64,000 nt of DNA from Diploptera punctata. Lineage: Eukaryota; Arthropoda; Insecta; Blattodea; Blaberidae. The notes under the pieces were generated by a model. That model had not been told where the DNA came from. It was given only the letters and a program-made list of their open reading frames with translations, and ran no database searches. Positions 1-64,000 of this stretch are shown here, piece by piece. The position numbers were made by a program, and so were the translations under genes. The stretch is from positions 406,501 to 470,500 of the forward strand of contig JASPKZ010002336.1 of NCBI GenBank assembly GCA_030220185.1, read 5' to 3'. The first letter of the stretch is position 1. Each line of letters begins with the position of its first letter.

Positions 1-235
1 CTCGAAATCAAATTTCCTGAGAATTCCAAAATTCATTAATTTTTCAATGTGGATTTTTTCCCAAATCATGAGCTCTTTAGGTTTTTTATTTGTTTTATTG
101 ATCTAGCATGTCTTTCAATTTGATGTTTTTCTAACCAAGCTTGATTAATGAATTTTGAAATTCCTGGGGAAGTTGATTTGATTTGGAGGTTCATCGGTCT
201 ACCAACAGATGGAGTAAGAAGCAATGCTTCAAAAC
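1..235. mobile_element. PLE foldback remnant (Penelope-like element)
   Basis: The left part (about 1-130) is the minus-strand end of a PLE coding region. From about 140 the plus strand reads LMNFEIPGEVDLIWRFIGLP, as in the C-terminal ends of the other PLE copies here. The two parts are inverted relative to each other. The left edge is cut by the window. Confidence 0.65.
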
Positions 236-304
236 TTTCTACAAAATTCTAACAAGTAGTATCCAGTTTTGATGTTATAGTTTTAAATTAACATTTTCCA
301 GAAT

Positions 305-425
305 TGGACATAGTTTATTTAGAAAGAAAAATTAACATTCAGACCAGAATTTGTATATAGTTAGAGATATGGGGTTCAAATCCTGGTCTAAGGATTAATT
401 TTTCTTTCTAAAATAAAAATAGTAT
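305..425 (+). repeat. tRNA-like repeat remnant (family F)
   Basis: A decayed copy is bounded by the inverted pair agaaagaaaaattaa and ttaatttttctttct. It keeps the B box-like ggttcaaatcc. It belongs to the same family as 10968-11470, 20821-21891 and 63421-63786. Confidence 0.5.
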
Positions 426-605
426 CCAAATTTATTTAACTTTTACAGGAATTAATCACTATGAGGTTTAATTTATGGTAAAATTACCATAGTATCCAGA
501 CTTACTCTCTATGTTGACACCTAATAGGTTACCATCATTGTGAATTTAGAATAAATAGGTCTACAATAATTTATGTTAACCTCATAGTGTTATTTCCTAC
601 CTACA
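425..605. repeat. small PLE-type foldback, terminal sequences only
   Basis: The outer ends are inverted copies of an end motif (cactatgaggtt on the left, aacctcatagtg on the right, followed by ttatttcctacc). The tail resembles that of the 105-bp hairpin at 41020. No coding is present. Confidence 0.5.
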
Positions 606-855
606 TAACTTAAGGTCTACAATTGTTCAGATTTTTAGTATCAGACAGATTTAAGGATAGAAATGGGAATATAATGGCACTGCACATGAATGATAAGTAG
701 GCCAAGAATGAAGTGGGAGAATAACATTAATTATGATTTGAGGGAGGTAAATTGTGCAGGAGACGATTACAAAACATTAGCTCAGGATAGGAATGTATGG
801 AGACCTTATGTCCTAGCAGCCATGGACCTATGGATTCGATAATGCCAATGAGTAA
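600..855 (+). mobile_element. internally deleted LINE remnant
   Basis: Positions 620-690 match the reverse-transcriptase start of the LINE at 17590 (gggaatataatggyactgyac). The sequence then jumps directly to the 3' coding end (aatgaagtgggagaataacattaattatg and the stop region with ggttcgataatgccaatgag). It is a deletion derivative without function. Confidence 0.6.
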
Positions 856-880
856 ATTAGTTATATATAACATTAGCCAC

Positions 881-925
881 ATATTATTATTATTATTATT
901 ATCATCATCATCATCATCATCATTA
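881..925. repeat. microsatellite (TTA)n-(TCA)n
   Basis: Simple trinucleotide repeats: (ATT)n then (ATC)n directly after the LINE remnant, whose 3' tail they may derive from. Confidence 0.9.
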
Positions 926-1013
926 TAGAAATTATGTCAAAAATTCCCAAATATATATAAAATATTGTTTGAAGAAGATCTTAAATTATTGTAGGTGAAA
1001 CTAAAGATACCTT

Positions 1014-1196
1014 TTTTATTTAACTTTCACAGGGAAAAAACTCTATGAGGTTTAATTTAAGAATTAAATTAATATTTTTATTACCTCACCTCATATCCTT
1101 TATATTTCTAGACTGCAGTTTCGGAGCTATATCTCCATCCTCAGTAGCCTCCCATTGACCGGTGTTAAGTCGTTTCTTGGTGGTTTTCTTCTTCAA
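1014..1196 (-). mobile_element. 5'-truncated PLE insertion, family I
   Basis: A 183-bp piece of PLE 3' end lies in minus orientation, flanked by an exact 11-bp target duplication aaagatacctt (1003-1013 and 1197-1207). The outward end has the complete tail (tttaactttcacaggg...ctatgaggttt). It is the only non-foldback copy with clear edges. It carries a ribozyme-like motif, listed separately. Confidence 0.8.
1105..1150 (-). ncRNA. candidate hammerhead ribozyme, family I
   Basis: On the minus strand: CUGAGGA (1138-1144), extra U, stem II GGAG/CUCC (1133-1136 with 1123-1126), GAAA (1119-1122), palindrome ACUGCAGU (1112-1119), then C as the cleavage-site base and UAG, which can pair with CUA just before the core. 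All invariant core bases are present. Confidence 0.65.
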
Positions 1197-1307
1197 AAAG
1201 ATACCTTACTCTTAAAATATATTTTGAGTTATATAGAATGTATCATATGTGCTAAAAAATTGAAATATTTATAATTTTATATGATCTTTTACAAAACATT
1301 CTTTCAG

Positions 1308-1396
1308 GGTAGGGAAAGAAGCTGAAGATGAACTTGATGGGCCAATCAATTCTGATGCAAGTATTGACTATGTAAAACTCCATGGTAGCTCTGAAG
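1308..1396 (+). CDS. ABCA-type transporter, exon a (linker after first ATPase domain)
   Basis: This is the first exon of the gene in the window. It has a good acceptor (ctttcag) and the donor gtacag. Only one frame is open: one base completes a codon begun upstream, 29 codons follow, and one base is left over. The peptide is acidic (VGKEAEDELDG...) and has no domain of its own, as expected for the cytoplasmic linker between the first nucleotide-binding domain and the second membrane domain. The leftover G joins in phase to the exon at 11617. The call rests on phase and context, so it is less certain than the later exons. The earlier half of the protein must lie upstream of the window. Confidence 0.75.
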
Positions 1397-2180
1397 GTAC
1401 AGAAATATTCATTTTATGGGAATTGTTACATGTGTACACAATATTATGCATGTACTGTGTTGGCTAGCCATTGCTGCTTGTGTAAAAATTGTGCAATGCT
1501 TTGATTTTTAACAGATACATTTTCTAACATTGCAGAGGATACTTTGAAATAATGCAATTTTGCATATAAGCAGCCTTTTTTTCAAGCATGTAACATGACA
1601 TTATATTCCACCTTTAATATTTTATATGCTATTAGCTATGCATGCTTTTTATTTACTATTTTGGGTAATAATTCAAGGTAAGCTGAAGACTTTTAATGGA
1701 AAATTTAACATTACTTTATAAAGCTGGTAGAGCTTCTTTCAATCCTTATGGGTATTACAAATTCTTACCGTATGCATGTTATTTACTCCAATAACTTATC
1801 TCTTGTGTAGAAATTCACAGAAAATAAATTTAGTATGGCCATAAAACCTGAAAAAAAGTAATTGTTTTAATTATAATTTTTTGGATATAAATTTCGGTGT
1901 GTGTGTTTGGTACCAGTACTTCATTTCTTAGGTGAGATAATCTGTAACAAGAAATTCATCACTATAACCACATCTCATTAGTCCCTATCCTCAGTAATAT
2001 ATATTACTCTTTCATTGCTGATTGTTTGTTTTAAAACATTTATATAATCATTTGTTGATATGTTGAATTTTTATTAAGTAGATGGAATTAAGCTTTCATT
2101 TTATTTATTTCTATCAATGTTAGGCTTCTACAGCTATTACTGTCTTGTACCAATACTCCAATGGCCTCTTGTCATATACA
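1397..2180. other. intron sequence, nothing recognised after the repeats
   Basis: From the donor at 1397 to the mariner remnant I see AT-rich intron without ORF or known repeat. The last 180 bases (about 2003-2180) are repeated at about 3362-3541. Confidence 0.6.
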
Positions 2181-2298
2181 AGGGGCATACTGAAAGTCAT
2201 AAGCAAAATTTTTTTTAAAAAATCATATTTATTTCAGACAAACAAGTACATCATCGTAATCTAGAGACTTGTATCACTTTTCAACATAGTCTCCATTT

Positions 2299-2458
2299 AA
2301 TTATATTATTTTTAGTCTGATCATCTTAACTCAATATTAATGTTGATTTCTTCTTGGACATGTTTCAAAACAACTCTGTTTTATCGTTGGCTTGTCCAGT
2401 CTGGACTAAAAATAATATAATTAAAATAACCTCAAAATATCACTTCCTAAAATTAAAT
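2299..2458. mobile_element. short PLE foldback, family IV, in the mariner remnant
   Basis: This 160-bp inverted structure is flanked by an exact 13-bp duplication atagtctccattt (2286-2298 and 2459-2471). The left end begins at attatattattttt; the right end extends further with the tail aacctcaaaatatcacttccta. The hammerhead-like core is damaged here (CUGACGA changed to CCAACGA). Confidence 0.85.
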
Positions 2459-3089
2459 ATAGTCTCCATTTCTTTCCACACATTTTTCCCATTGTTCTAC
2501 AAGCTTGAAAATACCCTTACGGTAGAAGTCCATTCCAGCTGCTCAAAGACACTGACACACTGCTTTCCAAATATCCTCCAACGTCTTGTAGCGTTGGCCT
2601 CTCAGCTGATTTTTCACAGAACTGAAAAGATGGCAGTCGGAGGGTGCCAAGTTGGGACTGTAGGGAGGATGCAGAAGAGTTATGGAGTCTTTTGGGATGC
2701 GCAGGGTTGCATTCTGATTGAATTTCTTGAACATGGACAAACCATAAATGCTGACCGCTATGTCCAGACACTTGTGGAGCTGTCATGCATTGCACAATAA
2801 ATGACTGGAAAGATCATTCTCCGACACAATAATGTGCGTCCTCACCACACTGCTTGTGCCACTGTGGAGAAGATCAGGAAATTTGGGTGGAAACTTTTTT
2901 GCAGCCTCCCTGCACTCCCAGTTTCACTCCCTCCGACTACCCTCTTTTTGGTTCTGTGAAGAATCAGCTGCGAGGTCAATGCTACGAGACACTGGAGGAT
3001 ATTCGGAAAGCAGTGCATCAGTGTCTTCGAGCAACTGGAATGGATTTAATTAAAATTACAGTGGGAGGAAACACTATGAGGTATTTACA

Positions 3090-3192
3090 TTAATGAATGA
3101 GTTGGAGAAAATGCTTTAACATCTCACCTCATGAAGACATGCAACTTTATGAGGTGAGATGTTAAAGCATTTTCTCCAACTAATTCATTAAA
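3090..3192. repeat. PLE-type hairpin in the mariner remnant
   Basis: Perfect arms of over 30 bp (gagttggagaaaatgc... and its reverse complement) surround a short loop with gcaactttatgaggtgag. The left outer sequence has the end motif cactatgagg. Related to 18955-19135. Confidence 0.7.
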
Positions 3193-3552
3193 GCTGGAAT
3201 ATTTTCAAGCTTGTAGAAAAATGAGTGCAAAGAAATGGAGACTGTGTTGAAAAGTGACACAAAAGTCTGTAGATTACGATGACATACTTGGTTTGTCTAA
3301 AATAAATATTATGATTTCTTTAAAAAATGTTGCTCATGACTTTCAGTAAGTCCTTTGTATGTTACTCTTTCATTGCTGATCGTTAATTTTAAAAATCTAT
3401 ATAATCCTTTGTTGATATGTTGACTTTTTATTAAGTAGATGGAATATTGTAAGCATTCATTTTATTTATTTCTATCTATGTTAGGCTTCTACAGCTATTG
3501 CTGTCTTGTACCAATATTCTGACGGCCTTTTGTCATATACATCTTCAGATCT

Positions 3553-4375
3553 CCATCCTCTTCTCCTCATTGATCTCATTATTTAATTTTTCCAAGTTTA
3601 TTTTCTTAGTACTCCTTTCCCTCATCTTCCCCTAGGCTGTTATTGGTGCATTATTTTTAGACCATATATCATCTCCCATTCTCTTCAGATCCCCAAACCA
3701 TTTGAGACTCTTAGTATTGTTTCTTCAGCATCCATTTTTTTTTAGTTAATTTATAGAAATAGGATAACATTTTCCTAATAACAGTTAGTTTTTATTTTTG
3801 AATTTGGACTATTAGAAGCCTCGTGCCTGCAGTGTGTTTGAAAGCTTGCCAAAATGTTTAAAGAAAAAAATATGAAATATGATACCGGTGAGATATAGTT
3901 GATTATTTTCTGAGAGGTATTGGCTGCTATGAATCATTAAATATTATAGCACTTTGAATGTAGGATATACAGATAACTAAAAAAAAGTAATCATAAAAAA
4001 ACTTCCAGCAAGTTAAATAACAGCATGTCATAATGGATTAGTTACTACTTTTATTATATTGTTCCAATATAAGCCACAGCAAGTTGTAGTCTTGCAAAGT
4101 ATAAAGCCTATTAACCTTGTGTTCTGATCTTTGTACTGGAAAGTTATCAAGTAGGCCAAAATACATTCTGCAAGTGTTGTGTTGATGGCATGTTTATTAG
4201 GAACCTTAAAAGCAATTCAAACTCAACTTTATTCTTCAATATATATCAAATCATTTTTGGGAATTTTTCCCTTTGCAAAATGGTAATTTTTTATGGCTCT
4301 TTTACTATGTATACATGATAAAAATACAATTGTGAATTTTGTAACAGGTTAAATATTCTTCCAATTTTTAAATAC
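3553..4375. other. intron, no feature recognised
   Basis: AT-rich sequence with no convincing ORF, splice-flanked exon or known repeat. Confidence 0.6.
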
Positions 4376-4414
4376 ATCTAATTCTTGTAATCAAATGGTA
4401 AAGAGAAAAATGTA

Positions 4415-4490
4415 TGCCTGAACTGGGAATCGAACCCCGAACCTTCAGCTTTCCATGCTGATGCTCTTTAAGTATTGAGCTAATTCAGGC
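4415..4490 (-). repeat. tRNA-like body, family B
   Basis: Reverse-strand cloverleaf-like sequence: GCCTGAA/TTCAGGC acceptor stem, A and B box-like parts. The D region is damaged (ttaagtattgagc). Confidence 0.6.
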
Positions 4491-4789
4491 TTCCTTCCCA
4501 TCCAAGCATAAATCCTTCCTTTATCTTACTGTCTTGGTCCCACATTCAATGCAATGAATCATCATTCACAAATACACAAAATTAAGAAGACATGAAGGGA
4601 CTCCACATAGCTAAAGCTTATTTATTAAATTAATATTAAGAAGCTAAAGCTGTTACTATGATTGAAATAAGTATATTAAAGCACACAATTAAATTATTGT
4701 AATCAAATGGTAAAGAGAAAAATTTATGCCTGAACAATATACTTATTTCAATCATAGTAACAGCTTTAGCTTCTTAATATTAATTTAAT

Positions 4790-5440
4790 TTAAATTTGAC
4801 AGCCCAGAAATATTCAATGGAAATATCTACCAATAAAACTAAAATAATGGCTTTTTGTGGAAAATCTCCAATACCAAGCAAATTTTGTTTAAATAACATT
4901 TTAGAGAGAGTTAATGAGTTTACTTATTTAGGATATAAACTCTCTTTTGTTGAAAATTTGGATTTATCAGAGAAAATTGTGACATTCAACAAATCAATGG
5001 GCATCATTAATAGAGTTTTAAAACCTTCATTAGTGCAAAAATCAACTCGTACTCGTCTTTATCAAATAATGGCTCGACCAGTCCTATGTTATGGGAGTGA
5101 AGCATGGACTATAAGGACGAGAGATGAAAGCAGACTAACAGCTTGTGAGATGAGATTTATGCGCCGAACAGCTGGCTACACCAAATGGGATCGAAAGAAA
5201 AATGTAGAAATCCTTCAAGAACTTAATGTGTCACCAATACTGGACTACATCTCCAGATATCAGCTAAACTGGAAGGAACATGTCTCAAGAATGGCTAGAT
5301 CCAGGATCCCCAAGACAATAATGAACTACTGTCCAAATGGGGAAACGGTCACTTGGTCGACCTATGAAAAGATGGCACAAAAACCGCATTCTCAGGCCGT
5401 AATAGTTCTTCTAGGACTAATACCTGGCAGGATGATGATG
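4790..5440 (+). pseudogene. 5'-truncated LINE reverse transcriptase, 3' part
   Basis: The reading frame encodes the C-terminal part of a non-LTR retrotransposon polymerase: QKYSMEISTNKTKIMAF, FTYLGYKLS, PVLCYGSEAWTIR, RFMRRTAGYTKWDRKKN, SRYQLNWKEHVSRMARS. It is flanked by a 13-bp target duplication atattaatttaat (4777-4789 and 5441-5453) and ends in (GAT)n. A closely similar, longer copy is at 48333-49439. The truncated 5' end and exact duplications are typical of target-primed insertion. Recent but inactive. Confidence 0.85.
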
Positions 5441-5598
5441 ATATTAATTTAATAAATAATGCTTTAGCTATGTGGAGTCCCTTCATGTCTTCTTAATTTA
5501 GAAGTCATTCATTATGTATTTGTGAATGATTCATTGCATTTGAATGTGGGACCAAGACAGTAAGGTAAAGAAAGGATTTATGCTTGAATGGGAAGGAA

Positions 5599-5673
5599 GC
5601 CTGAATTAGCTCAATGGGTAAGAGCATCAGCATGGAAAGCTGAAGGTTCAGGGTTCGATTCCTGGTTCAGGCA
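5599..5673 (+). repeat. tRNA-like body, family B
   Basis: It has a perfect 7-bp acceptor stem (GCCTGAA with TTCAGGC), a D stem GCTC/GAGC, and an anticodon arm TCAGC-atggaaa-GCTGA, which would give anticodon GGA. The T arm has B box ggttcgattcc. It has a short variable loop, unlike real serine tRNA. Confidence 0.65.
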
Positions 5674-5921
5674 TACATTTTTCTCTTTACCATATGATTA
5701 CAATAATTTAGTTGTGTACTTTAATATACTTATTTCAATCATAGTAACAGCTTTAGCTTCTTAATATTAATTTAATAAATAATGCTTTAGTTATGTGGAG
5801 TCATTTCATGTCTTCTTAATTTAGAAGCCATTCATTGTGTACTTGTGAATGATTCATTGCATTTGAATGTGGGACCAAGACAGTAAGGTGAAGGAAGGAT
5901 TTATGCTTGAATGGGAAGGAA

Positions 5922-5997
5922 GCCTTGAATTAGCTCAATGGTTAAGAGCATCAGCATGGAAAGCTGAAGGTTCGGGTTTTGATTCCCGGTTCAGGCA
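5922..5997 (+). repeat. tRNA-like body, family B, second tandem copy
   Basis: It lies about 323 bases after the previous copy, with the same flanks (gagaaa-type left, aaatttttctctt right). One extra base in the acceptor stem and a ggttttgattcc B box show decay. Confidence 0.6.
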
Positions 5998-6317
5998 TAA
6001 ATTTTTCTCTTTATCATTTGATTACAATAATTTAGTTGTGTACTTTAATATACTTATTTCAATCATAGTAACAGCTTTAGCTTCTTAATATTAATTTAAT
6101 AAATAATGCTTTAGTTATGTGGAGTCCCTTCATCTCTTCTTAATTTAAAAGCCATTCATTGTGTATTTGTGAATGATTCATTGCATTTGAATGTGGGACC
6201 AAGACAGTAAGGTAAAGGAAGGATTAATATTTAATTTTAGGAAGTTATATTTTGAGGTTATTTTAATTATATTATTTTTAGTCTGGACATCTTACCTCAA
6301 TATTAATGTTGATTTGT

Positions 6318-6360
6318 TCCTGAACATGTTTCAAAACAATTCTGTTTTATCGTCAGCTTT
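6318..6360 (-). ncRNA. candidate hammerhead ribozyme, family IV
   Basis: CUGACGA (6350-6356), extra U, stem II AAAAC/GUUUU (6344-6348 with 6333-6337), GAAA (6329-6332), palindrome ACAUGU (6324-6329). The core is intact; stem I is weak. Confidence 0.55.
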
Positions 6361-6473
6361 CCCAGACTGGTTTTATTTATGTTGCATTATGTTGCACAAC
6401 CTGGATGTCGATGTCAGCTCCATCCTGTGGTTGGCCAAAGAACCTCCAAACAAGGTCACCCTCCATCGGTATA

Positions 6474-6930
6474 TCAAAATTCATAACTCTGTTTCTGTTC
6501 TTCTGAATATAAATTTTTTCCCAAATAGTCAACTTTTTTTGTATTTTCTAACTGTTTTAATAATTTAGTGTCTGAATTTATATTATGTTTTTCAGACCAA
6601 ACGTGAGCAGCAACTGCAGATTTTTCTATTTCCCCATTTTTAATATTTCTTATGTGTTCTTTGGTTCTAATTTTTAGGTTTCTTTTTGTTTTTCCTATAT
6701 ATATCTTTTCACAACCCATGCATTCAATTTGATATATTCCTGACTTTATTTTTTTCATTTTTGTTGGTTTTTATTAGTTTATTTAAACTGTAGTTATTTT
6801 TTGGTGCTAATTTAATATTAAACTTCTCAAATATCTTTTGAAATGTATTATGTACCCAAGGGTGATATGTGAATTTCCTATATTTTTTCATAGGTGGTTC
6901 TTCTTTTTCAAGAGTACTTCTGTTTATCAT
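6474..6930 (-). pseudogene. PLE GIY-YIG endonuclease, left arm
   Basis: The minus strand reads KKYRKFTYHPWVHNTFQKIF, then SGIYQIECMGCEKIYIGKTK and RNLKIRTKEHIRNI, in two overlapping frames. GIYQI...YIGKTKR...R...EH is the GIY-YIG nuclease core used by Penelope-type retroelements to nick target DNA. The upstream reverse transcriptase is missing and frames are broken, so this copy cannot be autonomous. Confidence 0.85.
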
Positions 6931-7134
6931 TTTTTTGTTTTTTATACTTTTCTATCCTTTTATGTACCATTTTTTCATCAAATCTGTTTTCTTTTGCTAC
7001 TTTGATTATGTGTTTTTTCTCATAGAAAAATTGAATTCGGGATTCATAGGAAAGAAACTCATACGGAAAATTTTATAAAATCAACAGGGTCATTCCAATT
7101 GGACATAAATTAGGAGCCTTTAATAGTTTAACTC

Positions 7135-7440
7135 GGGGCACGCCGTAGCGTAGTGGTTAAGGCACTGAGCTACAAGCCGGAGGGTCGAGGGTTCAAGTCC
7201 CGTTGGGGTCAGGATTTTTAAACTGACCCAAACCCTCTGGCGGCACTATGGCCCTGGGGTCGACTCAGCCTCTAACTGAAATGAGTACCAGACGCTTGTT
7301 CTGGGGTAAAGGCGGCCGTCACGCAGGGCTGACAACCCGGCTGACATAAAGTGCCGATTGTCTAGAAAAAGTGGGAGCCTTAACCTCCTACTACCCCAAG
7401 GGCCTCCTGAGGCCTGTTGTGGGATCACAAAAAAAAAATG
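7135..7440 (+). mobile_element. SINE, tRNA-headed, in the PLE
   Basis: It has an A box-like gcgtagtggttaaggc and B box gggttcaagtccc, then a body with gaccccaggg-type sequences and a poly-A tail. It is flanked by gtttaactc (7126-7134 and 7441-7449) and splits a PLE reading frame (GAFNS|LTHRLVN). Other copies are at 39228-39512 and 11858-12062. Confidence 0.85.
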
Positions 7441-8166
7441 GTTTAACTCATAGATTGGTAAACTTACCCTTAAACGAAGAAGATTTCAAACATGAGAAAA
7501 AACACATAATCAAAGTAGCAAGAGAAAACGGGTTTGATGAAAAAATGGTACATAAAAGGATAGAAAAGTATAAAAAACAAAAAATGATAAACAGAAGTAT
7601 TCTTGAAAAAGAAAAACCACCTATGAAAAAATATAGGAAATTCACATATCACCCTTGGGTACATAATACATTTCAAAAGATATTTGAGAAGTTTAATATT
7701 AAATTAGCACCAAATAACTACAGTTAAATAAACTAATAAAAACCAACAAAAATGAAAAAACTGATAAAAATAAAAAGTCAGGAATATATCAAATTGAATG
7801 CATGGGTTGTGAAAAGATATATATAGGAAAAACAAAAAGAAACCTAAAAATTAGAACCAAAGAACACATAAGAAATATTAAAAATGGGGAAATAGAAAAA
7901 TCTGCAGTTGCTGCTCATGTTTGGTCTGAAAAACATAATATAAATTCAGACACTAAATTATTAAAACAGTTAGAAAATACAAAAGAGTTGACTATTTGGG
8001 AAAAAATTTATATTCAGAAGAACAGAAACAGAGTTATGAATTTTGATATACCGATGGAGCGTGACCTTGTTTGGAGGTTCTTTGGCCAACCACAAGATGC
8101 AGCTGACATCGACATCCAGGTTGTGCAACATAATGCAACATACATAAAACCAGTCTGGGAAAGCTG
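7441..8166 (+). pseudogene. PLE endonuclease region, right arm
   Basis: Plus-strand frames encode THRLVNLPLNEEDFKHEKKH, then KYRKFTYHPWVHNTFQKIFE, and after a frame change CEKIYIGKTKRNLKIRTKEH with WEKIYIQKNRNRVMNFDIP and a C-terminal stop. Domain order is the link from reverse transcriptase to GIY-YIG. The GIY half (SGIYQIEC) is in the adjacent frame. It is the inverted partner of 6474-6930. Confidence 0.85.
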
Positions 8167-8203
8167 ACGATAAAACAGAATTGTTTTGAAACATGTTCAA
8201 GAA
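8160..8203 (+). ncRNA. candidate hammerhead ribozyme, family IV
   Basis: CUGACGA (8164-8170), extra U8171, stem II AAAAC (8172-8176) with GUUUU (8183-8187), GAAA (8188-8191), palindrome ACAUGU (8191-8196). It lies just after the stop of the PLE frame. Confidence 0.6.
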
Positions 8204-8283
8204 CAAATCAACATTAATATTGAGGTAAGATGTCCAGACTAAAAATAATATAAAGGAAGGATTTATGCTTGAATTTAATGGAA

Positions 8284-8358
8284 GCGTGAATTAGCTCATT
8301 GGTTAAGAGCATCAGCATGGAAAGCTGAAGGTTTGAGGTTCGATTCCCAGTTCAGGCA
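8284..8358 (+). repeat. tRNA-like body, family B
   Basis: The last tandem copy of the composite element; anticodon arm TCAGC-atggaaa-GCTGA. The long tail that ends the composite follows it. Confidence 0.6.
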
Positions 8359-8524
8359 TAAATTTTTCTCTTTACCATTTGATTACAATAATTTAGTTGT
8401 GTACTTTAATATACTTATTTCAATCATAGTAACAGCTTTAGCTTCTTAATATTAATTTAATATCTAATTCAGTTCATTATTACATACACACATCAAGTAG
8501 TGAAACCGTGTGTGTGTGATCTAA

Positions 8525-9080
8525 TGCCGCCCACTGTACCTTATGTGCTTCAGGTTCCGCACTAAGCAGATAGATGGCATTAATGTGGTCTACTTTCAAT
8601 TTATGCACCACGCTGGCATACCACTTTACATAGATGGTGTATTCTTGTATTGGTACAGAGAGGGGAGTAGCATGAGTGTATGTTTATGTATGTATAGTGT
8701 AAAGTGTGTTGTTTGCGGCATGATGATGAAGAGAAGGGAGAAGATGAAAACTGGTGTTGGCATATAGCTACTCCTATCAGAAAGCACCAAGGGGTCTGCC
8801 AGGCTTAAAATCCCCATCCGACGGACTAATTACTATCAACAATACCACATGTCGTCTCAATATACATAACTGCAGAGAAATTTGCAATTTAATGCAGGAA
8901 TCTGGTGCACAATCTAGTGATTAAAAATTGTATACCACCTCTCCTAGCCCCGAGATTGGAAATTTTGGAATTAAATTAACATTTTAAATTTTCAATCCTG
9001 CTGTATATTGAACATGGGTCCACTAGTCAGGAAACAGCCATGCTATTACCTGAGCCAGCATGGAACACTACTACTAGTGA
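8525..9080. repeat. interspersed repeat, family E
   Basis: It matches 15060-15745 over most of its length (agatagatggcattaatgtgg, gatgatgaagagaagggagaag, tctggtgcacaatctagtga). Unknown class, no coding. The E copy at 15 kb is interrupted by a LINE fragment. Confidence 0.7.
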
Positions 9081-9589
9081 CTGTTTTCTATTCTTCCAGT
9101 TGTAATTAAAAATTACTGTATGGAGGTGTTGAAGTTCAATGTTTAATAAATCAGGATGACAAAGTTTCTTGGCTCGATCTGTCAATGTTTTGATGATTCC
9201 AAGTTACTGACAGGTATTTTAACAAAACCTCGAATCATCACCCTAAATAGAAACTACCTTTGATCACAGCAGCAGACTTATAATATTTAATTTTAATTTT
9301 TAATGGAGAATAACTTCTGCCTTCACTGTCTTGACTCCCTGAATTACTCCTGATTTTTTTAGATTAATTTCTCGTCCCTACAATTCATTAAAGATACTTA
9401 ATAATTTTATAATGGTATTTGGTTACAAATTTCATTTGGTATTTTAAATATAATTATTTTTTGCATAAATTATAACAACATAGAATATTAATTTACATAT
9501 ATTTCTCTTTTAAAAATAAATATACATCTTGTCATTCACAGTTTTATTTAATTCTTAAAATAATGGAAATTATTAGTTGTGCAGTATTA

Positions 9590-9945
9590 CAAGGTCCCAC
9601 GCCGTAACCGAGTGGTTAAGGCAGGAAGCCTTGGCGCAGAGCTATGGGACTTTCGCTAGTTCGAGTCTCCATGGGGGAAGAAATTTTCTCATGGAATTTC
9701 GGCCAGTATGGGACTGGTGCCCACCCAGCATCATGAGGCATTTTGGTAGCTACAATAAGTAGCGGCTTCAGGTTGGGAAAACCAGCTATAACGGCTGGGG
9801 GACTCGACATGCTGACCACATGTCAGCCCTACACTGGCTGATGATCATCTACCTCTGTGATTGACACATGTGGATGTGGGACCAGCAGCCGGCTGGTAGG
9901 CTAAGGGCCTTCTAGGCCTATCATGCCAGGAGAGAAAAGTATTAC
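9590..9945 (+). mobile_element. SINE, tRNA-headed (family C)
   Basis: It begins with a class II-like tRNA head (cacgccgtaaccgagtgg, later agttcgagtctcc) and continues with a body containing agtatgggactggtgcc. A second copy is at 49454-49745. Confidence 0.75.
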
Positions 9946-10203
9946 AAGTAAGAATTCTTGTTCATTATTATAATTTATTTAGATAATAAGCTGTCTGACT
10001 CAAACAATAAATTGTATAACTTAAAATCATAATTGACTTCAAAAATCTATCTTACTACTCAAAGATTCTAATAATTTATTTTAAGATTTTAATACTTATG
10101 TTTTATTTATTCCTTAATTATATAGGAATTATAACAGAAGAAAAAAGGAAATATGAAACAAAAAATGTTATTAATAGTTAACAATTTGTGTTGAACCCTG
10201 CAG

Positions 10204-10368
10204 CTTTCAAATGCGATGAGGAAAAATATTGTGTTTCATCATTTTCAGAAGAGATGTCGATTTCTGATGCAATACCATTGTTGAATAAGTCCAAACCAAG
10301 AAAATATCAACTACGTAGACGTCTCTCTCCATATCGCTACCCCCAACAAACCTTTCATCAAGAAGAGG
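10204..10368 (+). CDS. candidate extra or alternative exon of the ABCA gene
   Basis: An open stretch of 165 bases lies between ccctgcag and gtgatt inside the first large intron. It takes 2 bases to finish a codon and leaves 1, exactly the phase needed to sit between exon a and the exon at 11617, so it could be included or skipped without shifting the frame. It would add 55 residues (AFKCDEEKYCVSSFSEEMS..., later a basic Arg/Tyr-rich part) to the linker. It matches no transposon I recognise and lies in a repeat-poor stretch. The polypyrimidine tract is poor and the donor is only fair. It may be a real cassette exon, a retired exon, or chance. Confidence 0.45.
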
Positions 10369-10569
10369 GTGATTTTTATTGCCATAAAAATATATTTGAA
10401 ATTATGGATATATCTGCATTATATATTTTGATTTAATTAATTTTTATTATTTTTTTCAGATATGTCCATATTTAATATATAATTTATGCACTTTTCATGC
10501 CCAATTATAGTTTCACAAAAAAATGCTTATTTAAATATGTGTAAGATATTAAGAGATTATTTAAAATAT

Positions 10570-10765
10570 ACACCTGATCTTATATATTGATTTCTTGTCT
10601 GCACATGTTTGGATGTACATTTTTGCCATTCTTAGCCAGAATATGACTGCCTGTACATCAAAACATGTTCTAGAAGATGAAAATAAGATGAGGTGTATTT
10701 GCAATTCAATCTCTTAATAACTTATCTCATAGTGTTACTTCCTATCAATTTTGAGATGTAAGACA
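10570..10765. repeat. decayed PLE foldback
   Basis: The inverted ends tatacacctgatctta and taagatgaggtgtat surround a second inverted pair with gtctgcacatgtttggatg. The right side carries the tail ctcatagtgttacttccta. Confidence 0.55.
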
Positions 10766-10967
10766 ATTCTTCAGAGATTTATAAATATATATCAAATTCA
10801 AATTAAACAGGTTAAATAGTGAAGAAACTAGTTTTCTTCCAAATTCTCTATAATTCGTTTTATTTTGTATTGCCAGTATTTGTTCTATGCACCATAATAT
10901 TTTTATTTATATATCTATCAACAACTGTCTTAAAAAGATGGAGCACTCTGAGAACTAGATCCTCATT

Positions 10968-11470
10968 TAAAAAAGAAAAATTAATGTTTGAACCGAAATT
11001 TGAACCCTGAACCTCTAGTTCCATGTACTAGTATGCTATTCATTACACCATTCAAATGACGATACAAACATTAACATTTCTTTCAACTTATACAATTCTC
11101 GTTCGTCCGAAGGCTAATAGCTATTGCTACATCATGCCGACTGACATCTTCGTTAATTCAAATAAAAATATTGAAAATATGAAGCTCTACCGCTAAACAG
11201 TAATGTGTAAATTCTCAATAAAACTACTTCTTGGATAGAAGACGTCAGTTGGCGTGATGGTAGCGATGGCTATTAGCCTTCAGACGAACAAGAATATAAG
11301 TTGAAAGAAATGTTCATATTTGTATCATTGAATGGTGTAATGGATAGCACACTTGTACATAGAACTAGAGGTCCAGGGTTCAAATCCCGGTTGAAACATT
11401 AATTTTTCTTTCTTAAATTAGATTCTATCTAGGATTGGAAAGTGTTAATTCAAATAAAAACATCAAAAAT
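10968..11470. mobile_element. tRNA-like foldback element, family F
   Basis: Two inverted tRNA-like bodies (about 10985-11055 minus and 11328-11400 plus) are separated by inverted spacers with atagctattgc. It is flanked by agatcctcatt and agttcctcatt (one mismatch in 11). The left end is short; the right carries about 60 extra bases of tail. Confidence 0.65.
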
Positions 11471-11616
11471 AGTTCCTCATTGTCTGCATCTTGATCTTAA
11501 AATGTTTCTGTTGATTAGTTATTCTGTTCTTTTTAACTCTCTTTATAGGTATTCAATGTGTGTGCTAGTCAGTGTTTATTAATACAAATCAACTAACATT
11601 TAATACTTTTTTTCAG

Positions 11617-11729
11617 CTCTGACGTTTAAAAGAACTATTGGAACAATTCTATTAATACAGCGATTAACAGCTTTGTTAAAAAAGAGGATAATATTCACTT
11701 ACAGGAAATGGTTTGCTTTCTTATATCAG
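11617..11729 (+). CDS. ABCA-type transporter, exon b (start of second membrane domain)
   Basis: This 113-base exon follows a strong pyrimidine-rich acceptor and ends at CAG|gtaaaa. With the G carried from the previous exon it encodes 38 residues, A-LTFKRTIGTILLIQRLTALL followed by a basic stretch and RKWFAFLYQ. ABCA proteins have just this kind of segment where the chain re-enters the membrane: QR-x-x-ALL-KR, then a hydrophobic helix. It ends in phase 0 and continues at 20275. It is separated from its neighbours by introns of about 10.2 and 8.5 kb full of repeats. Confidence 0.88.
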
Positions 11730-11857
11730 GTAAAATATTAAATATAAAATGTACTAGTAGGGTCTAGTTTAAATTGAACTGAATGGCATGCAGTCTGAAG
11801 AAATTGATCTAAAATGTATTTATTTATTTATTTTACTATGTGTAAAAAGGTAAAGTG

Positions 11858-12062
11858 ATCCCACTATAGGACTTACAAGGCCTTTGGGATAATAGGAGGT
11901 TAAGGCTTCCACCTTTCTAAACAATTGGCACGAGATGTTTGCCAGATTATTAGTCCTGCATGGCAGCCATCTTTGCCCCCAGAAAATATATATGTTTTTC
12001 AGGGCCATAGTAGTGTTAGAAGATTTAGGACAGTTCAAAATTCCTGTCTCCTTTGGGACTTG
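11858..12062 (-). mobile_element. partial SINE (as at 7135)
   Basis: Reverse copy of the SINE body (gatcccactataggacttac, ggaggttaaggctccc-like, gggccatagt). The tRNA head is missing. Confidence 0.65.
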
Positions 12063-12102
12063 AAATTTTACTATGTATACATGAAGGAATAATAATTGTT
12101 AA

Positions 12103-12105
<3 letters not shown>

Positions 12106-12142
<37 letters not shown>
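12106..12142. repeat. (AT)n microsatellite
   Basis: Uninterrupted dinucleotide run between two SINEs. Confidence 0.9.
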
Positions 12143-12144
<2 letters not shown>

Positions 12145-12149
12145 ATTCA

Positions 12150-12450
12150 TCCACAGTAATTCTGCCTGAGGACAGGTCTTTCACTGCAATCATAGCATTT
12201 TCATGCTATGCTTTGCAGCTTTACTAGGGAATTATAGGTGTGGTAGCTTCCCGTTGCTTTCCACACTGGTGAAGGATGATGATGATGATGATGATGGCCG
12301 GATGATTTTCGGGGACTGTTGGGCCCTAAGCTTCCTGACATTTGTCTTACAGGTGAGGAAAAACCTCACCTAGGAGCCTGTCCTGACCGGGAATCGAACA
12401 TGGGCCCGCTGCGTGACAAGGCAGCATGCTACCTTGAGACCACAACGGTG
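12150..12450 (-). mobile_element. SINE, tRNA-headed (family G)
   Basis: Minus-strand element: tRNA head at the right (gggaatcgaacatggg, aaggcagcatgctacc), a body with ggtgtggtagcttccc, and a GAT-rich stretch. A full-length copy with target duplication is at 45940-46234. Confidence 0.75.
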
Positions 12451-12686
12451 GACATATATATATTGATGTTACAATTAAATTTTAAAATTAAGCATTGTCA
12501 CATTAATATTTATTGCTTAATGTCAAATTTAATTGTAACATTGAAGTAAAAAAAAAAGTCACTGCTATAAAGTTAAAATATTCTCATTAAAATGCTTTCT
12601 TGTTCTAGAAGCTGTAAGATGGCAGTATGGACGCTTCCTGCTGCCTCTTATGATTTAAGAATTGTATATAAAAAAGGAAAATTAAT

Positions 12687-12934
12687 AAATAAATTAATGA
12701 GTCATTTTTACATCTTACCTCATATTTCATGTTTTATTAAACACGGTAACTATAGTTTTCAAATGATCTTGTCATTCATTTTCATAACGGCGGTTGAAAA
12801 TGAATGACAAGATCATTTGAAAACTATAGTTACCGTGTTTAATAAAACATGAAATATGAGGTAAGATGTAAAAATGACTCATTAATTTATTAATTAAGAA
12901 CCTCATAATGTGTTTCCCATTTTTAACTTTGAAT
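12687..12934. mobile_element. PLE foldback, divergent-ribozyme family
   Basis: A nearly perfect palindrome of about 90-bp arms is flanked by aaggaaaattaat (12674-12686, 12935-12947). The left end is short; the right has the tail gaacctcataatgtgtttccc. The ribozyme-like place reads UUGAAAAU, stem II GAAUGA/UCAUUU, GAAAAC: stem kept, core changed. Confidence 0.8.
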
Positions 12935-12954
12935 AAGGAAAATTAATGTTTGCA

Positions 12955-13040
12955 CTGGGAGCATGGATAATACACTAAAGTATAGAGTTAGAGGTCCCGA
13001 GTTTAGATACTGGTTCAGGCATTAATTTTTCTTTTCATGA
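12955..13040 (+). repeat. tRNA-like repeat remnant, family F
   Basis: Decayed body ending in gttcaggcattaatttttctttt; A box region partly lost. Confidence 0.5.
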
Positions 13041-13050
13041 CATTATCTTT

Positions 13051-13073
13051 ATATATATATATATATATATATA
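13051..13073. repeat. (AT)n microsatellite
   Basis: Short dinucleotide run. Confidence 0.85.
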
Positions 13074-13175
13074 AATGAACATATTGCTCATCCATAAGAA
13101 AAATTACATATCTAACTTAATCTGCTCTAATAATTAAGATATTTAGTCTGTGTAATATCTTTTATGGTTGTTTTT

Positions 13176-13220
13176 TGTTGAACATATGTTTCAAGGCTTC
13201 TGAGCCCCATCTTCAGCGAT
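13176..13220 (-). ncRNA. candidate hammerhead ribozyme, distinct family
   Basis: CUGAAGA (13210-13216), extra U, stem II GGGGCU (13203-13208) with AGCCUU (13193-13198), GAAA (13189-13192), palindrome ACAUAUGU (13182-13189). Stem II sequence differs wholly from families I and IV, yet it pairs. Confidence 0.6.
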
Positions 13221-13544
13221 CACAGACTGTCCATAAGAGGTAAAAATACACAAACTAAATATCTTAATTATTGACGATTTTATTATTAATTTAACACTTC
13301 TCATAGAAGGATAAATTATATTTGAAGAGAAAAATAATTTATCCTTCTATGAGAAGTGTTAAATTAATAATAAAATCGTCAATAGAAGCCCTACTGGCTA
13401 TAAAGTAGTGTTAAATTCCCAATAAATGTCTTCTTAACTAAGAAGCCGCCATTTGCAAAGATAGAAGCTATGGTTTCAAGCATTTGGCGCGAGGGAATTA
13501 CAATTACGTACATAAGAGAAAAATTTGCGTCTAGATCGTAACTC

Positions 13545-13618
13545 GCCTTGGTAGCTCAGTTGGTAGAGCACTTGGCCCGGAAAGCCAAGGGTCCCGGGTT
13601 CGAGTCCCGGTCTAGGCG
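13545..13618 (+). repeat. tRNA-like body, family A, unit 1
   Basis: It has a lysine-tRNA-like body: A box tagctcagttggtagagc and B box ggttcgagtcc. The anticodon arm is CTTGGC-ccggaaa-GCCAAG, one pair longer than normal and with GGA in the anticodon place. It lies between inverted gagaaaaattt and aaatttttctc. Not a normal tRNA gene. Confidence 0.7.
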
Positions 13619-13848
13619 AAAATTTTTCTCTTCAAATATAATTTATCCTTCTATGAGAAGTGTTAAATTAATAATAAAATCGTCAATAGAAGCCCTACTG
13701 GCTATAAAGTAGTGTTAAATTCCCAATAAATGTCTTCTTAACTAAGAAGCCGCCATTTGCAAAGATAGAAGCTATGGTTTCAAGCATTTGGCGCGAGGGA
13801 ATTACAATTACGTACATAAGAGAAAAATTTGCGTCTAGATCGTAACTC

Positions 13849-13922
13849 GCCTTGGTAGCTCAGTTGGTAGAGCACTTGGCCCGGAAAGCCAAGGGTCCCG
13901 GGTTCGAGTCCCGGTCTAGGCG
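13849..13922 (+). repeat. tRNA-like body, family A, unit 2
   Basis: Identical to unit 1, 304 bases downstream. Confidence 0.7.
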
Positions 13923-14152
13923 AAAATTTTTCTCTTCAAATATAATTTATCCTTCTATGAGAAGTGTTAAATTAATAATAAAATCGTCAATAGAAGCCCT
14001 ACTGGCTATAAAGTAGTGTTAAATTCCCAATAAATGTCTTCTTAACTAAGAAGCCGCCATTTGCAAAGATAGAAGCTATGGTTTCAAGCATTTGGCGCGA
14101 GGGAATTACAATTACGTACATAAGAGAAAAATTTGCGTCTAGATCGTAACTC

Positions 14153-14226
14153 GCCTTGGTAGCTCAGTTGGTAGAGCACTTGGCCCGGAAAGCCAAGGGT
14201 CCCGGGTTCGAGTCCCGGTCTAGGCG
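14153..14226 (+). repeat. tRNA-like body, family A, unit 3
   Basis: Identical to units 1 and 2, 304 bases downstream; the element ends 24 bases later. Confidence 0.7.
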
Positions 14227-14424
14227 AAAATTTTTCTCTTCAAATATAATATCTTAATTATTAAATAAAACCACCTAATGAAACTTCCTATTGTACTTTT
14301 AAAATTAATCTTCTCTGTCAATTCTAGGTATTGATTCTTTAGGTTTTACATTTTTGTGTATACTACATAGCAGTTAACTATGAATTCAATGTAAAATTAT
14401 ATAAAAGCTTTAAATCCTCAAGAA

Positions 14425-14849
14425 TCCCTCTAGGGGATATATGGATGGCAACCACAAGGTGCCCAAGCTGAGCAAAACATTTCTTCCACTTACTTGTGTT
14501 TTGCACTCTTTTAACTTTACTATCTAACCTCTCTTGGTTAACTCTTGTTTTTTTCGACTCCGACGCTATTAGGGCATCCGAGGGCTAGGGAGTCTTTCCT
14601 TTCTTCCATTTCTTTCTTTCCTTTATTTTCTTTTCTTCTCCAGAAAAGCCTGATCAGAGGCTATAAGATGGCAGCCCCATCACTGGTCTTGCCTTCCTTT
14701 GGCCAGCAACCAATCGAAGGGACTATTATTATGCTTTCAAGTCTTATACGAAAATTTCCCGGAAGGATCAAAGCGCTGGAGGGAAAATTTTCTATAGGAT
14801 CGTAACAGGCCTTGGCCTAATACTTGGAAGGAAGAAGAAGAAGAAGAAG
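14425..14849 (+). mobile_element. retroposon, family D, full length
   Basis: A 425-bp element ending in (GAA)n is flanked by aaatcctcaagaa (14412-14424 and 14850-14862). No coding capacity; the internal open frame is not recognisable. Other copies are at 32755-33215, 44849-45237 and 56337-56497. Confidence 0.8.
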
Positions 14850-15059
14850 AAATCCTCAAGAAAGAGGATAGACAGAGTGGATTTTAAAATTTAGTATTTT
14901 TGATATGTCACTTTCCTTGTGGGTGAACAGTATTCTTACTTGTGCATATTTTAGTTGTTTATACTGCATTCTGTTCAAACTGGTTTAATTTCTTACTCTA
15001 ATAGTATTAATATCACAAAATATTATATGACAGAAAAATTATTTTACTGTGGGCCTAGG

Positions 15060-15745
15060 ATTGTTGCCTATTATGTATGCATTCCAATGCCACCCATTAC
15101 ATTATTCATGCTTTGGATTCCAAGCTAGGTAAATAGATGACATTAATGTGGTCTATTTTCAATTTACCTACCACTTTAGTAGACCATGTATAGATGTGTA
15201 TTTGTATTGCGTTCAGAGAACAGTATAGAATGAGTGTGTTCTATGAGGAATGATGAAGAAGAGAAGGGAAAAGATGAAACTTGGTAAAAGCATGCAGCCT
15301 ACTTGTGACAAAAAACTTCAAGGGAGCACAACATCCCCATCTAACTAACTCACTGGCACTATCGAACCCATAGGTTCATGGCCACACGGACATAAGCTCT
15401 CCATATATCTCTATCCTGAGCCAATGTTTTCTATTCATCCCCTGTATAATCTACTTTCCTCAAATCATAGTTAATGTTATTCTCCCACCTCATTCTTGGT
15501 CTACAACATCCCCATCTGACGAACAAGTTGCTGTCAACCAGTACCATGTGCTTCTCAACTTGAGGAATGGTTTGGAATTTAATCCAAGCATCTGGTGCAC
15601 AATCTAGTGATTAAATATTGTATGTCTCTACCACCTCTTCTAGTTCTGAGACTTTTAAAATGTTACAATTAAAATTATAAACTCTGCTGGGTGTCAAACC
15701 TGGATCCACTAATCAGGAAGTAGACATGCTACCACCAGAACTACA
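15060..15745. repeat. interspersed repeat, family E, interrupted
   Basis: The same family as 8525-9080, split by a LINE fragment. Confidence 0.7.
15343..15502 (-). mobile_element. LINE 3' fragment in repeat E
   Basis: A 160-bp 5'-truncated LINE tail (same family as 17590-18750) is flanked by an exact 15-bp duplication acaacatccccatct (15328-15342 and 15503-15517). Confidence 0.85.
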
Positions 15746-16660
15746 TGGCAGACTTGTCTATTATTGTTGTTGTCCAATCGTGATGAGTGTTAGATGACTT
15801 GCGCCATACTTTCTCTTGCTTCCCAATAGAGACCTGTAATTTCTTGTTTGAACTTTTTTCTCCTTGCAAGTCAGAAGATGTTCCTGGTTGAGTATTTGAT
15901 CTTCATTGCATATGCAACACTGAGTACTGTTCATGATTCCCATATAGTGGATATGATCAAGTAGGTAATGGTGACCAGTTTAGTCGGAATGTGGCTACAG
16001 CAGACTTCCTTGGCATTTAGGTAATATTTTATCACTTACCTAAATGAATATATCTCATAGTGTGAATTCCTAAAATAAGTAATTTCTTTGCATTGTCAGG
16101 ATGCGGGAGGGATGGTGGTGAATATTTGCATAGCATTTTCCCCTCTAGTTTTTCATTTGTTGTGCTTTTAAGTTGTATTGATGTTTTGTGTGTCTGATTT
16201 AGAAATTATATCCTGTTTCTTATGTGGTTTACAAAGTATTGTGGTTCTCGCTCTCCTTTTTTTTTTTTTTTTTGCTATCATGTCTGCAATTTCATTACCA
16301 ATAATGCCAACATGGGCTGGAATCCATTGTAATAATATTTGCTGTAGTCTTGGCATAAGGATTTTGTTTATCGATAAGATGTTTTGTATATTGGGGGAAG
16401 TTGTTCAGTGAAAGTTGCATATGGACTCAGTTGCTGCTTTGGAGTCTGTTAGTATGACTACTTTTTGTTGAATATTTGTTCTGTAGAAAATGTTTTGTAG
16501 TGCAGTTTCAATTGCAGTGATTTCTCCGTCGAAGTTATTGTTGTATGATCCAAAAGATAGGTATTGTGAGAATATGTAGCAGTAAACACCTGCTCCTGCA
16601 TTTTGTCTGTTGTTTCTTAGTGATCCATCTGTGTATAATCTTCTAAGGTTTGTAAGTGCT

Positions 16661-17475
16661 TATTCAAAGTTAAAATTGGGAAACACATTATGAGGTTCTT
16701 AATTAATAAATTAATGAGTCATTTTAACATCTTACCTCATATTTCATGTTTTATCAAACACGGTAACTATAGTTTTCAAATGATCTTGTCATTCATTTTC
16801 AACCGCCATTATGACTACCGGATATTCGTTGGAATCTCCCTCTCTAACGTTGCCATCTGGTGTTGATTTGACGAACTTCGAGATATCGTTGCCATCTGGT
16901 GTTGATTCGATGAACTTCGAGATGAGGTCACGTTCATCCGGAATGTCGAAATTCATAGATTTAAATTTGTTCTTCTGTATAAATATTTTCTCCCAAACTG
17001 TCAAATCCAAAGGTTTTTCCAAATGTTTTAGAAGTTTAGCTTCTTTTTCAATTCTATGACCTTCCAACAAACTATGTGCTGCAATAGCAGATTTTTCAAT
17101 TTCACCATTTTTAATATTTCTAAAGTGTTCCTTTGTGCGAGTGTCCAAATTTCTTTTTGTTTTTCCTATGTATACTTTATTGCAATCTCGACAATCAATT
17201 TGATAAATTCCAGATTTTTTACTATCTGGGGTGTTCATTTTCTTATTGGTTATTAATAAGTTACCAAGGCTAAATTTATTTATCGGTGCCAATATAATAT
17301 TGAATTTCTTGAAATTTTTTTGAAATTTGTTATGTATTCCAGGATGATAAGTGATTTTCTTAAATTGTTTTCCTTTCTTTGAATCAGATTGCAGGGTAGT
17401 GTATTCTTTTAATCTTGTTTAATAAAACATGAAATATGAGGTAATATGTTAAAATGACTCATTAATTTATTAATT
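16661..17475 (-). mobile_element. PLE insertion, divergent-ribozyme family, with GIY-YIG ORF
   Basis: It is flanked by an exact 11-bp duplication ttgtaagtgct (16650-16660 and 17476-17486). The left end has the full tail (gggaaacacattatgaggttc); the right is a short inverted arm ending attaatttattaattt. Confidence 0.87.
16789..17292 (-). CDS. PLE GIY-YIG endonuclease ORF, 5'-truncated
   Basis: This is the longest intact PLE frame here, 167 codons. SGIYQIDCRDCNKVYIGKTK then RNLDTRTKEHFRNIKNGEIE gives the GIY...YIG nuclease core with its Arg and Glu. A conserved C-terminal part follows (LTVWEKIFIQKNKFKSMNFD). The reverse transcriptase that normally precedes it is missing, so the frame is a fragment. 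The C-terminus reads through the ribozyme-like region (NGG...AVENE). It acts in target nicking in known PLEs; this copy is presumably not expressed as a complete protein. Confidence 0.85.
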   Translation of the reverse strand: MAPINKFSLGNLLITNKKMNTPDSKKSGIYQIDCRDCNKVYIGKTKRNLDTRTKEHFRNIKNGEIEKSAIAAHSLLEGHRIEKEAKLLKHLEKPLDLTVWEKIFIQKNKFKSMNFDIPDERDLISKFIESTPDGNDISKFVKSTPDGNVREGDSNEYPVVIMAVENE

Positions 17476-17589
17476 TTGTAAGTGCTATTGAGCATTGGTA
17501 TTCTGGAAGATCTTGAAGTTTGTTGATGGGTTGTAGCAGATGTATATGGTTCTCTATATCTTGATATTTTAGATCAGATTTTTAGCTTA

Positions 17590-18755
17590 AGACAGATTTT
17601 AAAAAAGAAAAGGGAATATAATGGTACTGTACATCAACTATACGTAGATTTCAAAAAGGCATACCATTCAATTAAGAGGGAGAAGTTATATAGTATCCTG
17701 CTAGAGTTCAGAATTCCTAAAAAGTTAGTTAGACTTATACGAATGTGTCTAAATGACACAAAGAGTAGGGTGCGTGTAGGCAAACAGTTTTCGGATACTT
17801 TTGAAATCCAGAATGGGTTGAAGCAAGGAGATGCACTATCTCCTCTACTATTTAATTTTGTACTAGAGCATGCCATCAATTCTTTAGAGTATGAAGAAGG
17901 TCTACAACTCAGTGGTATTAATAAGCTGTTAGTTTATGCTGATGATGTAGTACTATTGGGTGACAGCGAGGAGATACTAAAGGCCAACACGCACACACTA
18001 CTGAGTAACACTAAGAAATTGGGACTGGAATTAGATATTAATAAAACTAAATATATGGTCACACATATAAATACATTATATAATGGAAATGGACAGCTAA
18101 TGAATGACAAATGAGAGAGATTTTGAGGAAGTGGCTGAATTCAAATACCTAGGAACAATAATCACAAACAGGAATGAGATGCACAAGAAAATTAAACATA
18201 GGCTCAATTCTGGAAATGTGTGTTATTATGCATTACATAGACTTTTGACTTCCCAACTCCTTTGAAAAAATGTTAAACTGAAAATATATAAAACTATTAT
18301 TCTACCAGTTATATTATATGGATGCGGAATATGGACTCTTACTTTAAGGGAGGAAAGGAGATTATGAGTATTTGAGAATAAAGTTCTTAGGAAAATTTTT
18401 GGACCAAAGAGAGATGAGCAGACAGGTGAATGGAGAAGACTGCATAACAGTGAATTACATGGTCTTTATAGGAAGCCAGATATAATGAGAACAGTTACGT
18501 CTTGTAGACTACGATGGGCAGGACATGTGGCACAAATGGGGAATGAAAGATGTGCAAGGAAGCTTCTTGTAGGAAAACCAGAGGGAAAACACCCAGTTGG
18601 TAGACCAAGGATGAGGTGGGAGAATAACATTAACTATGATTTGAAGGTAGTAGATTATACAGGGGATGATTGGTAAACATTGGCTCAGGATAGGGATGTA
18701 TGTAGAGCTTATATCCATGTGGCCTTGAACATATGGGTTCAATAGTGCCAGTTAG
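17590..18755 (+). pseudogene. LINE reverse transcriptase, second type
   Basis: The intact part (17590-18110) encodes the RT palm: QLYVDFKKAYHSIKREKLYS, GLKQGDALSPLLFNFVLEHA and LLVYADDVVLLGDSE with the catalytic YADD. Past about 18110 stops and frameshifts interrupt a C-terminal part that still reads LRWAGHVAQMGNERCARKLL and GKHPVGRPRMRWENNINYDL. This is a very common LINE type in insect genomes. The 5' end is truncated. The endpoint of the 3' end is like that of fragments at 600-855, 15343, 31935, 34846 and 56225. Confidence 0.85.
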
Positions 18756-18954
18756 TTATATCTTGATATTGTAGTGGATTTGTTAATTTTGGTTTATTTT
18801 CTGCTCTTTCTATTATTTGATGCAGTATTAGCTGGTCAATTTCATTTAATCTATTTTCTTGCTTAAAAAATGAAAGTTCATAATATCTTTATTTAATTTT
18901 TCACTTTATGGGATGAATACACTCCACACTTTCCCATTTGAGCACCTTCTTTTT

Positions 18955-19135
18955 AATCAAAATCAAAGTGGGAGGTAACATGATGAGGTATTTACATTTA
19001 TGAATGAGTTGAAGTTTGACTGAAGATGGAAGTAATATTATACTTTTGAAACTGGTATCGTGGAAACACGCAACTTTATGAGGTGAGATATTAAAAACAT
19101 TTTCTCCAGCTCATTCATAAAACCTTCATTTTTTA
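18955..19135 (+). mobile_element. PLE-type hairpin with ribozyme-like motif
   Basis: The inverted outer parts (atgaatgagttg... and ...ctcattcataaa) flank a core. The left end motif is aacatgatgagg. Related to 3090-3192. Confidence 0.65.
19017..19060 (+). ncRNA. candidate hammerhead ribozyme
   Basis: CUGAAGA (19020-19026), extra U, stem II GGAAGUA (19028-19034) with UACUUUU (19041-19047), GAAA (19048-19051). Stem III is imperfect (ACUGGUAU). Confidence 0.45.
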
Positions 19136-19144
19136 GTTGAGGGT

Positions 19145-19660
19145 ACATGAATAATTTTGTTTTGTCTTTTGACCACCCTATTGTCGAGAGTCAAAGTTTT
19201 TCTTTGGTGGTCTCATCAATAGTAATTAAGTTTGGTCTGTGCATTCTTACCTTATATGGTCATTTCTGTTGGACTTATGTTTCAAAGCATGTTTGCCCAC
19301 CTCAACTAGTACAAGTTGTCGGTCCTGGATCTCTACTCCTACTCCCTCTTTCTGTGATCCAAAGAGCTTGATAATTAGGTTCCTCTCCCCGGGAATTTCA
19401 AAATTCATAATTCCCTCCTTGTTCTTCTGTATGTAGATTTTTTCCCATATGGTTTTATGTGTTATCTGTTTTAATAATTTGTGTTTAAATCTAATTTGTG
19501 TTTTTCCGACCAAACGTGAGCAGCTACTGCAGATTTTTCTACTTCCCCTTTTTTTTTTTCCTACATTCCTTGTGTGTTCTGGGTTCTAATGGTTAAATTT
19601 CTCTTTGTTTTCCTATGTGTATCTTGTCGCAATCTGCACATTTTATTCAATTTATTTTTT
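19145..19660 (-). pseudogene. PLE GIY-YIG fragment, another subfamily
   Basis: The minus strand encodes TIWEKIYIQKNKEGIMNFEI, then PGERNLIIKLFG (19247-19513), the C-terminal side of the endonuclease. Upstream bases keep parts of the YIG-KTKR and EH region, broken by poly-T. Outer sequence cttaccttatatgg is like other PLE ends. Confidence 0.7.
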
Positions 19661-20274
19661 GAAAACTTTTTCAATTTTTTATATTTTTTTTATTTTTATA
19701 TACATATTTTTTAATTTTTTTATTATTTTTTATTTTTGAAAAATTGATAATTTTATTTTATTTCTTTTTTCTTATTAAAAAAGTTAAAAATTTTCTTATT
19801 GAAATTTTCAAACCCACAAGATGTGTAAGTCAAGCCATCTATCAGGAGGCAGATATGCTACACCTGAGCTAACCTTTCGTAAAAATAGTATTCTTTACAT
19901 TAATGTCAAAACTTTTTTTAGGCATATTTAACTAGCAATAGTAAAATGTTTTCCTATGGGTATCTTGTCGCAATCTGCACATTTTATTCAATTTATTTTT
20001 TTGAAAACTTTTCAATTCTTTTAATTTTTTTAAATTTTTATATACATATTTTTTAATTTTTTTATTATTTTTTATTTTTATTTTTGAAAAAATTGATAAA
20101 TTTTATTTTATTTCTTTTTTGTTATTAAAAAAGTTAAAAATTTTCTTATGGAAATTTTCAAACCCACAAGATGTGTAAGTCAAGCCATCTCTCAGGAGGC
20201 AGATATGCTACACCTGAGCTAACCTTTTGTAAAAATAGTATTCTTTACATTAATGTCAAAACTTTTTTTTATAG
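19605..20274. repeat. tandem duplication of about 345 bp ending at an exon acceptor
   Basis: Two units (about 19605-19945 and 19946-20274) share cctatgkgtatcttgtcgca, the AT-rich run and gtaagtcaagccatct. Both end with a poly-T acceptor. The second is the real acceptor of the exon at 20275; the first (AG at 19920-19921) leads to a stop after a few codons. Confidence 0.85.
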
Positions 20275-20718
20275 GCAGTGCTTCCTATTATTATGGCAAT
20301 CCTGACAATGACACTTAGTTCAAGTAGTACATTTCATTCAGAGCCTGCTCGTATATTCAACTTGAGTGATTATGGATCTACAAATGTGTTGTATTCAGTG
20401 AATCCCAATTTAGAAGAATGGAGCAAAAGTTACATAAATGTAATTAATGCTACTGAATCAGATATCATAAAAGTTGATGAAGTGTCAACATCGCTACTTG
20501 ACATTGGTGAAAATAACATTCAGGATTACCGTGGAAAATACATAGTTGCTGCAGAATTTAATTCATCTACAAAACCACTGTTGAATGCAATGTTTTCGTC
20601 TGTTGCTATCCATAGTGCACCCATCTCGCTCAACCTGATGACTAATACAATTCTAAAGAAAGAATCGCCAGAGAAATCAATTACTGCTATAAATCATCCA
20701 TTTGGTATGAAAGATATG
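20275..20718 (+). CDS. ABCA-type transporter, exon c (large extracellular loop)
   Basis: The largest exon has 148 codons, phase 0 at both ends, acceptor ttttttttatag and donor ATG|gtatgt. It begins with a hydrophobic helix (AVLPIIMAILTMTLSS) and continues as a soluble region with possible N-glycosylation sites (for example NAT and NSS). It ends with the motif AINHPFGMKDM, which corresponds to the AINHP-type segment ABCA proteins carry before the helical part of the second membrane domain. The extracellular loop is probably involved in substrate handling, by analogy with the family. The acceptor region is duplicated about 350 bases upstream; see the tandem duplication at 19605. Confidence 0.9.
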
Positions 20719-20820
20719 GTATGTATTAGTGTTTTAATCTTGCTTTATTTCCTGAAGTGCAATATTAAAGTTTGTCCACCTTTATTTGATTTTCTACTCT
20801 TATTTAGTAATTTCATGGCT

Positions 20821-21891
20821 TTGAAAAGAAAAATTAATACCTGAATTGGGATCTGAACCCAAAATCTCTAGTTCTGTTTGCTAGTGTGCAAACCTTTACA
20901 CTATTTCAGGCTCCCAATGCAAATGCTAATTTTTCTTCCTCATATACAGGGTGAATCATAAATATGGCTATATGTTTGATCGCGTTGTGTGATGAAAATA
21001 TTACCATTACAGGAAATATGAAATTACCATTGGAAAGGCAATTATTCAAATTACAACAATGGAATAAAACAAACCAGCGTAGAACTTGCGTCATTAGTCA
21101 AAATGGCGTTGAATATGCAACAGCAAATTACAATTGCTGCATGGGCAATAACGTATGCTAATGATCGTGAGGCTGCAAGACAGCCAAGATGTGAGTTTAA
21201 TGTATCATTGCAGCCGTCGACTGTGGGGAAGTGGAGAAAACGACTGCTGGAAACGGGAAGGATGCAGAAAATCAAACCTCCTGGAAGGCCTCACATTAGC
21301 ACGGATGTAGAAACAACGAAGATAATTGTGGAGGCGTTCGACGCTAGCCCACAAAAATCAACCCACCAAGCTGCACGTGAGCAGTGATAATTTTTGTTTT
21401 GTTCTATTGTTGTAATTTGAAGTATTCCCTTTCCAATGATAACATCGTATTTCCTGTAATAATAATATTTTCGTCACAAAATGCGATCAAACGTATAGCC
21501 ATATTTCTGAATCACTCTGTATATTTCTCTTTATTGTCAGAAGAAGATAGCCATCGCTACCAGTACTATCTGACAGCTTCTAATTAAAAATACATTAATG
21601 CTTAACTGCTGTAAAAGTTATGTAATTTCTCATTAAAAATGTCTTCTTGAATTAGAAGCTGCCAGATAAGCACTGATAGTGATGGCTATCTGCTTCTTAC
21701 AATGAAGAGAAATGTATATGAGGAAGAAAAATTAGCATTTGCATCGGGAGCATGAAATAGTGTAATGGTTAGCACAGTAGCATACAGAGCTAGAGGTTTT
21801 GGGTGCAAATCCAGATCCAAGTGTTAATTTTTCTTTTCAAAATAATAATTGCCTATTATTGCAAATATTAAAATTTAAATTAATACATCAA
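20821..21891. mobile_element. tRNA-like foldback element, family F, with mariner insertion
   Basis: Inverted tRNA-like bodies (about 20834-20912 minus, 21753-21825 plus) are flanked by aatttcatggct (20809-20820 and 21892-21903). The left end is short (ttgaaaagaaaaa); the right has about 55 bases of extra tail. The left arm is split by 20947-21519; the right arm gives the empty site (catatacatttctc). Confidence 0.75.
20947..21519 (+). mobile_element. internally deleted mariner-type element
   Basis: It has inverted repeats of about 38 bp (cagggtgaatcataaatatg left; catatttctgaatcactctg right) and TA on both sides. The ORF at 21103-21384 encodes a helix-turn-helix N-terminus of an IS630/Tc1/mariner-type transposase (PSTVGKWRKRLLETGRM, PPGRPHIS, AREQ). 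The catalytic domain is deleted. Confidence 0.8.
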
Positions 21892-22154
21892 AATTTCATG
21901 GCTATTTACTATTTTGCTGTCAACGTAAATTCTTTTACAAGCATGGGAATTGTAGATATTTTTATAGACTCTTAGATTGTTGATAAGTGTACAGCATTCC
22001 CAGTTATATTGATGAATAACTGAACAGTGTATTAACATTTCACAAATTGTAATCAAATGGCTCAAATGTTTGCTTTTTATGTACTGTAATATATTTCCAT
22101 TCCAATGGATCATGTCAGTCCCAGTGTATTATCATGCTCACTTCTAATTTCTGA

Positions 22155-22456
22155 ATTCTATACTGTTCTGCCCAAGGGCAGGTCTTTCACTGTAATCGTA
22201 GCATTTGCATGCTATGTTTTGCAGCTTTACTTGGGAATTATAGGTGTGGTAGTTTCCTGTTGCTTTCCACACCAGTGAATGATGATGATGATGGCCGGAT
22301 GATTTTCGGGGACTGATGGGCCCTAAAGCTTCCTTACATTTGTCTTACAGGTGAGGGAAAATCTTGAAAAAAAAAAAAAACTCGCCCAGAAAGCCTGTCC
22401 CATCTGGGAATCAAACCTGGGCTCACTGCATGACAAGGCAGCACGCTACCTCAAGA
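22155..22456 (-). mobile_element. SINE family G
   Basis: Reverse copy: ggcaggtctttcactgtaat, ggtgtggtagtttcctg, tRNA head at right (gggaatcaaacctggg). Confidence 0.75.
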
Positions 22457-22649
22457 TATACAGGTTTAAATATGGGCAGGGTTGATGGATTTTTTCAGAG
22501 CATGAAGTTCTTAGTGTGGCTTCCTTTGGAAAGGAAGTAGATTTGCAGCATGTAAAATATCCTCCTTGTTTGAAATTAGATACCTTTGAGCAAAATTTGT
22601 TAGCCTTTTCACACCCATCTTTAAATTGAGTCATAATTATTAGAGCTTC

Positions 22650-22780
22650 ATAAATTAATGAGTAATTTTTTACATCTTACCCCATGTTTTATGTTTCTAT
22701 AAACACGGGAACTAGTTTTCAAGAGAAAACATCTCTCTCATTTTCAACCGACATTATGACTATTAATGATTAGAGCTGTT
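22650..22780 (-). mobile_element. PLE end fragment, divergent-ribozyme family
   Basis: It contains attaatgagtaattttttac, cttaccccatgttttatg and the ribozyme-like region with stem II GAGAG/CUCUU. Confidence 0.6.
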
Positions 22781-23202
22781 AAAGCATTGATAAATTATTG
22801 TCTACTACCTACTTGCGGGTTGTCTAATAACTTGTCGTTTCCAATAGGCTCTACCATCCCACTTATTTTCTTTTCTCAAACTCAGTCTAATTGAGTCCTT
22901 TCTGTATTATATCTTCCTTATCATGGCCCTCCCACCTTGTTGTTGGTTTGTTATGCTTCATATCATTCATAATATGAAACCATACCATTTTATTTCATTT
23001 TTGACAATTTATTACAGAGTTTTTCAAATTTAAACTTTTAATTTTTTATTCTATCCTGTCTTCTTTAGCTTGAATATTTCTTAAACATTTTCTCTCTCCT
23101 GTTTCCAGTCGCCTTAAATCAATCTTACAGGGAACTGTCAACCACTGCATGCCAAAACTTACTTGAAACTTCTCTCAGAGATGCGTTGTGATTTATTAAG
23201 GC

Positions 23203-23463
23203 CATGTCCAAAAAAAAATTATCCGCCTTTTCAAACTATAAGACACAGAAATCGAAGCCAGAATTTAGTAATGGTAACCCACTGTACAAAGCAGATGGAC
23301 TCCCTACTTGAGTTAGAGCAGAGTGAATGACAGGTAGTGAGGATTATCCAATCTACCTATTCAGGAATTGATTTCCCTTCCTATAGTTTAAATGGTTGAT
23401 TTGGCACTAGATTTTAGTGCCTTGCAGTTAGAAACAGCAGATAATTTTTTGGACACAGCCTTG
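23203..23463. mobile_element. possible MITE
   Basis: Inverted ends (aggccatgtccaaaaaaa left, ttttttggacacagcct right) about 260 bp apart, no coding. Confidence 0.45.
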
Positions 23464-23801
23464 GTACATCACAATACTTCTCTGGAAGAAATTTCAAGGC
23501 AGATTTTGGCATGCAATGGTTTACAGTTTCCTTGTTAGTCGAAACCCCAGATTCAACTACATAATAATGTTGAGAAGTAATATAGTATAAATAGCACAAG
23601 TTTTGATTTTTTTTTGGTAAATTTATTCCCATGGTACAGTATAATAAAGATTATTCATATTTACCTCAAAAGAAATTTTGGGAATGTGGTAAAACATAGA
23701 TTCATTTAATTAAAGTTTCCTGATATATGACACTAGCTTTAAAAAACACTGATTTTATATGTATGTTGACTTGTCTTAATCATAGGTATTTAATTTTACA
23801 G

Positions 23802-24090
23802 GAAGGACCTGGACAAGTAATGGTAACACGAATTCTTATAATGATGATGTGGATGACATTGATGCCATTTGGTTTGCTATTTCTTACGGCAAGTTTTCTG
23901 AATTTCCCGTTAGTGGAAAGAGTATCAAAAGCAAAGCAGCTGCAATTGATGACTGGGACCTCTCCTTTTGCATATTGGTTTACTTGCTTCCTATGGGATC
24001 TTTTCTTATACCTAGTTGTAGCAACAATCATGGTGATAATTGTTTCAATTGCTGATCCTCTAGATATTTTCACTGGAAGTGAGGAGTTAG
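23802..24090 (+). CDS. ABCA-type transporter, exon d (TMD2 helices)
   Basis: This exon has 96 codons plus one base, with acceptor ttttacag and donor TTAG|gtatgt. It encodes membrane helices (ILIMMMWMTLMPFGLLFL) followed by the ABCA hallmark ERVSKAKQLQLMTGTSPFAY and another helix with FLWDLFLYL. In known ABCA proteins the E-R-x-x-x-AK-x-x-Q stretch is the coupling region between helices that contacts the ATPase domain. It joins in phase with 20275-20718 and 30769-30894. A duplicated AT-rich motif starts only about 8 bases after the donor, at the edge of a tRNA-like repeat. Confidence 0.92.
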
Positions 24091-24097
24091 GTATGTA

Positions 24098-24455
24098 CTA
24101 TATTATAATATTATGATATTGTGAAAAGAAAAATTGTCTGGACCAGGAATCTAACTGTGGACCTCTCGTATTCCGTACGAGCATGCAAGACCACTACACT
24201 ATCCGAGACATGGCACAAACATTAACAATTCTTTTCACATATACAAGTCTATAATTCTCGTTTCATCCACTGTCAGGTAGATGTCTCCACCAATGTCAAT
24301 GGCTGGCTTCATTCAGAAGTATCTATGTTTGAAAATTTTACACCACCACTTTTATAAGCAGTAATCAATGTTATTTAACACTTTCCAATATTATTATTTT
24401 GTCACAGTTCCAATAATGGAACATATTATAATGATATTGTGAAAAGAAAAATTAA
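24098..24455. repeat. tRNA-like repeat, family F, next to exon d donor
   Basis: Reverse tRNA-like body at 24136-24212 (ggaatctaactgtggacctc). The AT-rich motif with gatattgtgaaaagaaaaat occurs on both sides (24113 and 24432), so the repeat is flanked by a direct duplication. Confidence 0.55.
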
Positions 24456-24540
24456 TGTGGACATATGTTCGACAAAAACAACCATAAGAGGTAAGAATGT
24501 ACAGACTAAATGTCTTAATTATTGGTTTATAAATTTTATG
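24455..24540 (+). repeat. PLE end remnant
   Basis: acatatgttcgacaaaaaca and ccataagaggtaagaatg match the end of the element at 13118-13272. Confidence 0.55.
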
Positions 24541-24688
24541 GGCTCACAATGGGCCATTTTTTAATCTAAATGCTTCTGTATCCTTAGATGTGCCTTTAAG
24601 AAGATAGGATATTGCATACTTGTCCTATAAGTCATCCTAAAATTAAATATTGAATAAGTGTGCATATTTTCATTCACCTCTTTGTTAA

Positions 24689-25683
24689 CCTTTTGACTGC
24701 CGAGCTCTCCTTTTTTCAGCTGGGCTGTGGGTGCCAGGTTTTTTAAATTTAAAGTACTACGCCATACTATATAATATAAACCTATATAAAGTATATTTAA
24801 CTGTCTACATGCGATGGTAAATTTAATTTAAACTCACTATTATACATTTATTTGAAGGTTAGGCGGTGTTGCCTCCACTTTTAAAGATCCCAGGTTCGAA
24901 TTCAGCACAGTGTCTATGTTGAAATTTGTTATCACTATCACTAAAATATTTATTCTACAGAATAATTTTGATGGTATTATCACTAAACACTTATAATATG
25001 AAATATTGTTGAACATTTTATATGGTCCTGGGTTCGAATCAATTCCAGTCAAACAGCTGTTCTATGCCAAGTGTTTCCTCTGTCGCGACACGCCCACCAC
25101 TGTCAGTACACTCTGTTCATTCAGGTCTACATCACTTGTTTACTATTTACAGGCTTAGATTGTAATAATATTCTCTTAGAAACAGCACTACTAACACATT
25201 CGTCAAACGAATAACCATTTGATGAACTGTTACTGTCACTCTCATCTTCTGATAAAACTGTCACAATAAACTCGGGTATTGTATTTTCGTCAACTTCGAG
25301 ACATGAATCACTGTATTCCACAGCACGACCAACCCCTTGGCCAGGTACATTTTCAACTAAAAATAAAATAAATAAAGAGAAAATCCTGAAATTGCAATAT
25401 TCCATAGCAAAAAAAAAAAAAAGGCCTTGAAACATGAATGTACACCCTCCTTTAGAAAACCGATTTACAACCAGCCTGTACCGTTATTCTGTAAGGGATG
25501 TGCAAAGTATTGCTAAGAAAGGATGTACAAACACAGAACGAACAATAATTTTAGTTTATTGAAGTAAAAACTTCGGGAAAAAAATATTTAAAGTAATAAG
25601 ATTGAAAACCGGAGCCTGCCGGGCGTGGCGTACCGCTGTACACACACTTTCACCGGCGCACGCCGGGCATGGCGTTCAAAAGG
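24689..25683. mobile_element. piggyBac-type element, non-autonomous
   Basis: TTAA on both sides (24685-24688, 25684-25687) with inverted ends ccttttgactgcc and ggcgttcaaaagg. About 1 kb. An internal minus-strand frame (25127-25435) is rich in Ser/Asp/Glu (LSEDESDSNSSSNGYSFDE), like the N-terminal region of piggyBac transposases. The catalytic part is absent. Confidence 0.75.
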
Positions 25684-25875
25684 TTAAATAAATCATGTAA
25701 TGTCTTCTTATATTAACTGCAGTTTGTAGTCCCTAAATGTTAACCTAATGTTTATTTCAAACCTTCGGTTTTCACTTCCCTAATACCTATTTATGTATTA
25801 TTCTCTTTTTTAACTCTGATCATTCTATTGGTTTTTTTAAGATTTAAATTAAAATTATTTATACCTTAAAGATAA

Positions 25876-26045
25876 ATTAAATTTGAAGAGAAAACATTTT
25901 TTTTTTTTTCTTCTTCCGCCTAGACCGAGACTCGAACCCGGGACCCTTGGCTTTCCGGGCCAAGTGCTCTACCAACTCAGCTACCGAGGCGAGTTACGAT
26001 CTAGATGCAAATTTTTCTCTTATATATGTTGTAATTCCCTATCGC
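25876..26045 (-). repeat. tRNA-like repeat, family A
   Basis: Reverse body 25918-25993 with gactcgaacccgggaccctt and gagctaccgaggcgag-like parts; followed by the family flank gcaaatttttctctt. Confidence 0.7.
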
Positions 26046-26180
26046 CAAATGCTTACCTCATATCCAGTCTTCTAGTTATACTGGTTTCAAAACCTAAGTG
26101 GTTTCATCTTCAGTAATATCTCGACCGATGTTATGTCATTCAGGTGAACTGCTTCTTACTTCTACCATCCTCAGTCTAGT
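26046..26180 (-). mobile_element. PLE end fragment, family III, in the tRNA-like repeat
   Basis: It begins at tacctcatatccagtcttct, contains a ribozyme-like motif and then tgttatgtcattcaggtgaa. The left tail is missing. Confidence 0.65.
26070..26117 (-). ncRNA. candidate hammerhead ribozyme, family III
   Basis: CUGAAGA (26107-26113), extra U, stem II GAAACC with GGUUUU (26100-26105 with 26089-26094), GAAA (26085-26088), then ACCAGUAU. Confidence 0.55.
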
Positions 26181-27650
26181 ATTAATCTGTTCTATATTGT
26201 TTTATTTTATTTTCCCTTGTGTTTCCCAATTTTAACTTTGAATTAATTTTATATCTTGAATCTGACTCCTAAATTTATATTTTTTCCCCCTCCCCCTTTA
26301 ATTAAAACTTTGCAATATATATATATATATATATATATATGTATTATTTCTGTAACTGAACTGCAGTCGAGCAAGAGCACTTGCCCATTCGGGTGTCAAT
26401 ACTGTGTACAAAATTTATTTGTGAATAAAATTTATTCTTATTCCTATTTAAAAAAAGAACAAAATTCCAACAAGGAGGAAAACTTTTTAAAGAAAATTTT
26501 ATAAAATCATTTTCAAATAAATTTTTTGTGTTACTTTCAAATTGTATATATTGATAATTACTTTAATCAGTATCTCTTAACTCATTACATAAACTCTTCG
26601 TTAGAAGTGTAAATTAATAATAGTTACATTGTATGAAATACATAGTTACATTGGCTATTTAACTCATGCCTCAAATGGGAGTCAATGACCAATCACGTTT
26701 CAATGATTTCTGTTTTACAACCAATCAGAGTCGTGTTTCACGAAATATTTATCAGTGTTATAATTACCATATTAAAGAAGGCTCCTCCTTTTTAATATTC
26801 TGAACAGGTCTGACCATTATTTTGGAGTGACTGAGCCTGTAAGGAATACGGTTACCAGATTGTATATATAGTGCATGAATGTCAACACATGCCGCATGCG
26901 GGAGTTAATATAAAAACATTTGTAGCAATTGATTATACCACCAAAAAAAGAAACCACTGTTTGCACTTTCTTAAACGTATTTTTTCCCAGGTAACAATCC
27001 AGAAAAATATAATTGTCATATTTACATCATACGACATCAGAAATGAATTAATATACAGTTTGATGTGTTTCATTTTTTCTCCACTAGAGAGCATTCTTAC
27101 AATATTGCATTCCTTTGGCAATAAATAGTATGATCTGGTTGCAGTGATAAACAAAATAAGCAGATGAAGCGTACCTATCGTTTCCCATTTGTTTTCAAAC
27201 ATCGCCGTTTACATTAAATATATAAATATTTTAAAATAACTATAGTTAAATAATGATTTGTGAGTAAACAGCTTAATTTTATTCGTTAAATAGCCCTAAC
27301 AAATGCCACTCTTGATTTCCAAATTCTCTAGATAAATTGGAAATCACTCGTGGCATTACTTATGATAAATAATACTCCTAAAATTGCTGACTACTGTTTA
27401 ACGCTGGTATATTTTTTTTAAACAGGTTTCAAGTTTTAGCAGTTTAAATTATCAGTATACACCTACTTATAAAACAGACTGATATGACTGTTTTATGAAA
27501 CAGGCCCCTGTCTATCTCAGTATTACCAAATTCCAAATGAATAAAGCTATTGACAATCCTAAAATAAAACATTAAAGCTATTGAGGTTGATCTCATGAAA
27601 AGATTTTTGAAAAAAAAATTTACACATCTTCACCAGTACTATCTATAGAT
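26181..27650. other. intron, little recognised
   Basis: An (AT)n run at 26315-26341. The rest is AT-rich with no ORF or repeat that I can assign. Confidence 0.5.
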
Positions 27651-27679
27651 ACCAAAAATTACCATGATTACCATTTGTA

Positions 27680-28015
27680 TACAGTATTACACTCTTTTAC
27701 ACTTTTCAAGGGACCATGGGAAAAAATTGTGTAAAATAGGGGAAAGTGTAAATTGAGGGAAATGAAGATGAGCTCAAAAATGTCGACTCCCCCATACTCC
27801 TGCATCCATTTCAGAACATGAAAAAAATAGATAGGGATAATATACTACAGTATTACCCCTCTTTTACACTTTTCAAGAGACCCGAGAGAAAGTGATATAA
27901 ATTGGAGGAAAGTGTAAATTATGGGAAATGAAGAGGAGCTAAAAAATGTTGACCCTCATATTCAGCAACCATTCTAGAACATGCAAAAAGCACTGACTGG
28001 GATAATATACAATAT
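27680..28015. repeat. tandem duplication of about 165 bp
   Basis: Two diverged copies share acagtattac, ctcttttacacttttcaag, ggaaagtgtaaattg and gggataatatac. No coding. Confidence 0.75.
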
Positions 28016-28029
28016 TGGCTAAATAATGT

Positions 28030-28165
28030 AATGTTTCTTTTAATTTAAAATAAAATTATTATTTACACCTGACATATCCTGTCTTTTATTTATTTAGAAG
28101 ACAAGATATCAGGTGAGGTGGAAAGAATTTTATTTTAAATTAAACCTCATAGTGATACTGTACAT
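28030..28165. repeat. PLE-type mini-hairpin
   Basis: Inverted arms (tttaatttaaaataaaatt and its complement) surround cacctgacat/atcaggtgagg; the right tail is aacctcatagtgatac. Confidence 0.6.
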
Positions 28166-28289
28166 AATATTTGTCCGTTAATGCACTAGCAGCCACAATT
28201 TTTGTTTTATCAAAACCAAACTTGACATATGGCAATCATTTAAAAAAAAAGTAAAGTTTAAGTTCATTGATATTTTTATTATTGATTTA

Positions 28290-29250
28290 ACATTTCTCAC
28301 TGAAAGATAAATTATATTTGAAGAGAAAAATGTTTGCCTCGACCGAGACTCGAACCCGGGACCCTTGGCTTTCCGGGACCTCTTCAAATATAATTTATCT
28401 TTAAGTTCATTAATCAGAAAATCGAACCATTAAATGGTAGTTCACCTGAAACAAAAATTTAAAAATAGCTCTGGTAGTCACAATTTTCATTGTTTTGCAA
28501 TAAAACTCAATATGTGCTATTAAAGGGTACAGTGCAAAAAGTGGACATCCAAATTTTGATATAATAATTTTGTTTTAAAATGAAGCTTAGGAACACCAAA
28601 GACAAAAACACAAAAACAATTTATGGACCATCTACAAACAAACCAGTAAAATAACATTTTATGAAGCACTATTTTCTACATTGCCTGAAGAATGTAGTAG
28701 CCATTACAGTTGTAACATCAGTTATGATTATATTTGAGGAAAGTATTAAATTACTTTGTATTACTAAAGTATTAAATTACAGTGAGAAGTATTAAATTAA
28801 TAATAGAAACATCAGTTCTGTTGTTTGAAGAGAAAAATTTTCGCCCGAATGAGACTTGAACCCATGGCCTTTGGCTTTCCAGGCCAATGCTCTACTAACT
28901 GAGTTACCAGGGTAAGTTCCATTCTAAATGCAAATTTTTCTCTTATATATGTTGTAATTCCCGTGCACCAAATGCTATGAAACCTTTGCAAATGGCAACT
29001 TCTTAGTTAAGAATACATTTATTGGGAATTTAAACACTACTTTATAAAACCAGTAGGGCTTCTTTTGATGTTTTTATTATTAATTTAACACTTCTCACTG
29101 AAGGATAAATTATATTTGAAGAGAACAATTTTTGCCCAGGCTGAGACTCAAACCCAGAACCTTTGGCATTCCGGACCAATGCTCTACCAACTGAACTACT
29201 GGGACAAGTTCCAATCTAAATGCAAATTTTTCTGTTATATACGTTGTAAT
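28290..29250 (-). repeat. tRNA-like repeats, family A, three degraded copies
   Basis: Reverse bodies at about 28335-28382 (cut), 28843-28918 and 29133-29212, with family flanks (tttgaagagaaaaat, gcaaatttttctct) and inter-tRNA spacer. Mutated boxes suggest old copies. Confidence 0.7.
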
Positions 29251-29479
29251 TCCCCCTGATATTCATATGTTAGTTCAGGATGAAAACATGGTTAGGTATT
29301 TTCTTCAGTGAAGATACCAAATAGAAAAATATATTGTATTTTATTTTAATTGCAGAGCTATGTTTCCAAAATTACATAGCAAGAAATTAAAATTTAAGAA
29401 AATTCATATCCACACATTGATGGATCTTAAGAAAAATTGTTTAACTGAATTGATTGATAACTCAATGTTTTTATTATTA

Positions 29480-30511
29480 ATTTCATACATCTCAATGATG
29501 GATAAATCATATTTGAAGAGAAAAATTATACGCTCAGACCGGGACTTGAACCCGGGACCCTTGGTTTTCTAGTCCAAGTGCTCTACCATTTGAGCTACCT
29601 GAGCAAGTACCGATCTAAACGCAAATCTTTCTCTATATACGTTGTAATTCCCGCCCACCAAATGCTTTGAAGCCTTTGCTTCTATCTTTGCAAATGGCGG
29701 CTCCTATATTAAGAAGACATATTTGGGAATTATACATTACATTATAAATGCCAGTATGGCTTTTTTTCGATGTTCTTATTATTAATTACATACATGTATG
29801 CCAGTACGGTTTTTTTTCGATGTTCTTATTATTAATTACATACATGTATGCCAGTACGGCTTTTTTTCGATGTTCTTATTATTAATTTCATACGTGTACA
29901 AGAGTTAGATTTCATACATGTATGAAATTAATAATAAGAACATCGAAAAAAAGCCGTACTGGCATTTATAATGTAATGTATAATTCCCAAATATGTCTTC
30001 TTAATATAGGAGCCGCCATTTGCAAAGATAGAAGCAAAGGCTTCAAAACATTTGGTGGGCGGGAATTACAACGTATATAGAGAAAGATTTGCGTTTAGAT
30101 CGGTACTTGCTCAGGTAGCTCAAATGGTAGAGCACTTGGACTAGAAAACCAAGGGTCCCGGGTTCAAGTCCTGGTCTGAGCGTATAATTTTTCTCTTCAA
30201 ATATGATTTATCCATCATTGAGATGTATGAAATTAATAATAAAAACATTGAAAAAAGCCGTACTGGCATTTATAATGTAATGTATAATTCCCAAATATGT
30301 CTTCTTAATATAGGAGCCGCCATTTGCAAAGATAGAAGCAAAGGCTTCAAAGCATTCGGTGGGCGGGAATTACAACGTATATAGAGAAAGATTTGCATTT
30401 AGATCGGTACTTGCTCAGGTAGCTCAAATGGTAGAGCACTTGGACTAGAAAACCAAGGGTCCCGGGTTCAAGTCCCGGTCTGAGCGTATAATTTTTCTCT
30501 TCAAATATGAT
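29480..30511. repeat. tRNA-like foldback, family A
   Basis: A reverse unit (body 29530-29607) faces two direct units (bodies about 30110-30183 and 30410-30486). A 48-bp segment with tttttcgatgttcttatta is repeated three times at the centre (about 29767-29890). The direct units are about 300 bases apart and nearly identical. Confidence 0.75.
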
Positions 30512-30768
30512 TGTTAACTGTTGACAAAAATCAATACATCATTATAAGTATTTCTCAGAAATTATTAATCTATAAAAAACATCCAATAAATAGGTGCTTC
30601 TTATTTGTAACATAATCTTGTGTATTTTAAATTATCCTTTAAGTTAAATTTAATGATTATCAGGATTATGAATGGGAAGAGGATTTATTGTGAGTATTAT
30701 ATCAGCAACAGAGGCTGATATTCTTCATATATATTTTTTCATACTAATATTGAAATTGTATGTTACAG

Positions 30769-30894
30769 GTGTATATACTTTGCTATTGGTAATGTATGGT
30801 TTGAGTGCAATTCCATTTGCCTATTTCTTCAGCTATGTAAGGAATACAACAGCTTCATCATTTGCATTGGTGCTGATACTAAACACTTTAATTG
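30769..30894 (+). CDS. ABCA-type transporter, exon e (TMD2 helices)
   Basis: This 126-base exon (acceptor tgttacag, donor ATTG|gtaagt) is phase 1 at both ends. It encodes G-VYTLLLVMYGLSAIPFAYF, then FSYVRNTTASSFALVLILNTLIG. The pattern 'GxxAIPFAYxFSYxFxxxxxA' is characteristic of the second membrane domain of ABCA transporters. No frame breaks are seen. Introns of 6.7 kb before and 2.6 kb after contain piggyBac, pogo, PLE and tRNA-like repeats. Confidence 0.93.
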
Positions 30895-31014
30895 GTAAGT
30901 AATGAATTAAATATAATAACTAAGATTGATTTTTCTTGAGGATGATTAACTGATAATTTTATTTATGTTCATAATTCTCCCTCCATATTTGTGTATGCTC
31001 ATGAAAAGGCACTA

Positions 31015-31754
31015 CCATATTTTACGGACTATAAGACACACTTTTTTCTTCGAAAAATTGCCTCCAAAATTCAGGTGTGTCTTATACTTGAAATTAATAT
31101 AAAATGTCCAGTGTTTGATTTAAAATTCCTGCCAGTCTTAATAATGGCCATATAATCAATGCCATGGAATTATCTCTATCTGGCAACATTAAATTCAACT
31201 GGCAGCAGCAGTGCACTGATGCGACAAACATGAGTTGCGGGATTCACAAACTTGCTAACAATGTTTCCCTCCAACCCCACCATCACAAACCAGAACACTG
31301 TCTAGCCTATGATGCATCATTGCAGTCTATGATACCAGTGAACTTAAACAAATGGATGATGGCTGAAACCCAACATGAATTCACACCAAAGGGAGCTTTA
31401 AAACGACATATAAATAATCAAACAAGTGTGTCAGTGGATAAAAAGTCGTGGTCTAGAGTGAGAGAAGACATCATTGTTAAATCTTTCAAGAAGTGCAGCG
31501 TAAGTAATGCTCGCGATGACAGAGAAGACCATCTTATATATAAATAGGACAACAATGATGATGAAGAAGAAGAAGAAAGTTCAGGTGATGATTTTCAGGT
31601 ATTTTAAAGATCAGAACAGTTTTATAAACTAAGATTTTTTTAGTCTGGCTTTGTAATCTAATAATAAAAATGGTAAAAATGTTTTTTTTTTAATTTGCTT
31701 AAAAATTAAGATGAGTCTTGTAGTCCATAGCATCTTATAGTTTGTAAAATGCGG
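31015..31754 (+). pseudogene. pogo/DDE_1-type transposon remnant
   Basis: The inverted ends ccatattttacggactataa and ttatagtttgtaaaatgcgg have TA outside. The frame 31164-31547 shows the C-terminal end of a pogo-family transposase (SWSRVREDIIVKSFKKCSVS, NARDDREDHL). The DDE catalytic part is deleted. Confidence 0.7.
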
Positions 31755-31934
31755 TATTTGGCAGGTTTTGAGTTATAGTGTTTTTATATTCCTTGATATG
31801 TATTTTTGATTCTAAAAGTGAAAATTGCTTTTTTTAAAAATTCCCTAACACAAATGCAAATAACTACTAATCTACAGGGAAGTTAACACTGATGACAGTA
31901 TTTTGACATTCTCTGTTATAATTACTACATATAA

Positions 31935-32076
31935 CTAACTCATTGGCACCATCAAACCAGAAAATTCAGGTTGTATGGACATAAGTTCTCCATACATCCC
32001 TATCCTTATTTAATGTTTTTCAATCATTCCTTGTATAATTTACCTCCCTCAAATCACAGTTAATGTCATTCTCCCA
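31935..32076 (-). mobile_element. LINE 3' fragment
   Basis: Same tail as 15343-15502: taactaactcattggcacc, ctccatacatccctatcc, ctcaaatcacagttaatgt. Confidence 0.75.
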
Positions 32077-32204
32077 TATCAACTACTACAATATAGCAAC
32101 TGTTTGAAAAAAAAAATGCTTATACCACAACTCTTCCTGTTTCTGAACTCAGACACTCTTGCAGCAACTTTACTGCATGAACTAATGAATAAAACTAAAC
32201 TGAG

Positions 32205-32610
32205 TGGAGAACATATTTTTAACGACTCACCTCATATAATTTCAAATTTCTTTGATACCGGCAGTTTCAGACAATATCTTGTCCCTCTTCAGTCATGGCT
32301 TCCACTGATAAAATTCTCTGGTTGTTGATTTCTCTAAGGACATCAATATTCCAGTGGATAAAAATTTAATTACAAAGTTTATAATCCTAACAAAAGATGG
32401 CAACACAAGAGGTGATGTCCTTAGAGAAATCAACAACCAGAGAATTTCATCAGTGGAAGCCATGACTGAAGAGGGACAAGATATTGTCTGAAACCGCCGG
32501 TATCAAAGAAATTTGAAATTATATGAGGTGAGTCGTTAAAAATATATTCTCCACTCACTATTAATGATATAACCTCATAATGTTTACTTCCCAATATTAA
32601 TTTAAATAAA
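32205..32610. mobile_element. PLE foldback with two facing ribozyme-like motifs
   Basis: Long inverted arms (tttaacgactcacctcatat... on both sides). The spacer has inverted coding-like sequence (ctctggttgttgatttctct). The right tail is aacctcataatgtttacttcc. Confidence 0.75.
32462..32505 (+). ncRNA. candidate hammerhead ribozyme
   Basis: CUGAAGA (32466-32472), extra G instead of U, stem II GGACA with UGUCU, GAAA (32490-32493), palindrome-like ACCG-c-CGGU. The facing copy at 32263-32297 (minus) also keeps the core. Confidence 0.55.
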
Positions 32611-32754
32611 AGTAAACTGGCTTAAAGTTCCAGGCAAGAATTATATATTAAGAGAGAATCTAAAATAATATCTTGTTTATATTGTCTGAATGTAGCAGAA
32701 CCATATCAATCACAGCAAGGCACCAGTGACACAAAACTTACTGCCAAATGGTAC

Positions 32755-33215
32755 CTTTTCCTCTTCTCTTCTTCTTCTTCTTCCTTCCTTCCAAGTATTA
32801 GGCCAAGGCCTGTTACGATCCTATAGAAAATTTTCCCTCCAGCTTCTTCCGGAAAATTCTCGTATAAGACTTGAAAGCATAATAATAGTCCCTTCGATTG
32901 TTTGCTGGCCAAAGGAAGGCAAGACCAGTGATGGGGCTGCCATCTTATAGCCTCTGGTCAGGCTTTTCTGGAGAAGAAAAGAAAATAAAGGAAAGAAGAA
33001 ATGGAAGAAAGGAAAGGCTCCCTAGCCCTCGGATGCCCTAATAGCGTCGGGGTCGAAAAAACAAGAGTTAACCAAGAGAGGTTAGATAGTAAAGTTAAAA
33101 GAGTGCAAAACACAAGTAAGTGGAAGAAATGTTTTGCTCGGCTTGGGCACCTTGTGGTCGCCATCCACATATCCCCTAGATGAGGACCCCTGAGGGGCCT
33201 CTTCTCTTTTAAACT
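32755..33215 (-). mobile_element. retroposon family D
   Basis: Reverse copy of 14425-14849 with its (TTC)n start, extended to ctgaggggcctcttc. Confidence 0.75.
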
Positions 33216-33369
33216 AATATATCAAGGAATTAAATTGATTCAGGACTTTAATATTTACACATATGTTCGTTTAAAGTCTGAAGATAACAAACACAAAAAA
33301 AAAAATACTCTTCCCTGTTTTTGTGATTATTACTGAAACTAAAAGCTGTCAAGTAGCCCCTTTTCATTA

Positions 33370-33450
33370 TAAAATTACAATAGGAAATAACATTGAGATT
33401 CTTCTTAATAAATAAGGTGAATCTGTTGCATCTTACCTCATAAAAGTCCC
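33370..33450. repeat. PLE end remnant
   Basis: End motif ggaaataacattgagattct followed by tcttacctcat; no right arm found. Confidence 0.4.
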
Positions 33451-33539
33451 TTTTCATATGCATGCACATAAAAATGAAAATGATCATATTTATAAAAAAA
33501 TATTTAAATGAATGTTAATTTAAATGTTATCATTTACAG

Positions 33540-33752
33540 GTTTAATACTGTCACTAGTGGTATATTTCATGATGTTCAGCGATTATTACAAGCCTACTGC
33601 ACAGATTCTTAAATCTATATTTGAATTGATTCCTCATTTCACTATCACATATGCCTTTACACGATATTCATCACAAGTCCTCACGAATAACTACTGCAAA
33701 ATGCAGAAGTCTATCTGTAATACTACCCGTGGTGCAGAAAATATTTGTTGCT
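33540..33752 (+). CDS. ABCA-type transporter, exon f (TMD2, lipid-facing end)
   Basis: This 213-base exon has acceptor catttacag and donor TGCT|gtgagt. It encodes two helices and the family motif FELIPHFTITYAFTRYSS (compare the ABCA 'F-x-P-x-F-x-L-x-x-G' region), followed by a cysteine-containing extracellular piece with an NTT glycosylation site. A (TTA)n tract starts 17 bases after the donor. Phase 1 on exit matches the next exon. The short Cys-rich part continues across the intron into 37918. Confidence 0.92.
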
Positions 33753-33764
33753 GTGAGTATTTAT

Positions 33765-33769
<5 letters not shown>

Positions 33770-33840
<71 letters not shown>

Positions 33841-33854
33841 CATCATCATCATTA
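33770..33854. repeat. (TTA)n microsatellite
   Basis: Trinucleotide run starting 17 bases after the donor of the exon at 33540. Confidence 0.9.
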
Positions 33855-34319
33855 ATTGCTCTCAGAAGTGCTTTTTTTTTTTAATTGAGGGAGTTGGTGC
33901 AACAGTGGTCTCTCACTTCCCAGTGATAAAATTTAAATATTGACTCCATCCTGTTGCTTTTGACAAGAACTACATTCCTATACTAAGTAGGATAGCCCAA
34001 CTTTGTTAAGAAGCCTCTAAACATTGTCCTAAAAAGATTATCCTCTTTGAGTGTAACATTGGTCCAATACTGGATAGCCAATAAGAAATCAATTTCAAGT
34101 CATGTGTAACAATAATTAAGATGACACCATCTATGAAGATGTCTCAAGTGTTGTAAATGAGAAAAATAACACAAAATCTAAGAAAATTGCAGAAGAAAAA
34201 GAAAAGTGTGTATCCTGATAAATTCTGCACAAAGCAAATGATGTGTTTGGTGTACTTTTAGTTACAAAGTATTAGAAAAAATTGTGAAAGAAAGAACAGA
34301 AGAATCTATTTCATAAATT

Positions 34320-34565
34320 ATGGGAAATAACATTGAGGATTTCAAGTTGATAACTAATAAATAGTGAATTGTGAAATCTCACCTCATTCTCCATAATCTT
34401 CAAGCACAGAACCACAATTTCAAGAGGCATCCCTCTCATCTTCAGCCATCTTTACCGAGTCATGAAGATGAGAGGGATGCCTCTCGAAACTGCAGTCCCA
34501 AGCTTGAAGATCACAGAGTATGAGGCGAGATTTCACGACTCACTATTTATTAGTTATTAAAAGAA
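34320..34565. mobile_element. PLE foldback
   Basis: Inverted arms (aatagtgaattgtgaaatctc... and complement). Left tail gggaaataacattgaggatt. Ribozyme-like stem II GAGAGG/CCUCUC is kept in both arms; one arm has CUGAAGA, the other AUGAAGA. Confidence 0.7.
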
Positions 34566-34845
34566 AGATCTAGTTTGAGGTCATAATTACCTATTTCATA
34601 TGTGGATTTTGAGCTGATATAGAAGAAAAAAGAGGATACAATAATATGTTACATCTGCTGAGTTGGCATAGGTTATTAAAGTACTAAGACAGGTAAAAAT
34701 ATTTAATGTAACTGACATTGTAAACACAAAACCTTTAACAGATAAAAATAACCAATCACATTTACTAATGATAAAAAACCCTAAAACAAAACATTAAAAA
34801 ACCCTGTTTTCTTTCTGACATAATACTGTCTCAAAACTAAAGTTT

Positions 34846-36225
34846 TCATTCCCCATTCGCCCCACATGCCCCTTTTCCATTCCTCATTTGATCCACATGT
34901 CCTATCCATCGCAGTATATGAGATTTGACTGTTCTCATTCCATCTGATTTCCCATAAAGATCATGTAGCTCATTGTTATGTAATCTTCTCCAATCACATG
35001 TCAGTTCTTCTCTCTTTGGTCCAAAAAATTTTCCTAAAAACTTTATTCTCAAGAACTTGTAATTTTTTCTCCTTCCTTAAAGTAAGAGTCTATTGATGTT
35101 TTTATTATTAATTTAACACATCTCATTGAAGGATAAATTAAATTTGAAGAGAAAAATTTTCACCCAGACCGGGACCTGAACCCGGAACCTTTGGTTTACT
35201 GTACCAATGCTCTTACAACTGAGCTACAAGGGCGAGTTCCAATCTAGATGCAAATCTTTCTCTTATATACGTTGTAATTCCCATGCACCAAATGCTTGAA
35301 GCTGTGGCTTCATCTTTGCAAATGGTGTCTTCTTGATTAAGAAGACTTCATTGGGAATTTAAACATTACTTTTAAAAGCCAGCAGGGCTTCTATTGATGT
35401 TTTTATTATTAATTTAACACATCTCATTGAAGGATAAATTAAATTTGAAGAGAAAAATTTTTGCCCAGACCGGGACCCAAACCCAGGACCTTTGGTTTAC
35501 CGTACCAATGCTCTTACCAACAGAGCTACCGGGGCGAGTTTTTCTCTTCAAATTTTATCAGTTCTGCTGGGACCCTATCTGAACTCGATGTTTGTACATA
35601 TTTAATTTTTCTACCACAATTTAAACTTTTAAAGCACTTTGGTCTGTGACTAATATTTCTCCTGTCTAATCATCCTCTTCAATATCCTGTTCTGAATGTA
35701 CATTTAATAGGTGATTAAAGTATTCTTTTTCAATATTTAATATACTCTTGGAATCTGCAGTCATATCTCCATTTTCATTCCTAATTATATTTATTTTAAC
35801 CTAAAACCCTTTCTTTTCCATTCTAATTCTCTGATGATCTATTTTTTGTATTTATTTGAAGATCATTAATCTTCTCTCCGTTATTTCCTCTTTTTTACTC
35901 TTTAAATACCTAGTGGTTTCCCATCTTATGTTACCTAATTGCTCTAAATTTACCTCATTTGGCTCATGTAACCAAATCATTTTTGCTAGCTTTTTTACAA
36001 TGTTAGCACATTTGTCATAAAACTATTTTTTATCTTCTTTTTTAAAGATTCTGTGCTTTCTAATGCTGACAATTTAATAATATCTCTTATGGTTTCCCAT
36101 TCTCTATTTATATGTTGAGAAGGTATCTGGTATGTTGTTAGTGATTCTACCATCTTAAGGGGAAATTCTTCCTGGATGTCCCATAGTACAAGAGTAGATT
36201 ATGTTCCAGCATCGGGTTTCACCTT
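34846..36225 (-). pseudogene. LINE (type of 17590), split by tRNA-like repeats
   Basis: Minus-strand coding of the 3' side (FLGKFFGPKREELTCDWRRL, HNNELHDLYGKSDG) at 34846-35085. Upstream, beyond inserted repeats, is the linker before the RT (IRNENGDMTADSKSILN, EYFNHLLNVHS) at about 35690-35800. Many stops. Confidence 0.7.
35095..35560 (-). repeat. tRNA-like repeats, family A, two tandem copies
   Basis: Reverse bodies at about 35162-35236 and 35463-35540, about 301 bases apart; the second ends directly in cgagtttttctcttcaaatt. Confidence 0.7.
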
Positions 36226-36367
36226 CTCTCGATGTTTTTATTATTCATTTCATACATCTCAATGATGGATAAATTCTCTTCAAATATAATTCACCTTCTC
36301 TGTCCCTCCATTATCATTCCTCAAATAACATATACTATACACTCATCCTGTACCCATTCTGCACTAT

Positions 36368-36635
36368 CACATATTGTTGCTGGGTAACAAAAACCTCATA
36401 ACTCTAGGAATCTTGAAAAACCATGTAAGTGTACTGAATTGTACCCAGTGTAAAAAAATGACACTTTATCTACACAAAGCTCCTTTCTACAATGTATCAC
36501 CATATAGCAGTAGAAATCAAATTTTGTTTCATCAATTCATGTATTTTTTTTATATGTTTATTTATTTATTTTCTCTCCTTAAAATTTGTGAAATCGTATT
36601 GAAGAGGTTTCCATTACCCAACAACAATATGTAAC
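36368..36635. mobile_element. possible MITE
   Basis: Inverted ends catattgttgctgggtaa and ttacccaacaacaatatg, 266 bp, no coding I recognise. Confidence 0.5.
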
Positions 36636-36664
36636 ATGCTCTATTAATACATAAACTGTAATAG

Positions 36665-37775
36665 TCCACTAGACTTACCTATTGTCGACATCACCTATAT
36701 GCTGACGATTTGCAAATTTACATTCACTCCCATCCTGACGATGTATATGACACACTAGACAAATTAAATAGTGACCTAGAGTCAATTTCCCAATGGTCGA
36801 AGTAACATGGACTTAATCTAAATGCTGACAAGACACAGTGCATAATTATAGGACATCTGCGAATCCAAAGCATTATAAATTACGAAAATATCCCTACCAT
36901 TCTCCTAAATGACAAAAACATCCCCTACAGCCCAGTAGTAAAAAATCTGGGTATCTATATGGACCAACACCTAGACTAGAAAATCCAGGTGAATAATACC
37001 TGCAAGAAAGTGTTCTCAATTCTTCACTCCCTAAATAGTTTTAAAAACTTCCTTCCTACAAAATTAAAACAAATACTTGTACAGACTCTTATAATGCCAC
37101 ACTTCGACTACTGCGACATATTACTGACTAATCTGACAACTGATCTATCTGACAGACTACAGCGTGCTCATAATGCGTGCATTCGATTTATATTCAATCT
37201 CCGTCGTTATGACCATGTGTCTCCTTCATTTCAGGTCTTATCATGGCTACGCCTGAATGACAGAAGAACTTTACATTCACATACCTTACTATTCCAAATT
37301 CTGCACACATATTTACCAACTTATTTAACAACACGTTTTCAAAATTTATTGGCTCATCACAATTTAGGAACAAGATCTCAAGACTCTTCTTTACTTTTGA
37401 TACCACAACACAGGACCTGTCTATACTTTGAATCTTACACAATATCTATGACTAGAGCATGGAACTCACTTCCCAGTCATGTCAGGGACTGTCAATCGCT
37501 ATCATTATTTAAATCCAAATTAATTGATATCTTAAGTTCGACACAATGATAACATTAACTACATAACAACTATATAGAGCATTTCATTAATAATCATCTA
37601 TGTTTTCGTTAGTATTAGCTAGTATTAGATCACATCATCATTGTATTTTGTTTAGTCTGTATTTTAATAATATCTTAAAATTGTAATATGTATGTAATTT
37701 TTGTATAATTTTACTATTCGCTGGTTGAGTGGAAGAGAAGGCCTTATGGCCTTAACTCTGCCAGCTAAAATAAAA

Positions 37776-37842
<67 letters not shown>

Positions 37843-37844
37843 TA
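36665..37844 (+). pseudogene. CR1/L2-like LINE, 5'-truncated, with (TTA)n tail
   Basis: It starts within the reverse transcriptase at HLYADDLQIYIHSH (catalytic YADD). It continues to VKNLGIYMDQHL, then the intact frame 36989-37549 (TLIMPHFDYCDILLTNL, RLQRAHNACIRFIFNLRR, TRAWNSLPSHVRDCQSLSLF) with its own stop. Two in-frame stops occur upstream (about 36800 and 36977). The 3' end has ggccttatggccttaactct and then (TTA)n from 37778 to 37844, about 75 bases before the acceptor of exon g. Confidence 0.85.
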
Positions 37845-37917
37845 TCCACTGAATGTATAATTCAAAAACACAGAAGTGTAAATGGGTTGGGTTTAATGCT
37901 TTTTGTTCTTTTTTTAG

Positions 37918-38214
37918 CACCTGCTTGTAAAGATGGATATTGTCCAGCTCTATACAAACCGTATCTTGCTTTTGCAAGTGACGATAATGTTGATGCAGTT
38001 GGTTGTGAAGTATTATATATGGCAATAGATTCATTGATTTACTTTGGCCTCATCTGTCTGATAGAATTTGGATTATTTGGAATATTATTTGAAAATATAA
38101 AGCAAATTACATATAATTTTATTTCAAATTATTTTCCTGGAAATGAAGAAACAGTCCAGGCTATTGATGATGATGTCATACAAGAACAGGACAGAGTGGA
38201 TGGACAAGTAGCAG
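37918..38214 (+). CDS. ABCA-type transporter, exon g (last TMD2 helix and linker to second ATPase domain)
   Basis: This 297-base exon is phase 1 in and out, with acceptor tttttttag and donor GCAG|gtaaaa. It begins with a Cys-containing extracellular stretch (SPACKDGYCPALYKPYLAF), then the conserved GCEVLYMAIDSLIYFGL, where ABCA proteins have a similar 'GxNLxxMxxxGxxYF' pattern before the last helix. A charged linker follows (EETVQAIDDDVIQEQDRVDG), leading to the second ATPase domain. The 3' end of a LINE with its (TTA)n tail lies only about 75 bases upstream of the acceptor. Confidence 0.92.
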
Positions 38215-38225
38215 GTAAAATAATT

Positions 38226-38714
38226 GTATATATTTAACTTTCACAGGGAAAAAACACTTTGAGGTTTAATTTAAGAATTAAATTAATGTTTTTATTACCT
38301 CACCTCATATCCTTTTTCTTCTAGACTGCAGTTTCGGAGCCTATCTCCATCATCAGTAGCCTCTAGTCAACCATTGTTAAGTTGTTTCTTGGCAGTTTTC
38401 TTCTTCCTTCTATTGGTAGACCAATGAACCTATGGATCAGGTCAAAATTTGTGGGATTTTCGAAATTCATGAGTTTATCCACATCCAAAAAAACAAGAAA
38501 AATAAACTCATGAATTTCGAAACTCCCGCAAATTTTGACCTGATCCAGAGGTTCATCGGTTCACCGATAGAAGGAAGAAGAAAACCGCCAAGAAACGACT
38601 TAATAACGGTTGACTAGAGGCTACTGATGATGGAGATAAACTCCAAAACTGCAGTCTAGAAGAAAAAGGATATGAGGTGAGGTAATAAAAACATTAATTT
38701 AATTCTTTAAAAAA
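38226..38714. mobile_element. PLE foldback, family I
   Basis: Inverted copies of the PLE 3' end meet near 38480. The right arm encodes NKLMNFETPANFDLIQRFIG. Left end with tail (actttcacagggaaaaaac), right end short. Probable duplication aattgtata at both edges. A ribozyme-like motif lies in each arm; the right one has GAAA changed to AAAA. Confidence 0.75.
38314..38358 (-). ncRNA. candidate hammerhead ribozyme, family I
   Basis: CUGAUGA, extra U, stem II GGAG/CUCC with loop auagg, GAAA, ACUGCAGU, C, and stem I CUA/UAG: a complete canonical core. Confidence 0.65.
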
Positions 38715-38769
38715 TTGTATACTTATTTTTTAAGTATTTTCATTTTTTTGATTGGTATTATCAGTCTTT

Positions 38770-39077
38770 AATATTTAATTTAAGGAAGTTATATTTTGAG
38801 GTTATTTTAATTATATTATTTTTTGTCTGGACATCTTACCTCAATATTAATGTTGATTTGTTCTTGAACATGTTTCAAAACAATTCTGTTTTATCGTCAG
38901 CTTTTTTGTTCTTGAACATGTTTCAAAACAATTCTGTTTTATCGTCAGCTTTTTCAGAGACATCTTACCTCAATATTAATGTTGATTTGTTCTTGAACAT
39001 GTTTCAAAACAATTCTGTTTTATCGTCAGCTTTTCCATTAATATTGAGGTAAGATGTCCAGACAAAAAAATAATATA
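38770..39077 (-). mobile_element. PLE insertion with three tandem ribozyme-like units, family IV
   Basis: It is flanked by attatcagtcttt and attatcactcttt (38757-38769, 39078-39090; one mismatch). Left end full tail, right end short. The ribozyme-containing piece occurs three times in the same direction (about 38861, 38909, 38990). Confidence 0.8.
38859..39036 (-). ncRNA. three direct candidate hammerhead ribozymes
   Basis: Each copy has CUGACGA, extra U, AAAAC/GUUUU stem II and GAAACAUGUUC. The first two are 48 bases apart, the third 81. All three cores are intact. Confidence 0.6.
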
Positions 39078-39227
39078 ATTATCACTCTTTTTTTTGTTTT
39101 TAACTCCAATGTCTGCATGAAAGTAATTTCGAAAGTAAGGTGGAATAGGGTAAATGTAACCCAAAATTTAGTTAGATCAACTTTAAGTCTCGATATCACC
39201 ATGAAAAATAAATATAAAGTAAAGTAA

Positions 39228-39512
39228 AGTGATCCCACAACAGGCCCGGAGGCCCTTGGGGTAGTAGGAGGTTAAGGCTCCCACATTTTCTAGACAATCG
39301 GCACTTTATGTCAGCCGGGTTGTCAGCCCTGCATGATGGCCGCCTTTACCCCCAGAACAAGCGTCTGGTACTCATTTCCATTAGAGGCTGAGTCGACCCC
39401 AGGGCCATAGTGCCGCCAGAGGGTTTGGGTAAGTTTAAAAATCCTGACCCCAACGGGACTTGAACCCTCGACCCTCCGGCTTGTAGCTCAGTGCCTTAAC
39501 CACTACGCTACG
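39228..39512 (-). mobile_element. SINE (as at 7135)
   Basis: Reverse complete copy: gtgatcccacaacaggcc at left, tRNA head at right (gacttgaaccctcgaccc, ccttaaccactacgc). Confidence 0.8.
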
Positions 39513-40058
39513 GGAAAAATAAATATACCTCTATCAAATTTTGGTTGAAGTTTGGTGAGGTATTAGAAATTAAATGTATAACTGATATTAACATAGCTTT
39601 ATTGATAACATACTTTATTTAAACTTATTCAATGTTCATATTATGAAAAATTCAAATTTTGGGTAAGTGTATATTTGATATAATCTAGCTGTATGATAGA
39701 TAGGCTGAAACTTTGAATGGAACATGTCTGTAGAGCATCTTTTTTCTGTTTTTTTTAATATTTTTATTGCAATATCTCAATTTCACTTAAAGTTATCAAA
39801 TATTACTTTGGGCTTTATGATCTAATTTACACTACAACCTCAATTGTCTATACATGTTTTCAAAATAGTTGTGTTAAAAAAGCCAATTATCTGTAATGAA
39901 ACACAACCTAATTTTGATTCCTTCAATTCTAACCCAAACTCAAGTTATAAATTGTAAATTACCTCAATGTGTTAGTTCCCACTGTAATTTTGTTTTAAAA
40001 AGTACTATTACTGTTAAATTATATGTAAGTAAAATTATATATAGGCAAGTGATATATT

Positions 40059-40702
40059 ATATTTGAAGAGAAAAACTGTATGCTCAGACTGGGACTTGAA
40101 CCCAGGACCTTTCGCACTCTAGGCAAATGCTCCACTGATTGAGCTATCTGAGCTAGCTCCAATGTAAATGCAAATTTTTCTCTTATATATGCTGTTAACT
40201 CCTGTGCACCAAATGCTATGAACCTTTGCTTCAGTCTTGCAAATGGTGGCTTCTTTATTAAGAAGACATTAATTGGGATCCTACATTACATTATAAAGCC
40301 AGTACGGCTTCTTTTGATGTTTTTATTATTCATTTCATACATCTCAATAATGGATAAATCATATTTGAAGAGAAAAAAACTGTATGCTCAGACTGGGGGT
40401 CAAACCCAGGACCTTTCACACTCTAGGCGAATGCTCCATGAGTGAGCTATCTGAGCGAGCAAGCTCTATTTTTGCAAGATAGAAGCAAAGGTTTCATAGT
40501 ATTTGGTGCACGGGAGTTAACAGTGTATATAGGAGAAAAATTTTCATTTAGATTGGAGCTTGCTCAGATAGCTCACTCGGTGGAGCTTTTGCCTAGAGTA
40601 CGAAAGGTCCTGAGTTCGAGCCCCAATCTGAGCATATAGTTTTTCACTTCAAATATGATATTTCCATCATTGAGATGTATGAAATGAATAATAAAAACAT
40701 CA
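40059..40702. mobile_element. tRNA-like foldback element, family A
   Basis: Two reverse bodies (about 40080-40155, 40382-40460) and one direct (40557-40635). Flanked by aagtgatatatt and aagagatatatt (one mismatch). Left end at the short edge (atatttgaagag), right end with the tail (aataataaaaacatc). Confidence 0.65.
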
Positions 40703-40763
40703 AAGAGATATATTGCCAATATTGCTACATTTTTTAATGTTATTTTATTAATAACTGTTACAG

Positions 40764-41005
40764 GAACAATTATTCATTCAAGTGATGACATTCTGCTGGT
40801 TCATAATTTGGTAAAGAAATACTCAAGAACTTTCACTGCTGTGAAGGGTATAAGTTTTGGAGTTGGTTCAGGAGAATGCTTTGGATTGCTTGGTGTAAAT
40901 GGTGCAGGAAAAACAACCACTTTCAAAATGTTAACTGGAGATGAAATACCCACTGATGGTGAAGCATGGATTAATCAATACTCCTTGAAAAAGAATAAAT
41001 TCAAG
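40764..41005 (+). CDS. ABCA-type transporter, exon h (second ATPase domain, Walker A)
   Basis: This 242-base exon has acceptor ctgttacag and donor AAG|gtatga. It encodes the N-terminal half of the second nucleotide-binding domain. The aromatic-loop strand is LVKKYS, followed by [20 protein letters not shown] and then [11 protein letters not shown]. The Walker A motif GVNGAGKTT is intact. It binds ATP and powers export or flipping of lipids in known ABCA proteins; the substrate of this one is not determined. A 105-bp hairpin element has inserted 14 bases into the following intron, and its target duplication copies the donor from position +2 onward. The exon itself and the GT are intact. Confidence 0.96.
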
Positions 41006-41019
41006 GTATGAAATACTAA

Positions 41020-41124
41020 TATTGTTTATTTTTTATTATTTCACTCACCTCATACTTCAGTGAAATAATAAAAAATAAACAATATTAAAAAACCTCATAG
41101 TGTTATTTCCTATCTACATAACTT
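41020..41124. mobile_element. 105-bp hairpin element at a splice donor
   Basis: Perfect 25-bp arms surround cacctcatacttca. The right tail is aacctcatagtgttatttcc. It is flanked by an exact 13-bp duplication tatgaaatactaa (41007-41019 and 41125-41137). The left copy starts at the T of the donor GT of exon h. Confidence 0.88.
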
Positions 41125-41139
41125 TATGAAATACTAAAT

Positions 41140-42165
41140 TTAATTTTCTAACAAAATAAATATTGAATAGTAGTACATTTTATAATAGCTAATGCTATTA
41201 ATATTAATTTAATAAATATAGCTATAGCTTCATAAGAGTTAAATTAATCGTGATTATTTCATACCTCATACTTCTACATTTCTTTAAATACAGCACTGCA
41301 GTATCGGCAATTTCTTATCACCATCATCAGCTGTTTTCACGATTGTCAATTTTTACTTTTGTTGATAATTCTCCAAACTGCCATCTGATGTTCTTATAAA
41401 GAATTATTTTCTAAACTGCCATCTGGTGTTCATTTTAATTAATCATTTTCTAAACCGCCATCTGTTGTATTTTTGAAGAACTTTGTAATCAAGCTAGGTT
41501 CATCTGGAATTTCAAGTTCATAGTTCTAGTATGGTTTTTTTGAATATATATTTTTTCCCAAACTGTTAAATCTAAAGGTTTTGATAGATGTTTCGAAATT
41601 CCAGATGAACCTAGCTTGATTACAAAGTTCTTCAAAAATACAACAGATGGCGGTTTAGAAAATGATTCATTAAAATGAACACCAGATGGCAGTTTAGAAA
41701 ATAATTCTTTAAAAGAACATCAGATGGCAATTTGGATAATTATCAACAAAAGTAAAAATTGACAATCGTGAAAACAGCTGATGATGGTGATAAGAAATTG
41801 CCGATACTGTAGTGCTGTATTTAAAGAAATATAGAAGTATGAGGTATGAAATAATCACAATTAATTTAATTCTTATGAATTTGAACCTCATAATGTTAAA
41901 AATTCCCAAATTTAATATATAAAAATAGCTATAGCTGTGTGGAATCCCATCATGCTTTCTTATTGTAGAAGCCATTCAATGTGTATTTGTAAATGATGGT
42001 TCAGTGCAATGGATGTGGGATCAAGAGAGTAAGGTAAAGGGAGAATTTGTACTTGGATGGAAGGAAGCCTGAATTAGCTCAGTAGTCAGAGCATCAGTAT
42101 GTAAAGCTGAAGGTTCGAGATTTGATTACCAATTCAGGCATAATTTTTTCTATTATATTATTTTC
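41140..42165 (+). repeat. tRNA-like repeat, family B, host of two PLEs
   Basis: Body at 42069-42142 (gaattagctcagtagtcagagc, decayed), with the family spacer (ggaatcccatcatgctttct, cattcaatgtgtatttgt). Confidence 0.6.
41230..41924. mobile_element. PLE foldback, family II
   Basis: Almost perfect palindrome of a PLE end, flanked by atagctatagct (41218-41229, 41925-41936). Left end short, right end with tail gaacctcataatgttaaaaa. The arm encodes a tandem of short repeats (ccatctggtgttc type). Confidence 0.87.
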
Positions 42166-42209
42166 AGTCTGATCATCTTACCTCAATATTAATGTTGATT
42201 TGTTCTTGG

Positions 42210-42248
42210 ACATGTTTCAAAACAATTCTGTTTTATCGTCAGCTTGTC
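42210..42248 (-). ncRNA. candidate hammerhead ribozyme, family IV
   Basis: CUGACGA (42237-42243), extra U, AAAAC/GUUUU, GAAA, ACAUGU. The partner arm copy at 45277-45315 has UUGACGA, so it is damaged. Confidence 0.55.
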
Positions 42249-42429
42249 CAGACTGGTTTGATTTATGTTACATTATGTTGCACACCCTGGATGTTGATGT
42301 CAGCTCCATCTTATGGTTGGCCAAAGAACCTCCAAACAAGGTTACGCTCCATCGGTATTTCAAAATTCATAACTCTGTTTTTATTCTTCTGAATATAGAT
42401 TTTTTTCCCAAATAGTCAGCTCTTTTGTA

Positions 42430-43771
42430 CTGGGTGAGGCAATGAAACGGCACGATTTGGACTCCGGCTGACGGGCGCAGTGGGGGGTTATGGGAGTGGG
42501 GGAAACGACCTTGAGCATCTAGACAAGTGGAAATTTCAGTAGCCATGGAGCGTTGGTCAAACGTGCAACGTGCGTTTGCTGTAAAAGCATATTATAAAAA
42601 CATGGATAGTGTGGTTGGTGCCCAACGTGCTTTCCGTCTTAAGTTTAATCTACCGCCACGGGCTCCCGTGCCATCGAGGAAAGCTATCCTCCTGTGGGTG
42701 AAAAACTTTGAAGCCACTGCAAGCACGACGAAGAAAATTGGTGGTAGTGAAAAAACAATCAGGACCCCAGAGAACATTGATCGTGTGCGCGATGCATTAA
42801 CACGAAGTCCGCGAAAATCAGCAAGGCGGCACAGCGCTCAACTTGGTCTCAGCAATCGATCAGTGAGACGGATTTTGAAGAATGACCTACACTATCACCC
42901 ATACAAAATGCAGATAGTGCAAGCCCTACAACCTAACGATTACAATCATCGCATACGCTTTTGCCAAGCGATGCTTAATGTTATCGGAACAAATGGAGAA
43001 AGAGTGCATAACTTATGGATGAGTGATGAAGCCCACTTTCACCTTAGTGGTTACGTTAACAAGCAGAACTTCCGGTATTGGTCCGCAAATAACCCACGTG
43101 ATCTTCAATGAAAAACCTCTCCATCTGAAAAAGTAACAGTTTGGTGTGCAGTATCTTCTCGTGGACTCGTGGGACCCTATTTTTTTGAAGATGAACATGG
43201 TAACACAGTAACGGTGAACTCTGAACGTTATGCTGACATGTTAGTAACTTTTGGTCTGCCTGGCATCGATCAGTATGATCCAGATGAAGAAACACTCTTC
43301 CAGCAAGATGGTGCAACAAGCCATACTGCTAATGTCTCAATGGGTTTGCTGAGACTCGCTTTTCCAGGACGGCTAATAGGCAAGAATGGTGATATCCCTT
43401 GGCCCTCCCCGTTCGCCAGATTTGACCGCCCCAGACTTCTTTCTTTGGGGCTATCTTAAATGCAAAGTCTTCGAGGAAAATGCACCAAGAACAAAAGAAG
43501 ATCTGAAGGAGAGAATCCGGCAGGAAATTAACAACATTCCTTTGCAGATGCTACAGAACGCCATGGGTGGATTTCATCTTAGACTCCAACAATGTGTGCA
43601 AAACCAAGGACGTCACCTTACTGGCACCATATTCAAAAAATGATTGTTTTTTAAGGTAAAACATTAATTTCCACTCATGTACTTAAGATTCATGTTCAAA
43701 TAATTATACTCTTTTTGTAAATATATTATTGGTGATTTTTCAAAATCGTGCCGTTTCATTGCCTCACCCTG
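42430..43771 (+). mobile_element. mariner-type transposon, DD41D-like, nearly complete
   Basis: Inverted ends of about 28 bp (gggtgaggcaatgaaacggc on both sides), TA on each side (42428-42429, 43772-43773). It interrupts a PLE whose unbroken sequence is seen at 6521-6545. Confidence 0.9.
42545..43643 (+). pseudogene. mariner transposase, broken
   Basis: A start is at MERWSNVQRAFAVKAYY. Helix-turn-helix region about residues 1-120 (RSVRRILKNDLHYHPYKMQ). First catalytic Asp in MSDEAHFHLSG; second in LFQQDGATSHTA; third in SPDLTAPDFFLWGYLK, about 41 residues after the second once the frame change is allowed for. An in-frame TGA at about 43109 and a frameshift near 43400 inactivate it. The enzyme type cuts and pastes DNA at TA. 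Its good state suggests fairly recent arrival. Confidence 0.88.
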
Positions 43772-44575
43772 TATTTTCTAACTGTTTTAATAATTTAGTG
43801 TCTGAATTTATGTTTTTCAGACCAAACATGAGCAGCAACTGCAGATTTTTCTATTTTCCCATTTTCAATATTTCTTATGTGTTCTTTGGTTCTAATTTTT
43901 AGGTTTCTTTTTGTTTTTCCTATATATATCTTTTCACAACCCATGCATTCAATTTGATATATTCCTGATTTTTTACTTTTATCAGTTTTTTTCATTTTTG
44001 TTGGTTTTTTATTAGTTATTTAAACTGTAGTTATTTTTTGGTGCTAATTTAATATTAAACTTCTCAAATATCTTTTGGAATATATTGTGTACCCAAGAGA
44101 AAAACGGGTTTGATGAAAAAATGGTACACAAAAGGATAGAAAAGTATAAAAAACCAAAAAATTAGAAACAGAAGTACTCTTGAAAAAGAAAAACCACCTT
44201 TGAAAAAATATAGGAAATTCACATATCACCCTTAGGTGCACAATAAATTCCAAAAGATATTTGAGAAGTTTAATATTAAATTAGCACCGTAAAATAACTA
44301 CAGTTTAAATAAACTAATAAAAACCAACAAAAATGAAAAAAACTGATAAAAATAAAAAATCAGGAATATATCAAATTCAATGCATGAGATGTGAAAAGAT
44401 ATATAGAGGAAAAACAAAAAGGAACCTATTTGGGAAAAAAAACTATATTTAGAAGAACAAAAACCGAGTTATAAATTTTGAAATACCGACGGAGCGTGAC
44501 CTTCTTTGGCCAACCACAAGATGGAGCTGACATCGACATCCAGGGTGTGCAACATAATGCAACATGCCTACATAA

Positions 44576-45239
44576 TTTTATATATTAAATTTGGGAATTT
44601 TTAACATTATGAGGTTCAATTAATGAGAATTGAATGAATCGTGATTTCTTCTTACCTCATATTTCTATGTTTTTTTTAAACACAGCACTATAGTATCGGC
44701 GACCCATTGTCACCATCGTCAGCTGTTTTCACGACTGGAAAAGATGAAAACATCTGACGATGATGACAATGTGTCACCGATACTGCAGTGCTGTGTTTAA
44801 AAGAACATAGAAGTATGAGGTAAGAAGAAATCACGATTCATTTAATTCTTCTTCTTCTTCTTCCTTCCAAGTATTAGGCCGAGGCCTGTTACGATCCTAT
44901 AGAAAATTTTCCCTTATGGGAAATTCTCGTATAAGACTTGAAAGCATAATAGTAGTCCCTTCGATTGGTTGCTGGCCAAAGGAAGGCAAGACCAGTGATG
45001 GGGCTGCCATCTTATAGCCTCTGGTCAGGCTTTTCTGGAGAAGAAAAGAAAATAAAGGAAAGAAGAAATGGAAGAAAGGAAGGACTCCCTAGCCCTCGGA
45101 TGCCCTAATAGCGTCGGGGTCGAAAAAAACAAGAGTTAACCAAGAGAGGTTAGATAGTAAAGTTAAAAGAGTGCAAAACACAAGTAAGTGGAAGAAATGT
45201 TTTGCACAGCTTGGGCACCTTGTGGTCGCCATCCACATA
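44576..45239. mobile_element. PLE hairpin (family II) plus family D retroposon
   Basis: The hairpin (about 44585-44848) has inverted arms with tcttcttacctcat and two ribozyme-like places (stem II GAUGAC/GUCACC, but GAUA in place of GAAA). Repeat D follows (44849-45237, reverse). cctacataa flanks the block on both sides. Confidence 0.6.
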
Positions 45240-45408
45240 CCTACATAACTTAATAAATCAAACCAGTCTGGACAAGTTGACGATAAAACAGAATTGTTTT
45301 GAAACATGTCCAAGAACAAATCAACATTAATATTGAGGTAAGATGATCAGACTGAAAATAATATAATTAAAATAACCTCAAAATATCACTTCCTAAAATT
45401 AAATATTA

Positions 45409-45930
45409 ATAACTTTTTCTCTTTACCATTGATTACAATAGTTTAGTTAAGTACTATACAATACTTTATTGACTTTTCTGCTTAGCAAAATTTCTAATAA
45501 AAAAAACTATTAAGATCACAAATTGAAGGAAAATGGAATGCTGACAGCATGAATAAATCATGATCAATTAAAATTAAAAAAATCTGTGCTTGATTCACCA
45601 AGGCATGAAGCAGTGACTTTGGTCTGCCTAAAAACTGGTCTTTATTGCTTGGCAGCTCATTTAAATAAGATATCTGTATACATAACTCTAATTTTTGTGT
45701 TACATAAACAAAAGAGTTCAGTTATTAATGAGTTGTATTTCTTGATTTTTATGCAGACTAGTTTCGTCGCTTTTGTGCAACATTCTCGATGCATTACAAC
45801 TCTCAGTTCATTACAATAATGAATTCTTGTTATGTCTAAGAAGTCACAGATTGCTGTCCTTTATGGTGATCAAAAATTAAAAAATTGAATATTAATTTTG
45901 TTTGATTTTGAATGTTTTTATTTTATTATT
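45409..45930. other. intron, no feature recognised
   Basis: Includes the remaining flank of tRNA-like repeat B (tttttctctttaccattgat). The open frame at 45586-45819 has no recognisable domain. Confidence 0.55.
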
Positions 45931-45939
45931 TGTGACAGA

Positions 45940-46234
45940 GTCCACCACTATGGTCTTGAGGTAGCATGCTGCCTTGTCATGCAGCAGGCCCGGGTTCGAT
46001 CCCTGGTCGGGGCAGTTTTTCTGGGTGAGGTTTTTATGGGGTTTTTCCTCACCTGTATGACAAATGTCAGGAAAACTTTAAGGCCCAAATGGTCCCCGAA
46101 ATCATATGGCCATCATCATTATCCTTCACCGGTGTGGAAAGCAATGGGAAGCTACCACACCTACAATTCCCTAGTAAAGCTGGAAGCATAGCGTGAAGGA
46201 CCTGCCTTCGGGCAGAATTACTATGGATGGATGG
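45940..46234 (+). mobile_element. SINE family G, full length
   Basis: tRNA-derived head (cttgaggtagcatgctgcc, gggttcgatccc), body, (ATGG)n tail. Exact 12-bp duplication atttgtgacaga (45928-45939 and 46235-46246). Confidence 0.9.
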
Positions 46235-46384
46235 ATTTGTGACAGAATTAATAAATGTTATATATTTTTTTTCTTTTTTCATTTTTTTAATAATTGCTGG
46301 GGTGTATGGCATTTTTGATGGTGCAGAATATTTAAGAAAATACAATAAAATAATATATACTGTAATTATCAATAATTTGAATTT

Positions 46385-46560
46385 TATCAGAAGGAGTTAA
46401 GAAGTATGAGGTGAGTCAAGAAACTTCTCAACAAAATTTATCAGAAGATTTCAAGAATATCTGAATAGAAGAAATATAAATAATAGGAGTTAGAATATTC
46501 ACGACTCACCTCATATTTGTAGATTTCCAGGTTTTGACGCGTTAAGCATCATTATCAATT
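46385..46560. repeat. PLE end fragments
   Basis: agtatgaggtgagtcaagaa and gactcacctcatatttgtag in inverted order; a decayed ribozyme-like core with stem II GAUGC/GCGUC. Confidence 0.5.
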
Positions 46561-46564
46561 CTTT

Positions 46565-46980
46565 CTAACTAAGTGCTGAATGCTGAATTATTTAGCAAAT
46601 ATGAATTATATAGAAATATGTTAACACGCGTGATAAGATTTTTGAAAATTAAATACTATTCTGAAAAATTTAACAATAACAAAAATGACCCTAAAAAATT
46701 TTGGCAGACTGTCAGTGAGGCCACTGATACTTTTTCAAGTAAAAAATCTTCAATCAATGAAATCATAAATCTGAATGGTCAACAAATACAGAATAAAAAT
46801 GACATTGCTAATGAATTTAATGAGCATTTTACTGAAATAGGACGCAACATTGCTGCTAACATAAATAAGAAAATATTTAATTCTTCTCACTACAATTTTG
46901 AAAATAAGGAAATCAATGATATGATGAGTGATGATGATAGTGGTGCGCCAGGAGAGTCCTTAATTCTAAACTTAATCTAA
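46565..46980 (+). pseudogene. LINE fragment between endonuclease and reverse transcriptase
   Basis: The frame at 46573-46980 reads KYYSEKFNNNKNDPKKFWQT and ANEFNEHFTEIGRNIAANIN. The 'N-x-x-PKKFW...' and 'IANxFNxxFxxIG' patterns are typical of CR1/Jockey-type LINEs. It then runs into non-LINE sequence. No reverse transcriptase follows. Confidence 0.75.
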
Positions 46981-46984
46981 GGCA

Positions 46985-47175
46985 AATATGAATGATGATG
47001 ATGATTATGATTGCCATATGATGATCGGGGACCGTTTGAGCCTTAAATTTTCCTGACATTTGTCTTACAAGTGAGGAAAAACCCTGTAAAAAACCTCAGC
47101 CAGAAAACTTGTCCCAACCGGGGATTGAACCCAGGCCTGCTGCATGCTACCTCGAGACCATAGCAGCGGACTATT
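46985..47175 (-). mobile_element. SINE family G, partial
   Basis: Reverse copy with cctgacatttgtcttacaag and tRNA head gggattgaacccagg. Confidence 0.7.
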
Positions 47176-47256
47176 CTATAGAATTTATTATGCTAAAAAT
47201 AACATGCCAATGTACTAATAAAGTAATTTAGAATGGAATTTTATTTGTGTTCACAG

Positions 47257-47404
47257 TTCTTGGGGCAGATAGGCTATTGTCCACAGTTTGATGCAATCAA
47301 TGAATCTCTAACAGGTTATGAAATGCTCAGTCTCTTTGCTAATCTACGTGGAGTTCCAGATGTTAGTGTTAACCATGAGGTGAACAAATGGCTTTCTTTA
47401 ATGG
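47257..47404 (+). CDS. ABCA-type transporter, exon i (Q-loop region)
   Basis: This exon has 49 codons plus one base, acceptor gttcacag and donor ATGG|gtgagt. It encodes FLGQIGYCPQFDAINESLTG, then YEMLSLFANLRGV and a helical piece. GYCPQFDA is the ABCA Q-loop, whose glutamine contacts Mg-ATP and the membrane domain. 'LTGYEML-x-x-FA-x-LRG' is also classic for the subfamily. It fits in phase between Walker A (40764 exon) and the signature motif (51702 exon). The 6.3 kb intron before it holds nested PLE, mariner and SINE insertions. Confidence 0.95.
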
Positions 47405-47599
47405 GTGAGTTAAAAAATGGCTTATACATAGTATCCTGAAATATTGTATAGAATTTTACCATAAATGACTCATTGAATTTAAACACTGTATTTTTACAAA
47501 CTATAATTTAGAAAATTAAGTTTGTGTTGAACAAATTAAAAACTCCTGAAGTTTCCACCATAACAATATGGTTGGTTGGTATCTAATGTTGAGCACTTG

Positions 47600-48323
47600 A
47601 TAATGAAATCATTCACTCTCTTGCACTCCAATATTTAGCAGAAAGGCTGGTCTCTTCTACAAAAGCTGGACAACGGAGGAGATGGTTTCTTTCCATATCT
47701 TCATTTAAATTGCAAAAAGGGCATTTATGTGAATCTGTTATGCCAAGTCTGTGTAGGTGTTTATTCAGGCAGTCGTGTCCCGTTAGCAGTCTAAATGTTG
47801 CTACTGCAGATTTTCTTTGTAATGTAGTAATATCATAAGCTTGTAGATTTTCCCATTCCTTTCCAGATGTTTTGGTGGTGTATTCTTCTCTAAGTTTATT
47901 GATATATTTATTTGAGATAATTCTTTTGATAGAGTGAAAGGAAACTGGAGTAGAAGTTGGGTTTGAAACAATTTTGCTACCCTTCTTGGCCAGAAAATCG
48001 GCTATTTCATTGCCTGTCACTCCACAATGGGCCAGAATCCATTGAAGTACAACTTCTTTATGTAGACGGGATAACTGTTTTATCATTTTGTGATATTCGA
48101 TAATTTTGATGCTTTTGGGTTCTGTGTCTCGTGTTATAGCGAGAATGGCTGCTTTGGAGTCACATAGAATTACAACTTTTGTAAATGTTTGGATGTGATA
48201 TAAAAGATTTTGTAAACTTAAGAAAATTGCTAGAATTTCGCCATCAAAGTTTGTTGAATTTGTGTTTAGTTTACGATAAAAGGAAAAAAGTGGACATACT
48301 GCACCAGCACCAGTGCAATATGA
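47600..48323 (-). pseudogene. LINE RNase H domain and C-terminal end
   Basis: An open frame of 237 codons (47613-48326), in frame to its stop. RNase H motifs: NFDGEILAI, VVILCDSKAAILAI, QWILAHCGVTGNEIADFLAK. A Cys-x2-Cys...His...Cys end (HKCPFCNLNEDMERNHLLRC) follows. The reverse transcriptase that should precede it is replaced by another LINE inserted at 48333. It presumably belongs to an I/Jockey-like element. No visible break inside the domain. Confidence 0.85.
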
Positions 48324-48332
48324 CAATATAAA

Positions 48333-49439
48333 CGGAAGGGTAGATCATTCTCTGATGGATATTTCACAATGCAAATTTTGATTAAGAAACATTGTGAATT
48401 TAATATAAAAACACACTTGGCATTTATTGACTTTAAAAAAGCCTTTGATAAAGTGAACAGAAGTCTGTTATTTGAAATTTTGGTGAAAGATCAGATCCCA
48501 AAGCAGATCATATATAATATTTATAACATTTATAAGTCAACTCTCATTGCAATAAAAATAAAAGAAAAAATAACTCAATGGAAAGAAATAAACTCAGGAG
48601 TCAGACAAGGTTGTGGCCTCTCCCCTCTACTTTTTAACATATATATGAATGCCATTGTAAAAGACTTTAGAGAAACAAAACATGGAAGTATCACTATCAA
48701 TAGAAATTTAAAATTAGATATAATAATGTTTGCAGATGATCTTGTTTTACTAGCAACATCTGAAGATGATTTACAATGGTCAGTACATAATTTAAATTTG
48801 ATAGCCCAGAAATATTCAATGGAAATATCTACCAATAAAACTAAAATGATGGCCTTTTGTGGAAAATCCCCAATACCAAGCAAAATTTGTTTAAATAACA
48901 AAATTTTAGAGAGAGTTTACTTATTTAGGATATAAACTTTCTTTTGTTGAAAATTTGGATTTATCAGAGAAAATTGTGAAATTTAACAAATCAATGGGAA
49001 TAATTAATAGAGTTTTAAAACCTTCATTAGTGCAAAAATCAACTTGTGCTCGTCTTTATCTAATAATGGCTCAACCAGTCCTATGTTATGGGAGTGAAGC
49101 GTGGACTATAAGGACGAGAGATGAAAGCAGACTAACAGCTTGTGAGATGAGATTTATGCGCCGAATAGCTGGCTACACCAAATGGGATCGAAAGAAAAAT
49201 GTAGAAATCCTTCAAGAACTTAATGTGTCACCAATACTGGACTGCATCTCCAGATATCAGCTAAACTAAAACATGTCTCAAGAATGGCTAGATCCAGGAT
49301 CCCCAAGGCAATAATGAACTACTGTCCAAATGGAAAACGGTCACTTGGTCGACCTATGAAAAGATGGTACGAAAACCGCTTTCTCAGGCCGTAACAGTTC
49401 TTCTAGGACTAATACCTGGCAGGATGATGTTGATGATGG
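48333..49439 (+). pseudogene. 5'-truncated LINE, longer copy of 4790-5440
   Basis: It starts within RT at GRSFSDGYFTMQILIKKH. It has FIDFKKAFDKVNRSL (first catalytic Asp), GVRQGCGLSPLLFNIYM and MFADDLVLLATS (catalytic ADD). After a frame change at about 48920 the 3' part runs on (VLCYGSEAWTIRTRD, RFMRRIAGYTKWDRKKN). Flanked by caatataaa (48324-48332 and 49440-49448). Ends in GAT-rich tail. Confidence 0.85.
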
Positions 49440-49453
49440 CAATATAAATGTTC

Positions 49454-49745
49454 AGTGCCACGCTGTAGCTGAGTGGTTAAGACAGGATGCCTTGGTGCAG
49501 AATTATGGGACTTGTGCTGGTTCGGGTCTCCATGGGAGAAGAATTTTTCTAAATTTTCTCAAGGAATTTCTTCCAGTATGGGACTGGTGCCTACCTAGCA
49601 TCTTGAGGCATTTGGGTAGGTACAATAAGTAGCGGCTCCCGGTTGAGAAAAGTTGGATGATCATCTTCCTTTGTGATTAACACACATGGATGCAAAGCCA
49701 GGAGCCAGCTGGTAGGCCAAGGGCCTGTTGTGCCATGGAGTTTAG
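49454..49745 (+). mobile_element. SINE family C
   Basis: Second copy of 9590-9945: cacgctgtagctgagtggtt, ggttcgggtctcc, agtatgggactggtgcc. It lies directly after the LINE. Confidence 0.75.
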
Positions 49746-49807
49746 TTCAGTAGTAGTATGTACACTATCATATAATAAAATCCAACTATAGTCAAGTTAA
49801 AATATAA

Positions 49808-50296
49808 ATTAATGAGTCATTTTTTACATCTTCTCATATTTTATGTTTTCTTAAACACGGAAACTGCTGAAAATGGTGAAATTGAAAAATCAGCTATTAC
49901 AGCACATAGTTTATTGGAGAGTCATAAAATTGAAAAAGTGGCCAAACTTCTAAAACATTTGGAAAAACCTTTAGAATTGACAGTTTGGGAGAACAAATTT
50001 AAATCCATGAATTTCGAAATTCCTGATGAATGGGACCTGATCTCGAAGTTCATCAAATCAACACCAGATGGCAACGTTCAGTTCATCAAATCAACAACAG
50101 ACAGCAACGTTATAGATGGAGATTCCAACAAAAATCCGGTAGTCATAATGTCGGTTGAAAATGAAAGGGATGTCCTTTTGAAAACTGCAGTTTCCGTGTT
50201 CAAGAAAACATAAAATATGAGGTAAGATGTAAAAAAATTACTCATTAATTTATGAACAAGAACCTCATAATGTTATTTCCAATATCTAATTATGAA
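49808..50296 (+). mobile_element. PLE insertion with short inverted 5' arm
   Basis: Exact 11-bp duplication ttaaaatataa (49797-49807, 50297-50307). A left inverted arm of about 60 bp, then direct PLE coding (NGEIEKSAITAHSLLESHKI, MNFEIPDEWDLISKF). Right end full tail gaacctcataatgttatttcc. Ribozyme-like place UUGAAAAU, stem II GAAAGG/CCUUUU, GAAAACUGCAGU. Confidence 0.87.
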
Positions 50297-50639
50297 TTAA
50301 AATATAAGTTTTGTGCAGGATTAAAATTGAACATTTTTTTCTGGGGGAGGGGAATTTTAAAATTTCAACAGAATTGTGTGCATTTTTTATGGTTAACATT
50401 ATCATAAACTTTGATAATAATGAGATCATTTTATTATTAATGTTATTGTATCCAAATTTTTATTTTATCCACCTTATTATTAATGTTATTATTTCCAAAT
50501 TTTTATTTTATTCACTTTTATTTTGGCTGTTTCACTCCACCCTCTCCTGAAATTGCTGCTTTGTACAAATAACTGCTTTGCACATCAGTAGAGCTGGGCC
50601 TGTTCATAATATGTATATCCCATTTCAAATAAAACGATT

Positions 50640-51045
50640 AGCTACTTTTTTTTAAGTAAAATTTTATTAAGATTGAATTAATATACTTCATTCCTCACCT
50701 CACACCCAGTCTTCTAATTATACCGCTCTTTCAAAGCCTTGGCAGCTTCATCTTCAGTAATATCTCATTTACTGATGTTATGTCAATCAGGAGAACTACT
50801 AGAATAGTTCTTCTGATCAGTTGACAAGATGAGTAGTTCTTCTGATCGACATAATATCGGTCAACGAGATATTACTGAAGATGAAGCTGCCAAGGCTTTG
50901 AAACTGCAGTATAATTAGAAGATTGGATATGAGGATATGAGGTGAGGTACGAAGTATTTTAATTTAATCTTAAATTAAACCTCATAGTAATTTTTTTCCT
51001 ATAAAAGTTCAAAAATGTATTACCTCACCTCATAATCTTATGAGG
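50640..51045. mobile_element. PLE foldback, family III
   Basis: Inverted arms (cattcctcacctcacacccag... and ...ggatatgaggtgaggtacg). Two facing ribozyme-like motifs. Right tail aacctcatagtaatttttttcc. Confidence 0.78.
50868..50916 (+). ncRNA. candidate hammerhead ribozyme, family III, best stem I
   Basis: CUGAAGA (50875-50881), extra U50882, stem II GAAGC (50883-50887) with GCUUU (50895-50899), GAAA (50900-50903), palindrome ACUGCAGU (50903-50910), predicted cut after A50911, stem I AUUA (50871-50874) with UAAU (50912-50915). Confidence 0.68.
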
Positions 51046-51565
51046 TGAGGTAATCTTAACTAAGAAGCCGTCATTTGCAAAGATAGAAACAAAGGTTTCA
51101 AAGCATTTGGCACAAGGGAATTACCACGTATATGAGAAAAATTTGCATCTAGTTTGCAACTCGCCTCGGTAGCTCATTTGGTAGAGCATTTGGCCCGGAA
51201 AGCCAAATGTCCCGGGTTCGAGTCTCGGTCTAGGCGAACATTTTTCTCTTTAAATATAATTTATTCTTCAGTGAGAAGTGTTAAATTAATAAAAAAACAT
51301 CAATAGAAGCCCTACTGGCTTTATAAAGTAGTGTTAAATTCCCAATAAATGTCTTCTTAACTAAGAAGCTGCCATTTGCAAAGATAGAAACAAAGGTTTT
51401 AAAGCATTTGGCACGAGGGAATTACAACGTATATAAGAGAAAAATTTGCGTCTAGATCGCAACTCACCTAGGTAGCTCAGTTGGTAGAGCATTTGGCCCG
51501 GAAAGCCAAAGATCTCGGATTCGAGTCTCGGTCTAGGCGAAAAAAATTCTCTTTAAATATAATTT
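51046..51565 (+). repeat. tRNA-like repeats, family A, two tandem copies
   Basis: Bodies at about 51163-51236 and 51464-51539, about 301 bases apart, A and B boxes good, flanked by gagaaaaatttgc and cgaa-ttttctcttt. Confidence 0.75.
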
Positions 51566-51701
51566 AATCAAATTTTATTTAATTTTGCTTAAATAAATAT
51601 TACATCATATTGCTAATTCCTAAAAAAAAATAATTAGCTACATATTTCGTGTTTTTTATGTATATTTAGCTCTGTGAGCATAAATGATATATTTATTACA
51701 G

Positions 51702-51912
51702 GTCTCAATGAATATAAGAATAGGCAATGTGGAACATATAGTGGAGGCAATAAACGAAAGTTGAGCACTGCTATGTCTTTGATAGGAGATCCACCTATTG
51801 TATTTTTGGATGAACCAACAAGTGGAGTTGATCCTGTGGCAAGAAGAAATCTTTGGACTGTTCTGACAAATATTCAGAAATCTGGACAATCTGTTGTCCT
51901 TACATCTCACAG
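51702..51912 (+). CDS. ABCA-type transporter, exon j (signature, Walker B)
   Basis: This 211-base exon has acceptor tattacag and donor CACAG|gtattc. The signature motif is [12 protein letters not shown], Walker B is IVFLDEP with the catalytic glutamate, the D-loop is SGVDP, and the H-loop histidine is in LTSHS, split by the next intron. All residues needed for ATP hydrolysis are present, so this half is not decaying. The exon enters with 2 bases and leaves 2 (AG), which complete serine with the T of 61886. The following intron is about 10 kb and is the most repeat-loaded after the first. Confidence 0.96.
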
Positions 51913-52564
51913 GTATTCTATTAATTTTTTATGTATGTAATGTGTATCTATTTACAACTCGTATTTGGGAGTTATTGGCTTCCATTTCTGAGCCAATCAA
52001 CTAATACTGAATTTCCTTTCTACTTTCCTCAACCATTCACCAATTTTACAGCATTAAAATCTTAGTGTGCTGGGAAATGGGCCACAGTTGTGCTAATTGC
52101 ATATTACAAGAACTCTTTTATGTCCTTATAGATTGTGAGCAGTTGATGAAATCACATAAAAGGATTTTACTTAGCCAATAAAAAAATTGTTTTCCATATT
52201 TATTTATTTTCTTAAATATTTTTACCATCCAACAACAACACATCCCAAAATTTCAGAGTCAAAAGTTAAGAAATGTAAAAAGACAAATTTATTTGTTCTA
52301 TGTACAAATATTAATAATATAGTAATAACAATTATTGGGTTCTTTGGGTTCTTATATACATTTTAATTTTTCACTCACTGTGAAATAACTTAATTTGAGT
52401 CCCTACATAGACAGAAAACCTTTCAAATTGAACAGTATACTCTAAAGAGGGGGGGGGATGAACTGATATCGGAGGTTAAAAGATTTTTAAAAATTTAACA
52501 ATGTGAATAACAAAACATTATGCATAAAGATAGGATTATACCTCTTCCAAGCTAAGTTCCAGTT
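51913..52564. other. intron, no feature recognised
   Basis: AT-rich; a short G run at 52449. No ORF or repeat assigned. Confidence 0.6.
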
Positions 52565-52574
52565 GTAATATAAA

Positions 52575-52925
52575 CAATATATAAATTTGGGAATTTTTAA
52601 CATTGAGATTTTATTGATAAGAATCAAATGAATCGTGAATTCTTCTTACCTCATACTTCTATGTTTCTTTAAACACAGCACTGCAGTATCAGTGACCATT
52701 GTCAGCTGTTTTCACGACTCAATTTTTTTCTTTTGCTGGAAATTATCCAAACTGCCAACCTTCAAAAGAACACCAGATGGCAGTTTGGATAATTTCTGGC
52801 AAAAAAAAATTAACAGTCGTGAAAACAGCTGACAATGGTGACGATGGTCACTGATACTGTGGTGCTGTGTTTAAAGAAACATAGAAGTGTGAGGTAAGAA
52901 GAATTCACGATTCATTTGATTCTTA
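52575..52925. mobile_element. PLE foldback, family II
   Basis: Exact 10-bp duplication gtaatataaa (52565-52574 and 52926-52935). Left end full tail (ttgggaatttttaacattgag), right end short. Ribozyme-like places have GAUA and are probably inactive. Confidence 0.87.
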
Positions 52926-52935
52926 GTAATATAAA

Positions 52936-54160
52936 TAAACCTGATGTATGACTCCATTTTCATTGGTTGAATAATGATTTTACCTTTAGGTGTGTAAGAA
53001 AATGTAGTTCTCTCTCTAACACTTGAAATAAAGGAAATAATAATAATAATAATAATATATATGTAATATTATACATGTCTATATAAGTTATATGGGAGAA
53101 TCTTAAAATATATAATTACAACTTTTATAAATTAAATAAGCATTGTTTTATTCTTACGCATATATAATTTTTTCATAAATAAATACGAAATTGAGGAAGT
53201 TCCTAATTATTGTGACCATCTTACCTTGTATTCAGTCTTATTTTTAGTGAAATATCAATATTTCTATTGATGACAGTTCTGTATACAATTCAGTCATATG
53301 GCAGGTAAAAGTAGCACCATGGTTCCCCCAACAGATGGAGCCAGCAGAGTAATATCTTATGCAAGTTTGTTTACAGTAAAGTGGAACTTAGCTCAGAATT
53401 AGTATAATTGCAACTACATTCTGAAGAGTCTTGTTATTTCAGAAAGTTTGTGATAAGATAATAATAACAATTTTTATAGGTAAAAAGGTATTCAAAGCCT
53501 GACTCTTAGGGGCCATATGCAAATACATTAGTCTCTGGTGAGTTGAGTTTTCTGTGAGAACGTGCAAAGTTCGAATTAGCGAGTTGCTGACTGGTCATGC
53601 ATGAAAGTAGTTTTTTTGTAATATTGGGAAGATTACCCAGAATTCTCAGCAATAAAACCACTTCCGTTATTTTCATCTGCTAGAGGAACACATTTACGCT
53701 TGCATCCCGCAAATAATACCTTATATGACGACGTCTGCATCGTGTGATATTACGCCGATTCTCCTGTTCTCCCAGTTGAATTCTTTCCTCTTCTCTGTGT
53801 ATACCGAAAACATGATCAAAGTCTTCAAGGTTCGACATCTTGGATAAAGCAGCAAGGTTTCAAAGTACATTGGTTCCCATTGGGTTACTCACAATTCGTT
53901 CTCTGCAAAGTCACCTCGCCAGGTAGCTTAGGAATTTCGACAATTATTATCACATGAACAGATTTTTGAGTATGCAAAAATGTCTTTGGATGCAACTTTC
54001 TCAGCAGAGAACGACTTTTACGGTCTAATGCATTCATAGATATGACCCTTTAGTCCATCATATTGCTTATGAGTTTGAAATTAAAAAATAGCTTCAAGAG
54101 CAAGAGCATTGAATTGTTGAAGGCATAGTAATATTCAAATAAACAGTATAACTAACTAAC
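52936..54160. other. intron, no feature recognised
   Basis: A short (AAT)n run near 53038-53058. Elsewhere no ORF over 60 codons and no repeat that I can match in the window. Confidence 0.55.
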
Positions 54161-54194
54161 TCTAACTCAGTCACTATCAAACCCGTAGGTTCAT

Positions 54195-54755
54195 TATATT
54201 TGAAGAGAAAAATTTTCGCCTAGACCGGGACTCGAACCCGGGACCCTTGGCTTTCCGGGCCAAGTGCTCTACCAACTGAGCTACCGAGGCGAGTTTTCTA
54301 ATGATGTTTTTATTATTGATTTAACATTTCTCAATGAAAGATAAATTATATTTGAAGAGAAAATTTTTTTTTCAATAATAAAAACATCATTAGAAGCCTT
54401 ACTAGCTTTATAAAGTAATGTTAAATTCCCAATAAAAAAAAAAAATTTTCTCTTCAAATATAATTTATCTTTCATTGAGAAATGTTAAATCAATAATAAA
54501 AACATCATTAGAAGCCTTACTAGCTTTATAAAGTAATGTTAAATTCCCAATAAATGTCTTCTTAACTAAGAAGCCGCCATTTGCAAAGATAGAAGCAATG
54601 GTTTCAAAAGCATTTGGCGATAGGGAATTACAACGTATATAAGAGAAAAATTTGCATCTAGATCGTAGCTCAGTTGGTAGAGCACTTGGCCCAGAAAGCC
54701 AAGGGTCCCAGGTTCGAGTCCCGGTCTAGGCGAAAATTTTTCTCTTCAAATATAA
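54195..54755. repeat. tRNA-like foldback, family A
   Basis: Reverse body at 54216-54290 with good boxes. The direct body at about 54665-54731 has lost 13 bases of the 5' acceptor. Spacer sequences between them are inverted (tcaataataaaaacatcatt). Confidence 0.72.
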
Positions 54756-55118
54756 TGTTTTTATTACCTTACCTCATATCCTTTTTCTTCTGTACTGCAG
54801 TTTCGGAGCTTATCTCCATCGTCAGTAGCCTCTGGTCGACCGGTGTTATGTTGTTTCATGGCGGTTTCCTTCTTACTTCTATCGGTGGACCAATGAACTC
54901 CTGCAAATTTTGACCTATCCAGAGGTTCATTGGTCCACCAATAGAAGTAAGAAGGAAACCGCCAAGAAACGACATAACACCGGTCGACCAGAGGCTACTG
55001 ACGATGGAGATAAGCTCCGAAACTGCAGTATAGAAGGAAAAGATATGAAGTGAGGTAATAAAAACATTAATTTAATTCTTAAATTAAACCTCATAGTGTT
55101 CTTTCCCTGTGAAAGTTA
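54756..55118. mobile_element. PLE foldback, family I
   Basis: Arms with ctcacctcatatcctt... meet near 54900. Right end full tail (cctcatagtgttctttccct), left end short, joined directly to the tRNA-like repeat. Confidence 0.78.
54993..55036 (+). ncRNA. candidate hammerhead ribozyme, family I
   Basis: CUGACGA (54998-55004), extra U55005, stem II GGAG (55006-55009) with CUCC (55015-55018), GAAA (55019-55022), palindrome ACUGCAGU (55022-55029), cut after A55030, stem I CUA (54995-54997) with UAG (55031-55033). The facing minus copy at 54790-54836 is also intact. Confidence 0.68.
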
Positions 55119-55542
55119 AATATATACATGTCCATATGTTATAATATTATTGGAAATTGATAATTGAAATTTGGAATAGATCGGATACATCAACTCAACT
55201 CCATTAATAACTACCAACGATAGATAGCATTCGTAAAAATGCAATAGGATCATGAAAGCCAAACTGGAATATCTAGTTTGAAATCAAATTACTTAACATT
55301 ATTCAATGTGAAGAGAGATTAAGAGTATTCTTAAAATACAAAATAAACTCTATCAACATATAGACAAACTCATGTTTCACAGATATTATTCTTCTTTGAT
55401 TTCGATAAGATTATTCAATTTAAAACATGGTAAAAGCATGTATATAATTTGTTACATTGCAATTTGTCATGATAACACTCTTGGCAGTTATTAAAATATT
55501 GAATCAATTTACATCGTTTGGATGGAAATTTTGACTACGATC

Positions 55543-55707
55543 AATAATTTTCTTTAAATCATATTCAAAATTTGCACCAAGACCGGCTATAAATATTGTT
55601 AATCCAGAAATAATTAAAAGAAAAGTATTTAATTCTTTCCCAAAAGAGGGGATAAATCGAACTAATAAATATATCCCTGCTATAACAAGAGTTGAAGAGT
55701 GTATACT
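55543..55707 (-). pseudogene. nuclear copy of mitochondrial ND5 (NUMT)
   Basis: The minus strand encodes SIHSSTLVIAGIYLLVRFIP, then FLLIISGLTIFIAGLGANFE and YDLKKII. This is the conserved core of NADH dehydrogenase subunit 5, with HSSTLVxAGxYLLxRF and AGLGANFExDLKKIIA. Matching sequence begins and ends abruptly, about 55 residues. The wider frame 55504-55725 continues into unrelated residues. It lies in an intron on the opposite strand of the host gene, so it is not functional here. A contaminating mitochondrial read is unlikely because both flanks are nuclear. Confidence 0.8.
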
Positions 55708-56224
55708 TGCTTTTTTGTTTCTCATAAAGCTATCAACCTTATGATTCCTTATTTCTAATTAATGATACTAATTGTGCGCTATTTAAGATAACAATCAATC
55801 GTTTAAGATTGTGAGAAACAGTGATCTCTCTAATCTAAGATTTAACATTACTTAATTAATTCAAATAAACGTAAGTAAGCACATGATTGAATTTTCCACA
55901 AGATAAATATGTATGTCAGCAGTTTGTTTATAAAATAAGTTTTGAACTTTGAGTAACTTACAAAATTGGCATCATGTGATAAATAAAGAGGGCCTTCACT
56001 TTAGATTATAGTATCAAAATAAGATATCAATACAGACATTGAGATTAGACATTACCGAATGATCAGGTGTTTATCTCTGTCACATGTATCTTACTTAACG
56101 TCTGATCTTTTTAGAGTATCCAAAGTTATCAACAATGCAGAAAGTAATCACAATTTTGCTTAGACCTATTTGTAAAACCCATTAACACACCAACCCTAAG
56201 TATACATGACTTTGATTACCCTAT

Positions 56225-56680
56225 AACTCTAACTAACTAACTGGTACTATCGAGCCTGTAGGTTCATGGCCGCGCAGGCATAAGCTCTCCATACATCCCT
56301 ATCCTGAGCTAATGCTTTCCAATCATTCCCTGTATAATCTTCTTCTTCTTCCTTCCAAGTATTAGGCCAAGGCCTGTTACAATCCTATAGAAAATTTTCC
56401 CTCCAGCGTTTCATAGGACAGCCCAGTGTCCGGGAAATTCTCGTATAAGACTTGAAAGTATAATAATAGTCCCTTCGATTGGTTGCTGGCCAAAGGACTA
56501 CTTCCCTCAAATCATAGTTAATGCTATTCTTCCACTTCATTCTTGGTCTACCAACTGGGCATTTTCGCTCTTGTTTTCCTACAAGAATCTTCCATGCATG
56601 TATTTCATTCCCAATTCGTGCCACATGTCCTGCCCATTGCAGTCTTTCAAATGATTGGAGTGCATGCATTAGCACATTTA
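56225..56680 (-). pseudogene. LINE 3' fragment (type of 17590), split by repeat D
   Basis: Minus strand: LQWAGHVARIGNEIHAWKIL, VGKQERKCPVGRPRMKWKNS, INYDLREV; tail taactaactggtactatcga at left. A family D fragment (56337-56497) interrupts it. Confidence 0.8.
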
Positions 56681-56837
56681 CTCAGATATCATTAAGCAGA
56701 TAATGTTTTATTTTAGGAAGTAATATTTTGAGGTTCTTTTTAATCAAGTTTTTTGAGTCTATACTATCTTACCTCAATTTAATGTTGATTTGTTCTTGAA
56801 CATGTTTTGATTAGTCTTCTAATCATCATCAGTCTGG

Positions 56838-56886
56838 CCATGCTGAGGATGATTAGAAGATTAATCGAAACATGTTCGAGAACAAA
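56838..56886 (+). ncRNA. candidate hammerhead ribozyme, family IV variant
   Basis: CUGAGGA (56843-56849), extra U, stem II GAUUA (56851-56855) with UAAUC (56862-56866), GAAA (56867-56870), palindrome ACAUGU (56870-56875). The facing arm has CUGAUGA and AAAA. Confidence 0.6.
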
Positions 56887-56917
56887 TCAACATTAAATTG
56901 AGGTAAGATAGTACAGA

Positions 56918-57274
56918 ATTAAATTAATGTTTTTATTACCTCACCTCATATCCTTTTTCTTCTATACTGCAGTTTTGGAGCTTATCTCCATCGTCAGTAG
57001 CCTCTGGTCGACCGGTGTTATGTCTTTTCCTGGCGGTTTCCTTCTTACTTCTATCAGTGGACCTGTTCCAGAGGTTCATCGGTCCACCGCTAGAAGTAAG
57101 AAGGAAACCGTCAGGAAACGACATAACACCGGTCGACCAGAGGCTACTGACGATGGAGATAAGCTCCAAAACTGCAGTATAGAAGAAAAAGGATATGAGG
57201 TGAGGTAATAAAAACATTAATTTAATTCTTAAATTAAACCTCATAGTGTTCTTTCCCTGTGAAAGTTAAATAAA
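56918..57274. mobile_element. PLE foldback, family I, inside a PLE
   Basis: Exact 14-bp duplication taagatagtacaga (56904-56917 and 57275-57288). Left end short, right end full tail. Both ribozyme-like motifs have GAAA changed to AAAA. Confidence 0.9.
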
Positions 57275-57899
57275 TAAGATAGTACAGACTAAAAAAATTG
57301 ATCATAAGCAGTTTTTTCCAAAAAAAAATTGAAACAGAATTACAGCCAGGTTGCAAGTTAATTGGCCATGAATGAGCGATCTATAATCCTTCAAGGAGAC
57401 AGAGAAGAGTGAAAGTTTGAGGGTTGGGATACTAGTCCTTATATAAGGATGTGAAAATATTACTACTGATAACACTTTAGTACACCCTCAGTTTAAGATT
57501 AGTGCACTGTTATAAGTGATCTGATATTTTCTACTATGGATAACAAGAAAAGTACTTGGGCTCGAGCAAACACATATACACCAAAATCGAGTGAGAGATA
57601 ATTTAAAGATCCCTTATTGTACTAGTGATACTCGCTCATCTGCAAAACTCTGCAGTCGTCTGTTAGAGGCCTCTGCATTTGCCATGCCTCATTGCACATT
57701 GACTTGCCAGTATGCCAGTCGAGACCAGTAGGGACGATGCAGTGTGCCTCTGAAGTTGCATTTTGTGAAGTTATTTGTGTAGTGAAGCTTCGGATGGGTC
57801 GGTGATAGGTAATCAATCCTGCTGTATTGCGATTGGTTGAGATGAAGTTATGAAGAACTCTTCTTCGTGAAGATGGTATTGGTGTAGAAGATGAATCAT

Positions 57900-58910
57900 T
57901 TACATGTTTTCTGGTATCTGTTATAGTGCAGAAATATGAGCATAAGTTAGAAACAGATACTGTTGTAACACTAACACATAATTATGATGCTAGTGATGAT
58001 AATGACGAACAACTCATTGCAAGTGGTAGTGATATGGCAAGTGCGGGAAGAGGCGATGGAAGTAGTGAAAGTGAATTCCAACCCTCTCCTGATAAGAAGG
58101 TTAAAGTCGCAAGTATCATCACAGCATTTGATGACAACACAGTAGAGAACATATACGATGATTATCACGTAAGAGGTTTCAACATATACGACAAGCTTCT
58201 GTAAAGATACCCTAAACTGAAGGCTAAAAGCAATATTAAAAACATAGTGGACTACGTGGCAAAGAAACGAGAAGGAAATACAGTTTTCAAAGGAAATCTT
58301 ACACTGCAGTTCAAACATAAACGGATACTGTTGTAGTATCTGCAGTTCAAGATTATCAAGGAGCGTGTAATGGCGAAATTTGATGAAGCGTGAGAATGCG
58401 GTTCTGCCATTCATTATTGGCATTTACAACATTGGGCATTGGACGTAGCCAGAAATCTCGGGTGTACAAACTTTACAGCTTCACTAGGATTTATTACTAA
58501 TTTGAAAAAGGAGTTTAGGATAACATCACGCCGTATCACTATGCTCCAAGCACGAAAAGATAAGGATGACGAAGAAGAGCTGATTCAAAGAGCTCAAATG
58601 TTTGTTGCTGACGTCAGTGAGCATATCACAACAGAAAAAATTGAAATTAGTTCTGTATGGAACTGTAATCAGAGTCTGTTCAACTGCAAGCTTTCTTCTG
58701 ACAGAACGCTATCCATGAAAGGGGAGAGAAACACTGTCTCGATGTTGCAATCAGTTAACAGTGCAACACATAGTTACATGATTGATGTTGCTATATCAAT
58801 GGAAGGACGATTGGCAGACAAACTATATTTGCTTCCAAGAACCTAGTGGAAATTTGGACGTGGCATTCAACACTGATATTATAGAATGTGCAAATATGAT
58901 ATGCGATCAA
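57900..58910 (+). pseudogene. pogo/DDE_1-family transposase, decayed
   Basis: Several frames read one protein. An acidic N-terminal part (57926-58204) ends at a stop. Later comes GCTNFTASLGFITNLKKEF, RITSRRITMLQARKD (DNA-binding side), then SVWNCNQSLFNCKL and HSYMIDVAISMEGRLADKLY and, in the next frame, QEPSGN. The WNxDQS motif that carries the first catalytic Asp reads WNCNQS here. Stops and frameshifts confirm it is dead. Ends not identified. Confidence 0.7.
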
Positions 58911-59190
58911 CTTGCTTTTCTTCACTGTGCGTTTTGTAGTCATTCATATTGCTGTGAGCATTTTATTGAAAGTCCCCATTTACATTTATAGTTAAGATAT
59001 CTGCATTGCGTATGGCTTCTACAATGACATCTACAGTGATATCTAGAGCATGATTGCAGTTTTGCAGAAAAACTACACCCACCAGTACATTGAGAGGTAC
59101 GTAATGGTCCTGTAACCAAACTTTCGTACAGAAATGTTTGTTCGAGCCCAAATACTTTCCTTGTAAGTGACATAGTAATTCAGCTATATA

Positions 59191-59859
59191 CAGTGTGATT
59201 ATAAAGTCCCAGTACATTTTGTGGATAACATAGCGCAAATAAAACAAAAATTATAAGGCAGTTTCTACTATCAAGTTAGTGTTCAACATAACCTCCATCA
59301 ATCTCAAAACATGTTTCCCCAACGCACCGTCATCCGGAAAACATGCACCAACATATCCTCTGTAATCATTTCACTCGCCTGGCGTATGCGTTCTTTCAGC
59401 ACTTGCAGATTAGAAAACTTGGTTCTGTACACCTGTTGCTTGATGAACCCCCAAGCCAAAAGTCCAGGGGTGCGAGGTCTGGCGAACGAGGTGCCCAGAT
59501 ACGAGGAGATGCCCTTCCAATCCACCTTTTGGGAAACCTGTCATTGAGATACCCGCGTATAGCCAGAGCAAAGTGTGGTGGTGCTCCATCTTGTTGCAAC
59601 ACCACTGTATCAATGATATCATCTTGCTTTAACTGTGGCTGTAAGAAAAGTTGCAACATATCAAGATACACGTCTCCCATGATGGTTTCCTTTGGAATCT
59701 GTCTCTAACTTCCTCGTACAACTGGCCTCTTAAACGCGCAGCAACAATCTCTATCCGCTTTTCAATGGTGAACATATTTGTATCTTTCGAATTGCTGTAA
59801 CAGAAATACGATATGTAAGCGATTTCTTTAAAATGTACTGGGACTTTATAATCATACTG
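59191..59859 (-). mobile_element. internally deleted mariner-type element
   Basis: TA on both sides (59189-59190, 59860-59861), inverted ends gattataaagtcccagtac. Minus-strand coding keeps the catalytic half: VVLQQDGAPPHFAL (second Asp) and PRSPDLAPLDFWL (third, 41 residues later), then LKERIRQASEMITEDML in another frame. The N-terminal half is deleted. Confidence 0.85.
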
Positions 59860-59922
59860 TATATTGAAGGTAAGAATTTATTGCTTCTACATCTACAATG
59901 GCAAGTTAATTTAGTTTTGCTT

Positions 59923-61208
59923 TTTTTTATTTATATATTAAATTTGGGAATTTTTAACATTATGAGGTTCAATTCATAAGAATTAAATGAATTGTGATTT
60001 CTTCTTACCTCATACTTTTTTTTTAATGTTTTTTTTAAACACAGCACTGCAGTATCAGCGACCAATTGTTACCATCATCAGCTGTTTTCACGACTGTAAA
60101 TTTTTTCTTTTGCCGGTAATTATCCAAACTGCCATCTGGTGTTCTTTTGAAGGAATTATTTTCTAAACTGCCATCTGGTGTTCTTTTGAAGGAATCATTT
60201 TCTAAATTGCCATCTGTTGTATTTTTGAAGAACTTTGTATCAAGCTCGGTTCATCTGGAATCTCCAAGTTCATGGTTCTAGTATGGTTTTTTTGAATATA
60301 TATTTTTTCCCAAACTGTTAAATCCAAAGGTTTAGATAGATGTTTCAAAAGTTTTGCTTCTTTTCCAATCCTATGTTGCTCTAATAAACTATGTGCTGCT
60401 ATAGCTGATTTTTCAATTTCTCCATTCTTTGTGTTTCTGAAGTGTTCTTTTTTACGAGTTTCCAAGTTCCTTTTTGTTTTTCCTATATATATCTTGTTGC
60501 AATCTTTGCAATCAATTTGATAAATTCCAGATTTTTTGTTGTCTGGGGTGTTAAATTTATTGTTAGTTAACAGAAGATTACCCAGGTTGATATATTAAAT
60601 TTTCTGAAAATTTTTTGAAACTTATTATGAACTTTAGGATGGTAAGTAAATTTCTTGAACTTTACATCTTTCTTGAAATCTTGTTGTAAGGTGGTGTATT
60701 CCTGTAACCTTTTTTGTTGTTTAAATTTCTTTAATTTATTCTTTATTATGTCTTCACCAAAACCATTTATTTTAGCAACATGTACAATATGATTATATTC
60801 CTTGTCAAAATCTTCTACATTAAGTGGACTATTTATCAATCTGTGCAATAAACTATTGAAAATTGGATGTTTATGTGACAAATGATTAAAACCCTGAAGA
60901 TTTTATGTAGTTGTCAGTATGTGTGTCTTTTCTATAAATATTAAATTCAATATTTAAATTAATATTGGGAAGTTTGAAAATGTATGAGGTGAGTCGATTA
61001 AAATATGTTCTCCACTCACTATTAATTAAATTCAATTCTTTGCTGTTGTTCATTTCTATTAAGTATAAATCTAAAAATGGGATCTTGTTCAATTTCAATA
61101 GTGAATTTCACTGACTCATCCTGAAGATTAAGCAATTTCAATGCATCTTGTGTTTAAAAAAATATAGAAGTATGAGGTAAGAAGAAATCATGATTCATTT
61201 AATTCTTA
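59923..61208 (-). mobile_element. longest PLE copy here, family II
   Basis: Exact 12-bp duplication ttagttttgctt (59911-59922 and 61209-61220). Left end full tail; the right is a short inverted arm (tatgaggtaagaagaaatca) without tail. It covers the PLE from the reverse transcriptase end to the 3' end. Confidence 0.88.
60202..61098 (-). pseudogene. PLE reverse transcriptase end, linker and GIY-YIG
   Basis: Reading from 61098 on the minus strand: FNIYRKDTHTDNYIKSSGF (the Penelope-type 'IYRK-THTD-Y' motif at the end of the RT), a linker (SHKHPIFNSLLHRLINSPLN, FTYHPKVHNKFQKIFRKFN), remains of GIY-YIG with KEHFRNTKNGEIEKSAIAAH, and WEKIYIQKNHTRTMNLEIP. A PLE-type terminal sequence with tgaggtgagtcgattaaaat is embedded near 60985. 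Frameshifts break it. This copy best shows that the family is Penelope-like. Confidence 0.85.
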
Positions 61209-61222
61209 TTAGTTTTGCTTAA

Positions 61223-61325
61223 TAATAAGTTTGATCTGTTTTATTCTTATCTCGTACAACGATATGAGGTAAGAAAAACAGACCAAACTTATTAAGTAAA
61301 ACCTCATAATGTTACTTCCTATTGT
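61223..61325. repeat. PLE-type mini-hairpin
   Basis: Arms aataagtttgatctgtttta and complement; right tail aacctcataatgttacttcc. Similar in size to 41020-41124. Confidence 0.65.
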
Positions 61326-61885
61326 ATTTTCAAATTAGTTATGCTTATTATCCGAAAGATGTCATGAATGGTATGTGGTCAACATACCAACCCAATGAGA
61401 CATCTTGTAGGTATTACTAGGATGAAGGAGCTCGGTAAATTTTGCTTAAGGATGTTTTATGAGCCTGAAAATCTTCAGAGTTGGGACCCATGGCTTAAAG
61501 TCCCTCTAGGAGGACTTGCTCTTTGGATTTTTCCATCCTAAAAAATCTATTGATCTTGGTCAGGTTTGTACTGCGACCCTCGGGACCAAAGGCAAGGAAC
61601 ACAACCACTAGTCCACCACAGCCGACATTTATTGCTTCACTCATTGAAAAGTTTATGTCTACAGAAGAACTAAGATTACATTATCTTACAATCAAGTAAA
61701 TAATTTTTAAAGAAACAGAAAGGATCTGTAACTGTTGTTAGTAAAATATTATTTTTTTTTGTAGATTGAATAAATTTTGGATTTTTGTTTCTAATTATTT
61801 ACTCTGAAATTTTGGAGTGTTCTGCTTATTTTATGGATATGCATTCAGAGGAAGAATATTTTTAACTGTAAATAATTTGTTTTAG
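61326..61885. other. intron before exon k, no feature recognised
   Basis: A tRNA-like or SINE piece may be hidden near 61560-61625 (ggtttgtactgcgaccctcg), too weak to call. Confidence 0.5.
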
Positions 61886-62108
61886 TATGGAGGAATGTGA
61901 AGCCCTATGCAATCGTCTGGCCATCATGGTTAATGGACAGTTTATGTGCATGGGTGGCATTCAATACCTAAAACAGAAGTTTGGCCAAGGTTTCACAATA
62001 ATGGTAAAATTGAGAGTAACTGGGTCTGATGAACAAATTTTAAACAGACTTAAGACAGACATAGAAGAGAGTTTTAGATCTGGATGTATTCTTAAGGATG
62101 AACATCAG
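61886..62108 (+). CDS. ABCA-type transporter, exon k (end of second ATPase domain)
   Basis: This 223-base exon has acceptor ttgttttag and donor CAG|gtaatg. It encodes [18 protein letters not shown], then [19 protein letters not shown] and the regulatory-domain start ([19 protein letters not shown]...). '[19 protein letters not shown]' and 'G-x-x-QYLK-x-KFG-x-G' are textbook ABCA sequences. It ends in phase 0. The remaining C-terminal exons (the region with the VSQTTLEQVF-type motif) are not found before position 64000 and must be downstream. Confidence 0.95.
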
Positions 62109-62689
62109 GTAATGTAATTTCTTATTTTATATAATAATCATTTATAACACTGAAAATATATTTACATTAGTTTTTGTGCTGAAAAAATTAAAATATAATC
62201 AACAAGTAACTGAAGCATCCACATTATTTCTGTGGCAATAGTAAAAAAAAATGGAAAGAAAAACTGCATTTACCATGTGATAAAACAGAATTTGTATAAG
62301 CAGAGTTAATAACTAAGGTGAATAAATATGAGGTGAGTGATCAAATGTTACCTAAATTATCTAAACTATGGTTTATCATTAGACATAAAATCGGGGCTTT
62401 CAAACTATCAAATTGCTACTAAAATAATGATTAAAAATACTGCAGAACCACTTACCAAATACTTGGTTTCTCCCCGTTCTTGGGTTACCTATTTAAAATG
62501 TTGCATCATTCCACTGCTCTTTCCTTTCCTCAGACTCGGAAAGTGTATCTAGTATCAATTATTATGAATATGATTTGGAGAAAGAACTTATTTTTATCTT
62601 TATAACTACTTTGAAAGTCCCATATTTTTACGTACTTTTATGTGCTATAGGTCTCAAGTAATGAAAATTCTTTAATCATAGAAACAGGC

Positions 62690-62855
62690 ATAATAATAAT
62701 ATTATTATTATTATTTTATCATTATTATGAATCATTATTATCATCATTAATCATTATCATCATCCTCCTCGTCTTCATCACCATCCTCATCATCTTCTTC
62801 CTCATCTTCATTATCATCCTTATCATCATCCTCATCATCATCAATCATCATTTAA
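62690..62855. repeat. microsatellite, (ATT)n then degenerate (TCA/TCC)n
   Basis: Long trinucleotide-type tract rich in cat, cct and ctt. Confidence 0.9.
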
Positions 62856-63062
62856 ATTTTCTACAGAAATAAAATATATTCAAAATAAGTAGCTCTGTAT
62901 TTAGTATCCAGTCAGATGCATGTTGTTGGAATGGAAGCAGTTTAACGTCCAAAGCAAGTCAACAAAATATGAGGTGAAGTATGAATTCCAACTCCTTTTA
63001 ATGATATTAAATAAACTACACAGTCTTACTTGCTAAAAATACCAATATGAACACAAATTTTG

Positions 63063-63404
63063 ATTATATTATTTTTAGTCTGATCATCTTACCTTAATAT
63101 TAATGTTGATTTGTTCTTGAACATGTTTCAAAACAAACAATTCTGTTTTATCGTCAGCTTGTCCAGACTGGTTTTATTTATGTTGCACAACCTGGATGTC
63201 GATGTCAGCTCCATCCTGTGGTTGACATTCAGGTTGTGCATCATAATGCAACATAAATAAAACCAGTCTGGACAAACTGACGATAAAACAGAATTGTTTT
63301 GAAACATGTTCAGGAACAAATCAATATTAATATTTAGGTAAGATGATCAGACTAAAAATAAAATAATTAAAATAACCTCAAAATATCACTTCCTAAAATT
63401 AAAT
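63063..63404. mobile_element. PLE foldback, family IV
   Basis: Exact 10-bp duplication acaaattttg (63053-63062 and 63405-63414). Left end short, right end full tail aataacctcaaaatatcact. The plus-strand ribozyme-like motif (63277-63312) is intact; the minus one has an insertion before stem II. Confidence 0.87.
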
Positions 63405-63420
63405 ACAAATTTTGGATAGA

Positions 63421-63786
63421 ATTTTATTTAAGAAAGAAAAGTTAACTTGAATCGGGACTTGAACCCTGGTTCTCTGATTCTATGCATCAGTATAATACCA
63501 ATTACACCATTTGAGCCACAATAATAAGTCAACATTTCTTTACTCTTATATAATTCTCGTTCATCCAAAGGCTAATAGCTGTTGCTGTCACTTTAGGATG
63601 AACGAGAATTATATAAGAGGAAAGAAATGTTGACATTCTTATCATGGCTCGATTGGTATAATTGGTATCATACTGATGTGTAAAATTAGAGATCCAGGGT
63701 TCAAGACCTGGTTCGAGTGTTAATTTTTCTTTCTTAAATGAACACAAATCTTAAATTGTGTAATGTTAACATTTGTATATTTTATT
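63421..63786. mobile_element. tRNA-like foldback element, family F
   Basis: Inverted bodies (about 63455-63525 minus, 63650-63718 plus) with inverted spacers (atataattctcgttcatcc). Weak 8-bp duplication attttatt. Right side longer. Confidence 0.6.
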
Positions 63787-64000
63787 AGTGTACATTAATG
63801 TATTTTAATCTGTATAGTTAGTACGAGTATAATACTACTATTAAGATAAAAGTTAAATGTTTCCATATAGTTAATTATTTTCAATGTTGTTTGATTAGTA
63901 TTAGATTAATATTCTCATTATGCTAGATTTTCTTCTTAATTGATCAGGGTTTATCAGGTTAAACTAATTTATGAAAGAAAACATTTTGAGACTGTAAAAA

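Follow-up and report, generated by a model that had tools for sequence, protein, structure and literature searches.

The window analysed here, a 64-kb stretch of Diploptera punctata DNA, has a G+C content of 33% and contains an ABC-transporter exon, a mariner, a LINE and GIY-YIG frames, together with 18 loci, counted by eye, of a tRNA-bearing superfamily that has three unit types: A/B/C (304 nt), D2 (324 nt) and S. The element A1 (Table 1) has exact edges at 13273 and 14247 and is a single insertion, with its arms lying between target duplications that are identical at 15 of 15 positions. The tRNA-like repeat that an earlier note on this DNA had placed at 13273..14250 is real, its edges being slightly refined and its target duplication perfect. 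A minus arm consisting of tail only is followed by a plus arm of three direct 304-nt units, which are 99% alike by the tandem-repeat call. Each of the three units gives an Rfam tRNA match of 55.5 bits, and ARAGORN reads the domain as tRNA-Ser(GGA), without a long variable arm. Because a genuine tRNA-Ser has a long variable arm and this domain does not, we refer to it as tRNA-like. A1 has no frame of at least 110 aa, and the GIY-YIG frames of the window sit elsewhere.

Table 1. Features of A1, other tRNA-bearing elements and Penelope-like elements (PLEs) of the window.
Feature	Position	Strand	Evidence
A1 target duplication, left copy AATATCTTAATTATT	13258..13272	.	flank comparison
A1 minus arm, long tail only (to ~13335); outer edge LONG (unit position 51)	13273..13335	-	
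A1 plus arm, three 304-nt units; outer edge SHORT (...TTTTTCTCTTCAAATAT)	13330..14247	+	
tRNA-like domain, A1 unit 1, anticodon GGA	13545..13618	+	Rfam, 55.5 bits
tRNA-like domain, A1 unit 2	13849..13922	+	ARAGORN, Rfam
tRNA-like domain, A1 unit 3	14153..14226	+	ARAGORN, Rfam
A1 target duplication, right copy AATATCTTAATTATT	14248..14262	.	flank comparison
S-type element; duplication TAGTATCCA	266..419	.	
D2-type element (324-nt units) with nested LINE (~4785-5440) and PLE (6226-8250); duplication ATCTAATTC	4385..8461	.	
S-type foldback, inverted and direct tRNA-like copy; 12-bp duplication, one mismatch	10968..11469	.	
S-type foldback with nested mariner-like insert; perfect 12-bp duplication AATTTCATGGCT	20821..21891	.	
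Short A-type foldback; 12-bp duplication TTTAAGTTCATT	28269..28399	.	
B element, foldback, long edge left, short right; 12-bp duplication TGATTG(A/T)TAACT, one mismatch	29463..30507	.	
Minimal 60-nt element, inverted long tail joined to short end; perfect 12-bp duplication TTCACCTTCTCT	36230..36289	.	
C element, foldback, short edge left, long right; duplication AG(T/A)GATATATT	40059..40703	.	by eye
Rearranged A-type element; no duplication found	54190..54752	.	
PLE-derived foldback; duplication ATAGTCTCCATTT; hammerhead core departs from strict pattern	2299..2458	.	
GIY-YIG PLE with hammerhead core, foldback, one long and one short edge, in D2 element	6226..8250	.	
Hammerhead foldback, PLE-derived; duplication ACAAATTTTG	63063..63404	.	

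We scanned the window for target duplications at 17 tRNA-type loci and seven PLE-type insertions, with edges set by eye and a cross-locus pairing null whose 95% and 99% points lie at scores of 8.5 and 10.5. A score of at least 9 was obtained at 8 of the 17 tRNA loci, and four of these eight exceed 10.5. The C1 locus has an 11-bp duplication with one mismatch when read by eye (scan score 7.5), and the duplication of the locus at 63 kb appears once a nested PLE is discounted (scan score 7.0); at loci E, F, G, J2, K, 24 kb and 12.9 kb the scan gave no duplication. Nine tRNA elements compared side by side each have one short and one long outward edge on opposite strands, the short edge of the element at 28269-28399 lying ~8 nt further outward than usual. 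The target duplications of 8-12 bp that had been claimed for these repeats are present, and the B element has one of 12 bp, but that of A1 is longer, at 15 bp. The repeat at 54190-54752, a candidate for the further family F of that note, has the arrangement described for it, but no duplication was found there.

To extend these observations to the host genome (3,123,318,691 bases in 10,165 contigs), we searched it with unit A, which gave 769 first-look candidates; 40 were scored, with 185 matches, those listed being 98-100% identical. The resulting sample of 36 A loci (35 fetched, plus the window) comes from these 40 of 769 and so contains young copies only. Thirty loci are two-armed and six are one-armed (L014, L017, L031, L033, L035 and L039). 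Setting aside three two-armed loci that are cut by the fetched stretch (L019, L036 and L037) leaves 27 with both edges readable, among which 25 have one short and one long edge, none has two short or two long edges, and two (L028 and L041) are of unclear edge class. The foldback or tandem arrangement described in the earlier note, with outward ends of the same polarity and one end longer than the other, is that of 25 of the 27 readable two-armed A loci.

The duplication score reaches at least 10.5 in 23 of these 27 loci, the others being L015, L028, L040 and L041, and reaches 11.5 in 22 of all 36, against a random-pairing null with a mean of 6.1, a 99% point of 11.5 and a maximum of 20.5. That copies across the genome should show duplications, and edges unlike those of a DNA transposon, was part of the earlier proposal, and is what we find: the same unit position on both sides occurs in none of the 27. 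In unit coordinates, the 23 loci that score at least 10.5 place their long edge between 43 and 54 (mode 51) and their short edge between -3 and 14 (mode 6), and the two are spaced 37-51 nt apart (median 46). Duplications are 11-16 nt long among the scored loci, with one mismatch each in L016 and L038, the exception in length being L022 with an imperfect 26-nt match. Two one-armed loci have duplications (L031, 12 nt; L035, 11 nt), and none of the remaining four rises above the 99% point of the null. The arms themselves vary in size, the smallest being less than one unit and the largest, in L009, holding ten full units.

Unit B gave 265 candidates, of which 40 were scored, with 105 matches, and 16 loci were fetched, 11 two-armed and five one-armed. 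Six of the 11 have a duplication (L082, L087, L088, L091, where it is imperfect, L092 and L094) and all six have one short and one long edge; L083, L089 and L095-L097 run off the fetched stretch or show no duplication. Duplications are also carried by the one-armed loci L084 and L085. In 48 kb from eight arbitrary places, on contigs known to hold PLEs, nine tRNA-element loci were found in five of the eight stretches, and two of them (L076:4357-4973 and L079:1865-2191) have, by eye, duplications of 15 and ~13 nt with one short and one long edge. Overall, tRNA-element insertions have target duplications of 9-16 bp and usually consist of two opposite arms meeting inside.

We compared these edges with those of the PLEs of the same genome, using as query the GIY-YIG protein of the window at 16789-17418. 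The search gave 213,813 first-look candidates, and the 150 that were scored are 96-100% identical; PLEs are abundant and young in this genome. Among 30 loci of the P2 family (L044-L073), 16 contain a total of 18 edge pairs with a duplication score of at least 9, of which those of L047 and L048 probably come from a single site that was read twice, and those of L054, L059 and one from L045 are less typical; the other 14 loci show no such pair within the fetched 3.6 kb. In every P2 pair the long edge is at most 16 nt from the query end and the short edge 41-51 nt before it, and once edges are fitted to the duplication, the spacing measured in 14 of the 18 is 30-46 nt (median 41.5). All seven PLE-type insertions picked by eye in the window (2299-2458, 6226-8250, 12687-12934, 38770-39077, 41230-41918, 42153-45408 and 63063-63404) have a duplication score of at least 9 with one short and one long edge. 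The two edges of the PLEs lie on opposite strands. Thus, the comparison of repeat edges with PLE edges proposed earlier shows the one-short-one-long rule to be common to both. In its passages on PLE structure, PMC8969392 mentions inverted pLTRs and short 3' extensions, without this pairing.

In one P2 member a frame of 708 aa, which runs off the fetched stretch, matches RVT_1 (2.7e-12) and GIY-YIG (3.5e-06). Hammerheads of the PLEs were absent from the Rfam matches even at an E value of 5, and the core pattern CTGANGA...GAAAC was used instead. It occurs 19 times in the window against 0.5 expected, never within a tRNA unit; the 3' end of P2, our main comparator family, does not match the strict core. 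In the tRNA units it is the tRNA-like domain that sits just upstream of the short edge, in agreement with the earlier observation of a structured RNA near the shared end. Three long near-perfect hairpins of the window (38249-38731, 54753-55125 and 32201-32557), which have Rfam miRNA matches below the cut-offs, hold hammerhead cores and look like PLE-type foldback elements.

Another way to view the edges is as the points at which cDNA synthesis starts. Across 22 A loci (L022 being left out), the target shares 2.6 nt on average with the continuation of the unit at the long edge, compared with 0.42 by chance, and 3.8 nt at the short edge, compared with 0.48, with at least 1 nt shared in 21 and 22 loci respectively; the corresponding value for the short edge of PLEs is 2.1 nt against 0.48 (14 of 18 pairs). 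Taking duplications at their maximal length admits chance matches on both sides, an effect that the null shares but only approximately. Because target and unit have ~3 nt in common at each edge, it is probable that the RNA extends further than both, with the nicked target probably annealing within it and reverse transcriptase (RT) starting inside a longer or circular RNA. Base preferences at 22 tRNA-element target sites and 20 PLE sites (13 from the 18 P2 pairs and seven from the window) correlate at 0.36 and 0.28, where random sites have a standard deviation of 0.12-0.13 and reach a maximum of 0.42 in 500 sets, so that the observed values lie within the extreme of the random sets; this is supportive but weak evidence for a kinship of insertion with PLEs.

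At the 30 arm junctions, the arms overlap by 1-6 nt in 19 cases, abut exactly in one, and are separated in nine by 1-16 nt, partly element sequence, between the aligned arms; L019 has 138 nt there. The allele at unit position 220 is mostly uniform across the units of one element, a pattern in keeping with a single source locus for a circular or multimeric template. In four elements (L010, L014, L024 and L039) T and C are mixed at this position, which disfavours a template that is strictly a monomeric circle. Small indels resembling sequencing error blur the comparison of unit identities, for which only the substitution count was used.

The predicted fold of one A1 unit provided a 24-bp leader-trailer stem that encloses the tRNA. 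We folded 29 copies and examined this stem in 24 copies of three types, the alignment omitting two identical A1 units and three copies in which a junction interrupts the upstream strand (C1m2, F1m and G2), and never including the copies at 336, 12.9 kb and 24 kb. For the stem, 86.8% of cells are paired and 11 of 24 pairs show two-sided changes, compared with 58.4% and 4 pairs for the best slid control; for the cloverleaf the figures are 86.1% and 13 of 20 pairs, compared with 43.7% and 6. With shuffled partners, none of 500 trials reached the observed paired cells, two-sided cells or covariation score for either fold, relatedness of the copies inflating the covariation scores; the number of two-sided pairs was reached in 13 of 500 trials for the stem and 76 of 500 for the cloverleaf, and the number of pair types was not raised over the shuffles in either. 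In 380 of 490 comparisons (26 copies, four groups), the upstream strand of a copy also pairs better with its own downstream strand than with one from a different group, with hardly any difference between A and B/C, the contrast being with D2 and S. Concerted change through foldback copying is an alternative way of keeping the stem complementary. The inner half of the enclosing stem and the acceptor stem use the same 3' strand, making the two folds mutually exclusive there, and for A1 the predicted hairpin is favoured, at -63.2 kcal/mol versus -50.0 with the cloverleaf enforced.

Direct links between the two groups were sought in their sequences. A profile and shuffled alignments gave no convincing shared sequence between tRNA units and PLE tails, although one PLE tail, at 32577, comes within two mismatches of an 18-nt unit motif, and we make no case for an origin of the units from the 3' end of a PLE. 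We found no autonomous PLE with the same tail as the tRNA units, and one tail pattern had no match in public viral and prokaryote contigs. A hammerhead core followed by the A tail has 32 matches in the genome compared with none for a reversed-pattern control, and three of the 32 were examined. At L099:560-1338, a degraded GIY-YIG PLE fragment with a hammerhead core runs directly into a tRNA unit where its usual 3' end would stand, the 5' end of that unit lying just beyond the RNase Z site; L098:735-1220 has a stretch of tRNA unit inside a hammerhead foldback element, and in L100 a hammerhead core adjoins a partial tRNA. No surrounding duplication was found for L099 or L098, and none of the three proves template switching by one RT. 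Where tRNA elements lie near PLEs (L066, L068 and L073), that of L066 is by eye a separate insertion with its own 12-bp duplication.

It is conceivable that tRNA processing has a part in a cycle driven by PLEs, with cuts by RNase Z or RNase P setting the 5' ends of the template. Within the unit, the tRNA stops at position 290, and AAATTTTTCTCTTC comes next; from the T run (T5) it is 11-12 nt to the short edge and a further ~45 nt to the long edge. An RNA terminated by Pol III at T5 or cut by RNase Z cannot give either edge, because both lie beyond, and neither edge falls at a processing site. The leader-trailer stem, competing with the acceptor stem and favoured in the A1 prediction, would presumably impede processing as well. 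Arm 5' ends tell more in favour of a processing role, since 10 of 66 fall at unit positions 290-294, the RNase Z site, where 1.1 are expected (binomial 1.3e-07), for a stretch defined after seeing the list of ends and prompted by the RNase Z idea. The covarying cells of the cloverleaf and the L099 unit, which starts just past the same site and is fused to a PLE remnant, point the same way. On the RNase P side, however, there are 3 of 66 ends against 1.3 expected, and the tRNA body as a whole has 21 where 16.5 are expected, which is no excess. The pile-up at 290-294 is explained equally well if RT is arrested by the tRNA or if arms are joined at the A/T run, which favours microhomology joining. 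We regard a role for processing in the cycle as possible but doubtful, and the earlier suggestion that RNase P and RNase Z, or Pol III transcription, make a unit-length template finds no support in its original form, in view of the edges past T5 and the tRNA 3' end, of the microhomology at both edges and of the competing stem.

If the units were tRNA-derived SINEs moved by a LINE, twin priming could yield the foldbacks and template jumps the tandem units; Pol III A and B box-like sequences in the tRNA-like region (read from the alignment), target duplications, 5' truncation and the six one-armed A loci would all be in keeping with this, and the LINE nested at ~4785-5440 also has, by eye, a 13-bp duplication. 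Twin priming would, however, leave one random internal edge, whereas the outer edges are fixed unit positions that follow a rule common to the PLEs of the genome, the tRNA adjoins the short edge rather than forming a 5' head, and the edges compared have neither a poly-A nor a short-repeat tail, so that we think this origin improbable. It is scarcely credible that the elements are foldback or MITE-like DNA transposons with tRNA-derived terminal inverted repeats (TIRs): inverted arms are present at both ends, and S-type elements do resemble long TIR elements, but equal edges are lacking at every readable locus, the duplications vary in length from 9 to 16 bp, and the arms differ in unit number and mostly meet with microhomology. 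The almost identical tandem units might suggest a satellite, or a product of recombination in which unequal exchange multiplied the units once a SINE had inserted; this too is very unlikely, as most arrays lie inside a target duplication at their own site, with two arms and fixed outer edges, and the same unit recurs at many unrelated places.

We consider it likely that the tRNA units are young non-autonomous retroelements mobilised by the RT/GIY-YIG endonuclease of PLEs, their candidate helper. The PLE-like working is seen directly in the architecture of the insertions, and we infer it for the protein. The earlier idea of non-autonomous elements moved by PLE machinery accordingly stands in respect of edges, polarity, duplications and the lack of a frame, and lacks support in respect of the tRNA-processing step. 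In such a mechanism the PLE complex would bind a structured domain, a hammerhead in many PLEs and the tRNA-like domain in the tRNA units; both nicked target strands would prime cDNA by annealing in the AT-rich tail, one at a short and one at a long site; a multimeric or circular RNA template would let RT run past several units; and the two cDNA arms would be end-joined. A fuller version, which we put forward tentatively and hold to be rather unlikely in its entirety, is that a tRNA-like RNA replaces the hammerhead in a large PLE-dependent superfamily; that this RNA is bistable, with both pairings conserved and the tRNA 3' acceptor strand pairing either in the cloverleaf or in the leader-trailer hairpin; that a circular or multimeric template is copied from two starts ~45 nt apart, one per target strand; and that RNase Z supplies some of the template 5' ends.

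By analogy, the tRNA units are best described as a PLE-moved, tRNA-type counterpart of the metazoan (non-LTR) retrozymes. As characterised in sections of Cervera and de la Pena 2020 (PMC7229834), these are tandem, non-autonomous, AT-rich units of 150-450 bp with target duplications of more than 4 bp, a compact structured RNA and type I hammerhead ribozymes, for which PLEs are proposed as the mobiliser; PMC8969392, in its remarks on retrozymes, allows that they may count as a new type of SINE. The tRNA units are likewise tandem (304 or 324 nt), AT-rich and non-autonomous, with duplications of 9-16 bp, but have a tRNA-like domain and no hammerhead core. Judged by sequence, they are not members of the metazoan retrozymes, because the hammerhead is absent, and the account of retrozymes given in those sections of PMC7229834 does not describe foldback insertions with one short and one long edge. 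With PLEs, in the features outlined in part of PMC8969392, they share 5' truncation, tandem copies, inverted pLTRs and short 3' extensions, and, within the host genome, the same edge rule and similar duplication lengths; the PLE mode of insertion (5'-truncated tandem or inverted copies, with a 3' extension at one edge only) is seen at 25 of 27 A loci. PLEs, however, encode RT and GIY-YIG, and several families here have a minimal hammerhead core, whereas the tRNA units encode nothing, and to go by their lack of a frame they are not autonomous PLEs. Like tRNA-derived SINEs, as sketched in portions of PMC8969392 and PMC10294476, they are short and non-autonomous with a tRNA-related region and target duplications. 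They differ in having the tRNA near the 3' edge rather than as a 5' head, arm 5' ends that vary, a T5 run before both edges, and two-armed insertions with the signature of PLEs and not of LINEs. A small host-type RNA fold is also built into the Cassandra TRIMs, which are non-autonomous retroelements of plants, of LTR type, with 5S RNA rather than a tRNA inside their LTRs.

The significance of these elements, if our reading is correct, is that PLE machinery can use an RNA without a hammerhead at its end. A tRNA-like fold in the place of the hammerhead would then favour a binding or boundary role for PLE ribozymes over self-cleavage alone, and repeats now classified as SINEs of the tRNA type, or as tRNA genes, may rely on PLEs. 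The one-short-one-long rule, together with the microhomology at the edges, provides a testable picture of how PLE cDNA starts on both target strands.

Several other features of the window were noted. A LINE-like frame is present in two copies (4785-5440 and 48324-49269) that are 96% alike over 300 nt; the first is nested in the D2 element and has a 13-bp duplication ATATTAATTTAAT by eye. The mariner-like insert within an S-type tRNA element spans 20947-21520 and has, by eye, CAGGGTGA-type inverted ends. An exon-like frame at 23724-24116 matches the ABC-2 family transporter protein PF12698.
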